A DNA stretch of 46,412 bases from an uncultured Oscillospiraceae bacterium (GTDB lineage Bacteria; Bacillota; Clostridia; Oscillospirales; Oscillospiraceae). Position 1 is the stretch's first letter. Every line of letters begins with the position of its first letter. The DNA lies in NCBI GenBank assembly GCA_947625045.1, contig CANQMW010000023.1:1-46412 (forward strand). Reading direction: 5' to 3'. The notes under the pieces were generated by a model. It saw nothing but the letters and a program-made list of their open reading frames with translations, did not search any database and had not been told where the DNA came from. Of this stretch, positions 1 to 46,412 are shown piece after piece. Made by a program: the position numbers and the translations under genes.

Positions 1-2153
1 ACGGTGAAAACGGCGGCCTCGCCGTCACGGACGCGGACAGCCTCACGGTGAACGGCGGCGACATCTCCGGCGGTTCCGCCGGCATCGCCTGTACGGGCGA
101 TAACAGACCTACTATCAACGGCGGCAGCATCAGCGGCAAGGGCGGGGGCGGTATGGACATGAGCATCGGGGTCATGGCCTATAGCGGCCTGGTGCTCACC
201 GGCGGCGAGATCAGCGGCGGCGACGCCGGCGTCATGAGCATTGGCGATACGACGGTCACGGGCGGCAGCGTCACCGGTACGGAGGGCTTCGGCCTGCTGA
301 TAGGGGAGGATGGCTCCGCGTCTCTGTCCGGCGGCGCCTATGCCGGCGTGAGCGGCGCCGTGAGCTGCGGCGGCATCGAGATTCTCGGCTACCCGATAGA
401 GTCGGCCCTGACGGTGAATGACCTGCTGGCCTACGGCTATGGCTGGTACGGCGCCGACGGCGCGCTTCTGACGCCGGCGGCGGATGAGAAGACCCTGGCC
501 GGTCCCGTGACGGTAGGCCCCCTGCCCGTGGCCCCGGTGACGCCGGTGATGAAGGTGACGGGGGAGAATGTGCTTCTTTCCTCCAACCCCCTGGATATCG
601 ACCAGGAATATGACGCGCCCCTTACAGACGGAGCGCTGATAGAGGGCGGCATCGGTTACATCATGGTGCCGATAGAGTATTCGGTGCAGTTCCCCGACGC
701 GGGCGTGGTGACCGAGGAGTACTACCGGCACGACATCAGCTTTGGGCCGGACACGCCTGTCTATCACGTATATGACATCAAGATCACCGACCCCGCTATG
801 ACGGAGCTTACCGTGACCGTGTCCCACAACAACCCGGACGCGCCCACGCCGACGAAGGTCATCTTCCATACATATGCTGACTTCTACTGGAGTCTTACCG
901 ACAGCGCGGACAGCTGCTACTATGGAGAAGCTGCCGAGGACGAGTGGACATTTTACGTGGCGGAGGACGCGGGCGGCGTCACCATTGACCTGAGCGAGGC
1001 GGAGGGCGTGGAGCCCCTAATGAAGACCGGCACGGCTACGGACCTGGGCGGCGGCAAGTACACTCTTCACGGCGAGAACGGCGTGCTGGAGTTCACCCTG
1101 GTGTCCAACAGCATCAAAGTCAACGTCACCGGCGAGACGGACGGGCTCATCAAGGCATCCGAGTACGTGATGGATCGGAACGGCGAAAACTATTTCCGCG
1201 TCTATGTAAAGATAGGCTACACCGTGGTGCCGGTAGATGAGAACACCGCTGTGACGATGGGCTATCTCGATGAGGACGACGACGGGTCGGACTGCCTCCA
1301 CTACCACTTGAACGCGGACGCGGCGGCGGCCAACGGAGTGGACAGCGTGACGGTGCGAATCGAAAAACTCACCTCCGCCACCCTCTCGGTCAACGAGCCG
1401 GACGCCCTGCTGGCGGCGGACCCCTACGGCAGCGACAGAGGCCCCATTCTCACCGACGGAGACGTCATCCCGCCGGAGGGCGGGTGGCTGCTCACCAAAT
1501 CGGACTGGTGGTTCAGCGGCGACAACGATGAGTACGCCTATGACTGGCGGGCCGCGGCCTATGGAGAGCCCGGCAGCGAGATATATAAATGGACGTATGT
1601 CTATCCTCTCAAGGACGGCGCGGTGAATATCACCCTGGAACCCTCTGATGCGCCGGCCCACTGGGCGGAGGTGACCATTGATAATCCCGGTCACAGGGAG
1701 CTGTCCATAAGCGCCTATGCCGGCGACCAGGCGGCGCAGTTCAATTCCGATACGTATAGTGCGTCGATGATCGTGTCGAACTATATGTTTATTAGAGACA
1801 CGGCGGGCTCGCTGCGCAAGGCGGCGGACATCACCGACGTGGCGGGCGTCGAGAGCGTAGAGGAACACTCCTACTATCTCGAGTTGATCCTGGACCCGAC
1901 GGCGGAGAAGGTGTCCTTCACCGTGAAGGCCCCGGAGGGCACGGCCACACCCACGCCGGGACCCACGGCCACGCCGACACCCACGGCGGCCCCGACCGCG
2001 ACGGCGGCCCCGGCTGCTGCGGCCACGGCGGCTCCCGGCGCGACGAGCCCCAAGACCGGAGATGAGACGGCATTGGCGCCCTGGGCGCTGATGCTGCTGG
2101 GCTGCGGCGCGGCCCTCATAGCGGTGACCCTGCGGCGGCGGGCGAGAAGATGA
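1..2153 (+). CDS. Wall-anchored repeat surface protein (5' end missing)
   Basis: The frame is open from base 3, so the true start lies upstream; about 716 residues are visible. The first ~120 residues are short Gly-rich repeats of the GGxISGG / VTGGSVTG kind, typical of right-handed beta-helix surface proteins. Longer beta-rich regions follow, then a Thr/Pro/Ala linker (ATPTPGPTATPTPTAAP), an SPKTGDE sorting signal, a hydrophobic helix (WALMLLGCGAALIAVTL) and the basic tail RRRARR. This layout indicates sortase-mediated anchoring to peptidoglycan, with SPKTG replacing the usual LPxTG. The ligand and function are unknown. It ends 32 bases before the Sel1 gene start at 2186, so the two may be co-transcribed. 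Anchoring is well supported; an adhesin role is only inferred. Confidence 0.8.
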   Translation, partial: GENGGLAVTDADSLTVNGGDISGGSAGIACTGDNRPTINGGSISGKGGGGMDMSIGVMAYSGLVLTGGEISGGDAGVMSIGDTTVTGGSVTGTEGFGLLIGEDGSASLSGGAYAGVSGAVSCGGIEILGYPIESALTVNDLLAYGYGWYGADGALLTPAADEKTLAGPVTVGPLPVAPVTPVMKVTGENVLLSSNPLDIDQEYDAPLTDGALIEGGIGYIMVPIEYSVQFPDAGVVTEEYYRHDISFGPDTPVYHVYDIKITDPAMTELTVTVSHNNPDAPTPTKVIFHTYADFYWSLTDSADSCYYGEAAEDEWTFYVAEDAGGVTIDLSEAEGVEPLMKTGTATDLGGGKYTLHGENGVLEFTLVSNSIKVNVTGETDGLIKASEYVMDRNGENYFRVYVKIGYTVVPVDENTAVTMGYLDEDDDGSDCLHYHLNADAAAANGVDSVTVRIEKLTSATLSVNEPDALLAADPYGSDRGPILTDGDVIPPEGGWLLTKSDWWFSGDNDEYAYDWRAAAYGEPGSEIYKWTYVYPLKDGAVNITLEPSDAPAHWAEVTIDNPGHRELSISAYAGDQAAQFNSDTYSASMIVSNYMFIRDTAGSLRKAADITDVAGVESVEEHSYYLELILDPTAEKVSFTVKAPEGTATPTPGPTATPTPTAAPTATAAPAAAATAAPGATSPKTGDETALAPWALMLLGCGAALIAVTLRRRARR

Positions 2154-2185
2154 CGGAACGGATGAAAAGGAAAGGAGAACAGACG

Positions 2186-5089
2186 ATGAGCATCAAGAAG
2201 ATATTGGCATTCATCCTGGCGGCGGCCATGGTATTGGGCCTGAGCCCCGCGGCACTGGCGTCGGAGGACCCCGCCGGGCTCTATGAGCAGGGGCGGGACG
2301 CCTTTGACGCGGGCGACATGGAAGGCGCGCTGGAGCTCTTTCAGGCCGCGGCGGAGGCCGGCGAAGTCAAGGCCGACGGTATGCTGGCGTACATGTATCT
2401 CACAGGCGAGGGCACAGAGGCGGACCCGGAGCTGGCCTTTCAGTGGGCCAGCCAGGGCGCGGAGCAGGGCGACGTCTACGCCCAGGGGCTGCTGGGGAAT
2501 ATGTATATCACCGGCGAGGGCGTCGAGAAAAACCCGGAGCTTGCCCGGCAGTGGTTTGAAAAGGCCGCGGCCCAGGACGATATCACGTCCGTGCTGAACC
2601 TGGGTCAGATGTACGAGTTGGGTGAAGGTGTGGAGCAGGACAGCGCCAAGGCGACGGAGCTCTATCAGAGGGGGGCTGATCTGGGGAACTATTACGGCCT
2701 TTACAGGCTCGCCGATATGTACCGGGAGGGCACCGGTTTGGAACAGGACTATGATGAGGCCATGCGCCTTTATCAGCTTGTGATGGACGAGTCGCCTCAG
2801 GATGAGTACCGGGCCTGGGCGGCGTTGGAGCTGGGCTATATGGTCGGAAATGGCGTGGGCGTGGAGAAAGATGTGGACAGGGCCGTGGAGCTCTATGAGA
2901 TCGCGGCGGACCTGGGCGAGGCAACCGCCATCAATAACCTGGCCGTGATGTACTTCCGCGGCACGGGCGTGGAGCAGGACTGGGCCAAAACGCTGGAGCT
3001 GAGCCGGCAGGCGGCGGAGGCCGGAAATCCCGGCGGAATGGAGTTCGTGGGCGAATTCTATGAAGAGGGCTACGGCGTGGTGGACGTGGACTATGCCCAG
3101 GCGGCGGAATGGTACCAGAAAGCCGTGGACGAGGGCAATGTCGAGGCCATGTACCGGCTGGGCAAGCTCTATGACAATGGCCAGGGCGTGGAAAAGGATG
3201 AGGTCAAAGCGGAGGAACTGTACGGTCAGGCCTTTGATATCCTCTCGGCTGACGACGAGCTTGCGGACGCCACGACCCAGCGCCTTTTGGGCGGGATGTA
3301 TCTTGTAGGCCGGGGCACGGAGCCGGACTATGACAAGGCCCTGGAGCTTTTGACCCGGGCCACTGACAACGGGGACATGCTGGCGCCGAGCGATCTGGGG
3401 TATATGTACTATTCCGGCGAGGGTGTGGAGCAGGATTACGCCAAAGCGCTGGAGTGGTTCACCCTGGGGGCGGAGCGGCAGGATTCCTACGCCATGGTGA
3501 ACCTGGGGTATATGTACTATAATGGCGAGGGTGTGGATCAGGACTACGCCAAAGCGGCGGAGTGCTACGAGGCCGCGGCGGCGCTGAGCAGCGCCCTCGC
3601 GGGGGAGCATCTCTCCGAGATGTATTATTACGGCGAAGGCGTGGAGCAGGACGACGCCAAGGCTCTCCAGTGGTCGGAGAAGGCCGCGGCAGGCGCGGGC
3701 GACAACGAGATACGGGGTGTGGCCGCCTTTAACACCGGCTTGTTCTATGACGACGGCATCGGCACGGAGGAGGATAACGCCAAGGCCGTGGAGTATTATA
3801 CCCGTGCGATGGACCTGGGCAACGCCGGCGCCGCGTACAACCTGGGTATGATGTATAATAACGGCGACGGTGTGGAGCAGGACTACGACAAGGCCGTGGA
3901 GTATTACACCCAGGCGGTGGACCTGGGCGAAGCCAGCGCGATGGTGAATCTGGGTTATATGTACAGCCAAGGCGAGGGCGTGGAACAGGACTATGAAAAA
4001 GCCTTTGAGCTCTACAGCCAAGCGGCGGAGCTGGGCAGCAGCATGGCCCAAAATAACCTGGGCGATCTGTACGAGAACGGCTACGGCGTGGAGCAGGACT
4101 ATGACAAGGCTGTTGAGCTCTATACCCAAGCCGCGGACGCGGGCAATAGCAGGGCCATGATAAACCTGGGCTATATGTACCGCGACGGCGAGGGCGTGGA
4201 GCAGGACTATGATAAGGCCGTGGCGTATTACACCAAGGCGATAGACCTGGGCAGCGCCAGCGCCATGGTGAGCCTGGGCTATATGTACAGCCATGGCGAG
4301 GGCGTGGAGAAGGATAAGGAAAAGGCCTTTGAACTCTACAGCCAGGCGGCGGAGCTGGGCAACGGGCTGGCGATGGCTAACCTGGCGGAGTTCTACCTGT
4401 ACGGCAAGGGCGTGGAGCGGGACGCCGCCAAGGCCCTGGAGCTGGCCCGGCAGGCCGCGGACGCGGGCGAATCCAACGGCATGTGGCTGTTAGGCAAACT
4501 CTATGACGAGGGCTACGGCGCGGTGGATATCGATGACGCCAAGGCCGTGGAGTGGTACGAAAAGGCCCTGGAGGCGGACGATGAAAACGTCGAAGCCATG
4601 GTATGGCTGGCCTCCATGTACGCCGATGGCGATGGCGTGGAGCAGGACGACGCCAAGGCCCAGGAGCTCTATGCCCAGGCCGCCGCTCTGCTGCAGGAGT
4701 GGGAAGAGGAGGACGATCTTTCTGCCAGCGAGCAGTACGCGCTGGGCATGATGTATCTCTATGGCGACGGCGTGGAAGAGGATGACGCCAAGGCCGTGGA
4801 GCTTTTGACCGCCGCGGCGGAGGACGACGACCCGGACGCCCTGTTCGCTTTGGGCGGCTGCTATATCCTCGGCAAGGGCGTGGAGCAGGACTATAACAAG
4901 GCTGTGGAATATTTGACCGCCGCGGCCGGATGGAGCGATCCCTTTGCCACCTTCACGCTGGGGACCTTGTACCTGAGCGGCCAGGGTGTGGAGCAGGACG
5001 AGGCGAAGGGCCGGGAGCTGCTTGAAAAGGCGGCTGTGCTGGGCGTCGAGGATGCCGTCCAGCTGCTGGAGCAGTTCAACGAAGAGTAA
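2186..5089 (+). CDS. Large secreted Sel1-repeat protein
   Basis: The protein has 967 residues. I place the start at 2186 because AAAGGAGAA precedes it and the product then begins MSIKKILAFILAAAMVLG...ALA-SE, a signal peptide with an AxA cleavage site. Almost all the rest is Sel1-like helical repeats of about 36 residues, with cores such as GVEQDYAKA...YYTQAADLG and AMxNLGYMYxxGEG, roughly 25 copies. The proteins are very acidic. Sel1/TPR-like solenoids bind other proteins; no catalytic domain is visible. It is followed 18 bases later by a second, longer Sel1 protein with a near-identical signal region, so the pair probably arose by duplication and acts outside the membrane. The partner is unknown, though the tandem small-peptide genes downstream are suggestive. 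Confidence 0.9.
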   Translation: MSIKKILAFILAAAMVLGLSPAALASEDPAGLYEQGRDAFDAGDMEGALELFQAAAEAGEVKADGMLAYMYLTGEGTEADPELAFQWASQGAEQGDVYAQGLLGNMYITGEGVEKNPELARQWFEKAAAQDDITSVLNLGQMYELGEGVEQDSAKATELYQRGADLGNYYGLYRLADMYREGTGLEQDYDEAMRLYQLVMDESPQDEYRAWAALELGYMVGNGVGVEKDVDRAVELYEIAADLGEATAINNLAVMYFRGTGVEQDWAKTLELSRQAAEAGNPGGMEFVGEFYEEGYGVVDVDYAQAAEWYQKAVDEGNVEAMYRLGKLYDNGQGVEKDEVKAEELYGQAFDILSADDELADATTQRLLGGMYLVGRGTEPDYDKALELLTRATDNGDMLAPSDLGYMYYSGEGVEQDYAKALEWFTLGAERQDSYAMVNLGYMYYNGEGVDQDYAKAAECYEAAAALSSALAGEHLSEMYYYGEGVEQDDAKALQWSEKAAAGAGDNEIRGVAAFNTGLFYDDGIGTEEDNAKAVEYYTRAMDLGNAGAAYNLGMMYNNGDGVEQDYDKAVEYYTQAVDLGEASAMVNLGYMYSQGEGVEQDYEKAFELYSQAAELGSSMAQNNLGDLYENGYGVEQDYDKAVELYTQAADAGNSRAMINLGYMYRDGEGVEQDYDKAVAYYTKAIDLGSASAMVSLGYMYSHGEGVEKDKEKAFELYSQAAELGNGLAMANLAEFYLYGKGVERDAAKALELARQAADAGESNGMWLLGKLYDEGYGAVDIDDAKAVEWYEKALEADDENVEAMVWLASMYADGDGVEQDDAKAQELYAQAAALLQEWEEEDDLSASEQYALGMMYLYGDGVEEDDAKAVELLTAAAEDDDPDALFALGGCYILGKGVEQDYNKAVEYLTAAAGWSDPFATFTLGTLYLSGQGVEQDEAKGRELLEKAAVLGVEDAVQLLEQFNEE

Positions 5090-5107
5090 GCAGGGGAGGT
5101 ACATAAA

Positions 5108-8100
5108 ATGAAGCTTCGGAAGGTATTGGCGTTTATTTTGGCGGCGGCTATGCTGCTGGGCCTGTGCGCGGGCTGCGGAAAAAAGCCCGAGGAGATGTAC
5201 GACGAGGCCATGGAGGCCATAGCGGGCGGCGACGCCGCCAAGGGCGAGGAGCTGCTTGAAAAGGCGGCGGAGAAGGACTATGCCCCCGCCAGCGCTGCGC
5301 TGGGCGACATGTACGCCAGCGGCGACGGCGTGGAGGAGGACCTGGCCAAGGCCGCGGAGATGTACCAGAAGGCTGCGGACGGCGGCGACGGCGAAAGCAT
5401 GCTCCGCTTGGGCGCGATGTACGCCATGGGCAAAGGCGTGGAGCAGGACGAGACCAGGGCCTTTGAGCTGTTCACCGCGGCGGCGGAGCTGACCCCCGAC
5501 GCCTACGGCAACCTGGGCGTTGCCTACTTCAACGGCGAGGGCACGGAGCAGGACTATGCCAAGGCCGCGGAGTGCTGGACCAAAGGCGTGGAGGAATGCG
5601 CCGAGGGGCAGTTCAAGACCCAGTGCGCCCAGAACCTGGCGGAGTCCTATTTCTTCGGCCGGGGCACGGAGCAGAGCTTTGAGAAGTCTCTTGAACTGTT
5701 CACGCAGGCCGGGTCGGCCGGCTCCGCCTACGCTCAGCAGTTCGTGGGCCGGTTTTATGACTTTGGCTACGGCGTAGTGGACATAGACCATGCTCAGGCG
5801 GCGGAGTGGTACCGGAAGGCCGCGGACCAGGGCGACGCGGGCGGCATGATCTTCCTGGGCGACCTTTACGCCAGCGGTTTGGGCGTGGAGCAGGACGAGG
5901 CAAAAGCCGATGAACTCTACAGCCAGGCGCTGGAGGCCCTAACGGAGGAAGGCGAGGACACCCAGTATTACAACGGCTATTTCCTCCTGGGGTATATTTA
6001 TAAGTACGGCCTGGGCGTGGAGGAAGACGCCGACAAGGCCCTGGAGTACTTCACTTCCTCTGCGGAGATCGGCGACCCGGACGGCATGTACGACCTGGCC
6101 CGGTGCTATTACGAAGCGGGCGAGTACGACAAGGCCCTGGAGCTTATGAACCAGTGCGCGGACATGAACATGCCCGAGGCCATGGTGTCGCTGGGCGCCA
6201 TGTACTACTACGGCTATGGCGTGGAGCAGGACTATCCCAAGGCCCTGGAGCTGTTTGACGCGGCCGAGGCCCTGGATGAGCCTAACGTCTGCCTCTTTCT
6301 GGCTGACATGTATATGTACGGCTACGGCGTGGAGAAGGACTATGCCAAGGCGCGGGCGTATTATGAGCAGGCCATGACCCTCACCGGGCTGGACGACAAC
6401 ATCCTGGGTTACGCTTTGGAGAACGACGGCTGGTTCTACGACTACGGCATGGGCGTGGAGATGGACAAGGAAAAGGCCTTTGAGCTTTACACCCAGTCCG
6501 CGGAGTTGGGCTATAAGGACGGCCAGACCTCTCTGGGCCGGTACTATGACTACGGCTACGGCGTGGTGGACGTGGACTATCTGAAGGCCGCGGAGTGGTA
6601 CCAGAAGGCCGCGGACCAGGGCGACGCCGAGGCCATGGTGTATCTGGGCTGGCTCTATGAGCAGGGCCAGGGCGTGGAGATGGATAAGGACAAGGCCGCG
6701 GAGCTCTTTGCCCAGGCATTTGAGACCGCCTCGGAGGACGAAGACTACAGCTACAACGCGCTGGTGCTGGGCTATCTCTACGAAAACGGCGAGGGCGTGG
6801 AGCAGGACGATGAAAAGGCCCTGGGATACTTCAACGCCGCGGCGGAGGACGATATCTTTGAGGCGGAGTGCCACGCGGGCATGATGTACATCCTGGGTTA
6901 TGGCACGGAAAAGGATGAGGCCAAGGGCCTGGAGATGCTGGAGGACGCGGCGGCGCACGGCGTGCCGGAGGCCTACGGCTACATGGCTCGGGTCTACCGG
7001 ACCGGCGCCGGCGTGGAGCAGGACCTGGCCAAGGCCAGGGAGCTCTACGAGCAGGGCGCGGCCATGGACGACATGTGGTCCATGACGGCCCTTGGTGACA
7101 TGTATAACAACGCCGAGGGCGTGGATATGGACAAGGCCAAGGCCTTTGAATACTACAGCCAGGCCGCGGAGGACGGCGACGCCGACGCCATGTACGCGGT
7201 GGGCGATTTCTATGCCAACGGCCACGGCGTGGTGGATGTGGACCTGGATCAGGCGGCGGCGTGGTATGAAAAGGCCGCCGAACAGGACCAGCCGGAGGCC
7301 ATGTATTACCTGGCAAAGCTCTATGAAGACGGCAAGGGCGTGGAGAAGGACGAGGCCAAGGCGGCGGAGCTTCGCGAGAGCCTGGCCGCTATGCTCACCG
7401 CTGTGGACGAAAGCGGGCTGGACGCCTCTGAAAAGTGGGTCCTGGGCAAGCTCTATGAGCACGGCTACGGCGTGGAGGAGGACTATGGCCGGGCGGCGGA
7501 GCTGTTTGAGAAGGCCGCGGCCCAGGGCTATACCGGCGCTCTGAGCGCTCTGGGCTATATGTATGCCAACGGCGAAGGCGTGGAGCAGGACTACGCCAAG
7601 GCCATTGAGCTTTACACCCAGGCCGCGGAGAAGGGCGAAGAAATGGCCATCAACAACCTGGGCTCTATGTACGATCGCGGCCAGGGCGTAGAGCAAGACT
7701 ATGCCAAGGCTGTGGAGTATTACGCTCGGGCGGCGGAGCTGGGCCTCGTCGGCGCGATGTTCAACCTGGGCGTGATGTACGAGTATGGCGAGGGCGTGGA
7801 ACAGGACTACGCCAAGGCTGCGGAGTACTATGCCCAGGCGGCGGAACAGGGCAACACGAATGCCATGGTGAACCTGGGCAATCTTTACGACAACGGCCAG
7901 GGCGTGGAACAGGACTACGCCAAGGCCTTTGAGCTCTTCAGCCAGGCGGCGGAACAGGGCGTCCCTGAGGCCATGTACAACCTGGGCTCGATGTACTATT
8001 ACGGCGAGGGCGTGGAACAGGACTACGCTAAGGCCTTTGAGTTCTACAGCCAGGTGGCGGAACAGGGCGTCCCCGAGGCCATGTACAACCTGGGCTATAT

Positions 8101-10051
8101 GTACAAGCATGGCCAGGGCGTGGAGCCTGACATGACCAAGGCCCTGGACTATTACGAGAAGGCGGCGGACCTGGGCAGCACCAACGCCATGAACATTGTG
8201 GCCGACGCCTATAACTACGCCGACGGCAGGGAGCTGGACAAGGCAAAGGCCTTTGAGCTCTACAGCCAGGCCGCGGATGCAGGCGACGCCGACGCCATGT
8301 ACATGGTGGGCGACTTCTACGAAAACGGCTACGGCGCGGTGGACGCAGACCCGGCCCAGGCGGCCCAGTGGTATGAAAAGGCCGCCGAACAGGACCAGCC
8401 GGAGGCCATCTATGCCCTGGCAAGGCTCTATAAGAGCGGCAAGGGCGTGGAAAAGGACGGGGCCAAGGCCCAGGAGCTTCGGGAGAGCCTGGCCGCCCAG
8501 CTCACGGAAAAGGCGGAAGAGGACCTCACCGCCGCCGAGACGCGGATACTGGCTCATCTTTATTACTATGGCTACGGCGTGGAGGAAGACTACGAAACGG
8601 CCTTTGCGCTCTACACTGCCGCCGTGGAGGACGGCTGCTGGCGGGCGGCGGAGGACGTGGGCGACATGTATTACTTCGGCGAGGGCGTGGAACAAGACTA
8701 CGAAAAGGCCGCGGACTATACGCGCCGGGCGGCGGAGCACGGCATCCCCAGCGCCATGTACAACATGGGCGTACTGTATAAAAACGGCGAGGGCGTGGAG
8801 CAGGACTATACCAAGGCTGTGGAGTATTACACCCGGGCGGCGGAGCTGGGGAACGCCTCCGCCGCATATAACCTGGGCTTGGCGTATTCCCGCGGCCAGG
8901 GCGTGGAACAGGACTATGGCAAGTCCATGGAGTACTACAGCCAGGCCGCGGAACTGGGCCACAGCATGGCCGTCAACAACATGGGCGTGATGTACGGCCG
9001 CGGCGAGGGCGTGGAAAAAGACTACGGCAAGGCCGCGGAGCTCTTCGCCCAGGCCGTGGAGATGGGCAACAGCCTGGCCGCGTCGAACCTGGCCAATTTC
9101 TATTACTACGGCAAGGGCGTGGAGGTGGACCTGGACAAGAGCTTTGAGCTCTGCAACAAGGCGCTGGAGCTGGACGAGGATAACACCTCGGCCATGGAGG
9201 CCCTGGGGGAGTTCTATCTGTTCGGAAAGGGCTCTGTTGAGGTGGACTACGCCCAGGCGGCGGAGTGGTTTGAAAAGGCCGCTCAGGACGATGACGAGGA
9301 GGCCACCTACTACCTGGCGGTCATGTACGCCAACGGCGAGGGCGTGGAGCAGGACGAGGCGAAGGCTCAGGAGCTCTACGAGAGCTTGGCCGCAAGCCTT
9401 ACCCAGGAGGAGGAAGAGGACGGCCTGGGCTCCAGCGAAAAGCGCATCCTGGCCTATCTCTACCGGGACGGCAAGGGCCTGGAACAGGACGAGGCCAAAG
9501 CTGTGGAGCTTCTGACCTCCGCCGTGGAAGAGGACGAAAACTACCAAGCGGCCTACTCCCTGGGCAACTGCTATCTGGACGGCCAGGGCGTGGACCAGGA
9601 CAGCGCCAAAGCGGCGGAGCTCCTTTCGCTGGCCGCGGTCCACGGCGAGACCGGCGCCGCCGGCAAGCTGGGGTACATATACCTCAACGGTGTGGGCGTG
9701 GACCAGAACTATGAGGAAGCGCTCCGGTGGCTGCAGCTGGGCGTGGATATGGGCGACCCCTACTGCCAGATGCTCCTGGGAGGTATGTATGTCGCTGGCA
9801 TCGGCGTGGAACAGGACGGCGAAAAGGGCGTCGCCCTGCTGGAGGAGTCTCTGGACGGGCAGACCGCGGGCTGGTATATCCTGGGTGTGGCCTATGAGGA
9901 CGGCGAGGGCGTGGAGCCGGATATGGATAAGGCCCTGGAGTACTACGCCAAGGGCGCGGAGGCCGGGGACGAATCGTGCGCTCAGCGTCTGGAGGACCTG
10001 GCGGCGGAAGCGGAAGCGCCCGCCGCCAGCGAGCCCCCTGCCGGGGACTGA
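5108..10051 (+). CDS. Giant Sel1-repeat lipoprotein
   Basis: The protein has 1,647 residues. It starts at an ATG preceded by GGGGAGGT. The N-terminus MKLRKVLAFILAAAMLLGLCAGC carries a lipobox (LCAGC) with the lipidated Cys at residue 23, so it should be tethered to the outer face of the membrane. The remainder is about 40 Sel1 repeats (GVEQDYAKA..., GDADAMYxVGDFYxNGYG). Several higher-order blocks recur, for example GYGVVDVDYxxAAEWYxKAA near residues 220, 485 and 710. The C-terminus is a short Ala/Glu/Pro tail. The length far exceeds ordinary Sel1 proteins (usually a few hundred residues). No enzymatic domain is visible. It is probably an extracytoplasmic scaffold; its gene lies 78 bases upstream of the peptide array. 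Confidence 0.9.
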   Translation: MKLRKVLAFILAAAMLLGLCAGCGKKPEEMYDEAMEAIAGGDAAKGEELLEKAAEKDYAPASAALGDMYASGDGVEEDLAKAAEMYQKAADGGDGESMLRLGAMYAMGKGVEQDETRAFELFTAAAELTPDAYGNLGVAYFNGEGTEQDYAKAAECWTKGVEECAEGQFKTQCAQNLAESYFFGRGTEQSFEKSLELFTQAGSAGSAYAQQFVGRFYDFGYGVVDIDHAQAAEWYRKAADQGDAGGMIFLGDLYASGLGVEQDEAKADELYSQALEALTEEGEDTQYYNGYFLLGYIYKYGLGVEEDADKALEYFTSSAEIGDPDGMYDLARCYYEAGEYDKALELMNQCADMNMPEAMVSLGAMYYYGYGVEQDYPKALELFDAAEALDEPNVCLFLADMYMYGYGVEKDYAKARAYYEQAMTLTGLDDNILGYALENDGWFYDYGMGVEMDKEKAFELYTQSAELGYKDGQTSLGRYYDYGYGVVDVDYLKAAEWYQKAADQGDAEAMVYLGWLYEQGQGVEMDKDKAAELFAQAFETASEDEDYSYNALVLGYLYENGEGVEQDDEKALGYFNAAAEDDIFEAECHAGMMYILGYGTEKDEAKGLEMLEDAAAHGVPEAYGYMARVYRTGAGVEQDLAKARELYEQGAAMDDMWSMTALGDMYNNAEGVDMDKAKAFEYYSQAAEDGDADAMYAVGDFYANGHGVVDVDLDQAAAWYEKAAEQDQPEAMYYLAKLYEDGKGVEKDEAKAAELRESLAAMLTAVDESGLDASEKWVLGKLYEHGYGVEEDYGRAAELFEKAAAQGYTGALSALGYMYANGEGVEQDYAKAIELYTQAAEKGEEMAINNLGSMYDRGQGVEQDYAKAVEYYARAAELGLVGAMFNLGVMYEYGEGVEQDYAKAAEYYAQAAEQGNTNAMVNLGNLYDNGQGVEQDYAKAFELFSQAAEQGVPEAMYNLGSMYYYGEGVEQDYAKAFEFYSQVAEQGVPEAMYNLGYMYKHGQGVEPDMTKALDYYEKAADLGSTNAMNIVADAYNYADGRELDKAKAFELYSQAADAGDADAMYMVGDFYENGYGAVDADPAQAAQWYEKAAEQDQPEAIYALARLYKSGKGVEKDGAKAQELRESLAAQLTEKAEEDLTAAETRILAHLYYYGYGVEEDYETAFALYTAAVEDGCWRAAEDVGDMYYFGEGVEQDYEKAADYTRRAAEHGIPSAMYNMGVLYKNGEGVEQDYTKAVEYYTRAAELGNASAAYNLGLAYSRGQGVEQDYGKSMEYYSQAAELGHSMAVNNMGVMYGRGEGVEKDYGKAAELFAQAVEMGNSLAASNLANFYYYGKGVEVDLDKSFELCNKALELDEDNTSAMEALGEFYLFGKGSVEVDYAQAAEWFEKAAQDDDEEATYYLAVMYANGEGVEQDEAKAQELYESLAASLTQEEEEDGLGSSEKRILAYLYRDGKGLEQDEAKAVELLTSAVEEDENYQAAYSLGNCYLDGQGVDQDSAKAAELLSLAAVHGETGAAGKLGYIYLNGVGVDQNYEEALRWLQLGVDMGDPYCQMLLGGMYVAGIGVEQDGEKGVALLEESLDGQTAGWYILGVAYEDGEGVEPDMDKALEYYAKGAEAGDESCAQRLEDLAAEAEAPAASEPPAGD

Positions 10052-10129
10052 AAAAATCTTTCGGGGCCGCTGGCCCTTTGGGCTTTCTGAAACGTATAAA
10101 GAGACAGAGAACGGAAAAGGAGAACGACT

Positions 10130-10339
10130 ATGGGCGATAACGAGAACAAGAGAGCCTCCGGGGCGCTGCCCGACGAGGCGCTGGAAAATGTCGCCGGAGG
10201 GAAAATCTCTCAGGATTTTTTTAAAGAGAGATATTGCCAGGGCTGCTGCCATGTTGATGTTGACTGTCCCTACGGCACTCAGATGGATGCCGTGATAGCA
10301 ATGGGCGGTGCTTCGCAGTGCCCAAGCAAGGAGGCTTGA
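10130..10339 (+). CDS. Double-glycine leader Cys-rich peptide 1
   Basis: This 69-residue peptide has SD AAGGAGAAC 4 bases before the ATG. The leader MGDNENKRASGALPDEALENVAGG ends in Gly-Gly, the classic cleavage point of C39-type bacteriocin exporters. The core after GG contains CQGCCHVDVDCPYG and ends QCPSKEA, a pattern C-x2-C-C-H-x4-C-P...C-P-S-K shared with the next three genes. Such leaders are typical of ribosomally made natural products and bacteriocins; this core family I do not recognise. Its stop is 3 bases before the next start, so the genes form an operon. It could be a toxin, a signal, or a metal-binding peptide. Confidence 0.8.
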   Translation: MGDNENKRASGALPDEALENVAGGKISQDFFKERYCQGCCHVDVDCPYGTQMDAVIAMGGASQCPSKEA

Positions 10340-10347
10340 CCTATGAA
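10322..10347 (+). repeat. 26-bp direct repeat, copy 1
   Basis: The 26 bases are identical to 10786-10811. The unit covers the last codons of one peptide gene (Pro-Ser-Lys-Glu-Ala-stop), the AAGGAGG ribosome binding site and the start codon of the next gene. It shows that the array grew by duplication of gene-plus-junction units. Confidence 0.9.
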
Positions 10348-10552
10348 CGATAACAATGAGAACAAAAAGGGTAACGAAGCGCTGCCCGATGAGGCCCTGG
10401 ACGCGGTGGCGGGCGGCGGGTTTAAAGAAGATCGGATCAAATTTTTAGAGGAGAATTGCTGGTGCTGTTGTCACTTTATGAATGACTGTCACTGCAATAT
10501 GTTTGAGCACGTGAAGAACTACGGTTTTACGCCCTGCCCCGACAAGGCGTAA
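10343..10552 (+). CDS. Double-glycine leader Cys-rich peptide 2
   Basis: This peptide has 69 residues. Its ribosome binding site, AAGGAGG, lies inside the 3' end of the previous gene, which implies translational coupling. The leader is MNDNNENKKGNEALPDEALDAVAGG. The core has NCWCCCHFMNDCHCNMFEH and ends TPCPDKA. It is the most Cys/His-rich member, with six Cys and three His in the core, and keeps the C-x2-C-x-H-x3-D-C and C-P-x-K signature. No modification enzyme is nearby, so the mature form is unknown; disulfides, thioethers or bound metal are all possible. Confidence 0.8.
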   Translation: MNDNNENKKGNEALPDEALDAVAGGGFKEDRIKFLEENCWCCCHFMNDCHCNMFEHVKNYGFTPCPDKA

Positions 10553-10572
10553 GAATAGAAGGGAGAACGACT

Positions 10573-10803
10573 GTGAACGATAACAAAACAAAACTGGTAC
10601 CCCCCGAAGGCCTGGCCGACGACGCCTTGGACAAGGTGACCGGCGGTGATGAGAGAACCACAAGTGGCATCTCAATTTGGATAGCAGACAATTGCTATTC
10701 CTGCCGCCACTATGAAAATATAACTGACTGTCCCTACAAAAATCCGTTGGTGGCCATGGCGAGATTTGGCGATGAGGCACCGTGTCCAAGCAAGGAGGCT
10801 TGA
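10573..10803 (+). CDS. Double-glycine leader Cys-rich peptide 3
   Basis: This 76-residue peptide uses a GTG start 7 bases after GGGAGAAC. The leader MNDNKTKLVPPEGLADDALDKVTGG has VTGG in place of VAGG. The core includes NCYSCRHYENITDCPYKN and ends PCPSKEA. The 3' end and the junction to the next gene duplicate those of peptide 1 exactly over 26 bases. The leader's LVPPE segment recurs in the frameshifted gene at 11593. Function is unknown; membership of the array family is clear from the leader and the Cys spacing. Confidence 0.8.
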   Translation: MNDNKTKLVPPEGLADDALDKVTGGDERTTSGISIWIADNCYSCRHYENITDCPYKNPLVAMARFGDEAPCPSKEA

Positions 10804-10811
10804 CCTATGAA
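10786..10811 (+). repeat. 26-bp direct repeat, copy 2
   Basis: This is the second copy of the unit at 10322-10347, again spanning CPSKEA-stop, the ribosome binding site and the next ATG. The copies are 464 bases apart, about the length of a two-gene unit. Confidence 0.9.
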
Positions 10812-11025
10812 TAACAACGAGAACAAAACGAGCAACGAAGCGCTGGCCGACGAGGAGATGGACGGGGTCGCTGGGGGGTACGGCGGGAGCGAGTTTAAAA
10901 AGAACAATTGCGAATCCTGCGGTCACTTCTACGCAGATGACTGTCCCCAAGGCGGTTCTTTTCATTACTTACTTAACGCGACCACCGAGACCAGTATGAC
11001 GTGCCCCAGTAAGACCGCCCTGTGA
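10807..11025 (+). CDS. Double-glycine leader Cys-rich peptide 4
   Basis: This peptide has 72 residues and is translated from the duplicated AAGGAGG junction. The leader is MNNNENKTSNEALADEEMDGVAGG. The core has NCESCGHFYADDCPQGG and ends MTCPSKTAL. With peptides 1-3 it defines the core consensus C-x2-(C/G/R)-H-x(4,5)-D-C-x ... C-P-(S/D)-K. The middle of the core is variable, while Cys, His and the CPxK tail are kept, which is the pattern expected of paralogous secreted peptides with a common fold. Confidence 0.8.
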   Translation: MNNNENKTSNEALADEEMDGVAGGYGGSEFKKNNCESCGHFYADDCPQGGSFHYLLNATTETSMTCPSKTAL

Positions 11026-11046
11026 GTGGCGGGACCGGACAAAGGG

Positions 11047-11074
11047 GAAACGACGCTTAAATACGTTTCAAATA
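11047..11074 (+). repeat. Imperfect palindromic repeat GAAACG...CGTTTCAAATA, copy 1
   Basis: GAAACGACGC is followed by a short spacer and CGTTTCAAATA, forming a 6-bp inverted repeat. A near-identical element lies at 12431-12457. It sits just upstream of the Nif11-like gene, after the first four peptide genes, and may be a regulatory hairpin or a recombination footprint. Confidence 0.6.
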
Positions 11075-11101
11075 AAAAACATAAAAGAGGAGGGGCATCC
11101 A

Positions 11102-11362
11102 ATGAACGAGGAAATGATCGCGAAACTAAAAGAGGTAAAGTCCGCGGAGGACGTCATCGCCATCGCGAAGGAGTATGGCAAGGAGATGACCCTGGAGCAG
11201 GCCCAGGCGCTTTGTGATAAGCTGAAAGCGTCTGCAAATGGCGAACTGACCGACGACGAGCTGGCCGGCGTCGCCGGCGGCGGGATGGACTGGGGTTATG
11301 TAGACGAACAGATCAAAAAATATGGCCCGGACGTCGTGAAAGCTTTGGCATCGCTCATGTAA
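11102..11362 (+). CDS. Nif11-like leader peptide
   Basis: This 86-residue product has a strong ribosome binding site (GAGGAGGGG). Residues 1-60 match the Nif11-like leader type: a helical segment (MIAKLKEVKSAEDVIAIAKE, then MTLEQAQALCDKL) followed by GELTDDELAGVAGGG. The predicted core after GG is MDWGYVDEQIKKYGPDVVKA with no Cys, unlike its neighbours. Nif11 leaders are found on precursors of lanthipeptides and other ribosomal natural products and are usually recognised by dedicated enzymes and exporters. None is visible here. It shares the D-E-L-x-x-VAGG ending with the flanking short leaders. Confidence 0.85.
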   Translation: MNEEMIAKLKEVKSAEDVIAIAKEYGKEMTLEQAQALCDKLKASANGELTDDELAGVAGGGMDWGYVDEQIKKYGPDVVKALASLM

Positions 11363-11388
11363 TGTGGGACGGGAACAGGAGGAACGAC

Positions 11389-11580
11389 ATGGATAACAAT
11401 GAAAACAAGAAGGCTCCCGAGGCGCTGGCGGACGAGTCCCTGGGCGCGGTGGCGGGAGGCCTTGTAATTGACATTGATTTGAATTGTGTTAGCTGCGGCG
11501 TCGTGTCGAAATCATCTGAATTTAAGCAGAATGACGGCTGCTGCCCCAAATGCGGGACTCCTTGGAAAGGGATGTGGTAA
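11389..11580 (+). CDS. Double-glycine leader peptide with zinc-ribbon-like core
   Basis: This 63-residue peptide starts at 11389, 7 bases after AGGAGG. The leader MDNNENKKAPEALADESLGAVAGG matches peptides 1-4. The core has C-x2-C (CVSCG) and later CPKCG, a spacing typical of treble-clef or rubredoxin-like zinc knuckles. That suggests the family's conserved Cys may bind metal rather than form thioethers. Function is unknown; I infer export by the same route as its neighbours. Confidence 0.8.
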   Translation: MDNNENKKAPEALADESLGAVAGGLVIDIDLNCVSCGVVSKSSEFKQNDGCCPKCGTPWKGMW

Positions 11581-11592
11581 AGGAGAAATATC

Positions 11593-11806
11593 ATGAATAA
11601 CAACGAACACAAACGAACACAAACTTGTACCCCCCGAAGAGCTGGCGGACGAGGCCCTGGACGCCGTCGCCGGGGGCTCTGGGTTCGCAGAGCTGTTTAT
11701 GTGTCATGGATGCCATGATCCTAATAAAGAGGTCCGTATCTATTCCTCCCCCACTGGAGATTCCCTTTATTGCGATGCCTGCGCCAGGGATCGGGGGCTG
11801 CTCTGA
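11593..11806 (+). pseudogene. Frameshifted double-glycine leader peptide gene
   Basis: An ATG at 11593 follows AAAGGAGAA at 11579-11587. The first codons read MNNNEHK, then the frame is lost. From 11624 another frame gives LVPPEELADEALDAVAGG, a perfect family leader, then a core with MCHGCHD and CDACARD before TGA at 11804. The break is a tandem duplication of GAACACAAAC (11605-11614 and 11615-11624); removing one copy restores the leader. The core has two C-x2-C pairs, again zinc-ribbon-like. It is either a recent inactivating slip, a phase-variable switch, or a sequencing artefact. Confidence 0.75.
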
Positions 11807-11865
11807 CAGGCCAGCGCCCCTTCGGCGCTTGCATATCAACTATCAGGAAAAGGGGACACAGGGCC

Positions 11866-12432
11866 ATGAGCGGTGAGCGGGACATCCTCCTGGTGAACGA
11901 CCGGGACGAGATCGTGGGCTATGGCGAAAAAATGGAGGTCCACCGGAAGGGACTGCTGCACCGGGCGTTCTCCATCTTTATCTACGATAAGCAAACAGGC
12001 CGCATGCTCCTGCAGCGGCGGGCCCTGGGAAAATACCACTCCGGGGGCCTCTGGGCCAACGCCTGCTGCTCCCATCCCCGGAAGGGCATGACCATGGAGG
12101 CGTGTCTGAACCAGCGGCTGGGGGAGGAGCTGGGTCTGCGTGTAAGCCTTCCCATCGCTGCTGAGGCCGGGGAGGGGTTCCGTCCCTGTGGCAGCTTCCT
12201 CTATGAGATGCGCCAGGGGGACGTGGGCGAGCATGAGATAGACCACGTGTTCCTATACTGCCCGGCGGAGGCGGTGGACGCGGACGCCCTGGCCTTCGAC
12301 CGGTCGGAGATCGCCGAGCTCCGGTGGGTGACCATGGCGGAACTGTACGTCTGGATGACCCGGCGGCCGGAGGACTTCGCTGCCTGGTTCCCCCCGGCGC
12401 TCAAATTGGCCGAGCAATATATAAATCAGTGA
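11866..12432 (+). CDS. idi: Isopentenyl-diphosphate delta-isomerase, type I
   Basis: This 188-residue enzyme interconverts isopentenyl and dimethylallyl diphosphate for isoprenoid synthesis. I chose the ATG at 11866 because the product then begins MSGERDILLVNDRDEIVG as in the family, preceded by AAAAGGGG. The Nudix-like type I fold is shown by the HRAFSIFIYD strand, WANACCSHP (catalytic Cys region, compare NSVCGHP), the ACLNQRLGEELGL Nudix helix, and GEHEIDHVF, which supplies the second catalytic acid. Length is normal. It stands alone after the peptide array; its 3' end overlaps the repeat at 12431. Confidence 0.93.
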   Translation: MSGERDILLVNDRDEIVGYGEKMEVHRKGLLHRAFSIFIYDKQTGRMLLQRRALGKYHSGGLWANACCSHPRKGMTMEACLNQRLGEELGLRVSLPIAAEAGEGFRPCGSFLYEMRQGDVGEHEIDHVFLYCPAEAVDADALAFDRSEIAELRWVTMAELYVWMTRRPEDFAAWFPPALKLAEQYINQ

Positions 12433-12457
12433 AACGACGCAAAGCGCGTTTCAAATA
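12431..12457 (+). repeat. Imperfect palindromic repeat GAAACG...CGTTTCAAATA, copy 2
   Basis: It overlaps the idi stop codon and matches the copy at 11047 at both ends. Here the inner bases also pair (CGC-AAA-GCG), giving a fuller hairpin. The two copies bracket the Nif11-like gene, two peptide genes and idi. Confidence 0.6.
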
Positions 12458-12511
12458 GAAAAGTCTGAAAGACTAACTAAGATAAATGAAAGCAACACTG
12501 CCGCATATGAG

Positions 12512-12542
12512 GAGCGGGGAGGCGCATAAGGCCTCTCCGCTC
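12512..12542 (+). terminator. Likely terminator after idi
   Basis: GAGCGGGGAGGC pairs with GCCTCTCCGCTC around a 7-base loop, followed by TTATTCT. The T-tract is modest. Apart from this hairpin and the repeats noted separately, 12433-12640 is AT-rich and shows no convincing gene. Confidence 0.6.
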
Positions 12543-12603
12543 TTATTCTCATGAGGTTGTTAGATAGATGATTGGTGTGCATATGAGCCTCACGAACAAA
12601 GGA

Positions 12604-12613
12604 GGCGCATATA
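12604..12613 (+). other. Candidate left attachment core of recombinase element
   Basis: GGCGCATATA here is repeated at 14379-14388, at the 3' end of the serine recombinase gene. A related GGAGGCGCATA also occurs at 12518-12528, so the exact border is uncertain. Confidence 0.4.
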
Positions 12614-12640
12614 CTGGATGAGCTATTCATATGTTGGTCT

Positions 12641-12838
12641 ATGACCATGAAGCGCTCTCAAAGTAATAAACAGCAAAAACGTCACAAAGAGGGGGATCAT
12701 GCTCCGCTCATAGAAAACATACCACCGGCGTTTACCAGCGCCAGCGAAATGCTGGAGAGGCGAAGATCGGTGGAGGAGACCCTTTATGAAGTCTTTTCGC
12801 ATTATTCAAATCGGGATCGACACCAGGACCGTCTGTAA
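12641..12838 (+). CDS. Small hypothetical protein beside recombinase
   Basis: This open frame has 65 codons. It starts MTMKRSQSNKQQKRHKEG, strongly basic, then has a helical segment (SASEMLERRRSVEETLYEVF). It ends 30 bases before the recombinase start. No clear ribosome binding site precedes it. Position and charge would fit a small DNA-binding accessory or directionality factor, but I do not recognise a family and it may not be expressed. Confidence 0.4.
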   Translation: MTMKRSQSNKQQKRHKEGDHAPLIENIPPAFTSASEMLERRRSVEETLYEVFSHYSNRDRHQDRL

Positions 12839-12868
12839 GACGGTTCTTTCCTTTTATAAGGAGAGGCA

Positions 12869-14389
12869 ATGGATACGAGATTGAATGCGATCTATGCCAG
12901 GCAGTCCGTCGATCGATTGGACAGCATCTCAATCGAGAGTCAGATCGAGTTTTGCCAGTACGAGCTGAGAGGGGAGGCCTATAAGGAGTATTCTGACAGG
13001 GGTTTTTCGGGAAAGAATACCAGCAGACCGCAGTTTCAGAGCATGCTGGAAGATATCCGCAGCGGCTTAATCAAAAGAGTGGTATGCTATCGCCTGGACC
13101 GAATCTCCCGCTCGGTTTTGGACTTTGCCAATATGATCGATGAGTTCCAGCGGTATCATGTGGAATTCGTTTCATGCAGCGAGAAATTCGACACTTCCAC
13201 GCCGATGGGACGCGCTATGCTGAATATCTGCATCGTCTTCGCCCAGCTGGAGCGCGAGACGATACAACAGCGTGTGGCAGACGCCTATCATTCCCGTTCT
13301 CTCAAGGGCTACTACATGGGCGGCCGCATACCCTATGGCTACCACCTGGAGGAGTACTCTATCGACGGGAAGAGGACATCCCGCTATGCAGTCAACGAGA
13401 GCGAGGCCGATGTCATACGGCTCATGTATGAACTATACGCCAAGCCGCAGACATCCATCGGTGACATTATTCGCTATCTGGATGAACACGGCATCGAAAA
13501 TCCAAACGCAGACGACAAACACTGGAACAAATCAAGAGTTGGAAGGATCCTGAAAAATCCGGTGTATGTAAGAGCAGATCTTGATATCTATGATTTTTTT
13601 GCCCATCAGGGAGCAGATATCCACAACGAGCCTGGAGATTTCATAGGTACGAACGGATGCTACCTATACAGCGACGAAAAGGGTGGCCGGAAGGAGACTT
13701 GCCTGGAGCATCACCATATCGTTCTCGCGCCGCATGAAGGGATCGTTCCGGCCGATATTTGGATACGGGCCCGGAAAAAAGGGCTCAATAACAAGCAAGT
13801 GGCAAGACCGCTTAAAGCAAAAAATTCCTGGCTTTGCGGCAACATCAAATGCGGTAAATGCGGCTATGCACTGACGGTGAAGAGATCCAAAACCAGGATC
13901 GGCAGATACTTCATCTGCAGCAGACATTTGGATTCCTGCGGGTGTGAGGGTATCGGAGGACTGGATGCAACGGCGATAGAAGACCTTGTTTTGGAGGCGA
14001 TAGAGGATCACCTCCAAGACTTTAAGGTCCTTCACTGTCCGCAGAGGCCGCAGGCCGATGCAAGGTTGCCCGAGATAGACGTTGAGATAGCCCAAGTAGA
14101 AAGAGATATAACTAGCCTCATGGACAAAGTGCCGGAGGCAGGCCAGACGTTGATGCGGCATATCAACGAGAAGATCAGTGCCCTGGACAAAAGGCTGGGT
14201 GAGCTGATCTCCGCCAAAAAGGCTTTGCTCGACGCCGAGCTGTCCCGCACGGCCACTGTGGATGAGATCACAGATTATATGAGCCATTGGGACGAGTTGA
14301 CCGTCTCCGACAAAAAAACGGTCGTCGATGCACTCATCGTGTCGATCCGTGCGACAAGGGAGAAGGTCAGGATCGAATGGCGCATATAG
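12869..14389 (+). CDS. Large serine recombinase
   Basis: This 506-residue site-specific integrase has ribosome binding site AAGGAGAGG. The N-terminal resolvase domain holds the catalytic Ser13 in YARQSVDRLDSIS, SIESQIEFC, and the YRLDRISRS arginine motif. The recombinase domain follows (RIPYGYHLEE, near residues 150-290). A zinc-ribbon region (C-x2-C near CGNIKCGKCGY, then CSRHLDSCGC) and a C-terminal coiled coil end the protein. These enzymes integrate and excise elements without ligase or host factors. The coding end overlaps the candidate right attachment core. Confidence 0.95.
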   Translation: MDTRLNAIYARQSVDRLDSISIESQIEFCQYELRGEAYKEYSDRGFSGKNTSRPQFQSMLEDIRSGLIKRVVCYRLDRISRSVLDFANMIDEFQRYHVEFVSCSEKFDTSTPMGRAMLNICIVFAQLERETIQQRVADAYHSRSLKGYYMGGRIPYGYHLEEYSIDGKRTSRYAVNESEADVIRLMYELYAKPQTSIGDIIRYLDEHGIENPNADDKHWNKSRVGRILKNPVYVRADLDIYDFFAHQGADIHNEPGDFIGTNGCYLYSDEKGGRKETCLEHHHIVLAPHEGIVPADIWIRARKKGLNNKQVARPLKAKNSWLCGNIKCGKCGYALTVKRSKTRIGRYFICSRHLDSCGCEGIGGLDATAIEDLVLEAIEDHLQDFKVLHCPQRPQADARLPEIDVEIAQVERDITSLMDKVPEAGQTLMRHINEKISALDKRLGELISAKKALLDAELSRTATVDEITDYMSHWDELTVSDKKTVVDALIVSIRATREKVRIEWRI

Positions 14390-14502
14390 AGGGAAAAGTG
14401 CTTCACCCCGGAGCGTTTGGCGAAGCCATGGGCATCGCCACCGCCAAGATGGACCAGCACAATGTCTACGCCGTGAACCCCGCGTTCGACAAAATGAAGT
14501 GA
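14377..14502 (+). pseudogene. Orphan 3' gene fragment next to recombinase
   Basis: An open frame of 41 codons overlaps the end of the recombinase gene and runs into chromosomal-type sequence. The product contains GKVLHPGAFGEAMGIATAKM and ends NPAFDKMK. It looks like the C-terminus of a normal protein, cut by insertion, but I cannot name the family. The left flank of the element at 12600 does not supply an in-frame start. A short functional gene starting at the GTG at 14398 after GAGGG is the alternative. Confidence 0.35.
14379..14388 (+). other. Candidate right attachment core
   Basis: GGCGCATATA is identical to 12604-12613 and overlaps the last codons of the recombinase gene. Serine integrase sites normally lie directly beside the integrase gene. 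Confidence 0.4.
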
Positions 14503-14509
14503 CAAATAA

Positions 14510-14535
14510 GACCGGCCGGGAATTCCCGGCCGGTC
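14510..14535. terminator. Bidirectional hairpin between convergent genes
   Basis: GACCGGCCGGG and CCCGGCCGGTC form an 11-bp stem around AATT. A short CTTATTT tail is present in the minus reading, serving the minus-strand gene at 14540. Confidence 0.75.
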
Positions 14536-14539
14536 ATCC

Positions 14540-15103
14540 TTATAGGTCGATATGGGCGGCGGGCCGGTCCTTATAGAGGGCAGCCAGCCGCTTTGCCTTG
14601 TCCACGTTCCACTCGCCCAGCTGAAAGACGATGGTCCTGCCGGGCTCATCGGGGCTGTCGCCGTAGGAGACGACGAGATAGCGGGTAAAGGTGCGCAGGG
14701 TCTTGCGCCGGACCCACAGGAGCCGGGGCACGAACTGCTTTTCCACTTCCTTCTCTGTCACGACGGACATGGCCCGTATCTTCTCATCCGGCAAGTCGAA
14801 CACCTGGTTCATAGCGCTGATGGCGAGGCGGTCCGGAAAACTCTCCACCCGGCACTTGACGCCCTCGGCCAGGGGCAGGCCCGCGGCATGGCGGAAGACA
14901 GCGGAACAGACGGGCTTTCCCGGTTTGGCGGCCTTTTTCTTATGGAGGAGACAGAAGATGGCCTCGCCCGCCAGCAGCACGCCGACGCCGGCCAATATGG
15001 CTGCCAGGTCGGCGTTCACGCCCATATAGGTCACCGCCAGCACCAGGCATATGAGCCCCGCGATAAGGTTTAAAACGCCCAGCGCCTTGAGGGCTTTCCG
15101 CAT
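14540..15103 (-). CDS. Membrane protein of unknown function
   Basis: This protein has 187 residues from the ATG at 15103, six bases after AAGGAGGT. Two hydrophobic helices at the N-terminus (LGVLNLIAGLICLVLAV and LAAILAGVGVLLAGEAIF) are followed by a basic KKKAAKPGK stretch. A soluble domain of about 120 residues comes next, with alternating strands (RTFTRYLVVSYGD, TIVFQLGEWNVDKAKRLAAL) reminiscent of PH-like membrane-associated domains. It probably stays on the cytoplasmic side. It is a single gene between two terminators. No family recognised with confidence. Confidence 0.75.
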   Translation of the reverse strand: MRKALKALGVLNLIAGLICLVLAVTYMGVNADLAAILAGVGVLLAGEAIFCLLHKKKAAKPGKPVCSAVFRHAAGLPLAEGVKCRVESFPDRLAISAMNQVFDLPDEKIRAMSVVTEKEVEKQFVPRLLWVRRKTLRTFTRYLVVSYGDSPDEPGRTIVFQLGEWNVDKAKRLAALYKDRPAAHIDL

Positions 15104-15132
15104 CCTGTCACCTCCTTGCATACCGGAAAACA

Positions 15133-15159
15133 GACCGGCTGGGGGATACCCAGCCGGTC
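15133..15159 (-). terminator. Terminator of pfp
   Basis: GACCGGCTGGG and CCCAGCCGGTC pair around a 5-base loop, and TGTTTTCC follows in the minus reading. It lies 14 bases past the pfp stop. Confidence 0.8.
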
Positions 15160-15172
15160 ATAAATTTGCTTT

Positions 15173-16414
15173 TTACGCCTGGACCTTCTTCAGCTTTGCG
15201 TAGCGGGGCAGGGAGCACTCGGTGGGGCGCTCCGGCTCGCCCTGGATGAGGGGCAGGACGTAGTCGATGAAGTCCTTGGTCACGTTATTGTGCTCGGGGG
15301 TGATCCACTCCAGAGGCACCTTCTTCTCCGCGTTGGCCACGGCGGTGAGGGGGAGGAGGATATACTTGCAGACGTAATCGCCATTGGCGTCCTTGTCCCG
15401 CTCAAAGGCTACCATCTTGCCGGTCTCGCCGGCCACGGCGGCCTCCACGGCCTTGCGGCCGGCCATTTCGGCCTCTTCCAGGTCGGTCTTGGAGGCCAGG
15501 TGGGCGCCGCAGCGCTGCAGCAGACTCAGCTCGATGGGACGGACCTTGGCGCCGGTGCGCTCCTTGACCATCTCCGCCAGCCGGGAGGCCAGGCCGCCCA
15601 GCTGGGCATGGCCGAAGCCGTCGGTAGAGCTGGTCTTGGCCTGGGAGACGAAGGTGCCGTCGGCGAAATGCAGGCCCTCGGACACGGCCACCAGGCAGTT
15701 CTTCTTCTCGTTGTAGATGCGCTCCACGTCGTTCAGGAACGCCTCCATATCGAAGTCCACCTCGGGCAGATACACCAGGTCCGGGCCGGAGCCGAAGTGG
15801 GTGGCGAGAGCCGCGGAGCCGGCCAGCCATCCGGCGTGGCGGCCCATGATCTCGATGATGGTCACCTGGCCGGTGGGATAGACCTTGCCGTCCTTGCTCA
15901 CTTCCATGGCGCTGGTGGCGATATACTTGGCCGCGGAGGCGAAGCCGGGGCAGTGGTCGGTGCCGAAGAGATCGTTGTCGATGGTCTTGGGGATGCCCAT
16001 GACCCGGCAGTCCCAGCCGGACTTGGACATATAGCGGCTGATCTTGTCGCAGGTATCCATGGAGTCGTTGCCCCCGTTATAGAAGAAATAGCGGACGTTG
16101 TGCTTTTTGAAGACTTCCAGGATACGCTTATAGTCGGTGTCGTCCGCGTCGGGGTCGGCCAGCTTATAGCGGCAGGAGCCCAGCTCGGAGGACGGGGTAT
16201 TCTTCAGATACGCCAGCTCCTGGGGGTCTTCCTTGCCCATATCGTAGAGCTTGTCGGCCAAAACGCCGGTGATACCGTGGTCGGCGCCCAGCACCTGGGT
16301 GATCTCCTCCGCCTCCAGGGCGGCGCTGATGGCGCCGTAGGCGCTGGCGTTGATGACGGAAGTGGGCCCGCCGGACTGCCCGATGATGCAGGCGCCTGTG
16401 AGTTTATCTGCCAT
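15173..16414 (-). CDS. pfp: Phosphofructokinase, pyrophosphate-dependent type
   Basis: This 413-residue enzyme phosphorylates fructose 6-phosphate to the 1,6-bisphosphate. The start at 16414 follows GGAGGGAAAACAC. Visible motifs are GQSGGPTSVINAS (nucleotide or PPi loop), YNGGNDSMDT, PKTIDNDL and IMGRHAGWLA. ATP-dependent enzymes have GGDGS at the second motif; an acidic residue in place of the Gly (here GGNDS) together with the Lys of PKTIDND is the PPi-using pattern. The PPi preference is therefore inferred from sequence. It is divergent from the class II aldolase gene, which consumes its product. Confidence 0.9.
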   Translation of the reverse strand: MADKLTGACIIGQSGGPTSVINASAYGAISAALEAEEITQVLGADHGITGVLADKLYDMGKEDPQELAYLKNTPSSELGSCRYKLADPDADDTDYKRILEVFKKHNVRYFFYNGGNDSMDTCDKISRYMSKSGWDCRVMGIPKTIDNDLFGTDHCPGFASAAKYIATSAMEVSKDGKVYPTGQVTIIEIMGRHAGWLAGSAALATHFGSGPDLVYLPEVDFDMEAFLNDVERIYNEKKNCLVAVSEGLHFADGTFVSQAKTSSTDGFGHAQLGGLASRLAEMVKERTGAKVRPIELSLLQRCGAHLASKTDLEEAEMAGRKAVEAAVAGETGKMVAFERDKDANGDYVCKYILLPLTAVANAEKKVPLEWITPEHNNVTKDFIDYVLPLIQGEPERPTECSLPRYAKLKKVQA

Positions 16415-16446
16415 GTGTTTTCCCTCCAAAAATAAATAAGTTTTGG

Positions 16447-16475
16447 TTGATTATAGCATAAATGTGCGGTAAAAT
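16447..16475 (+). promoter_or_regulatory. Predicted sigma-A promoter of fba
   Basis: TTGATT, a 17-base spacer, then TAAAAT. A start would fall near 16482, leaving about 30 bases of leader containing AAAGGAG before the ATG at 16514. Confidence 0.65.
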
Positions 16476-16478
16476 AAA
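16450..16478 (-). promoter_or_regulatory. Predicted divergent promoter of pfp
   Basis: On the minus strand, TATAAT (16450-16455) is a perfect -10 with a poor -35 (TTTATT) 17 bases upstream. It overlaps both boxes of the fba promoter, so polymerase could occupy only one at a time. Confidence 0.55.
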
Positions 16479-16513
16479 GAGTATGGAAAAATAAAGTAAA
16501 GGAGTCTTTTCTT

Positions 16514-17482
16514 ATGCCTCTGGTAACTTCCACCGAAATGTTCAAGAAGGCCTATGACGGCGGCTACGCTGTCGGCGCTTTCAACGTCAACAACATGGAG
16601 ATCCTCCAGGCCATCACCGAGGCCTGCCGCGAGGAGCACGCTCCTGTGATCCTGCAGGTGTCCAAGGGCGCCCGCGCCTATGCCAACCACACCTATCTCG
16701 TGAAGCTGGTGGAGGCCGCCGTCATCGAGTGCCCGGAGATCCCCATCGTGCTGCATCTGGACCACGGCCCCGACTTCGAGACCTGCAAGGCCTGCATAGA
16801 CGGCGGCTTCACCTCCGTCATGATCGACGCCTCCTCCAAGCCCTTTGCCGAGAACATCGAGATCACCAAGAAGGTGGTCGAGTATGCCCATGACCACGGC
16901 GTGGTCGTGGAGGCCGAGCTGGGCACCCTGGCCGGCGTGGAGGACGAGGTGAAGGTCTCCGCCGAGGATTCCTCCTACACCCATCCCGAAGAGGTGGAGG
17001 AGTTCGTGACGAAGACCGGCTGCGACAGCCTGGCCATCGCCATCGGCACCAGCCACGGCGCCTATAAGTTCACCGCCGCCCAGTGCACCCGCAACGCCCA
17101 GGGCATCCTTGTGCCGCCTCCTCTGCGCTTCGACGTGCTGGAAGAGGTCTCCAAGCGCCTGCCCGGCTTCCCCATCGTGCTGCACGGCTCCTCCTCCGTG
17201 CCCCAGAACTACGTAAAGATGATCAACGACCACGGCGGCAAGATGCCCGACGCCATCGGCATCCCCGAGGACGAGCTGCGCAAGGCGGCCACCAGCAGCG
17301 TCTGCAAGATCAACATCGACTCCGACCTGCGCCTGACCATGACCGGAACCATCCGCCAGTTCTTCGATGAGCATCCCGACAAGTTCGACCCCCGCGAGTA
17401 CCTGAAGCCCGCCCGCGCCAACATCAAGGAGCTGGTCCGCCACAAGCTGATCGACGTGCTTGGCTGCGCCGGCAAGGCCTGA
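16514..17482 (+). CDS. fba: Class II fructose-1,6-bisphosphate aldolase
   Basis: This 322-residue cytoplasmic zinc aldolase cleaves fructose 1,6-bisphosphate to dihydroxyacetone phosphate and glyceraldehyde 3-phosphate. Family signatures are GAFNVNNME at the N-terminus, VLHLDHGPDFE (metal ligand and catalytic acid), EAELGTLAGVED, AIGTSHGAYKF (zinc His) and VLHGSSSVP (zinc His). The ribosome binding site AAAGGAG is properly placed. It is divergent from pfp and followed after 7 bases by the altered P-type ATPase, so those two are probably co-transcribed. Confidence 0.95.
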   Translation: MPLVTSTEMFKKAYDGGYAVGAFNVNNMEILQAITEACREEHAPVILQVSKGARAYANHTYLVKLVEAAVIECPEIPIVLHLDHGPDFETCKACIDGGFTSVMIDASSKPFAENIEITKKVVEYAHDHGVVVEAELGTLAGVEDEVKVSAEDSSYTHPEEVEEFVTKTGCDSLAIAIGTSHGAYKFTAAQCTRNAQGILVPPPLRFDVLEEVSKRLPGFPIVLHGSSSVPQNYVKMINDHGGKMPDAIGIPEDELRKAATSSVCKINIDSDLRLTMTGTIRQFFDEHPDKFDPREYLKPARANIKELVRHKLIDVLGCAGKA

Positions 17483-17489
17483 GGCATAA

Positions 17490-19193
17490 ATGGGCTTTAT
17501 ACGGGAGATAAAACAAGCCGCCGACGGCCACGGCCATGACTGCACCTGCGACGAGTGCATGGCCGAGCATCACCACGAGCATCACGGCTTCGACACCGTG
17601 ATGGTCTGGCGCCTTGTCACCGCCGCCGCCTTTTTCCTGGGCGGCGTGGCGACGGAGCACACCCTTTCCTGGCTGAGCATCACCCTGAACGTGCTGGCCA
17701 TCCTCTGCGCGGGCTATGACGTGTTCATCCGCGCGGCGGCCAACATCATCAAAAAGCGCCTGTTCGACGAGAGCCTCCTGATGAGCGTGGTGGCCATCGC
17801 ATCGGTCATCATCAAAGAGGCCAGCGAGGGCGCCTCGGTGATGATCCTCTACCAGCTGGGTGAGCTTTTCCAGGGCTATGCCGTGGCGAAGGTGCGCCAG
17901 AACATCGAGGGCCTCATGGAGAACCGCTCTCCCGAGGCCAGCGCCGTTCTGGCCGATGTGCGCTCTGATAAGGGGCCCAAGGGCCGCACGGAGGAGTTTA
18001 TCACCCATTTTGCCCGCATCTATACGCCGGTGGTATTGGGCATCGCGGTCGTCATCGCCGCGGTGTCCCCGCTGGTGCTGCACACCACCGTGACCGAGGG
18101 CATCTACCGCGCCCTTGTGCTCATGGTCATCGCCTGTCCCTGCGCCATCGTCATCTCCGTGCCCCTGAGCTACTTTGCGGGCATCGGCGGAGCGACAAGG
18201 CAGGGCATCCTTTTCAAAAACACCTGCGCCATGGACGACGTGTCCCGGGCCAAAGCCGTGGTCTTCGACAAGACCGGCGCGCTGGAGGGGGAGGGGCTTC
18301 GGGTCACCTCCGTCAAGAGCGAGCGCATGGACGCGGACGTGTTCCTTCGCATCGCGGCCCACGCCTGCGCCTACGCCGAGGGGCCCTATGCCGAGGCCAT
18401 CAAGGCGGCCTATAAGGGCGTCATCTACATCGAGCTCATCCAGAGCTTCCAGCCCCGGACAGGTTCCTTCGGCGTCACCGTGGAGGTGGACGGGGTCAGG
18501 ATCATCCTGGGCCCGCTGGATATGCTCCAGGGCGCCGGCGTGGAGCCGGGGGAGGACAGGCTCAATGAAAACTGCGTATACATGGCCATCAACGGCCAGT
18601 ACGCGGGCCGCATCGTGTTCGGCAGCGTGGCAAAGCCCGACGTGTCCGGCACGGTGACGGTGCTCTCCTGGGACAAGGACCGGCAGATCGCCATGCTCAC
18701 AGACGACAGCCCAGCCGCCGCGGAGAAATTCGCCCGGCAGGTGGGTATCGGGGAATTCTACCCCAACTGCCCGCCCTCAGAGAAGGTGGCCGTGGTGAAG
18801 GAGATCCAAAACCGCCAGATCAGGCGCGGCACCCTTATCTTTGTGGGCGACGCGGAGACCAGCGGCGAGTGCATCCGCCAGGCGGACGTGGGCGTGAGCC
18901 TGAACGGCGCCACCTCCGACGCTGCCATTCAGGCCGCGGATGTGGTCATCATGGGCGCTGCGCCGTCAAAGGTGGTCACCGCCCTGGACGCAGCCAAGCA
19001 TACCCGCACTATCGTCTGGCAGAACATCGTCTTTGCCCTGGCCTTCAAGGCCATCATCCTGGTGCTGGACATGTTCGGCACCTGCCCGCTGTGGCTGGCG
19101 GTGTTCGCGGACGTGGGCGTGGCATTGCTTGCCGTACTCAACTCCCTGCGGGCCTTCGTCATGCGGGAGCCTGTGATACCAAAAGAGGAATAA
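17490..19193 (+). CDS. P1B-type metal ATPase homologue lacking catalytic motifs
   Basis: This protein has 567 residues and a His/Cys-rich N-terminus (HGHDCTCDECMAEHHHEHH) suited to binding Zn or Cd. The membrane part retains the ion-path CPC motif at residues 216-218 (IACPCAIVIS) and DKTG with Asp260. The entire actuator domain, including TGES, is missing: VLADVRSD runs straight into GRTEEFITHFARIYTPVV. DKTGTLT has become DKTGALE, the SEHP-type His of the nucleotide domain is gone (AYAEGPYAEAI), and GDGxND is replaced by VGDAETSGE. A normal pump cycle should be impossible. The frame is nevertheless open and starts 7 bases after fba behind GAGG. Confidence 0.85.
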   Translation: MGFIREIKQAADGHGHDCTCDECMAEHHHEHHGFDTVMVWRLVTAAAFFLGGVATEHTLSWLSITLNVLAILCAGYDVFIRAAANIIKKRLFDESLLMSVVAIASVIIKEASEGASVMILYQLGELFQGYAVAKVRQNIEGLMENRSPEASAVLADVRSDKGPKGRTEEFITHFARIYTPVVLGIAVVIAAVSPLVLHTTVTEGIYRALVLMVIACPCAIVISVPLSYFAGIGGATRQGILFKNTCAMDDVSRAKAVVFDKTGALEGEGLRVTSVKSERMDADVFLRIAAHACAYAEGPYAEAIKAAYKGVIYIELIQSFQPRTGSFGVTVEVDGVRIILGPLDMLQGAGVEPGEDRLNENCVYMAINGQYAGRIVFGSVAKPDVSGTVTVLSWDKDRQIAMLTDDSPAAAEKFARQVGIGEFYPNCPPSEKVAVVKEIQNRQIRRGTLIFVGDAETSGECIRQADVGVSLNGATSDAAIQAADVVIMGAAPSKVVTALDAAKHTRTIVWQNIVFALAFKAIILVLDMFGTCPLWLAVFADVGVALLAVLNSLRAFVMREPVIPKEE

Positions 19194-19200
19194 AATGGAA

Positions 19201-19226
19201 GCGCCCCGGACAACCGGGGCGCTTTT
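19201..19226 (+). terminator. Terminator after fba-ATPase unit
   Basis: GCGCCCCGG and CCGGGGCGC form a 9-bp stem around ACAA and are followed by TTTT, 7 bases after the ATPase stop. Confidence 0.85.
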
Positions 19227-19236
19227 CCTGTCCGAT

Positions 19237-19288
19237 TTAAGAGAATCTTAATAGATTGCCCCTTTCTTCTTTTTGTAACTTGTGTTAC
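19237..19288 (+). promoter_or_regulatory. Two palindromes upstream of the response regulator
   Basis: TTAAGA-GAA-TCTTAA (19237-19251) and GTAAC-TTGT-GTTAC (19275-19288) lie between the terminator and the regulator gene. Either could be an operator for autoregulation. No clear -35/-10 pair was found. Confidence 0.4.
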
Positions 19289-19315
19289 TATTTTAGAAAG
19301 GAGGCGAGCGAGCAA

Positions 19316-20005
19316 GTGTACACTGTATTGGTTTGTGACGACGACCGGGATATCCGCCGGGCGCTTCATATATATCTAACCGGGGCAGGCTACCGCGTTC
19401 TGGAGGCCGTCAACGGCCGGGAGGCTCTGGAGACGGTGGACAGGGAGGAGGTACACCTCATCCTCCTGGACATCATGATGCCGGAGCTGGACGGGGTGAG
19501 CGCCCTGACATTATTGCGGGAGCGGAGCGACAACATCCCCGTCATCCTGCTCACCGCCAAGAGCGAGGACAGCGACAAGATCATGGGCCTGGAGCTGGGG
19601 GCGGACGACTACGTGACCAAGCCCTTCAACGCCCAGGAGGTCATCGCCCGGGTGAAGGCCCTGCTGCGCCGGTATATGCGCATGGGCCAGCGGGAGGAAA
19701 AGCCCTCCGTCCTGGCTCTGGGCGGCATCGAGATGGACGACGACACCAAGACCGTCACCGTGGACGGGGACGAGATCACCATCACGCCCAAGGAGTACGA
19801 TATTTTAAAGTTCTTCCTAGAGAACCCCGGCAAGGTGTTCTCCAGCCGGGAGATATACCGCCGGGTATGGCAGGACACCCCCATGGGGGCGGAGGGGACG
19901 GTGGCCGTCCATATCCGCCACCTGCGGGAGAAGGTGGAGATCGACCCCGCCGAACCCCGGTATTTGAAAGTGGTCTGGGGAAAGGGCTATAAGATCGAGG
20001 GGTGA
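19316..20005 (+). CDS. OmpR-family response regulator
   Basis: This protein has 229 residues with a GTG start at 19316 behind AAAGGAGG; further upstream codons in frame do not fit the family. The receiver domain begins YTVLVCDDDRDIRRAL with acidic pocket D8-D10, phospho-acceptor D52 (LILLDIMMPELDG), Thr in LLTAKSE, and Lys in VTKPFNAQE. The winged-helix DNA-binding domain occupies residues ~130-229 (ITPKEYDILKFFLENPGKVF, VHIRHLREKVE, VVWGKGYKIE). It pairs with the kinase starting 5 bases after its stop. The stimulus is unknown. Confidence 0.95.
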   Translation: MYTVLVCDDDRDIRRALHIYLTGAGYRVLEAVNGREALETVDREEVHLILLDIMMPELDGVSALTLLRERSDNIPVILLTAKSEDSDKIMGLELGADDYVTKPFNAQEVIARVKALLRRYMRMGQREEKPSVLALGGIEMDDDTKTVTVDGDEITITPKEYDILKFFLENPGKVFSSREIYRRVWQDTPMGAEGTVAVHIRHLREKVEIDPAEPRYLKVVWGKGYKIEG

Positions 20006-20009
20006 CGCG

Positions 20010-21959
20010 ATGAGAACGCTCATGCGTGAGATGTGGTTCCGGGCGCTGATGATGCTCCTGTACTGCCTGTGCGTGGCGGCAGGGGCCATCAGCCTGAACC
20101 TGTATAACTTCGCCCTGCAGGACGGATGGTACCGGGAACAGGGGGAGATGGGCTTCGAGGACAGCCGCCTGTGCTCCCAATACGTCACGCTCTGTCTCAA
20201 CTCTGTGGAGCAGAACCTCCTGTGGCTGGAGGACCCCGCCAGCGACACCCTGGGCGGCTACGGCGGCAAGGCCTTCTCCTATAAGATCATGGACGATAAC
20301 GCCGTCACGGTGGACACTACCACGGACAAGTCCCACTTTGTGACCTCTACCGAAGTCTTCCTGCCCGGTCCGGAGGAGGAAGCGGAAGAGCCGGCGGGGG
20401 AGATGACTTATTACACGCCGGCCACGGAGACGGACACGGCGCAGGTGAAGATCGTCCAGGAGGATACAGACCGCTATTACCGGATAGAGGGCTACGTGAA
20501 TCTGCCGGTGGAGCCCTACGACGGCTGTTACCGGGAGTATTATATCTTCGAGCACCTGTACGCCTTCAAGGACTATTACCTGCCCGTCTGGATACCCTCC
20601 ATCATCCTGGCGGTGGTGCTGTTCGTGTTCAGTATGGTGGCCGCGGTCCAGGAGGGCCGCCAAGGCAAGTCCACCTTAACGGGCCACATCCCCTTCGACG
20701 TGGCGGTGCTGGTGCTGTACCTGGGCCTGGCTTGGGCCAAGACCGTTTTTTATGAGCTTCCCGAGGTCTACGACGCCATGTCGATGGTGGGGGTATACTC
20801 CCACACGGTGGACCTTATATGCTCTCTGTGGATGCTGCTTCTGTGCGGCGTCATCGCGGCCAATCAGCTGGCCAACGGCTCATTCGGCCAGCGGCTTTTG
20901 CTGCGGCGGCTGGTGCGTAAGGTGCCGGCGCCGGTGCTGGTGCTGGGCATATTGGGCGGGCATGTGCTGCTTATACTGGCCATGGGCGCTTTCCACAATA
21001 CTTGGTTCATTTTGATTCTGTTCGGCTTTGAAGCGGTGCTGGTGCCCTGCATCCTGCGCTGGTACGTGGAGGAAAAGCGTATCAAGGACGCCGCCGCGGC
21101 CATGGCTGCAGGGGACCTCACGTATAAGGTGGATACGAAAAAGCTCCATATGGTCTGGAAGGACCTGGGACAGGACCTGGGCCGCATCGGCGATGGGATG
21201 GCCCTGGCCGTGGAGGAAAAGATGCGCTCCGAGCGCATGAAGACCGAGCTTATCACAAACGTGAGCCATGATCTGAAAACGCCCCTTACCAGCATCATCA
21301 ACTATATCGAGCTTTTGAAGGACGAGTCCCTGCCGGAGGAGACACGGCGGGAGTATCTGGAGGTGCTGGACCGGCAGGGGGCGAAGCTTAAAAAGCTCAC
21401 GGAGGACGTGGTGGAGGCCTCCAAGGCCGTCAGCGGCGCGGTGACCGTGAACGCGGAGCTTTTCGACGTGCGGGAGCTTTTGCAGCAGTCGGTGGGGGAG
21501 TACAGCGAGCGCCTGGCCGCCGCGGGGCTGGAGCCAATCCTGCACACCCCGGAGCAGGAGACCTATATCCTGGCCGACGCCCGACTCCTGGGAAGGGTGC
21601 TGGATAACTTCATCACCAATGTTTTAAAATACGCCCAGCAGGGCACACGGGCCTATTTTGACCTGACCGTCGGGGAGGAAAGGACCTCCATCGCCGTGAA
21701 GAACGTGTCCCGCGAGGCGCTGGATATCCCCGCGGAGGAGCTCATGGAGCGCTTCGTCCGGGGCGACAGCTCCCGCAGCAACGAGGGCAGCGGCCTTGGC
21801 CTCTCCATCGCCCGGAGCCTCACGGAGCTCATGGGCGGGGAGATGGTCCTCACCTTGGACGGGGACCTCTTCAAAGTAGAGGTGTCGTTCCCCAACGCCG
21901 CACCACCGCGCCTGCCGACGGAGCCAAAGAGCCTGCCGGAAGAGACAAAAACGGAATAA
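20010..21959 (+). CDS. Membrane sensor histidine kinase
   Basis: This 649-residue kinase has an N-terminal membrane helix (residues ~12-32) followed by an extracytoplasmic region of ~160 residues. Several helices come next (from ~195 to ~350), then a linker with HAMP-like AAAMAAGDLTYKV. The dimerisation domain carries the phospho-acceptor His420 in NVSHDLKTPLTSIINYIE. The ATPase domain has LLGRVLDNFITNVLKYA (N box) and NEGSGLGLSIARSLTELMGG (G boxes). A multi-helix module before the catalytic core suggests sensing within or near the membrane. Its partner is the adjacent regulator. Confidence 0.93.
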   Translation: MRTLMREMWFRALMMLLYCLCVAAGAISLNLYNFALQDGWYREQGEMGFEDSRLCSQYVTLCLNSVEQNLLWLEDPASDTLGGYGGKAFSYKIMDDNAVTVDTTTDKSHFVTSTEVFLPGPEEEAEEPAGEMTYYTPATETDTAQVKIVQEDTDRYYRIEGYVNLPVEPYDGCYREYYIFEHLYAFKDYYLPVWIPSIILAVVLFVFSMVAAVQEGRQGKSTLTGHIPFDVAVLVLYLGLAWAKTVFYELPEVYDAMSMVGVYSHTVDLICSLWMLLLCGVIAANQLANGSFGQRLLLRRLVRKVPAPVLVLGILGGHVLLILAMGAFHNTWFILILFGFEAVLVPCILRWYVEEKRIKDAAAAMAAGDLTYKVDTKKLHMVWKDLGQDLGRIGDGMALAVEEKMRSERMKTELITNVSHDLKTPLTSIINYIELLKDESLPEETRREYLEVLDRQGAKLKKLTEDVVEASKAVSGAVTVNAELFDVRELLQQSVGEYSERLAAAGLEPILHTPEQETYILADARLLGRVLDNFITNVLKYAQQGTRAYFDLTVGEERTSIAVKNVSREALDIPAEELMERFVRGDSSRSNEGSGLGLSIARSLTELMGGEMVLTLDGDLFKVEVSFPNAAPPRLPTEPKSLPEETKTE

Positions 21960-21963
21960 AAAG

Positions 21964-21992
21964 ACCGCACCCTCAAAAAGGGTGCGGTTTTT
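21964..21992. terminator. Bidirectional terminator between kinase and GyrI-like gene
   Basis: ACCGCACCCT and AGGGTGCGGT pair around CAAAA; TTTTT follows on plus and CTTTTT on minus. It serves both convergent transcripts. Confidence 0.9.
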
Positions 21993-21993
21993 G

Positions 21994-22629
21994 TCACGAT
22001 ACCGGCTTGATGGGGTGCCGGATGACGGTCTTCCACTTCTCAGGAGCGACCCTTCTGGCGTCGGACATGTATATCTCGTGGTGCGGCCGGCGCTCGTTCA
22101 TGTCGTTGACGTACCCATTCTGCGCGAGATATTCGTCCATCCGCGCCACCGTCGCGGGCTCATCGTCAAAAGCGCCCAAGTGCATGATCTGGACGCAGAG
22201 GCCCTCATCCACCGTCAAGAACTCCGCCGCCGAGCAGTCCAGCTTTTTCTTTTTGGCCGCCGTCTCCACGGCCCAATCGAAGTCCGCCTTTGTGATAAAG
22301 TCGGGCAGCCGGATGACGGAGATCCAGCGGAAGGAAGCCTTGTCGGCGTAGTCTATGCCGCCTTCTCCATCCTGCTCCCAGAAGCCCTCCAGGGGCGGCA
22401 CAACGTACTCGTAGAACCCCTCGATCCTGTGGTCGGTCTTATAGCTCATCTTCAGGGTATAGGCCACCGCGTACAGTACGCCGATGGCCTGCTGGTACGC
22501 CCCGCCTTCCTCATTGGGGTCGCCCTGGCCCCGCACCGCGATATAATTCGCCCGCGGGACATTTACGATCTCCGGCACGTTCCCGGGCATATAGAACTCT
22601 TTGTATTCCTTCTTAAAATCAAACGCCAT
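21994..22629 (-). CDS. GyrI-like small-molecule-binding domain protein
   Basis: This 211-residue protein begins MAFDFKKEYKEFYMPGNVPEIV, then VPRANYIAVRGQGDPNEEG and AVAYTLKMSYK, the layout of the standalone GyrI-like/SHV2-fold proteins found widely in Firmicutes. These bind hydrophobic cations or small metabolites; some GyrI-like proteins hydrolyse toxic compounds. An aromatic run (GFYEYVVPPLEGFW) fits a ligand pocket. It is the last gene of the minus-strand run behind dut, with only 14 bases between, and ends at the terminator at 21964. Substrate unknown. Confidence 0.8.
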   Translation of the reverse strand: MAFDFKKEYKEFYMPGNVPEIVNVPRANYIAVRGQGDPNEEGGAYQQAIGVLYAVAYTLKMSYKTDHRIEGFYEYVVPPLEGFWEQDGEGGIDYADKASFRWISVIRLPDFITKADFDWAVETAAKKKKLDCSAAEFLTVDEGLCVQIMHLGAFDDEPATVARMDEYLAQNGYVNDMNERRPHHEIYMSDARRVAPEKWKTVIRHPIKPVS

Positions 22630-22643
22630 AGCTATGTGCCCCC

Positions 22644-23054
22644 TTACGCCCCCGTGCTGCCGAAGCCGCCGGCGCCCCGGTCCGTTTCATCAAGACTGTC
22701 CACCTGCTCCAGCTCCGGGGTCAGGATGGGGAGGATGACCAACTGGATGAGCTTTTGCCCCGCCCCGATGGTCACGTCCTCGTCCCCCTGGTTATAGAGC
22801 TTCACCACGATGGGGCCGGTGTAACCCTCGTCGATGACGCCCTCGCCCAGAATGTTCTTTTTCACGTTCAGGCCGCTTTTGCTCTTGAGCATGCCTACGG
22901 TCTTCTCCGGCAGGGACACATGCACCCCCGTATCCACCACGGCGCTGCCGCGGGCGGGGATGACGACGGTCCGGGGAGCGTAGAGATCCAGCCCCGCGTC
23001 GGTGGGATGGGCCCGGGTGGGCATGATCGCGCCGGGATCAAGCATCACTTTCAT
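22644..23054 (-). CDS. dut: dUTP diphosphatase
   Basis: This 136-residue trimeric enzyme hydrolyses dUTP to dUMP and PPi, keeping uracil out of DNA. All five motifs are present: AHPTDAGLDLYA, LKSKSGLNVKK, GEGVIDEGYTGPIVV, GQKLIQLVI and the C-terminal DRGAGGFGSTGA that closes over the site. The start lies 2 bases after the stop of the DHHW gene, so translation is probably coupled. Confidence 0.95.
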   Translation of the reverse strand: MKVMLDPGAIMPTRAHPTDAGLDLYAPRTVVIPARGSAVVDTGVHVSLPEKTVGMLKSKSGLNVKKNILGEGVIDEGYTGPIVVKLYNQGDEDVTIGAGQKLIQLVILPILTPELEQVDSLDETDRGAGGFGSTGA

Positions 23055-23056
23055 GG

Positions 23057-24205
23057 TCAGAATTCCTCGCTTATGGGAGTCAGTATACTGGGCGCCAGCA
23101 GGAACAGGTTGTTGTCCGTGGAGAAGTTGCTGACGCTGTAGAGCACCAGTATCATGTCAAATTCGTTGTCCAGGGCGTACTGATAGAGGCTGTCCCGGTA
23201 ATAGCGCAGGTCCATCAGGTCCACCCGGGAAAAGTTCTTCAGGAGAAATGGCGCCAGACTGTCGGAATAGGAGTCCCGGACGATCAGCAGCCGGGGCCCC
23301 TCATGGCCCGTCTCGATGCTCCGAAGAGGGGAGACGCCCCCCAGGAACATGGAGTACTTGTCCTTCACGTCCAGGAAGGAGGTGTCATAGAGAGGACCCT
23401 CGGTGACGTTCGCGCCCTCGAAGCTCGCGACCGTCACGGACCCGTCGTCGGGAACAAAAGTCTCCATCTCATCGGGCTTCACCCACGCAAAGCCGGAGGA
23501 GGAATATGTGGTGCCGTAGAAGCTGTCGGAAACGGTCTCGCGCTGATAATCGGACAGGGAGGGAGCGGGCAGGCCCATGGCCGCGCACAGCGCCTCGTAG
23601 CCGTAATAGGCCCCCAGGCTGGTCCAATGGTGATCGGTGCGGTAAAAGATATATTCGTCCGCATGCTCACGCAGGGCGGAGGTCAAGTCGATATTTATGG
23701 CCTCGCTCTCGCCGTAGGCCCGGTCGATGACCGCCTGCTGGCTGTCGCAGTCGGCGTTTTCGGGAAGGAGGGAGGCCTGGATCTCCGACGCGCCGGGGAT
23801 GAGGCCGAAGTAAACGGGGATCTCGCTCTGCTCAGCTAGTTTGTTCAGGAATCCCACCTTTGTATCGATATCCTCGTCGGTTGGGGCGGTGAAGCGGGTG
23901 ATGAGGGTGTCGTCCCCGCAGTAGAAGACGTCGTTGTTCTCTTTTTTGCCGCTCAGAAGCTCGCACCGGGCTTTCAGGGCCGTCCAGGTGTCCCGGAAGG
24001 CGAACTGGTCGGTGGTATAGTCCTCAAAGTCGGCGGTGAATCTGCCGTCAAAAAGCGCCCGGAAGGAGAAATCCGGCAGCATTTGCAGATAGCGGTTCTC
24101 CTGTTGGGAGAATTCCACGTCGGGCAGGACGATGTTGAGGATGAAAAACGCGCCGATGAAGCCCAGAAATACTACCAGCACGGCGATCTTGGCTGTTTTC
24201 TTCAT
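23057..24205 (-). CDS. DHHW-family exported protein (AlgJ/AlgX-like)
   Basis: This protein has 382 residues; the start at 24205 follows GAGGTGAACGCT. The N-terminal membrane anchor (IAVLVVFLGFIGAFFILNIVL) places the rest outside. The family motif FYRTDHHWTSLGAYYGYEAL is clear, with a downstream VRDSYSDSLAPFL motif. SGNH-like proteins of this type act with MBOAT acyltransferases to move acyl groups onto exported polysaccharides, as AlgJ/AlgX do with AlgI. The MBOAT gene lies 10 bases upstream in the same direction, supporting that role here. The glycan acceptor is unknown. Confidence 0.88.
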   Translation of the reverse strand: MKKTAKIAVLVVFLGFIGAFFILNIVLPDVEFSQQENRYLQMLPDFSFRALFDGRFTADFEDYTTDQFAFRDTWTALKARCELLSGKKENNDVFYCGDDTLITRFTAPTDEDIDTKVGFLNKLAEQSEIPVYFGLIPGASEIQASLLPENADCDSQQAVIDRAYGESEAINIDLTSALREHADEYIFYRTDHHWTSLGAYYGYEALCAAMGLPAPSLSDYQRETVSDSFYGTTYSSSGFAWVKPDEMETFVPDDGSVTVASFEGANVTEGPLYDTSFLDVKDKYSMFLGGVSPLRSIETGHEGPRLLIVRDSYSDSLAPFLLKNFSRVDLMDLRYYRDSLYQYALDNEFDMILVLYSVSNFSTDNNLFLLAPSILTPISEEF

Positions 24206-24215
24206 AGCGTTCACC

Positions 24216-25616
24216 TCAGAAACGGAAGTAGAGGAAGGGGTTGTAGGTGGAGTCCACAAGGTACGCCGTGGATACAACCAGCACCACCGCGATCAGCACC
24301 GGCGCCGCCACAGCCCGACACTTTTCGGGCAGCTTTTTATAAAGATCCCGGCCCGCCGGGAGGCTGGCCGCGCAGCCGACCAGGAGCAGCGCGCCGAACC
24401 CGGCCAGGTAGTATAGGTCCTTCCCGGCGATGAAGCCCGCCTGGCCGAAGCCGTACATGGCCTTAAAGAACACCATGGTCTGGCCCACACTGGTCTGCTG
24501 GAAGATGACCCAGCCGGATATGGCGATGAGCAGGGTGTAGATATGACCCACAAAGCGGGGGAGCCTGTCCAGCCATTTTAAGAGGAACATCTTTTCCAGC
24601 ACCAGGAAGAAGGCGTAGTAGAGCCCCCAGAAGAGGAAGGTCCAGCTGGCCCCGTGCCAGAGCCCCGTCAGTGCCCATACGATCAGCAGGTTCAGCATCT
24701 GCCGGGGCAGGCCCTTCCGGCTGCCGCCCAGAGGGATGTACACATAGTCCCGGAACCAGGTGCCGAGGCTCATGTGCCACCGCCGCCAGAATTCCGTCAC
24801 AGTCCGGGAGATATAGGGGTAGTTGAAGTTTTCCAAAAACTCGAATCCCAGCATGCGGCCCAGGCCGATGGCCATGTCGGAGTAGCCGGAGAAGTCGAAA
24901 TAAATTTGAAGCGAAAAGGCGATGGCCGCCATCCAGGCGCCTGCAAAGGTGAGTTCCGAGGCCGGTGTGTTGGCGTACACGTCCCAGAGCATACCTACAT
25001 TGTTGGCGATGAGGACCTTTTTGCCCAGGCCCACCACGAACCGCTCCACGCCGGAGGCGAACTTGTCCAGCGTCTCATGCCGCTCATCCAGCTGGTCGGC
25101 GATGTCCTTGTAGCGGACGATGGGGCCGGCGATGAGCTGGGGGAAGAGGGCCACGAAGGTGCCGAACTTGATAAAGTTGCGCTGCACGTGCCCGTCGCCC
25201 CGGTACACGTCGATGGGGTAGCTCATGGTCTGGAAGGTGTAGAAGCTAATGCCGATGGGCAATGCCAGGCCCAGCGTGGGGATATCCACGCCGGGGATCA
25301 TACTCAAGGTCTCTGCGACCAGGTCGAAGTACTTGAAGAAGAACAGGATGCCAAGGTTGAGGACAGTGTTGATGATGAGCACCCGCTTGGCCTTTGTCCG
25401 GGCGTCCGGGAGGTATCTGCCGATGAGCAGGCCGGAGACATAGTTGATGCAGATGGACAGGAGCATCAGCAGGATATACACCGGCTCGCCCCAGCCGTAG
25501 AACACCAGGTTCACGGCGAACAGCCACACGTTCCGCCAGCGGACCGGGCAGATGTAATATACCGCCAGCACCACGGGCAGGTATATGAACATAAAGAGGA
25601 TGCTGGAAAATACCAT
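24216..25616 (-). CDS. MBOAT family O-acyltransferase (AlgI-like)
   Basis: This polytopic protein of 466 residues begins MVFSSILFMFIYLPVVLAVYY. Family features include IGISFYTFQTMSYPIDVYRG, YFDFSGYSDMAIGLGRMLGF, FWRRWHMSLGTWFRDYVYIPLGG and the active-site His in LTGLWHGASWTFLFWG. It transfers acyl groups, usually acetyl, across the membrane to a surface polymer. It forms a two-gene module with the DHHW protein; xer stops 6 bases upstream of it. The polymer modified cannot be told from this window. Confidence 0.93.
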   Translation of the reverse strand: MVFSSILFMFIYLPVVLAVYYICPVRWRNVWLFAVNLVFYGWGEPVYILLMLLSICINYVSGLLIGRYLPDARTKAKRVLIINTVLNLGILFFFKYFDLVAETLSMIPGVDIPTLGLALPIGISFYTFQTMSYPIDVYRGDGHVQRNFIKFGTFVALFPQLIAGPIVRYKDIADQLDERHETLDKFASGVERFVVGLGKKVLIANNVGMLWDVYANTPASELTFAGAWMAAIAFSLQIYFDFSGYSDMAIGLGRMLGFEFLENFNYPYISRTVTEFWRRWHMSLGTWFRDYVYIPLGGSRKGLPRQMLNLLIVWALTGLWHGASWTFLFWGLYYAFFLVLEKMFLLKWLDRLPRFVGHIYTLLIAISGWVIFQQTSVGQTMVFFKAMYGFGQAGFIAGKDLYYLAGFGALLLVGCAASLPAGRDLYKKLPEKCRAVAAPVLIAVVLVVSTAYLVDSTYNPFLYFRF

Positions 25617-25622
25617 GTCCTT

Positions 25623-26597
25623 TTAGTCCTCCGTGTCAGTGGGCTTGAAATCCGCCAGGGGATTGGCCGCCGCGGCCTTTTTCAGCTCTGCGTTGGCGAT
25701 GTGGGTGTATATCTGGGTGGTGTTCAGGCTCTCGTGGCCCAGCACCTCCTGGAGCGTGCGCACGTCCACGCCGTTTTGCAGCATCAGCGTGGCCGCCGTA
25801 TGGCGCAGCTTGTGGGGGGAGATGTGGCTTGCGTCCAAGCCCGCCTTCAGAAGGGTCTTGTGGACCATGACCTGCACCGCGTCCACGCTCATGCGTGTCC
25901 GCCGGTTGGAGAGAAATACCGCCTTTTTGTCCGCGGTGGGGATGTCCTTCCGCACTGTCAGCCAGTCGTTCAGAGCCTTGGCGGTGGCGGGGTTCAAGTA
26001 GACCACACGCTCCTTGTTGCCCTTGCCGTGGATGAGAAGGCTGTCCTGACGGATGTCGGTCAGATTCAATCCAACCATCTCGGAGATACGCAGCCCGCAG
26101 TTTAAGAAAAGACAGAGGATGCAATAATCGCGCTCTGCGTTTTTCCCGTCTACGGCGTTCAACAGCCGCCGGCTCTCTTCCAGGGAGAGGTAGTGGGGGA
26201 GGGCCTTCTTGAGCTTCGGCGCGTCCAAGTCCTGCACCGGGTTTTCCTTCAGCTGCTTCGTCTTCGTGGTGAGGTAGCCGTAAAAGCCCTTGAGGCTGGT
26301 GATCATCCGGGCTCGTGACGTGGCGTTCAGGCCCCGGTCACGGGAGAGGTAGGCCATGAAGTCATAAACTTCCGACAGAGTCACCTTGCCGTAAAAGTCC
26401 AGGTCCGTGTCCCGGATGTCGATATCCTCCAGAGCCGTGTCCCGGGGGACCATGTCCCGGGAAATATAGAGATACCGGGTAAAGGTCCGCAGGTCCATAA
26501 AATAGGAATCCACGGTGCGTTTCGATTGTCCTTTGATGGTGTCGTGGTACACGAGAAACTCCCGCAGCACCTGCGGCGCCTCATTTTGATAGCTCAT
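25623..26597 (-). CDS. Xer-type tyrosine recombinase
   Basis: This 324-residue protein starts MSYQNEAPQVLREFLVYH. The N-terminal SAM-like core-binding domain spans about residues 1-110. The catalytic domain shows NCGLRISEMVGL (Arg), HKLRHTAATLML (His-x-x-Arg), LGHESLNTTQIYTH (His and nucleophile Tyr) and GKGNKERVV with the catalytic Lys. Length and sequence fit the chromosomal XerC/XerD/XerA group that resolves chromosome dimers at dif rather than an element integrase. It is the first gene of the unit with MBOAT, DHHW, dut and the GyrI-like gene. Which Xer paralogue it is cannot be decided here. Confidence 0.88.
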   Translation of the reverse strand: MSYQNEAPQVLREFLVYHDTIKGQSKRTVDSYFMDLRTFTRYLYISRDMVPRDTALEDIDIRDTDLDFYGKVTLSEVYDFMAYLSRDRGLNATSRARMITSLKGFYGYLTTKTKQLKENPVQDLDAPKLKKALPHYLSLEESRRLLNAVDGKNAERDYCILCLFLNCGLRISEMVGLNLTDIRQDSLLIHGKGNKERVVYLNPATAKALNDWLTVRKDIPTADKKAVFLSNRRTRMSVDAVQVMVHKTLLKAGLDASHISPHKLRHTAATLMLQNGVDVRTLQEVLGHESLNTTQIYTHIANAELKKAAAANPLADFKPTDTED

Positions 26598-26621
26598 GAC
26601 GATGGACCCCCAACATCTTGT

Positions 26622-26650
26622 AATATAGCAGAGTGGAGGGTGCTTGTCCA
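26622..26650 (-). promoter_or_regulatory. Predicted sigma-A promoter of the xer operon
   Basis: On the minus strand, TGGACA, a 17-base spacer, then TATATT, with xer starting about 25 bases past the -10. Confidence 0.65.
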
Positions 26651-26667
26651 GTGGCAAAATACACAAA

Positions 26668-26699
26668 AAATTCGGCATAATTAATATTATGCCGAATTT
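26668..26699 (-). terminator. Terminator of the cwlD-radA-DUF6873 unit
   Basis: A perfect 14-bp inverted repeat (AAATTCGGCATAAT / ATTATGCCGAATTT) with a 4-base loop overlaps the stop codon of the gene at 26698. It is followed by TTTTTTGTGTATTTT in the minus reading. Confidence 0.85.
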
Positions 26700-27390
26700 A
26701 GGGGAGGGCTATGGCGCCGCCAATGTCGAATATGGGCCTGTCCGTCAGGATCAGGGCTTTTTGGCTGTGTTTGGCGAGAAAGTCATATATGCGTCCCTCG
26801 TCGGGATGTCCCGTGAGTTTTCCGGTGAATGCTACAGTATTATTATTGATTTTAAATGACGCGCCGCCGATGAATCCGTGATCGTATCCTTTTAGTTCTA
26901 TATGACCGGCCGCGATGTCCAGCACATCCATCCCGGCGTTTTTTACGGCTCTTAAGACGCCTGCATCCGCCGTGATGATGGAATGGTCATCTACGATCGC
27001 CGCAGCGCAGCGGGCGTATCCCTGGTTGACTGGGACAAGCTTGCCGTGCAGCAGCGGCGCCACCGCCGGGTCCATAGTCTTGGGGGCATATAATGTATAT
27101 TTTCCTGTGGCGCAGACGCACAGACCAACGTCATCGGGATATTTCGGTCTCTGTTCCCATTTTGCCTCATTGATCGTATATCCCCTATTAGTTAATAAAT
27201 TAACAATAGTTGGATATACCCCTTTCGCCGCTATCACATGGCCGTCAGAGACGAATACGGAAAGGTCCGCATGACCCGCCAGGCGCGGGTCCACATCCTT
27301 GTTATCAGGCAGCCAGATGACCTCGATCCCTTGGGCCCCAAGGCTTTGCGCCAGCTCCGGTTCGTACCTCTTCCCTATCAGGAGCGTCAC
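26698..27390 (-). CDS. DUF6873-type GME-fold protein
   Basis: This 230-residue protein begins MTLLIGKRYEPELAQSLGAQ. I recognise it, from memory of annotation names, as the DUF6873 family assigned a guanidine-modifying-enzyme (five-bladed) fold. Internal repeats (HADLSVFVSDGHVIAAKGVY, AAIVDDHSIITADAGVL) and the late FIGGASFKINNNTVAFTG fit that fold. Family enzymes use a Cys/His/acidic set; RCAAAIVDDH could contribute. The start overlaps the radA stop by 4 bases, so it is translationally coupled to radA. Activity is unknown. Confidence 0.75.
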   Translation of the reverse strand: MTLLIGKRYEPELAQSLGAQGIEVIWLPDNKDVDPRLAGHADLSVFVSDGHVIAAKGVYPTIVNLLTNRGYTINEAKWEQRPKYPDDVGLCVCATGKYTLYAPKTMDPAVAPLLHGKLVPVNQGYARCAAAIVDDHSIITADAGVLRAVKNAGMDVLDIAAGHIELKGYDHGFIGGASFKINNNTVAFTGKLTGHPDEGRIYDFLAKHSQKALILTDRPIFDIGGAIALP

Positions 27391-28739
27391 AGCGTCTTCT
27401 CCACGGCCTCCCGCAGGGTCTTGACCCGGATGAGCTCCAGTCCCTTAGGTACCTTCAGTTCTCCCCGAATACGGGAGGGTATCACGCACTGGGTGAAGCC
27501 CAAGCGGGCGATCTCCGAAAGCCGCAGGTCCAGGGCCTGCACGGCCCGTATCTCCCCGGTGAGGCCCACCTCCCCCACCGCGGCCAGCTTGTCCGGCAGG
27601 GGCGTATCCCGAAAGCTGGAAGCGATGGCGAGGCACGCCGCAAGGTCCGCCGCGGGCTCGTCCAGGGTGAGGCCGCCCACGATATTCATATAAGCGTCGC
27701 AGGAGCTGACGTTCATGCCGCCCCGCTTTTCCAGCACGGCCAGCAGCAGGTAGAGGCGGTTATAGTCAAAGCCGTTGGAGGTGCGACGGGCGGAGGAAAA
27801 GCCGGTTGGGGTCACCAGCGCCTGCACCTCCGCAAGGATGGGCCTGCTTCCCTCCATCACACAGGCCACGCATGTGCCGGGCACGCCTACGGGCCGGCCC
27901 GCCAGCATGACCTCAGAGGGATTGGGCACCTCCCGCAGGCCCTCCCGGACCATCTCGAACACGCCGATCTCATTGGTGGAGCCGAAACGGTTCTTCTCCG
28001 CCCGCAATATGCGGTAGCTCAGGCTCCCGTCGCCCTCAAAGTACAGCACGCAGTCCACCATGTGCTCCAGCACCTTGGGCCCGGCGATGGCGCCTTCCTT
28101 GTTCACGTGGCCAACCACGAAGGCGGTGAAGCCGGAGGATTTGGCCAGCTGCATGATCTCCATGGCGCACTGCTTTACCTGGCCCACGCTGCCGGGGGCG
28201 GTGGTCTGGCTGGGGTCGTATACCGTCTGGATGGAGTCGATGACGACGATCTGGGGCGTCAGGTCCTCGATGGCGGCGATCACGTCGTTGATGTCCGTCC
28301 CTGCCAGCACGTGCAGGGCCTCCCGGCTCACGCCCAAGCGCTGGGCGCGCATCTTGAGCTGATGCTCGCTCTCCTCACCGGTCACATAGAGGATGGTCTC
28401 GTCGGGGTCGATCGAGCCGCAGGCCTGCAGCAGCAGGGTGCTCTTGCCGATGCCCGGCGCGCCGCCGAACAGGACGATGGACCCCCTCACGGCGCCGCCG
28501 CCCAGGACCCGGTCCAGCTCCCGGATGCCGGTGGAGAACCGCAGCTCGTCGTTGTCGTCCAGTTCCACAAGCTTTTTCGGCATGGCCCGGCGCACCGGCC
28601 GTGCCTTCTCCGCCGCCTTTGGCGCGGCGGGGGCCTCCACCAGGGTGTTCCAAGCCCGGCAGCTGGGACACTGCCCCTGCCAGCGGGATGTCTCAAAGCC
28701 GCACTCGGAGCAGAAAAATACGCTTTTTGACGCCTTCAT
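27387..28739 (-). CDS. radA: DNA repair protein RadA
   Basis: This 450-residue RecA-like branch-migration ATPase has an N-terminal zinc finger (CSECGFETSRWQGQCPSC) and Walker A GGAPGIGKSTLL. Walker B lies in IVVIDSIQTVYD, the KNRFGSTNEIG motif is specific to RadA, and a Lon-like C-terminal domain follows (GLTLDEPAADLAACLAIAS, GEVGLTGEIRAV). The start shares ATGA with the end of cwlD. It processes recombination intermediates in the cytoplasm. Confidence 0.95.
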   Translation of the reverse strand: MKASKSVFFCSECGFETSRWQGQCPSCRAWNTLVEAPAAPKAAEKARPVRRAMPKKLVELDDNDELRFSTGIRELDRVLGGGAVRGSIVLFGGAPGIGKSTLLLQACGSIDPDETILYVTGEESEHQLKMRAQRLGVSREALHVLAGTDINDVIAAIEDLTPQIVVIDSIQTVYDPSQTTAPGSVGQVKQCAMEIMQLAKSSGFTAFVVGHVNKEGAIAGPKVLEHMVDCVLYFEGDGSLSYRILRAEKNRFGSTNEIGVFEMVREGLREVPNPSEVMLAGRPVGVPGTCVACVMEGSRPILAEVQALVTPTGFSSARRTSNGFDYNRLYLLLAVLEKRGGMNVSSCDAYMNIVGGLTLDEPAADLAACLAIASSFRDTPLPDKLAAVGEVGLTGEIRAVQALDLRLSEIARLGFTQCVIPSRIRGELKVPKGLELIRVKTLREAVEKTL

Positions 28740-29443
28740 GTGACCGTTCCTCTCGTGTATTGCAGATAGGAGCCCAGCAGCACCGCCGCCAGCTTCATCC
28801 GGTATGTCTCTGTTTGTAAATTTGCCAGGTCGGCCAGGTTGGAGAGAAAACCGCACTCGACCAGCACGGCCGGGCAGTTCACATTTTTCATAAGATATAT
28901 GTCCTGACCGATGGGCGCAGCCAGCCGGCGGTTATCGGGGCACAGCAGCGCCGTCAGGTTGCTCTGGGCCGTCTCCGCCAGCTCCTGCCCGCCGGGGACC
29001 TTGCCGTAAAACACCTGGATGCCGTGGGGAGAAGCGGCGGGATACTTGTTCTGGTGGATGCTCAGGAGCACCGCGCCTGGGGTGTTGTTCACAAGACCCA
29101 CCCGGGCATGCTGGTCCGCCACCTTCTTGGCGGCGATAGACCCGGCGCTGTCGGGATAGGCGATATCCTCGCTCTCCCGGGTCATGACCGTCTCGACGCC
29201 CCAGAACCGGGCCAGGGCCTCTAAGCGCAGGGCGATGTCCAGGTTGACGCCGCTCTCCGTGGTGCCGTCCGCCGCCACCGCGCCCCCGTCTGCCCCGCCG
29301 TGGCCCGCGTCGATGACCAGTACAGGCGGCGGCGCGGCGGCCTCCGTCGTTCTCGTGTCCTCCTGCGCCCACAGGGCGATCACTGCCAGCAGCAATGCCG
29401 CGGCCAGCGGATGCCACCATTTTATATGAAATACTTTCCTCAT
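28736..29443 (-). CDS. cwlD: N-acetylmuramoyl-L-alanine amidase, CwlD type
   Basis: This protein has 235 residues from the ATG at 29443 behind GAGGTGG. A membrane anchor (HPLAAALLLAVIALWA) precedes an Amidase_3 domain with VIDAGHGGADGG (zinc His), TTESGVNLDIAL (Glu), SIHQNKY (His) and LVECGFLSN (catalytic Glu). CwlD-type amidases act with PdaA to make muramic lactam in spore cortex so germination enzymes can recognise it. The neighbouring spoIVA and a GAATA / CATACTC promoter candidate support sporulation expression. Confidence 0.88.
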   Translation of the reverse strand: MRKVFHIKWWHPLAAALLLAVIALWAQEDTRTTEAAAPPPVLVIDAGHGGADGGAVAADGTTESGVNLDIALRLEALARFWGVETVMTRESEDIAYPDSAGSIAAKKVADQHARVGLVNNTPGAVLLSIHQNKYPAASPHGIQVFYGKVPGGQELAETAQSNLTALLCPDNRRLAAPIGQDIYLMKNVNCPAVLVECGFLSNLADLANLQTETYRMKLAAVLLGSYLQYTRGTVT

Positions 29444-29461
29444 GCAGCCCACCTCAGAAAA

Positions 29462-29489
29462 GAGTATGAGCCGCGAGGGACATCTATTC
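29462..29489 (-). promoter_or_regulatory. Candidate forespore (SigF/SigG-type) promoter of cwlD
   Basis: On the minus strand, GAATA (29485-29489), a 16-base spacer, then CATACTC (29462-29468), close to the SigG consensus GHATR / CATWHTA. It ends 18 bases before the cwlD ATG. Confidence 0.4.
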
Positions 29490-29505
29490 GGCCGGTTTAC
29501 AGAGA

Positions 29506-29546
29506 AAAACGAGGTACAATGCTCTTAAAGCATTATACCTCGTTTT
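29506..29546. terminator. Terminator of spoIVA
   Basis: AAAACGAGGTA pairs with TACCTCGTTTT and AATGCT with AGCATT, with one mismatch between them. This long stem is flanked by A and T runs, downstream of the spoIVA stop. Confidence 0.85.
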
Positions 29547-29565
29547 GACCTCGTTTCGCAACCGT

Positions 29566-31038
29566 TTATAGTACGATGCAGATGAGTCTTGTGCCGCCGT
29601 CGTTCACAAGCTTCTGGATGGTGGTCCGCAGCCTGTTCCGGGCCGCGGGCGGCATGTGCTGCAGCTTGGTTGTCAGCCCCTCCTCCGCGATGTCATAAAG
29701 GGACTTTCCGAAGATGTTGGACTCCCAGATGCGGTTGATGTCCCCATCGAAGCCCTGTAAGAGAAAGCTGACGATCTGCTCCGACGCCTTCTCACCGCCC
29801 ACGGCCGGGGACACCTCCGTCTCCACGTGGGTGCGGAATAGGTGTATGGCCGGGGCGCTGGCCTTGAGGCGCACGCTGTAGCGCCCGCCGCGGCTCACGA
29901 TCTGGGGCTCCTCCAGCTCCATCTCCTCCGGACCGGGCATGATGATGCCGTAGCCGGTCTCGCGGGCCTGCTCCAGGGCCTCGTGGACGTGGTCGTACTC
30001 GGTCTTCACGCTCTTGAGAGACCGTAAAAGCTCCATCAGATCCCCGTCGTCCCGGATCTCAAAGCCGGACTGCTCGCTGATGGTGCGGTAATAGAGAGAC
30101 TGCTCAAGCTCCACTACAGCGCTGGCCGTGCCGGCCCCAGCCTGGACAGAGGATATACGGGCCTGCCCAACCAGCTCGCTGGCGGCCAGGGTCTCCATGC
30201 AGCCATAGGCGTCCCGCAGGGCATTCATGCTAGAACTGGCCTCGGTGAGCATCTGATAGATGGTCTGCACCAGCTCGCAGTCCTCCGGCAGGGCCTCTGC
30301 CCAGGCGGGCAGCCAGAGGCTGAGCTCCTGCAGGGGAAATTGGAACAGGATAGCCTCCATGACGGCGTGCACGTCCTTGCTGTCCAGGTCCTGGCAGCTC
30401 AGGGCCATGCAGGGCACGTCATACTGGGCGCTCAGTTGCGCGGCCAGGGCCATGGCGCCCTCTCCCGCGGGCTCGGCGCTGTTGACGATGACGGCGAAGG
30501 GCTTTCCGATGTCCTTGAGCTCTTTGATGACCCGCTCCTCCGCGGCCAGGTAGTTCTCCCGGGGGATGTCCCCGATGGTGCCGTCGGTGGTGATGACGAT
30601 GCCGATGGTGGAATGGTCGGAGATGACCTTTCGCGTCCCCTCCTCCGCCGCCTGGGTCATGGTGATCTCATGATCGTACCAGGGGGTCATGACCTTTCGC
30701 TCCGCCCCGTCCTCATATAGCCCTTCCGCCCCGGGGACCATGTAGCCCACGCAGTCGATGAGCCGCAGCTTGGCGGCGACTTCCGCGCTGATAGAGAGCT
30801 CCGCGGCCTCCTCCGGCACGAACTTGGGCTCCGCCGTCATGATGGTCCGGCCGGAGCCGGACTGGGGCAGCTCGTCGCGGGCGCGCTCCTTCTTATATAC
30901 GTTTTCGATGTTGGGGATGACCAGCGTCTCCATGAAACGCTTGATAAAGGTCGATTTCCCCGTCCGCACCGGCCCGACGACGCCTAAATAGATGTCCCCG
31001 TCCGTCCTGCGGGCAATATCCTCATAGATGCTGTCCAC
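29566..31038 (-). CDS. spoIVA: Stage IV sporulation protein A, spore coat ATPase
   Basis: This 490-residue protein has a GTG start at 31038, seven bases after GGAGGG. It forms the basement layer of the spore coat on the outer forespore membrane by ATP-driven polymerisation. The Walker A motif VGPVRTGKSTF is near residue 22, followed by the diagnostic NVYKKERARDELPQSGSGRT, LRLIDCVGYMVPGAEG, DHSTIGIVITTDGTIGDIPR (Sensor threonine region) and AVIVNSAEP. The C-terminal part is the family polymerisation domain and ends RLICIVL. Monocistronic, bounded by a terminator. Confidence 0.97.
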   Translation of the reverse strand: MDSIYEDIARRTDGDIYLGVVGPVRTGKSTFIKRFMETLVIPNIENVYKKERARDELPQSGSGRTIMTAEPKFVPEEAAELSISAEVAAKLRLIDCVGYMVPGAEGLYEDGAERKVMTPWYDHEITMTQAAEEGTRKVISDHSTIGIVITTDGTIGDIPRENYLAAEERVIKELKDIGKPFAVIVNSAEPAGEGAMALAAQLSAQYDVPCMALSCQDLDSKDVHAVMEAILFQFPLQELSLWLPAWAEALPEDCELVQTIYQMLTEASSSMNALRDAYGCMETLAASELVGQARISSVQAGAGTASAVVELEQSLYYRTISEQSGFEIRDDGDLMELLRSLKSVKTEYDHVHEALEQARETGYGIIMPGPEEMELEEPQIVSRGGRYSVRLKASAPAIHLFRTHVETEVSPAVGGEKASEQIVSFLLQGFDGDINRIWESNIFGKSLYDIAEEGLTTKLQHMPPAARNRLRTTIQKLVNDGGTRLICIVL

Positions 31039-31101
31039 ACTTGATCCCTCCAAGGCATGTTTGCTTAAACATACGCCCGGGAGGGATCGTTTATGACAGA
31101 T

Positions 31102-31869
31102 TCAAATGAATCGCACGGTCTGTTTGTGGACCGCGGAGACGCGCACGTCCACCTTTGGGAACGCCTCAGAGAGCCACTTATGCAGTACCGGAATCACCAC
31201 GTTCTCCGTGCAGAAGTGGTCCGCGTCGATGAGGTTGAGCCCCAGGTGCTTCGCCTCCAGGAACTGGTGGTACTTCACGTCCGCCGTCACGTAGGTGTCG
31301 CACCCTGCCGCCGCGGCGAGATCGATATCGCCGCCGCCGGAGCCGCCGCATACCGCCAGGCGCTTCACCGGCCTCCCCGCGTCATGATACCGCAGGCCGT
31401 TGGAGGCGAGCTGTTTTTTTACAAAGGGAAGAAACTCCGAAAAAGGCACCTCTTGGGGCAGCTCACCGATGCGGCCGATAGCCGTGTCCGGCTCCAGGAC
31501 CGCCTCCGCCCTGCCGCCCAGAGCGGCCATCAGCGCGTCGTTCACGCCGCCCTGGGCTGCGTCCAGGTTGGTGTGCATGCAGATGGCGGCGACGCCCTTC
31601 TCCGCCAGAGACAGGGCCAGATGGCCCTCCAGTGAATCGTCCGTCACCGTCTTCAGTTCAAAGAAAAGCGGATGATGGCTCACAATGAGCTCCGCGCCCA
31701 AGCCGACGGCCTCTTCAATAACATCCTCTGTAATGTCCAGCGATGTCAAAATACGCGTCACGGGCTTTGCGCTGTGCCCAACCAGCAGACCCACATTATC
31801 GAACTCCATCTTCCCCGCCACCGGGGCCTTCTCATTCAAAAGCGCGAACACGTCACCGACCGTCGTCAT
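31102..31869 (-). CDS. Nif3-like dinuclear metal centre protein
   Basis: This 255-residue protein belongs to the Nif3/DUF34 family (YqfO in Bacillus), which forms hexamers with two metals per subunit. Metal-ligand motifs are ELIVSHHPLFF near residue 63, AICMHTNLDAAQGGVND near residue 96 and VTADVKYHQFLEAKHLGL towards the end. The biochemical role is unsettled; links to GTP cyclohydrolase I and to metal handling have been proposed. It overlaps trmK by 4 bases, the standard order in Firmicutes. Confidence 0.92.
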   Translation of the reverse strand: MTTVGDVFALLNEKAPVAGKMEFDNVGLLVGHSAKPVTRILTSLDITEDVIEEAVGLGAELIVSHHPLFFELKTVTDDSLEGHLALSLAEKGVAAICMHTNLDAAQGGVNDALMAALGGRAEAVLEPDTAIGRIGELPQEVPFSEFLPFVKKQLASNGLRYHDAGRPVKRLAVCGGSGGGDIDLAAAAGCDTYVTADVKYHQFLEAKHLGLNLIDADHFCTENVVIPVLHKWLSEAFPKVDVRVSAVHKQTVRFI

Positions 31870-32528
31870 GGGCCGAGCCTCCTTTTTATCTCGTCATATT
31901 CTCTCACCAGCGCGGCCGCCGCCCCGTCGTAGGGCGCGGCCTTTTGCGCCTGAGAGCGCATTATATCCAGGTACTCTCCAAAGAGTGGATTACTGCCCAC
32001 CTGCTCCGGCAGGCCCAGGTGCAGCTCTGCCTCCGTATAGGCGCGGCTGTCGCCGCTTCGGGCGGTCAGGACGGGATAGATGCGCCCGGCGTCCCGGACC
32101 AGCTGCTCGGACTGGACCGCATAGCCGTTATCCCGGAGAAACCTGCGCAGGTCCGCCTTCTTGCTCTGGGGCTCCAGGATAAGGAGCGTCCCTTCCTCCC
32201 TGGTCCAGGGCGCGGCGGAGAGGATATCGGTCATGGTCTCCCCGCCCATGCCGGCCAGGATGACCGTGTCCCCGTCACCGGGACCGATGCCGGCGAGGCC
32301 GTCGGTCTGCATGAGGCGGATGCGGTCAGCGGTGCCAGTCTTTATAAGGAGCGCCCGGGCGCTCTCCAGGGGCCCGGAGCGGATATCCGCAGCCAGCACA
32401 CGCTCGCAGCGCCCGGACTGTATGAGCCACACCGGGACCATGGCGTGGTCGGTGCCCACGTCGATGGGCCTTGCCCCGATTGGGACCCGCCGGGCCACGG
32501 TGGCAAGACGGGGTGATAAATGTATCAT
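31866..32528 (-). CDS. trmK: tRNA (adenine-22-N1)-methyltransferase TrmK
   Basis: This 220-residue SAM-dependent enzyme methylates A22 of tRNA. It begins MIHLSPRLATVARRVP; SAM motif I is PIDVGTDHAMVPVWL, then VLAADIRSGPLESAR, RLMQTDGLAGI, and the catalytic-region VILAGMGGETMTDIL with LILEPQSKKADLRRFL. The ribosome binding site is weak because the start lies just past a terminator hairpin. It is translationally coupled to the Nif3-like gene. Confidence 0.92.
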   Translation of the reverse strand: MIHLSPRLATVARRVPIGARPIDVGTDHAMVPVWLIQSGRCERVLAADIRSGPLESARALLIKTGTADRIRLMQTDGLAGIGPGDGDTVILAGMGGETMTDILSAAPWTREEGTLLILEPQSKKADLRRFLRDNGYAVQSEQLVRDAGRIYPVLTARSGDSRAYTEAELHLGLPEQVGSNPLFGEYLDIMRSQAQKAAPYDGAAAALVREYDEIKRRLGP

Positions 32529-32541
32529 AGACAATAAAAAA

Positions 32542-32562
32542 GCGGCGGGTGTTCCCCGCCGC
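32542..32562 (-). terminator. Terminator of the DUF1858 gene
   Basis: GCGGCGGG and CCCGCCGC pair around 5 bases, followed in the minus reading by TTTTTTATTG. It lies in the 43-base gap before trmK, so trmK depends on readthrough or its own promoter. Confidence 0.85.
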
Positions 32563-32571
32563 GTGTGGGTC

Positions 32572-32784
32572 TCAGGCCTCGGCGTGCGCCGCGATGTAAT
32601 CGTTTACTTCCTTCACAAAGGGCTCGACCTCCACCCCATGGGCCCGGCAGGCCTGCTCCACGCTCTCGCCGGTGGCGAAGGCACAGCCCAGGCAGTGCAT
32701 GCCGATGCGCTGGAACAGGGGCTGGGTGACAGGGGCGTTGACCATGATATCGTAAACGATGGTATCCTTCGTGATCTGGTACAT
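32572..32784 (-). CDS. DUF1858 redox-disulfide protein
   Basis: This 70-residue protein has a start at 32784 behind AGGAGGT. It consists of a single DUF1858 domain (MYQITKDTIVYDIMVNAP...) with the key C-x2-C in GMHCLGCAFATGESVEQAC. The family is known as the hybrid-cluster-protein-associated redox disulfide domain and also forms the N-terminus of iron-sulfur repair (RIC/ScdA) proteins, implying roles in nitrosative or oxidative stress. A strong promoter whose spacer is a palindrome precedes it, suggesting tight repression. Confidence 0.9.
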   Translation of the reverse strand: MYQITKDTIVYDIMVNAPVTQPLFQRIGMHCLGCAFATGESVEQACRAHGVEVEPFVKEVNDYIAAHAEA

Positions 32785-32817
32785 GTGCGTTACCTCCTGA
32801 TGATCGTTTCTTGTCAT

Positions 32818-32846
32818 ATTATATCCCGTGAAACGGGATAATTCAA
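32818..32846 (-). promoter_or_regulatory. Sigma-A promoter with operator palindrome in the spacer
   Basis: On the minus strand, TTGAAT (32841-32846), a spacer of exactly 17 bases, then TATAAT (32818-32823). The spacer is filled by TATCCCGT-TTC-ACGGGATA (8-bp arms, 32822-32840). A dimeric repressor bound there would block polymerase directly. The regulator is unknown. Confidence 0.75.
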
Positions 32847-32860
32847 TACGGAAAATAAAA

Positions 32861-32891
32861 AATAGAGGGAGCGGTGAACGCTCCCTCTATT
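32861..32891 (-). terminator. Terminator of the zinc-ribbon gene
   Basis: A perfect 13-bp stem (AATAGAGGGAGCG / CGCTCCCTCTATT) has a 5-base loop and is followed by TTTTTTATTTTC in the minus reading. Confidence 0.9.
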
Positions 32892-32907
32892 TCTGTCAGC
32901 AAACGAA

Positions 32908-33189
32908 TTACAGTTCGCCGGCGCGCATCTTCGCGAAGCACTCGCTGCAATAGACGGGGCGGTCGCTCTTCGGCTCGAAGGGGACGCGGGCCTCGCCGCC
33001 GCAGGCGGCGCAAGTCGCGGTGAAGTACTCCCGGGGACCGCGGGCAGCGGCCTTGCGGGCGTCACGGCAGGCCTTGCAGCGCTGGGGCTCATTCTGGAAG
33101 CCGCGCTCAGCGTAGAACTCCTGCTCACCGGCAGTGAACACGAACTCCTGGCCGCATTCCTTGCAGATAAGGGTCTTGTCTTCGTACAT
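32908..33189 (-). CDS. Zinc-ribbon domain protein
   Basis: This 93-residue protein has two zinc-binding modules. The first is MYEDKTLICKECGQEFVFTA with a partner CKACRDARK. The second is CAACGGEARVPFEPKSDRP with CSECF. The first half matches the short zf-trcl type (KTLxCxECGxEFxFTxGEQ) found in many bacteria; the second is a C-x2-C/C-x2-C knuckle similar to CxxC zinc-ribbon proteins. The role is unknown, perhaps RNA or ribosome associated. Single gene with its own terminator. Confidence 0.88.
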   Translation of the reverse strand: MYEDKTLICKECGQEFVFTAGEQEFYAERGFQNEPQRCKACRDARKAAARGPREYFTATCAACGGEARVPFEPKSDRPVYCSECFAKMRAGEL

Positions 33190-33237
33190 TGTGGTTCCTC
33201 TCTTTAAAAGTTTTCCCAGACGGGCAGTATATTGCGA

Positions 33238-33852
33238 TCAGCTTTCGCTGTTATCGCCGGAGGGCAGCTTTGCCAGTTTGCGCCGGATGCGCTGAACGGC
33301 GTTATCCACGGCTTTCACATCCCTGCCTGACGCCGCGGCCATCTCATTATAAGACAGACCGTCCAGATACAGGCGGAGAATATTTGCTTCCAGTTTTGAC
33401 AAACACCGTGAATAGGCGGAAATGAACTCGTTTTCGGTCTCTCTGGCCAGAACCTGCTCCTCGGGACTGCGCGTGTAAAAGTTAGTGCCTAGGGACTGGG
33501 ATTCATCTGAGAGGACATCTTCCAGGGATACGCCGTCGTTGAGCGGCGCGTTTTTCATGCGGTTTGCGCTGCGGACTGCGGAACGGATGCGGTTGTGGAT
33601 ACAAGTCTCTGCGTAGGTCTTGAAGGTGGCGCCCTTCGCCTCATCGTATTCCCGTATGGCGGACAGCAGACCGAGCATACCCTCCTGGATCAGGTCCTCG
33701 CTGTCGCCGCCGGCCAGGAAATAAGGCCGGGCACACATGCGCACAACGCGGGCATATCGCTCCGCCAAGGCTTCCTCCGCCCCGGCCACCCGCGCTTTCG
33801 CCAGTGACTGCAATTCTTCGTCCGATTTGGTTGTATAGTTATAATAATACAC
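33238..33852 (-). CDS. sigH: Sigma-70 family factor, SigH type
   Basis: This 204-residue factor shows region 2 as YFLAGGDSEDLIQEGMLGLLSAIREYDE...FKTYAETCIHNRIRSAVR and region 4 as CLSKLEANILRLYLDGLSYNEMAAASGRDVKAVDNAVQRIRRKL. This is the SigH (Spo0H) pattern, the factor that starts sporulation gene expression. I place the start at the GTG 33852; a TTG at 33855 is the alternative. No ribosome binding site precedes either, and the predicted transcription start falls on the start codon, so the message may be leaderless. Confidence 0.88.
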   Translation of the reverse strand: MYYYNYTTKSDEELQSLAKARVAGAEEALAERYARVVRMCARPYFLAGGDSEDLIQEGMLGLLSAIREYDEAKGATFKTYAETCIHNRIRSAVRSANRMKNAPLNDGVSLEDVLSDESQSLGTNFYTRSPEEQVLARETENEFISAYSRCLSKLEANILRLYLDGLSYNEMAAASGRDVKAVDNAVQRIRRKLAKLPSGDNSES

Positions 33853-33857
33853 CAATG

Positions 33858-33885
33858 ATTATATATCGTTCGCCGAAGAAGTCAA
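33858..33885 (-). promoter_or_regulatory. Strong predicted sigma-A promoter of sigH
   Basis: On the minus strand, TTGACT, a 16-base spacer, then a perfect TATAAT. The -10 ends 5 bases before the GTG at 33852. The remaining gap to ruvB (33886-33968) is AT-rich without a clear gene or terminator. Confidence 0.75.
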
Positions 33886-33968
33886 GCATTTTTTACAAAA
33901 TTTGTCGCGATTTTCGATGGAAATCCACCAAAATTTGGCTATTTTCTGCAAAAAATACCACAAATTCC

Positions 33969-35009
33969 TTATATTTCCATCTTCTGCTGGCCCAAATATT
34001 CAATGCCCAGGTGCTCATACGCCTTTTGGGTGACGCACCGGCCCCGGAGGGTGCGGGTCAAAAATCCCTGCTGGAGAAGGAAGGGCTCATACACATCCTC
34101 CAGTGTCACCGCCTCCTCGTTGATGGTGGCGGCCAGGGCCTCCAGCCCCACCGGTCCGCCGTTATAGAGCTCGATGATGCTGCGCAGCATCCGCCTGTCA
34201 ACGTTGTCAAGACCGGCCTGGTCCACCTCCAGGCGCAGAAGCGCCTCGTTGGCGATGGCCTTCGTGATGATCCCCTCCCCTTTCACCTGGGCGAAGTCCC
34301 GGACCCGCCGCAGCATGCGGTTGGCGATACGGGGGGTGCCCCGGCTGCGGGAGGCGATCTCTATAGCGCCGTCTGGCTCGATGGCCACGCCCAGGATGCC
34401 GGCACTTCTCTCCACGATGCGCCGCAGGTCCTCGGTGGAATATAGCTCCAGCCTGAGCACCACGCCGAAGCGGTCCCGAAGGGGCGCGGAGAGCTGCCCC
34501 GACCGGGTCGTCGCGCCGATGAGGGTGAAGTGGGGCAGGTCCAGGCGGATGGAGTTGGCCGAGGGACCCTTCCCCAGGATGATGTCGATGGCGTAATCCT
34601 CCATGGCGGGATAGAGTATCTCCTCCACGGAGCGGTTGAGCCGGTGTATCTCGTCCAGGAACAGGATGTCGTTTTCCTGCAGGTTTGTCAGCAGCGCCAC
34701 CAGGTCGCCGGGCTTTTCAATGGCGGGGCCGGAGGTGATACGCATATTGACGCCCATCTCGTTGGCGATAACGCCCGCCAGGGTGGTCTTGCCCAGGCCC
34801 GGGGGGCCGTGGAGCAGCACATGGTCCAGGGGCTCGTTTCTGAGCTTGGCCGCCTGGATGAACACGGCCAGATTCTCCTTGGCCTTCTCCTGGCCGGTAT
34901 AGTCCTCCAGGCGCTTGGGCCGCAGTGACGCCTCCGTGGCATCCTCCGGCTGGAAGGCGGCGGTGGTGAGGATCTGCTCGGGACCCTCGTCGGAAAAGTT
35001 GATGCTCAC
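33969..35009 (-). CDS. ruvB: Holliday junction helicase RuvB
   Basis: This 346-residue AAA+ motor of the RuvAB branch-migration complex has a GTG start behind GGGAGG. Motifs are [18 protein letters not shown], Walker [14 protein letters not shown], Walker [12 protein letters not shown], sensor [20 protein letters not shown], and the winged-helix C-terminus with [17 protein letters not shown]. Last gene of the long minus-strand run, 13 bases after ruvA. Confidence 0.97.
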
Positions 35010-35022
35010 AGGGCTGCCTCCC

Positions 35023-35631
35023 TCACTTCATCATGCCGCGCAGGGCGGCCCGAATGGCGTCCTCCAGGGTCATGCTCTCAATATCCAGACCCTTTATCGC
35101 CGCGGCGCACTCCGCCCGGCTGTAGCCCAGCACGGTGAGCGCGCTCATAAGGTCGGAGAGCTTCGTCTGCTCCCCGCCGGCCGCGGCGGGCATGGTGACG
35201 CCCATATCCGTGGGTGCCATAGAGCCGGACTGCTTTTGTATCTTGTCCTTCAGCTCCAGTATGATCCGCTGGGCAAGGCGCTTTCCCACGCCGGGGGCGG
35301 AGGTCAGAATCCTCTCGTCGTCGGACATGATGGCGGCGCACACGCGCTCTGGTGTGTTGGAAGAAAGGATGGCGATAGCTGCTTTGGGCCCTACGCCCGA
35401 CACGGAGATGAGCATCTCAAAGCACCGTCTCTCCCCCGCCGTGGCGAAGCCGTAGAGGTCGAAGGCGTCCTCCCGGACCTGCTCGCAGATATATAACTTG
35501 GCATTCTCGCCACGATGGAGCTGGCCCAGGGTATAGGCGGTGGTATTCACCTCAAAACCCACGCCGCCGCACTCAATGACGGCCAGACCCGGCTCCAGGT
35601 CGGTGACGGTGCCGTTCAGATGGTGGAACAT
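35023..35631 (-). CDS. ruvA: Holliday junction DNA-binding protein RuvA
   Basis: This protein has 202 residues; the start at 35631 follows AAAGGAGGGGAGG. The N-terminal OB fold ([20 protein letters not shown]), helix-hairpin-helix motifs ([33 protein letters not shown]) and the C-terminal domain that contacts RuvB ([18 protein letters not shown]) are all present. It overlaps ruvC by 16 bases. Confidence 0.96.
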
Positions 35632-36131
35632 GGGTCCTCCCCTCCTTTTGCTGTGAGCTTGCTGGTCATGCTCCTGGCGTGGCATATGGCCAGGGCCAGG
35701 GCGTCCGCCGCGTCGTCAGGTTTAGGCGGCGATTTCATGTTCAAAAGCCGCTGGACCATGTAGATGACCTGGTTCTTCTTGGCGTTGCCGTAGCCGACTA
35801 CCGCCTGCTTCACCTGCATGGGCGTGTACTCATACACAGGCACGCCGCTGCGGTAGCAGCTCAGGAGGATGACCCCCCGCCCATGGGCCACGGCGATGCC
35901 GGTAGTGATGTTCTTGGAGAAGAACAGCTCCTCCACGGAGATGGCCTCCGGGGCGAAGGTGACGATGAGCTCGTTCAGATCGCTGTAGATCATGTCCAGG
36001 CGTGGCGACAGGGGCGTGTTGGGTGGCGTGGTGATGGCCCCGCAGGCGACGTAGGTATTCCTGCCCTTCTCGGCGTCTATCACGCCGAAACCCACCGTGC
36101 CCACGCCGGGGTCGATGCCCAATATCCTCAC
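35616..36131 (-). CDS. ruvC: Holliday junction resolvase RuvC
   Basis: This 171-residue endonuclease cuts junctions positioned by RuvAB. RNase H-like fold with catalytic acids in MRILGIDPGVGTVGFGVID (Asp7), ISVEELFFSKN (Glu), and the C-terminal pair in PPKPDDAADALALAICH. It is coupled to ribF by a 4-base overlap, placing DNA repair genes behind a translation operon. Confidence 0.96.
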   Translation of the reverse strand: MRILGIDPGVGTVGFGVIDAEKGRNTYVACGAITTPPNTPLSPRLDMIYSDLNELIVTFAPEAISVEELFFSKNITTGIAVAHGRGVILLSCYRSGVPVYEYTPMQVKQAVVGYGNAKKNQVIYMVQRLLNMKSPPKPDDAADALALAICHARSMTSKLTAKGGEDPCSTI

Positions 36132-37036
36132 CGCACCGTCCCCTCCTTTTCAAAATACCGGCGGGCAGCGCCGATGTCAGAGTGTATCTGTGCCGCCAGC
36201 GCCTCCTGGGAGGGGAAACGCTCCTCGTCCCGCAAAAAGGCCAGCAGATCGATGCGCACGTCAGCGCCGTAGAGCTCGCCCTCAAAGTCCAGAAGATTGG
36301 TCTCCACCGTCACATGGCCGTCGTCCCGGAAGGTGGGCCGCACGCCTACGTTGGTGACCGCGGGCACAGGCCCGCTGGGCAGCCACGCCCTGGCGGCATA
36401 CACCCCCAGCCGGGGCACGATGACCCCCGCCGGGATGGGGAAATTGATGGTGGGGATACCCATGCGCCGGCCCCGCTGGTAGCCGTGGACGACTGTGTCG
36501 GACACGGAATAGGCATGACCCAAAAACCGGGCGGCCTCCTCCATATCCCCCGCCGTCACCAGCCGGCGGATATAGGTGGAGCTGACCACCACACCGTCCA
36601 GCAATACCGGCGGCACCACGTCGCAGCCAATGCCGTGCTCGCCGCACCAGGCGGCGATACGGGCGGCCCGGCCCTCCCCTCGCCAGCCGCAGGAGAAGTC
36701 GTGGCCCATCACCAGATGTACCGCACCCATATCCTCCACCAGCGAGCGGATAAAGTCCTCCCAGGGGGTCTGCATGAAGTCCTTGTCAAAATGAAGGACG
36801 ATGACGTCCCCTATGCCCGCCACACGGCGGATGAGCTCCAGACGTCCGGTATTGGTGCTCAATAGGGGCACCTCCGTGCCGAACACCACGGCGTCGGGAT
36901 GGGCGTCAAAGGTAATGACGGCGGGCGACCCGCCCAGCACCGCGGCCCGTTCCCGGGCCGTTCTCATCAGCGCCTGATGGCCCAGATGGACCCCGTCGAA
37001 AAAGCCCAGGGCCACGACACGCTTTTTGTCGGTCAT
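36128..37036 (-). CDS. ribF: Bifunctional riboflavin kinase / FAD synthetase
   Basis: This 302-residue enzyme makes FMN and FAD. The nucleotidyl-transferase half has ALGFFDGVHLGHQAL, GHDFSCGWRGEG and VSSTYIRRL. The kinase half has GRRMGIPTINFP, GVYAARAWL and VETNLLDFEGELYG. The order truB-ribF in the infB region is common in Firmicutes. It overlaps truB by 4 bases. Confidence 0.95.
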   Translation of the reverse strand: MTDKKRVVALGFFDGVHLGHQALMRTARERAAVLGGSPAVITFDAHPDAVVFGTEVPLLSTNTGRLELIRRVAGIGDVIVLHFDKDFMQTPWEDFIRSLVEDMGAVHLVMGHDFSCGWRGEGRAARIAAWCGEHGIGCDVVPPVLLDGVVVSSTYIRRLVTAGDMEEAARFLGHAYSVSDTVVHGYQRGRRMGIPTINFPIPAGVIVPRLGVYAARAWLPSGPVPAVTNVGVRPTFRDDGHVTVETNLLDFEGELYGADVRIDLLAFLRDEERFPSQEALAAQIHSDIGAARRYFEKEGTVR

Positions 37037-37728
37037 GAGCCCTTTACCTCCTGTGAGATGAGGTCCAGCGGGAGAACACAGCTCTCCGGATCGGAGCGTA
37101 TCTCCTCCAGCGTGCGGGCCTGGGTGACGGTGAATTTACCGGCCCGGGTGCGCCGCAGGGCGCTCATGCACCCGCCGCAGCCCAGGGCCTCGCCGATGTC
37201 GGCGCAGAGGGTGCGGATGTATGTTCCCTTGGAGCACTCGATCTCCAGCCCCCAGTCCCCCGCCTCGTCCCTGTCCGTCAGCTCCAGGCGGTAGATGGTG
37301 ATAGGCCGGGGCTCGCGCTCCACCTCCCCGCCCCGCCGGGCGATCTCATAGAGCTTCTTGCCCCGGTGCTTGATGGCGGAGTACATGGGCGGCGTCTGCA
37401 ATATGGGCCCGCGGAAGCGGTCCAGCACCGCTTCTATGTCCTCCCGGCTCACATCCGCTGGCTCCTGCCGCAGCACCGTGCCCCAGATGTCCTGGGTGTC
37501 TGTGACGGTGCCGAGGCGCATGCGGGCTAAGTATTCCTTTTCGTCGTTCTCGGCGTATTTGGCCAGCTTCGTTCCCTTCCCCGCCAGCACCACCAGCAGA
37601 CCGGTGGCGTTGGGGTCCAGGGTCCCGGTGTGGCCCACGTGCTTTTCGTGAAGGACATTCCGCAGATGGGCGCACACATCCATGCTGGTCCAGTCCATGG
37701 GCTTGTCCACAAGGAGCAGCCCGTCCAT
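37033..37728 (-). CDS. truB: tRNA pseudouridine-55 synthase
   Basis: This 231-residue enzyme makes pseudouridine 55 in the tRNA T-loop. It has the family start GLLLVDKPMDWTSMD, catalytic Asp in GHTGTLDPNATGLL, AIKHRGKKLYEIARRG, and CSKGTYIRTLCADIGEALG. It is somewhat shorter than the E. coli enzyme and lacks most of the C-terminal PUA domain, as in other short Firmicute versions. The ATG at 37728 overlaps the nrnA stop by one base behind GGAGG. Confidence 0.95.
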   Translation of the reverse strand: MDGLLLVDKPMDWTSMDVCAHLRNVLHEKHVGHTGTLDPNATGLLVVLAGKGTKLAKYAENDEKEYLARMRLGTVTDTQDIWGTVLRQEPADVSREDIEAVLDRFRGPILQTPPMYSAIKHRGKKLYEIARRGGEVEREPRPITIYRLELTDRDEAGDWGLEIECSKGTYIRTLCADIGEALGCGGCMSALRRTRAGKFTVTQARTLEEIRSDPESCVLPLDLISQEVKGS

Positions 37729-38675
37729 CACATGGCCTCCAGGATGTCCCAGACGATGACGTCACAGGTCTCGTCCGGGTCGGAATGGACGGTGCAGCCG
37801 GCCGCCATCTTATGGCCGCCGCCCCCGTGCAGAGCGCATATGGCGGCGGAGTCGAAGTCCTCGCCGCTGCGAAGGCTCACCTTGCACAGCTTGGGCTCAA
37901 GCTCCCGGATGGTGACGGAGACCTTATTGCCCGCCACGCGCCCGGCGAGGGACGCCAGGTCCTCGCAGTCGTCCTCCGTGGCCTCACTCTCATCCATCAT
38001 GTCCAGGGTGACGGTGGCTACGGTGATGCATCCGTCGGGGCCGAAGCGCTTCATGCCGGTGTAGATCATGCCCTCCAGCATGAGCCGGGAATAAGAAAAT
38101 GTACGAAAAAGCTTCTTGTTAAGTGTCTTGTAGTCCGCCCCGGCCTCCATCAGCTCCGCCGCGGCCCGGTGGGTATCGGGCTTGGTGTTGGCGTAGACGA
38201 AACAGCCGCAGTCGGTGCTGACGGCCATGTATAGAAGGTCCGCCAAGGTCTTGTCGATGCCGCCCAGGGCCAGCTTGGCAAGCTCCAGCACGATCTCGCC
38301 GCAGGAGGCCTTCTCCGGCATGCAGAGAAGGTTTTGGGCGTATTCCGAGTTGGTGGGATGGTGATCGATGCAAAGGCCGATGGGTCCGCCGGAAAAGCCC
38401 TCGGGGAAGAGGTTTTCCGACGCCAGGTCCACGCTCACCAGCGTCACCGGCTCATACCCCGGCGGGGCCATATAGGACGCCACATAGGGGTCATAGTTGG
38501 TGGTTATCTGGGGATTGGGATAGAGAAAGGCCACCTTTCCCATCCGGCGCAGGATATGACAAAGGGCGGCGGCACTGCCAAGCGTGTCGCCGTCCGGGCG
38601 GATATGCGTCAGGAGCAGGTATCCGTCGTTTTCATTCAGATAGTCGAGGCATTCGTTAAGCGTCATCGTCGTCAT
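37728..38675 (-). CDS. nrnA: DHH-family oligoribonuclease / PAP phosphatase
   Basis: This protein has about 315 residues. NrnA degrades nanoRNA and dephosphorylates 3'-phosphoadenosine 5'-phosphate. DHH domain: LTHIRPDGDTLGSAAAL, VSVDLA, CIDHHPTNSEYA; DHHA1 domain: VSLRSGEDFDSAAICALHGGGGHKMAAG. The start is uncertain: ATG 38675 overlaps rbfA by 20 bases, ATG 38666 by 11. Both lack a clear ribosome binding site, consistent with coupling to rbfA. Confidence 0.93.
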   Translation of the reverse strand: MTTMTLNECLDYLNENDGYLLLTHIRPDGDTLGSAAALCHILRRMGKVAFLYPNPQITTNYDPYVASYMAPPGYEPVTLVSVDLASENLFPEGFSGGPIGLCIDHHPTNSEYAQNLLCMPEKASCGEIVLELAKLALGGIDKTLADLLYMAVSTDCGCFVYANTKPDTHRAAAELMEAGADYKTLNKKLFRTFSYSRLMLEGMIYTGMKRFGPDGCITVATVTLDMMDESEATEDDCEDLASLAGRVAGNKVSVTIRELEPKLCKVSLRSGEDFDSAAICALHGGGGHKMAAGCTVHSDPDETCDVIVWDILEAM

Positions 38676-39021
38676 ATTTGATATCCAAGTCACTGATAAG
38701 TTTATTGATATAGGCCCCGTGGGCGATGGAGTCGTCCAGCAGGAACGTGAGCTCCGGGGTATAGCGCAGGTCCAGGCTCTGGCCCAGCTCCCGGCGCAGA
38801 TAGCCGCCGGCGGAGCGCAGTCCCCGCATGAGCTCCTTCTCATCAAACTCACCCAGCACGCTCACATACACCTTGCAGTGGCGCAGGTCCGTGGTTGTGT
38901 CGGTGTGGGTCACGGTGAGCATGGTCCCCTGCTTAAGGCGGGGGTCCTTCACGTCCCGCAGCTTCTCAGCCAGTACCCGGCGGATGTCGTCGTTGATACG
39001 GTCGATATGGTGGTTAGGCAT
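38656..39021 (-). CDS. rbfA: Ribosome-binding factor A
   Basis: This 121-residue KH-like protein helps 30S subunit maturation. MPNHHIDRINDDIRRVLAEKLRDVKDPRL is the usual N-terminus, and CKVYVSVLG and the LRYTPELTFLLDDS strand-helix complete the domain. An acidic DDDD precedes the C-terminal Ala. It overlaps infB by 8 bases, as in the classic infB-rbfA pair. Confidence 0.95.
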   Translation of the reverse strand: MPNHHIDRINDDIRRVLAEKLRDVKDPRLKQGTMLTVTHTDTTTDLRHCKVYVSVLGEFDEKELMRGLRSAGGYLRRELGQSLDLRYTPELTFLLDDSIAHGAYINKLISDLDIKYDDDDA

Positions 39022-41353
39022 TGATCTGCTCCATCACAAAGCACTCGATGACGTCCTGTTCCTTGATGTCGTTGAACTTCTCCACCTGCATGCCGCACTC
39101 GTAGCCGGAGGCTACCTCCCGCACGTCGTCCTTAAACCGGCGCAGAGAGGCAAGATCGCCCTCGTAGACCACTACGTTGTCCCGCAGTACCCGGACCTGG
39201 CAGCTTCGCTGTATCTTGCCGTCCAGCACGTAGCAGCCGCAGACGGTACCCACCTTGGAGACCTTGTAGGTCTGGCGTACCTCGGCGTGGCCGATGATCT
39301 TCTCCTGGTACTTGGGGGCCAGCATGCCCTTCATGGCCGCCTCGATCTCGTTGATGCAGTCGTAGATGACCCGGTACAGGCGGATATCCACATGATCGCG
39401 GGCGGCGCTGTCCCGGGCGGCGTTGTCGGGCCGCACGTTGAAGCCAACGATGACGGCGCCGGAGGTGGAGGCCAGCATCACGTCGGACTCGTTGATGGCG
39501 CCCACGGCGCAGTGGATGACCTTTACCCGGACCTCCTCGTTGGAGAGCTTCTCCAGCGAGGCCTTCACCGCCTCGGCGCTGCCCTTCACGTCGGCCTTGA
39601 CGATGATGTTGAAGTCCTTCATCTCGCCCTCCTGGATGCGGGCGAACAGGTCGTCCAGGGACACCTTCTTGGGGGCAGTGTTGGCGGCCAGCTTTGCCTT
39701 AGCCTTCCTCTCCTCCACCAGCTCCCGGGCCATACGCTCGTCAGCCACGGCGTTGAAGTTGTCACCGGCGTTGGGCACCTCGCCCATGCCCGCGATCTCC
39801 ACGGGCACGGAGGGGCCGGCCTCGGTGACCCGGCGGCCCTTGTCGTTGATCATGGTCCGCACTCGGCCTACCGCTGTGCCGGCGATGATGACATCGCCCT
39901 GATGGAGGGTGCCGTTCTGGACCAGTACGGTCATGATGGGGCCGCGTCCCTTGTCCAGGCGCGCCTCGATAACGGCGCCGCTGGCAGCACGGTCAGGGTT
40001 GGCCTTCAGGCCCAGCATCTCGGTCTGCAGAGCCAGCATCTCCAGAAGATTGTCCACGCCCTCGCCGGTCTTGGCGGAGATGGGGCACACGATGGTATCG
40101 CCGCCCCACTCGTCGGGCACCAGATCGTACTCGGTCAGTTCCTGCTTCACCCGGTCCGCGTTGGCACCAGGCATATCCATTTTATTGATGGCGACGACGA
40201 TGGGGATATTGGCGGCCTTGGCGTGGTTGATGGATTCCACGGTCTGGGGCTTGATGCCCTCGGTGGCGGCCACGACGAGGATAGCCACGTCCGTCACCAT
40301 GGCGCCCCGGGCGCGCATGGAGGTGAAGGCCTCGTGGCCCGGCGTATCCAGGAAGGTGACGGGACTGCCGTTGATGTCCACCACGTACGCGCCGATGGCT
40401 TGGGTGATGCCGCCGGCCTCTCCTGCGGCCACCTTCGTGTTGCGGATATAGTCCAGCAGCGAGGTCTTGCCGTGGTCCACGTGGCCCATGACTACCACCA
40501 CGGGGGCCCGGGGGACGAGCTCCTCGTCGGTGTCCACATGGTCGTCGATGAGCTTCTCTTCGACGGTCACGACCACCTCGTGCTCGATCTTGCAGTTGAA
40601 CTCCATGGCGACCAGCGCCGCGGTATCGTAGTCGATGACGTCGGGAAGGCCTGCCATGACGCCCATTTTGATGAGCTTGCGCACCACCTCGGCGCCGCTC
40701 TTTTTCATACGCACGGCCAGCTCCTGCACGGATATCTCGTCGGGTATCTGCACGCGGGTGGGGGCCTTCTTCGCGATCTCGAACTGGAGGCGCTGCATCT
40801 TGTCGCGCTCCTCCTGGCGCCGTTTGGCGCTGGCGGCGGCGGTATTCTGGCGCTGCTTGTTCTTGTTGCCGATCTTCTCCTTGCCCCGCTTCATCTTGTC
40901 GGCCTTGTCGCCGGCCATGCGGTCGAAGCGCTCGTCGTATTTGGAGAGGTTCGTATTGGCGGTGCCCCGGGTGTCCACTACCTTCTTCTCGGGCATCTGT
41001 CTGGGCACATGGGGCTTGTCGGGCTTGGGCTGCTTCGGCTGCTGGGGCTGGGCGGGAGCATTGCTCTGCGCGGCGGGCTTATTATCCGACTGAGCCGTCT
41101 GGGGCTGGGACTGCTCCTTGGCGGGAGCCTTCTCCGGCTCCGGCTTGGCCGTGTCGGCAAATACCTCGGCGATGCTCTCCACCTGGTTATGCTGGGTCAT
41201 ATACTCAAAGATGATGCTGAGCTCCTCATCCTCCAGCACCTGCATGTGGTTCTTGGGCGTGGTGGCGTACTGGGTCAGTATCTCCGTAATGACCTTGGAG
41301 GTGACGCCAAAATCCTTGGCGACCTCATGCACGCGGTATTTTATCAAGCTCAT
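39014..41353 (-). CDS. infB: Translation initiation factor IF-2
   Basis: This 779-residue GTPase places initiator tRNA on the 30S subunit. The N-terminal IF2_N module (YRVHEVAKDFGVTSKVITEIL) is followed by a long Lys/Pro/Gln-rich linker and a second IF2_N (EISVQELAVRMKKSGAEVVRKL). The G domain has GHVDHGKTSLLDYIR, DTPGHEAF and INKMD. Domains II-IV follow (SCQVRVLRDNVVVYEG). The start behind AGGAGGAG overlaps the ylxQ stop as ATGA. Confidence 0.97.
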   Translation of the reverse strand: MSLIKYRVHEVAKDFGVTSKVITEILTQYATTPKNHMQVLEDEELSIIFEYMTQHNQVESIAEVFADTAKPEPEKAPAKEQSQPQTAQSDNKPAAQSNAPAQPQQPKQPKPDKPHVPRQMPEKKVVDTRGTANTNLSKYDERFDRMAGDKADKMKRGKEKIGNKNKQRQNTAAASAKRRQEERDKMQRLQFEIAKKAPTRVQIPDEISVQELAVRMKKSGAEVVRKLIKMGVMAGLPDVIDYDTAALVAMEFNCKIEHEVVVTVEEKLIDDHVDTDEELVPRAPVVVVMGHVDHGKTSLLDYIRNTKVAAGEAGGITQAIGAYVVDINGSPVTFLDTPGHEAFTSMRARGAMVTDVAILVVAATEGIKPQTVESINHAKAANIPIVVAINKMDMPGANADRVKQELTEYDLVPDEWGGDTIVCPISAKTGEGVDNLLEMLALQTEMLGLKANPDRAASGAVIEARLDKGRGPIMTVLVQNGTLHQGDVIIAGTAVGRVRTMINDKGRRVTEAGPSVPVEIAGMGEVPNAGDNFNAVADERMARELVEERKAKAKLAANTAPKKVSLDDLFARIQEGEMKDFNIIVKADVKGSAEAVKASLEKLSNEEVRVKVIHCAVGAINESDVMLASTSGAVIVGFNVRPDNAARDSAARDHVDIRLYRVIYDCINEIEAAMKGMLAPKYQEKIIGHAEVRQTYKVSKVGTVCGCYVLDGKIQRSCQVRVLRDNVVVYEGDLASLRRFKDDVREVASGYECGMQVEKFNDIKEQDVIECFVMEQINA

Positions 41354-41679
41354 ATTTGCTCCTCCTGTTCTCCTCGATCGGGTCGGGCGGCAGCCTCAAA
41401 GGCCTTGGCGAGCCCTTCGTCCGTGATAAGGGCCAGCGCCACGGGCCCATGCCTGCCCGCCGCCTGTGCCAGCTCCTGCTTCGTATAGCCCGTCTTAAAG
41501 AGCCGGCACTTCCCTGCCGCCATCGTCTCGGCCTGGCGCAGGGTGTTGGCCCCGGCGTCGCCTGCGGCGATCAGCAGTCCTCTTGTCCGGCCCTTCAATG
41601 CCTTGGCGCAGTCCTCGGCCCCTATGATGAGCCTGCCGGCTTTCACGGCCAAGCCCAGATAGCGCAGGGCCTTATCCAT
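41350..41679 (-). CDS. ylxQ: L7Ae-family RNA-binding protein YlxQ
   Basis: This 109-residue protein has the L7Ae/L30e fold, recognisable by [36 protein letters not shown] and [15 protein letters not shown]. Relatives bind kink-turn RNA, though YlxQ lacks a firmly assigned target. It sits between rnpM and infB in the conserved nusA operon order, overlapping rnpM by 8 bases. Confidence 0.9.
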
Positions 41680-41935
41680 CCGCTGCCTCTATGGCCGCGG
41701 CCAGCGCGTCATATGCCTCGGGGCTGATGGAAGCCGCCAGCATCCGCTCCAGTGCCCGGCTCTTCCGGGCCTTGTTGAGGCATGCCGCCTTCCGGCAGAT
41801 GTAGGCGCCCCGGCCGGGGGTCTTTCCAGCCGCGTCTGCCACGATCTGACCGTCCGGGGTGCGGACGATGCGGATAAGCTCCATTTTGGGGGCATGCTCC
41901 CGGCAGCCCACGCACATGCGCACAGGCTCCGCCAT
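41672..41935 (-). CDS. rnpM: YlxR/DUF448 RNA-binding protein (RnpM)
   Basis: This 87-residue protein of the YlxR family, recently renamed RnpM for its effect on RNase P, has the hallmark [21 protein letters not shown] and [19 protein letters not shown]. The two Cys of C-x2-C are kept. It lies 3 bases after nusA in the standard operon. Confidence 0.92.
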
Positions 41936-41938
41936 GGT

Positions 41939-42991
41939 TCAGTCCTCGCTCTCGGGCTTGATGTCGATCTTGATGCCCGTGAGCTTCGCGGCCAGGCGGG
42001 CGTTCTGGCCCTCCTTGCCGATGGCCAGGGACAGCTGGTTGTCGGGCACGATGACCCGGCATGACTTGCCGTCCTCCTCCATATATACGTTGATGACCTC
42101 CGCCGGGGAAAGGGCCGCGGCCACATACTCCTCGGGGATCTCGCTGTATTTGACGATGTCTATCTTCTCGCCGCCCAGCTCATCCACGATGCTGGACACG
42201 CGCCCGCCCCTGGGGCCTACGCAGGCGCCGATGGGGTCCACGTCCGCCGCGGTGCTCCATACGGCCATCTTGGTGCGGGAACCGGCCTCCCGGGCGATGG
42301 ACATGATCTCCACGGTGCCGTCGGCGATCTCGGGCACCTCTAGCTCGAACAGGCGCTTCACCAGCACCGGATGGGTCCGGCTGATAAGGACCTGGGGGCC
42401 GCGGGCGGACTTGCGAACTTCAATAACATATACTTTAAGCCGCTTGCCCTCGGTCAGGACCTCGTCCCGTATCTGCTCGTTCACGCTGAGAAGCGCGTCG
42501 GTATACTCGGAATTGGAGCTTATTTTCAGAGAGGCGTTGCCGGTGCGGGGGTCGATGCGGGCCACCTCGCCGGTAAGGATCTCATGCTCATGGCTGGTGA
42601 ACTCGTCATAGATCAGACCGCGCTCCGCCTCACGGATGCCCTGGATGATGACCTGCTTGGCGTTCTGGGCGGCGATGCGGCCCAGCTCCTTGGTGTTGAC
42701 GGGGACCTTGATCTGGCCGCCCACCTTGGCCCGTTTGTTGAACTTGTGGGCCTGCTCCAGGGTCATCTCCACGGCGGGGTTCTCCACTTCTTCCACCACG
42801 TTGGTGACCACGTACATCTCGATCTTCTTCTTGTCCTCGTCCAGTTCCACCACCACGTTGTCGGCCGCGTCGGGATTATCCTTGCGGAAGGCGGTCAGCA
42901 TGGCCTGGTTGATCTTGTCGTACATATATTCCCGGGGGATGCCCTTCTCCCGTTCCAGATCCTCGATCGCTTCAAAGAATTCGGCGTTCAT
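41939..42991 (-). CDS. nusA: Transcription elongation/termination factor NusA
   Basis: This 350-residue protein has an N-terminal RNA-polymerase-binding domain (residues 1-130, [20 protein letters not shown]), an S1 domain ([20 protein letters not shown]) and two KH domains ([26 protein letters not shown] and [23 protein letters not shown]). It lacks the acidic C-terminal repeats of proteobacterial NusA, as usual in Firmicutes. Third-party control of its own operon is possible given the hairpin at 43505. Confidence 0.96.
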
Positions 42992-43006
42992 TTTTCTTTC
43001 CTCCGA

Positions 43007-43459
43007 TCACATTTCCATGCGCAGCCGTACGCTGGCAATTTGTTTTCCGGTGAACCGGCGCTCCCCACCGGAGTCGATGGTCACGTCTCCATCCTCATAG
43101 GAAAGGAGCTTTCCCACCCACTGCTTGGCGCCGTCCGCGGCGCTGTAGAGCTTTACCTCCACATTGGAGCCTATAAAACGCTCAAAGTCCGAGGGCCGTT
43201 TCAGCGCCCTCTCGCACCCGGCGGAGCTGACCTCGAAGATGTAGCTGTCCGGCACCGGGTCTTTTTCATCCAATATGGGGTCCATGGCCCGGCTCACAGC
43301 CTCGCAGGCGTTCAGGTCCACCCCATCGGGCCCGTCCAGGTAGAGCCGCAGATACCGCTGGCCGCCCTCGGTGACGTACTCCACGTCCCAGAGCTCCAGC
43401 CCCCGGCCCTCCACCACGGGCTTTGCCAGGTCCCAAACTGTCTTTTCGATACGGTTCAT
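43007..43459 (-). CDS. rimP: Ribosome maturation factor RimP
   Basis: This 150-residue protein helps assemble the 30S subunit. LELWDVEYVTEGGQRYLRLYLDGPDGVDLNACEAVSRAM and YIFEVSSAGCERALKRPSDFERFIG are the family signature. I use the ATG at 43459; the ribosome binding site is poor and a TTG at 43483 is an alternative. First gene of the rimP-nusA-infB run. Confidence 0.92.
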   Translation of the reverse strand: MNRIEKTVWDLAKPVVEGRGLELWDVEYVTEGGQRYLRLYLDGPDGVDLNACEAVSRAMDPILDEKDPVPDSYIFEVSSAGCERALKRPSDFERFIGSNVEVKLYSAADGAKQWVGKLLSYEDGDVTIDSGGERRFTGKQIASVRLRMEM

Positions 43460-43504
43460 AGGGTAATTTCCAATTTCTGACAATTAATTTTTCATCAAGA
43501 AAAA

Positions 43505-43524
43505 GAGTGGGGCAAGACCCACTC
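43505..43524 (-). terminator. Terminator-like hairpin in the rimP leader
   Basis: GAGTGGG and CCCACTC pair around 6 bases, followed in the minus reading by TTTTTCTT. It lies after the predicted rimP promoter and 45 bases before the rimP ATG, so it would end transcripts from that promoter unless controlled. It could also end transcripts from the interrupted sigma gene upstream. Confidence 0.7.
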
Positions 43525-43549
43525 CAGGAAAATGACTATCGCTACAGTG

Positions 43550-43578
43550 AATATACCACAGGCCAGTGCATAAATCAA
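43550..43578 (-). promoter_or_regulatory. Predicted sigma-A promoter of the rimP operon
   Basis: On the minus strand, TTGATT, a 17-base spacer, then TATATT. The predicted start near 43543 gives a leader of about 85 bases containing the hairpin at 43505. Confidence 0.65.
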
Positions 43579-43644
43579 GCCCTTTTTCAAACTATTATCA
43601 AATATTTGTATCCTTGCGCTGTCGAACTACACAACATTTTGTCC

Positions 43645-43713
43645 CTACGGCTCCATATGGGCCCGCAGCTTTTCCAGCGCCTTCTTTTCGATCCTGGAAA
43701 CTTTCCGCCGCCG
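43645..43713 (-). pseudogene. sigK: 3' fragment of a sporulation sigma factor gene, probably sigK
   Basis: The minus strand reads KVSRIEKKALEKLRAHMEP followed by TAG at 43645. This is the end of region 4 of sporulation sigma factors; SigK proteins end with SYVSRIEKKAL-like sequence, so sigK is the best match. Upstream the frame gives unrelated residues (RLQSRRR) and no start. The break coincides with the 3' side of a large serine recombinase gene 55 bases away. I infer that a mobile element has split the gene. SigE, SigF or SigG are less likely from memory of their endings. Confidence 0.6.
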
Positions 43714-43767
43714 GGATTGTAAGCGATGGGGCCTTGAAAACGCGCCGTGTGGCGCGGTGGTCGTGTG

Positions 43768-45345
43768 TCACTGTACGTCGTTCAATTCACAGAACCGAAA
43801 CCGCACAATGATCTGTTTGTTCTCCGTGAGTTCTACCCTTTCAATGAGACTCACCAGCAGTTCCCTGTTGACCCAGGCCGTGTCTATGAAACGGCGGACA
43901 AGCGTTTTTGCCTGCTCCTCCCGCTTCTCCGGCGTGGCGTCCAGCTCCTCCATGCTGGTTAGCTGGTCCTCCAGAGAGCGCCGCTCCTGCTTGATGCGGC
44001 CATATATGCGGTCAAAGTCTGCCTCCGCTAAAAGTCCGTTCAGCTTATCCATGTACGTCCTATCCAGGTCGGCAGTCAGCTTTTCGATCCTGCCCCGAAG
44101 GGCCTGACGCTCGTTTTCATGGCGTTCTGCTTGTCGTGCCTTTTCAACTTCCGCCTTTGCCACGGGAAGTAAGGCGTCCGCATCCAGATACTTCTGGCAG
44201 ACCTTCTGGATCTGGTCGATGACCGCCGCCGTGACTGTACTTTCCTTGATGGCGTGGCTAGTACATACGCCTGCCTTTGTGAACCGTTGATAGGTCCGGC
44301 AGACGAAGTAGAGAACGTCCTCCCCTGCTGCGTTCTTGCGGTTTATCACGCATAGCGGATAGCCGCACTCATGACAGAAGATGAGCCCTTTCAGCAGAAA
44401 GTCATATTTACGCACCTGCGTGGTCTTTCGGCTGCGGACAAGCATTTGCACTTTCTGAAACGTCTCCGTGTCTATGATCGGCTCATGAGTGCCCTCTACC
44501 ACCACCCATTTATCCCTGGGCTGTTTCACGCATTTCTTGGACTTGTAGCTGATTTTTACCGACCGGCCCTGGACCATGTTGCCGATGTACGTCTCATTCT
44601 GGAGCATATCGGATATGCGCTCACTGCTCCACAGGCCCGTATAGGGGCCAGGATTGGAAATGGTCAATCCTGCATAGGTGGCCGGGGTGGGCACATGTTC
44701 CTCATTCAGCCGGGCGGCGATCTGGCGGCAGCTTACCCCCTCCAGGGCCATAGCAAATATCCGCTGCACCAATGGGACGGCCAGCTCGTCCGGCACGATA
44801 CGGTTTTTCTCCGTGGGGTGCATTTTATAACCGAACAATGGCTTGCCGCCGATAAACTGTCCCTTGCGCTGTTTGTCGTGCTTGACGCTGCGTATCTTTT
44901 TGGATATGTCCTTGGCGTACATATCGTTCATAACGGCCCGGAAAGGCGTGATGTCGTTAGCGCTGGATTCAACGCCCGTGTCGATGCCGTCCAGCAAGGA
45001 TATGTAGCGGACACGGTTTTCGGGGAAATACCGTTCCATGTAATGCCCGGTCATTATGTAGTCACGTCCCAGGCGGGACAGGTCTTTTGTAATGACCATG
45101 TTTACCTTCTTGTCCTCGATGTCCCCGATCATGCGTTGAAAGGCCGGGCGGTCGAAGCTGGTGCCGCTCCATCCGTCGTCGATATAGGTATCATACACGG
45201 TCAAGCGGTGTTGCCGGACAAAATCATCCAGCAGAGATCGTTGGTTGGTGACGCTCTCTGACGGTCCCTCGTTCTCATCCTCCTTTGAAAGCCGAATATA
45301 AAGTGCCGCGTGGTAGGCCATGGGGTCGCTTATCTCGAAGTACAT
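43768..45345 (-). CDS. Large serine recombinase of conjugative element
   Basis: This 525-residue protein starts at 45345, six bases after GGAGG. Resolvase domain: ALYIRLSKEDE with nucleophile Ser20, SVTNQRSLLDDFV, YIDDGWSGTSFDRPAFQRM and VITKDLSRLGRDYI. The recombinase domain follows (KPLFGYKMHP; SCRQIAARLNEEHVPTP), then a zinc ribbon (CHECGYPLC ... C) and a coiled coil (ERHENERQALRGRIEKL). It resembles the TnpX-like integrases of clostridial transposons. It probably both integrated the element next to the sigma gene fragment and could excise it. Confidence 0.95.
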   Translation of the reverse strand: MYFEISDPMAYHAALYIRLSKEDENEGPSESVTNQRSLLDDFVRQHRLTVYDTYIDDGWSGTSFDRPAFQRMIGDIEDKKVNMVITKDLSRLGRDYIMTGHYMERYFPENRVRYISLLDGIDTGVESSANDITPFRAVMNDMYAKDISKKIRSVKHDKQRKGQFIGGKPLFGYKMHPTEKNRIVPDELAVPLVQRIFAMALEGVSCRQIAARLNEEHVPTPATYAGLTISNPGPYTGLWSSERISDMLQNETYIGNMVQGRSVKISYKSKKCVKQPRDKWVVVEGTHEPIIDTETFQKVQMLVRSRKTTQVRKYDFLLKGLIFCHECGYPLCVINRKNAAGEDVLYFVCRTYQRFTKAGVCTSHAIKESTVTAAVIDQIQKVCQKYLDADALLPVAKAEVEKARQAERHENERQALRGRIEKLTADLDRTYMDKLNGLLAEADFDRIYGRIKQERRSLEDQLTSMEELDATPEKREEQAKTLVRRFIDTAWVNRELLVSLIERVELTENKQIIVRFRFCELNDVQ

Positions 45346-45394
45346 ATCTCGCCTCCAGAAATAAGCGGCCATTCATCAATATAATTGTACGGCC

Positions 45395-45547
45395 TCATAG
45401 CGCAGTTGTCAAATTTTCGCGGCGCACCCGGAGTTCTCTCTCAATAAAAACGCGCAGGCTCCTTTGGATGGAGTTTGCCGCGCTCTCCCCTTTCTCCGCA
45501 TATTGGCATATCACGTCAAGTTCACGTTCTTTTTTTGCCAAGACCAT
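45395..45547 (-). CDS. Small helical protein upstream of the recombinase
   Basis: This 50-residue product, MVLAKKERELDVICQYAEKG followed by a segment with NSIQRSLRVFIERELRVRRE. A TTG start at 45541, with GGGAGGG six bases upstream, has better spacing than the ATG at 45547, which abuts GGGAGGG directly. The basic, helical, short product directly before an integrase gene could be a DNA-binding helper or directionality factor. No family recognised. Confidence 0.5.
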   Translation of the reverse strand: MVLAKKERELDVICQYAEKGESAANSIQRSLRVFIERELRVRRENLTTAL

Positions 45548-45594
45548 CCCTCCCATCACAATAGATTATGTGCCCGGCGGGCTGTTCTTGCCAG

Positions 45595-45623
45595 AAAATG
45601 CGTCTCATCGTGAGACGCATTTT
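45595..45623. terminator. Strong bidirectional hairpin in the element
   Basis: AAAATGCGTCTCA and TGAGACGCATTTT are perfect 13-bp arms around TCG, flanked by A and T runs. It should end minus-strand transcripts from the HTH gene before the recombinase module. Confidence 0.85.
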
Positions 45624-45981
45624 TATCAAGCATAGGACGCCCGCACAGTTGGATGATATGGACCGACAGAGCCACCATATTTTGAATCCAGGCAAGATCA
45701 GACGACGGCTGACAAGCCGCTCCATAGGTGGTAAACCTCCCTCCATGCCCATGGCGGGGCGCCCTACGCTGTGACGCATAGCCGACGCAAGTATCTTCTC
45801 CGTGTGCGTATCCTGGCCGACAGCTTTGCCAAAGCTGTGTGCGGCGCTGGTGTTTCCCGCTCTGCCCCCGGGGCGTTGTGGCGCGCCCGCCGCTTGGCTC
45901 CTCACACACGGAACGTATCTGGCTGCCCTATACTGCGCCGTCAGATATGGCGTCGCTTTCTTTGTCAGATCATGGGCTACG
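45624..45981. other. Gene-poor stretch inside the element
   Basis: About 360 bases between the hairpin and the HTH gene. A minus-strand frame crosses 45522-45905, but its composition (Trp-, Cys- and Met-rich patches, running through the hairpin) does not look like a protein. It may hold a non-coding RNA or att-related or transfer sequence; nothing firmer is visible. Confidence 0.4.
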
Positions 45982-46221
45982 TCAGGCAGAGCGCACCCTA
46001 AAGCCCGTCAAGATACTATGGATCAGCTTCGATTCCAGCCGCAGCCGCATATCCTCATCGATGCGGAGGGTGCTGTTTCCATAGGCGTCTTTGAGGGGCC
46101 TTGTGGCAAGGGCGCGAATATAGCCCCGGTAGTGCCCAACAACGGCGGCAAGAGCGGCCTCGTCCCCAGCTATGGCGGCCAGGATCACGGGCACCGGGAT
46201 GGGCGCTGCCCGTCCAGTCAT
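45982..46221 (-). CDS. HTH_16-type conjugative element protein
   Basis: This 79-residue protein matches the small helix-turn-helix proteins of Tn916-like elements: IAAIAGDEAALAAVVGHYRGYIRAL-like start (here ILAAIAGDEAALAAVV), ATRPLKDAYGNSTLRIDED and MRLRLESKLIHSILTGF. These sit beside the sigma-like gene and control element functions. Its ATG overlaps the sigma gene's TGA (ATGA). Confidence 0.88.
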   Translation of the reverse strand: MTGRAAPIPVPVILAAIAGDEAALAAVVGHYRGYIRALATRPLKDAYGNSTLRIDEDMRLRLESKLIHSILTGFRVRSA

Positions 46222-46412
46222 GTAAATCCTCCCTCCGTCATATACCTTCGCAGTTCTTTCAGCGCCGTGAGCCGCCGCTTGGATATGGTCTGATGGGTGA
46301 CGTTCAGCCGCCGGCCAATCTCCCGGTCTGTCATGCCCAGGAAGTAGGTCAAGAGGATCACGGCCCGCTTGCCCTCCGGCAGCCGCGCCAACGCCCCGGC
46401 CAGAGTATCGCC
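46218..46412 (-). CDS. Sigma-70 region 4 protein of conjugative element (partial)
   Basis: The C-terminal 64 residues are visible: LPEGKRAVILLTYFLGMTDR, then a helix-turn-helix (REIGRRLNVTHQTISKRRL) and TALKELRRYMTEGG. This is the short sigma-like regulator conserved next to the HTH_16 gene in Tn916/Tn1549-type elements. The N-terminus is beyond the window edge. Confidence 0.88.
   Translation of the reverse strand, partial: GDTLAGALARLPEGKRAVILLTYFLGMTDREIGRRLNVTHQTISKRRLTALKELRRYMTEGGFT

Follow-up and report, generated by a model that had tools for sequence, protein, structure and literature searches.

The short genes between positions 10130 and 11806 of the window, that is, the whole stretch of 46,412 nucleotides analysed here, probably belong to a family of exported, co-regulated microproteins with a cysteine scaffold, which is specific to the lineage and a variant of the NHLM/GG peptides. 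This reading starts from features found in the sequence, namely the family itself, its leader, an exporter, conserved cysteines, a shared upstream element and a linkage to Sel1 genes, and from them we infer cleavage, export, metal binding, a sigma-promoter pairing and an effector role. Each precursor would be made with a short double-glycine (GG) leader, and a peptidase-ABC exporter of the NHLM type, encoded on contig C34 of the same genome, would cut after the GG and free the core, which is some 40-60 residues long and would be stabilised by about four conserved cysteines. Cores resembling C4 zinc ribbons would probably bind zinc (or iron), and those of the P0001-P0004 type may form a separate four-cysteine scaffold, either binding metal or forming disulfides. 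The likeliest role would be extracellular, as effectors, either attached to the surface or diffusible, that are directed at kin, rivals or the niche, because the cores change quickly between their cysteines, as in families facing changing partners; the neighbouring giant Sel1 proteins may act as surface partners. Many arrays would be switched on jointly from a promoter they have in common, with an ECF sigma factor of the NHLM system as its probable reader. A double-glycine leader is usually taken to indicate a bacteriocin or a modified peptide; in this genome such leaders stand in front of many fast-evolving microproteins built on a cysteine scaffold, some of which resemble zinc fingers. Should these prove to be exported, gut Clostridia would be releasing zinc-finger-type proteins through an ABC transporter, and such proteins escape searches for Sec signals.

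The window array and its neighbours

The features of the region are the following:

2150..5089, + strand: second Sel1-repeat protein (Sel1 673.1 bits, 24 stretches; signal-like N-terminus by eye)
5108..10051, + strand: giant Sel1-repeat protein, 1647 aa (Sel1 938.6 bits, 33 stretches; lipobox-like N-terminus by eye)
10073..10107, + strand: promoter-like element E1 (GCCCTTT at 10073; CGTATAAAGAGACAG at 10093-10107)
10130..10339, + strand: P0001, GG leader and type-A four-cysteine core
10343..10552, + strand: P0002, GG leader and type-A core
10573..10803, + strand: P0003, GG leader and type-A core, GTG start
10807..11025, + strand: P0004, GG leader and type-A core
11102..11362, + strand: P0005, Nif11-type leader and short Cys-free core
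11389..11580, + strand: P0006, GG leader and zinc-ribbon-like core (two C-x2-C knuckles)
11593..11806, + strand: frame-broken GG-leader gene with a CxxC...CxxC core (family profile match at 11615-11791, E 5.9e-10)
11627-11806: P0008, the part of the broken gene with the GG motif and CxxC...CxxC
11866..12432, + strand: NUDIX gene after the array (59.1 bits), a synteny marker

The array is borne out, with five intact genes carrying EALxDExLxxVxGG-type leaders and one Nif11-type gene at 10130-11580, the cores of the former holding four to seven cysteines each. Six genes with the EAL leader had been claimed in the sequence-only reading; five are intact, and the reading frame of the sixth (11593-11806) is disrupted next to a tandem duplication of 10 bp. 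In this last gene, the 10-base unit stands in tandem at 11604 and 11614, and the frame opened by the ATG at 11593 ends at 11718 (P0007, 41 aa), with GG and the CxxC...CxxC core in a different frame. The Nif11-like leader ascribed to a seventh gene is that of P0005, which scores 27.0 bits with Pfam Nif11, above the cut-off of 23.8, and 30.2 bits with TIGR03798, just below the cut-off of 32.3; P0001-P0004 and P0006 give no match with the TIGR03798 leader model. The Cys/His pattern described for four cores, C-x2-C-x-H...C...C-P-(S/D)-K, is present in all of P0001-P0004. No RNA or tRNA feature was detected over the window with Rfam gathering scores and ARAGORN.

The giant Sel1 gene ends 78 nt ahead of the array. 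When 150 of 313 candidates in the genome were scored, Sel1 matches fell on proteins at four loci, each adjoined by a GG peptide, and on one further protein of 383 aa; giant Sel1 proteins adjoin four GG-peptide arrays in the genome. In the related genome G201, a single run of genes comprises the exporter, nine peptides and a Sel1 protein. The NUDIX gene on the other side of the array, presumably IPP-isomerase-like, is 77% identical to a gene of genome G200 located after the NHLM exporter, the peptides and one more gene. The sequence-only reading was limited to the letters of the window; it missed the broken gene, and the genome-wide dispersal, the common promoter-like elements and the Sel1 neighbours were invisible to it.

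Leader, exporter and family across the genome

In total, 13 loci were found in the genome, the window array among them, with 31 intact Cys-rich GG-leader genes on 11 contigs. A catalogue of 40 pattern-found GG-leader ORFs, some of them surely chance ORFs, was drawn from the window and 14 other stretches of the genome. At least four cysteines were found in 27 of these 40 cores, against 0.28 expected from a background of 1.54% (6933 residues from 16 window ORFs), and the catalogued leaders are nearly Cys-free (2 cysteines in 1146 residues). A C-x2-C motif occurs in 27/40 cores, against a mean of 8.5 and a maximum of 18 in 2000 residue shuffles. The 13 loci and the retention of core cysteines across genomes led us to reject an origin by chance or as a simple repeat.

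No exporter had been seen in the window, and a search for a C39 peptidase transporter elsewhere in the genome had been proposed. Such a transporter exists: the sole C39 peptidase domain found in the genome sits on contig C34, inside an NHLM-type exporter, with same-leader peptides directly downstream. This operon comprises ABC1 (TIGR03796, 952.9 bits, cut-off 853.3), ABC2 (TIGR03797, 751.1 bits, cut-off 709.4) and an HlyD stub below cut-off. Most family peptides have a leader of 18-26 residues. In the LahT150 C39 protease, leader residues V-4, L-7 and L-12 matter for cleavage (PMC6363468). Among own-genome leaders, Leu is found at -12 in 26/27, and positions -7 and -4 fit in 27/27, a count partly imposed by the search pattern. 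In relatives, LysM or CW_7 wall-binding domains stand behind a like leader, beside NHLM exporters. The earlier assignment of these leaders to an exported type is therefore well supported by context, since an NHLM-type C39 exporter with sibling peptides, the C39-read leader residues and the LysM/CW_7 cores all point to export by this route. Two sampled genomes of the same genus (G095 and G163) have no exporter over cut-off, no peptides, no E1 element and no close sigma gene.

Ten reciprocal-best orthologue pairs between genomes were compared, and on these ten rests the contrast between a leader dN/dS of 0.27 (0.18-0.41) and a core dN/dS of 0.86 (0.52-1.54); 43 of 46 cysteines were retained across the pairs. 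The cores keep their cysteines but evolve fast, and the leaders are more constrained.

These data bear on whether the peptides leave the cell at all. As cytoplasmic zinc-ribbon proteins they would be small regulators with an uncut GG in a tail merely resembling a leader, and known small C4 ribbons among the PDB matches (LysW and Rpo12, for instance) act inside the cell. This reading is nonetheless very improbable, given that the leader is conserved at C39-recognition positions and more constrained than the core, that peptides lie directly behind the exporter, that LysM/CW_7 cores follow a like leader type, and that exporter and peptides are jointly missing from the two same-genus genomes.

Disulfide-bonded bacteriocins, which would form two disulfides after export and kill close relatives, are a possible but unlikely alternative to exported microproteins of the kind proposed. 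The pairing of a GG leader with a C39 exporter is classic for bacteriocins, and a core dN/dS near 1 with fixed cysteines, read as an arms race, would suit them, as would the many paralogs and broken copies, with Sel1 or other neighbours providing immunity. On the other hand, type B/C cores carry zinc-ribbon-type knuckles, no bacteriocin model scores above cut-off, and no small immunity-gene partner is apparent by eye beside each peptide.

Promoter-like element E1 and the ECF sigma factor

The proposed co-regulation of the family draws on E1, which occurs once in the window, its 15-mer starting 37 nt ahead of the P0001 ATG, and is common to unlinked arrays. The genome has 14 sites, against 3 for the reversed pattern; 11 precede intact GG-leader genes, 2 frame-broken GG-leader genes and 1 a gene for a 64-aa hydrophobic protein. 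Genome G207 has E1 ahead of an ECF sigma gene that itself lies upstream of the NHLM operon; the ortholog of this sigma in the genome studied, on contig C12, shows 62% identity, and the next own paralogs 29-34%. In G201, E1 precedes a STAS gene and is present without a close sigma, of which only a remnant is seen by eye. Beyond the close group the enrichment of E1-like motifs is modest, with 9/104 peptides at sigma-bearing loci (2 for the reversed motif), 4/106 at loci without sigma (1 for the reversed motif) and 7/26 sigma genes (against 1). For a second group of leaders (MSEEKK/MSDEKK) the promoter is sigmaA-like and accompanied by a TGTC-N7-GACA operator, and the idea of E1 as a single promoter for all arrays was dropped.

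At other NHLM loci, a conserved protein of ~55-65 aa is encoded directly upstream of the sigma gene in 24/26 sigma loci, and contains a copy of the export leader (LSDEDLExVxAAGE/D) in which the GG is missing in 24/26 copies. One could speculate, although we regard it as unlikely, that the whole constitutes a secretion regulon of one GG exporter, diversified metal-binding zinc-finger-like microproteins and a dedicated ECF sigma, where the uncleavable leader copy could sense exporter load and couple synthesis to export capacity. Should export be confirmed, NHLM operon, ECF sigma and leader-like partner would be a testable regulatory unit recurring in many gut genomes.

Identity of the cores and known systems

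The earlier statement that the core fits no known class holds for P0001-P0004, for which Pfam and NCBIfam give no family above cut-off. For the window peptides, no SCIFF, XyeA, NHLP or class II bacteriocin model scores above cut-off, and the SCIFF precursor model gives no match among NCBIfam results to E=1; TIGR03793 (NHLP, the nitrile-hydratase-like leader) has no match in the six intact window peptides, and P0008 reaches 12.6 bits against a cut-off of 50.9. Type-A cores have one conserved CxxC followed by two single conserved cysteines, not the two CxxC of a C4 zinc ribbon, and since their alignment was partly gathered via the Cys pattern, the invariance of these cysteines is not independent. 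The wider search of the class for type-A families scored at most 15 candidates per genome, and weak relatives could escape it. Type B/C cores (the P0006 type) have two CxxC-type knuckles, and in 9 peptides of this genome, selected for that pattern, all four cysteines are invariant. Their matches to zinc-ribbon Pfam models are below cut-off and track cysteine spacing.

In the PDB, sequence matches of the zinc-ribbon-like cores are weak and include LysW, Rpo12 and archaeal small zinc fingers, the second-best being cytochrome c, which is not a zinc protein; the type-A profile has a best E of 1.1, and its first three matches fall on the leader. AlphaFold models of both cores are of low confidence (pLDDT 63), and Foldseek found no match at E<=0.001 for either. 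With the poor P0006 model the best E is 0.27 and the top rows are mostly C4 zinc sites by our own naming, which is suggestive; the type-A model gave one match (E 5.2). The metal binding suggested earlier for the cores stands as plausible for those with CxxC...CxxC, where sequence and fold searches return zinc-finger matches, all of them weak.

Modification before export is a further alternative, in which cysteines or other residues would be cross-linked, cyclised or methylated by enzymes encoded elsewhere in the genome (for example methyltransferase-STAS proteins or a radical SAM enzyme). In other bacteria, NHLM exporters serve modified peptides (PMC2887384), and STAS proteins with a weak methyltransferase match adjoin arrays on C34, C12 and C3; this weak match led us to demote them from modifying enzymes to a part of this alternative. 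The lack of modifying enzymes reported for the window agrees with the Pfam scan of ten window ORFs, which shows no radical SAM or other RiPP enzyme; no RiPP modifying enzyme was seen in the neighbourhood of the C34 exporter, and cores with zinc-knuckle spacing require no modification, all of which makes precursors of modified RiPPs improbable.

The cysteine-scaffold family has the look of a peptide secretion system not described before. A survey of mainly open-access titles and abstract starts returned nothing that treats zinc-ribbon peptides with a GG leader, Sel1 proteins next to GG arrays, or an ECF sigma factor at NHLM loci. SCIFF/ranthipeptides of Clostridia are also small Cys-rich precursors, with a Cys spacing unlike that of this family. 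Small C4 zinc ribbons or CPxCG microproteins (LysW, Rpo12, archaeal) also have a core of 35-55 residues carrying C-x(1-2)-C...C-x2-C knuckles; they differ in being intracellular, and the matches to them are weak. Among secreted peptides, the lah cluster of Lachnospiraceae C6A11, with LahT, is likewise a gut clostridial C39-ABC exporter with many precursors and one leader type; its leaders are Nif11-type, and zinc-ribbon-like cores go unmentioned in the available part of the source (PMC6363468). EbfG1-4 of Synechococcus elongatus are likewise several small, redundant GG-motif proteins, which need the C39 peptidase transporter PteB for efficient secretion and whose role is in biofilm and not in killing; unlike the present family, they are four cyanobacterial proteins in other gene surroundings, and the word zinc does not occur in the text consulted (PMC4997328). 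The NHLP/Nif11 precursors with NHLM export (TIGR03793/03798; exporter TIGR03794/03796/03797) have in common the Gly-Gly leader, large paralog sets and a constant leader with a variable core (PMC2887384), together with a Nif11-type member inside the array and an exporter family above cut-off. They differ in that most leaders here match neither leader model above cut-off, no adjoining modifying enzyme is seen, the cores are four-cysteine scaffolds or zinc-ribbon-like, and the system is linked to an ECF sigma, a shared promoter-like element and Sel1 neighbours.

The window array and its cysteine-rich cores

Features in the window (+ and - denote strand):
10073-10107 (+): E1, a promoter-like element, single site in the window
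within 10130-11580 (+): P0001-P0004 and P0006, intact genes with a 24-25-residue leader EALxDExLxxVxGG and a cysteine-rich core
11102-11362 (+): P0005, a Nif11-type gene
11593-11806 (+): frame-broken seventh gene, with a tandem duplication of a 10-base unit (11604, 11614) within the leader
12869-14389 (+): large serine recombinase, assigned from its sequence only
43768-45372 (-): large serine recombinase, with Resolvase, Recombinase and zinc-ribbon domains in a domain scan

The tandem family of double-glycine (GG) leaders proposed by the sequence-only reading holds for five intact genes plus the Nif11-type P0005, but not for the seventh gene, which has its start codon in one frame and its GG-plus-core part in another. 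Small deviations from the leader pattern occur in P0003 and P0004. Two more family genes of the source genome, at C45:6103 and C32:4860, are also frame-broken, and the three together suggest turnover of the family by gain and loss.

The pattern C-x2-C-x-H...C...C-P-(S/D)-K claimed for four cores is indeed common to P0001-P0004 (type A), and their placement outside known classes was borne out, since no type-A window peptide has a Pfam or NCBIfam match over cut-off. In an alignment of 45 type-A peptides from the source genome and close relatives, three cysteine columns (C36, C39, C64) never vary, C46 reaches at least 90%, and the mean column identity is 24%; because the rows were partly picked by cysteine pattern, this invariance is a description and not a test. 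The predicted type-A model was poor, and its fold search gave no match. Type-B/C cores (P0006 and relatives) follow C-x(1-2)-C...C-x2-C, with two C-x2-C knuckles in P0006. Among the 60 PDB matches listed of 281 (E<=10), their profile hit many zinc fingers, the best being a designed one (1.1e-7) and the second-best match a cytochrome c (5.7e-6); Pfam zinc-ribbon matches stay below cut-off. The nearest folds to the low-confidence P0006 model (pLDDT 63; 71-79 over residues 31-60) are mostly what we name here C4 zinc sites (best E 0.27), so that these cores may bind metal.

A pattern-based catalogue of GG-leader ORFs, covering the window and 14 other stretches of the source genome, contains 40 ORFs, some surely due to chance. 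Cores with at least four cysteines make up 27 of the 40 versus 0.28 expected from a background of 16 window ORFs, and C-x2-C occurs in 27/40 versus a mean of 8.5 (maximum 18) in 2000 shuffles; the leaders hold 2 cysteines in 1146 residues. Four further cysteine-rich GG peptides lie at L038 4391-4615, on contig C32 (two) and at 25 kb of contig C3. In total the genome has 31 intact cysteine-rich GG-leader genes, which occupy 13 loci spread over 11 contigs (C2, C3, C10, C12, C13, C23, C32, C34, C46, C53, C61), and more are possible because the assembly is a draft (2.93 Mb, 73 contigs, 95% complete).

Exporter, leaders and neighbouring genes

A C39 peptidase transporter, which the sequence-only reading had proposed to look for elsewhere in the genome, was found there: the single C39 domain found, on contig C34, forms the start of an exporter that matches NHLM_micro_ABC1 (952.9 bits, cut-off 853.3), and NHLM_micro_ABC2 (751.1 bits, cut-off 709.4) follows. 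Upstream lie an HlyD-like stub (43.7 bits, below the cut-off of 156.2) and a STAS-kinase protein, and the next genes downstream encode GG peptides, three with zinc-ribbon-like cores. In the leaders, position -12 is Leu in 26/27; position -4 is Val and position -7 is Leu, Val or Met, agreement that the search pattern partly imposed. These are the three positions that passages of PMC6363468 describe as important for the C39 protease LahT150, and this exporter would be expected to cleave and export the peptides. In relatives, GG leaders beside NHLM exporters carry LysM (55.7, 53.0, 49.9 and 46.0 bits; cut-off 20.9) or CW_7 repeats (102.5 and 104.8 bits; cut-off 25).

GG leaders fused to LysM/CW_7 beside NHLM exporters:
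L086 11641-12594
L085 10754-11074
L087 12669-12941
L168 14482-14817

By analogy, these fusions suggest that the GG leader is a possible export tag for outside-acting domains, and would represent a GG route for wall-binding ones.

Sel1 proteins (150 matches scored of 313 candidates) fall at four loci, each adjoining a GG peptide, the remaining scored matches falling in one 383-aa protein at 97 kb of contig C3. Sel1 and GG-peptide genes are 76-79 nt apart in the window, on contigs C13 and C3, and in the relatives' genomes G200 and G201, the latter having exporter, nine GG-leader ORFs and Sel1 protein in one run. Inside a GG-peptide/Sel1 run sits a papain-like peptidase (C70/C39-like; L101 17891-18694) whose N-terminus is signal-like. 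The window array is followed by a NUDIX gene that shares 77% identity over 188 residues with a G200 gene located after exporter, peptides and one further gene, and the window locus is therefore tied to the exporter by synteny. GG arrays also have as neighbours a set of mutually related proteins whose N-terminus weakly matches a methyltransferase; both of those scanned (L002, L212) have a C-terminal STAS domain.

Methyltransferase-like proteins:
L002 2177-3580
L035 799-2034
L038 3132-4370
L212 7333-8586

Upstream elements and the ECF sigma gene

Alignment of the DNA before unlinked arrays gave the common element E1, GCCCTTTt, about 13 nt, then CGTATAAAGAGACAG. Its 15-mer (at most one mismatch) has 14 sites in the source genome versus 3 for the reversed pattern, and was not found in two same-genus genomes. 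Intact GG-leader genes follow eleven of the sites (at 36-40 nt in seven cases), the frame-broken ones on C45 and C32 follow two, and a 64-aa hydrophobic protein follows one. In the relative G207, E1 stands before an ECF sigma gene that itself lies upstream of the NHLM operon; in G201 the gene behind E1 is the STAS gene, and between the two is an apparent remnant of the sigma C-terminus. The source-genome ortholog of the G207 sigma (C12:82803-83249; 62% identity, E 5.1e-60, next best 1.6e-13) is preceded by an E1-like site three edits away, and may be the factor that pairs with E1. Homologs (E<=1e-15) occur in 26 of the best 80 of 593 NHLM loci, many of which end at contig ends; beyond the close group, evidence for E1 as a putative promoter is modest.

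A conserved ORF of about 55-65 aa lies directly upstream of sigma in 24 of these 26 loci, downstream in L178, and none was found in L141. Its leader-like stretch (LSDEDLExVxAAGE, mostly GG-less) ends in AAG(E/D/Q) in 24 of the 26 small ORFs found and in AAGG in the other two (L121 and L130). This small ORF is seen in L107, L111, L133, L147, L153 and 21 other NHLM loci, and also on source contig C12 (L310); three such proteins had no NCBIfam match to E=1.

A second leader group (MSEEKK/MSDEKK-type GG peptides) has a sigmaA-like promoter and an upstream palindromic operator element TTGTCGATTCGGGACA (TGTC-N7-GACA), with two exact sites in the source genome (C46:5880, C53:4760) and 12 in G200, where the reversed control gave 0; a giant Sel1-like protein of 2020 aa lies downstream of one of the G200 sites.

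Distribution, evolution and relation to known systems

Of 200 family genomes, 20 have an NHLM_ABC1 match above the cut-off, the source genome among them; two sampled same-genus genomes had neither such a match nor type-A peptides. The nearest named homologs (mostly 85-91% identity) belong to rabbit-gut uncultured Oscillospiraceae and Clostridia MAGs. At E<=0.001 the type-A profile matches 8 of the 9 genomes behind loci L100-L108 (G200 alone 52 times), many weaker matches spanning the leader only. In the family sample 5/200 genomes match, four weakly; the 45-row profile found the source genome alone at E<=1e-6 among 391 genomes of the class (up to 15 candidates scored per genome). Within the best 80 of 593 NHLM loci, a GG-leader ORF is present in 56 and at least one with a paired-cysteine core in 30 (82/208 peptides), a count that takes in a separate glycine-rich C-x-C class (L103, L106).

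NHLM-locus arrays of that different class (glycine-rich cores, repeated C-x-C):
L106 5600-9484
L103 4512-5355
L099 1-2693

A small sample of ten core pairs, reciprocal best matches from six genomes with core identity >=42%, yields a pooled dN/dS of 0.27 (0.18-0.41) in leaders versus 0.86 (0.52-1.54) in cores; 43/46 cysteines are kept. Such a combination of conserved leader and cysteines with rapidly changing loops is what would be expected of a diversifying exported family.

On this sequence evidence, our reading is that the array probably represents a lineage-specific family of four-cysteine microproteins that are co-regulated and exported, built on zinc-ribbon-like and type-A scaffolds; they would act at or beyond the cell surface, perhaps as effectors. 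The sequences themselves establish the family, its leader, the exporter, the cysteines, the common element and the neighbouring genes, from which cleavage, export, metal binding, the sigma pairing and an effector role are inferred. The family is not filed as a RiPP, because no modifying enzyme was found where looked for and type-A genes miss the curated RiPP leader models; it extends the known NHLM/GG-leader peptides as a new variant.
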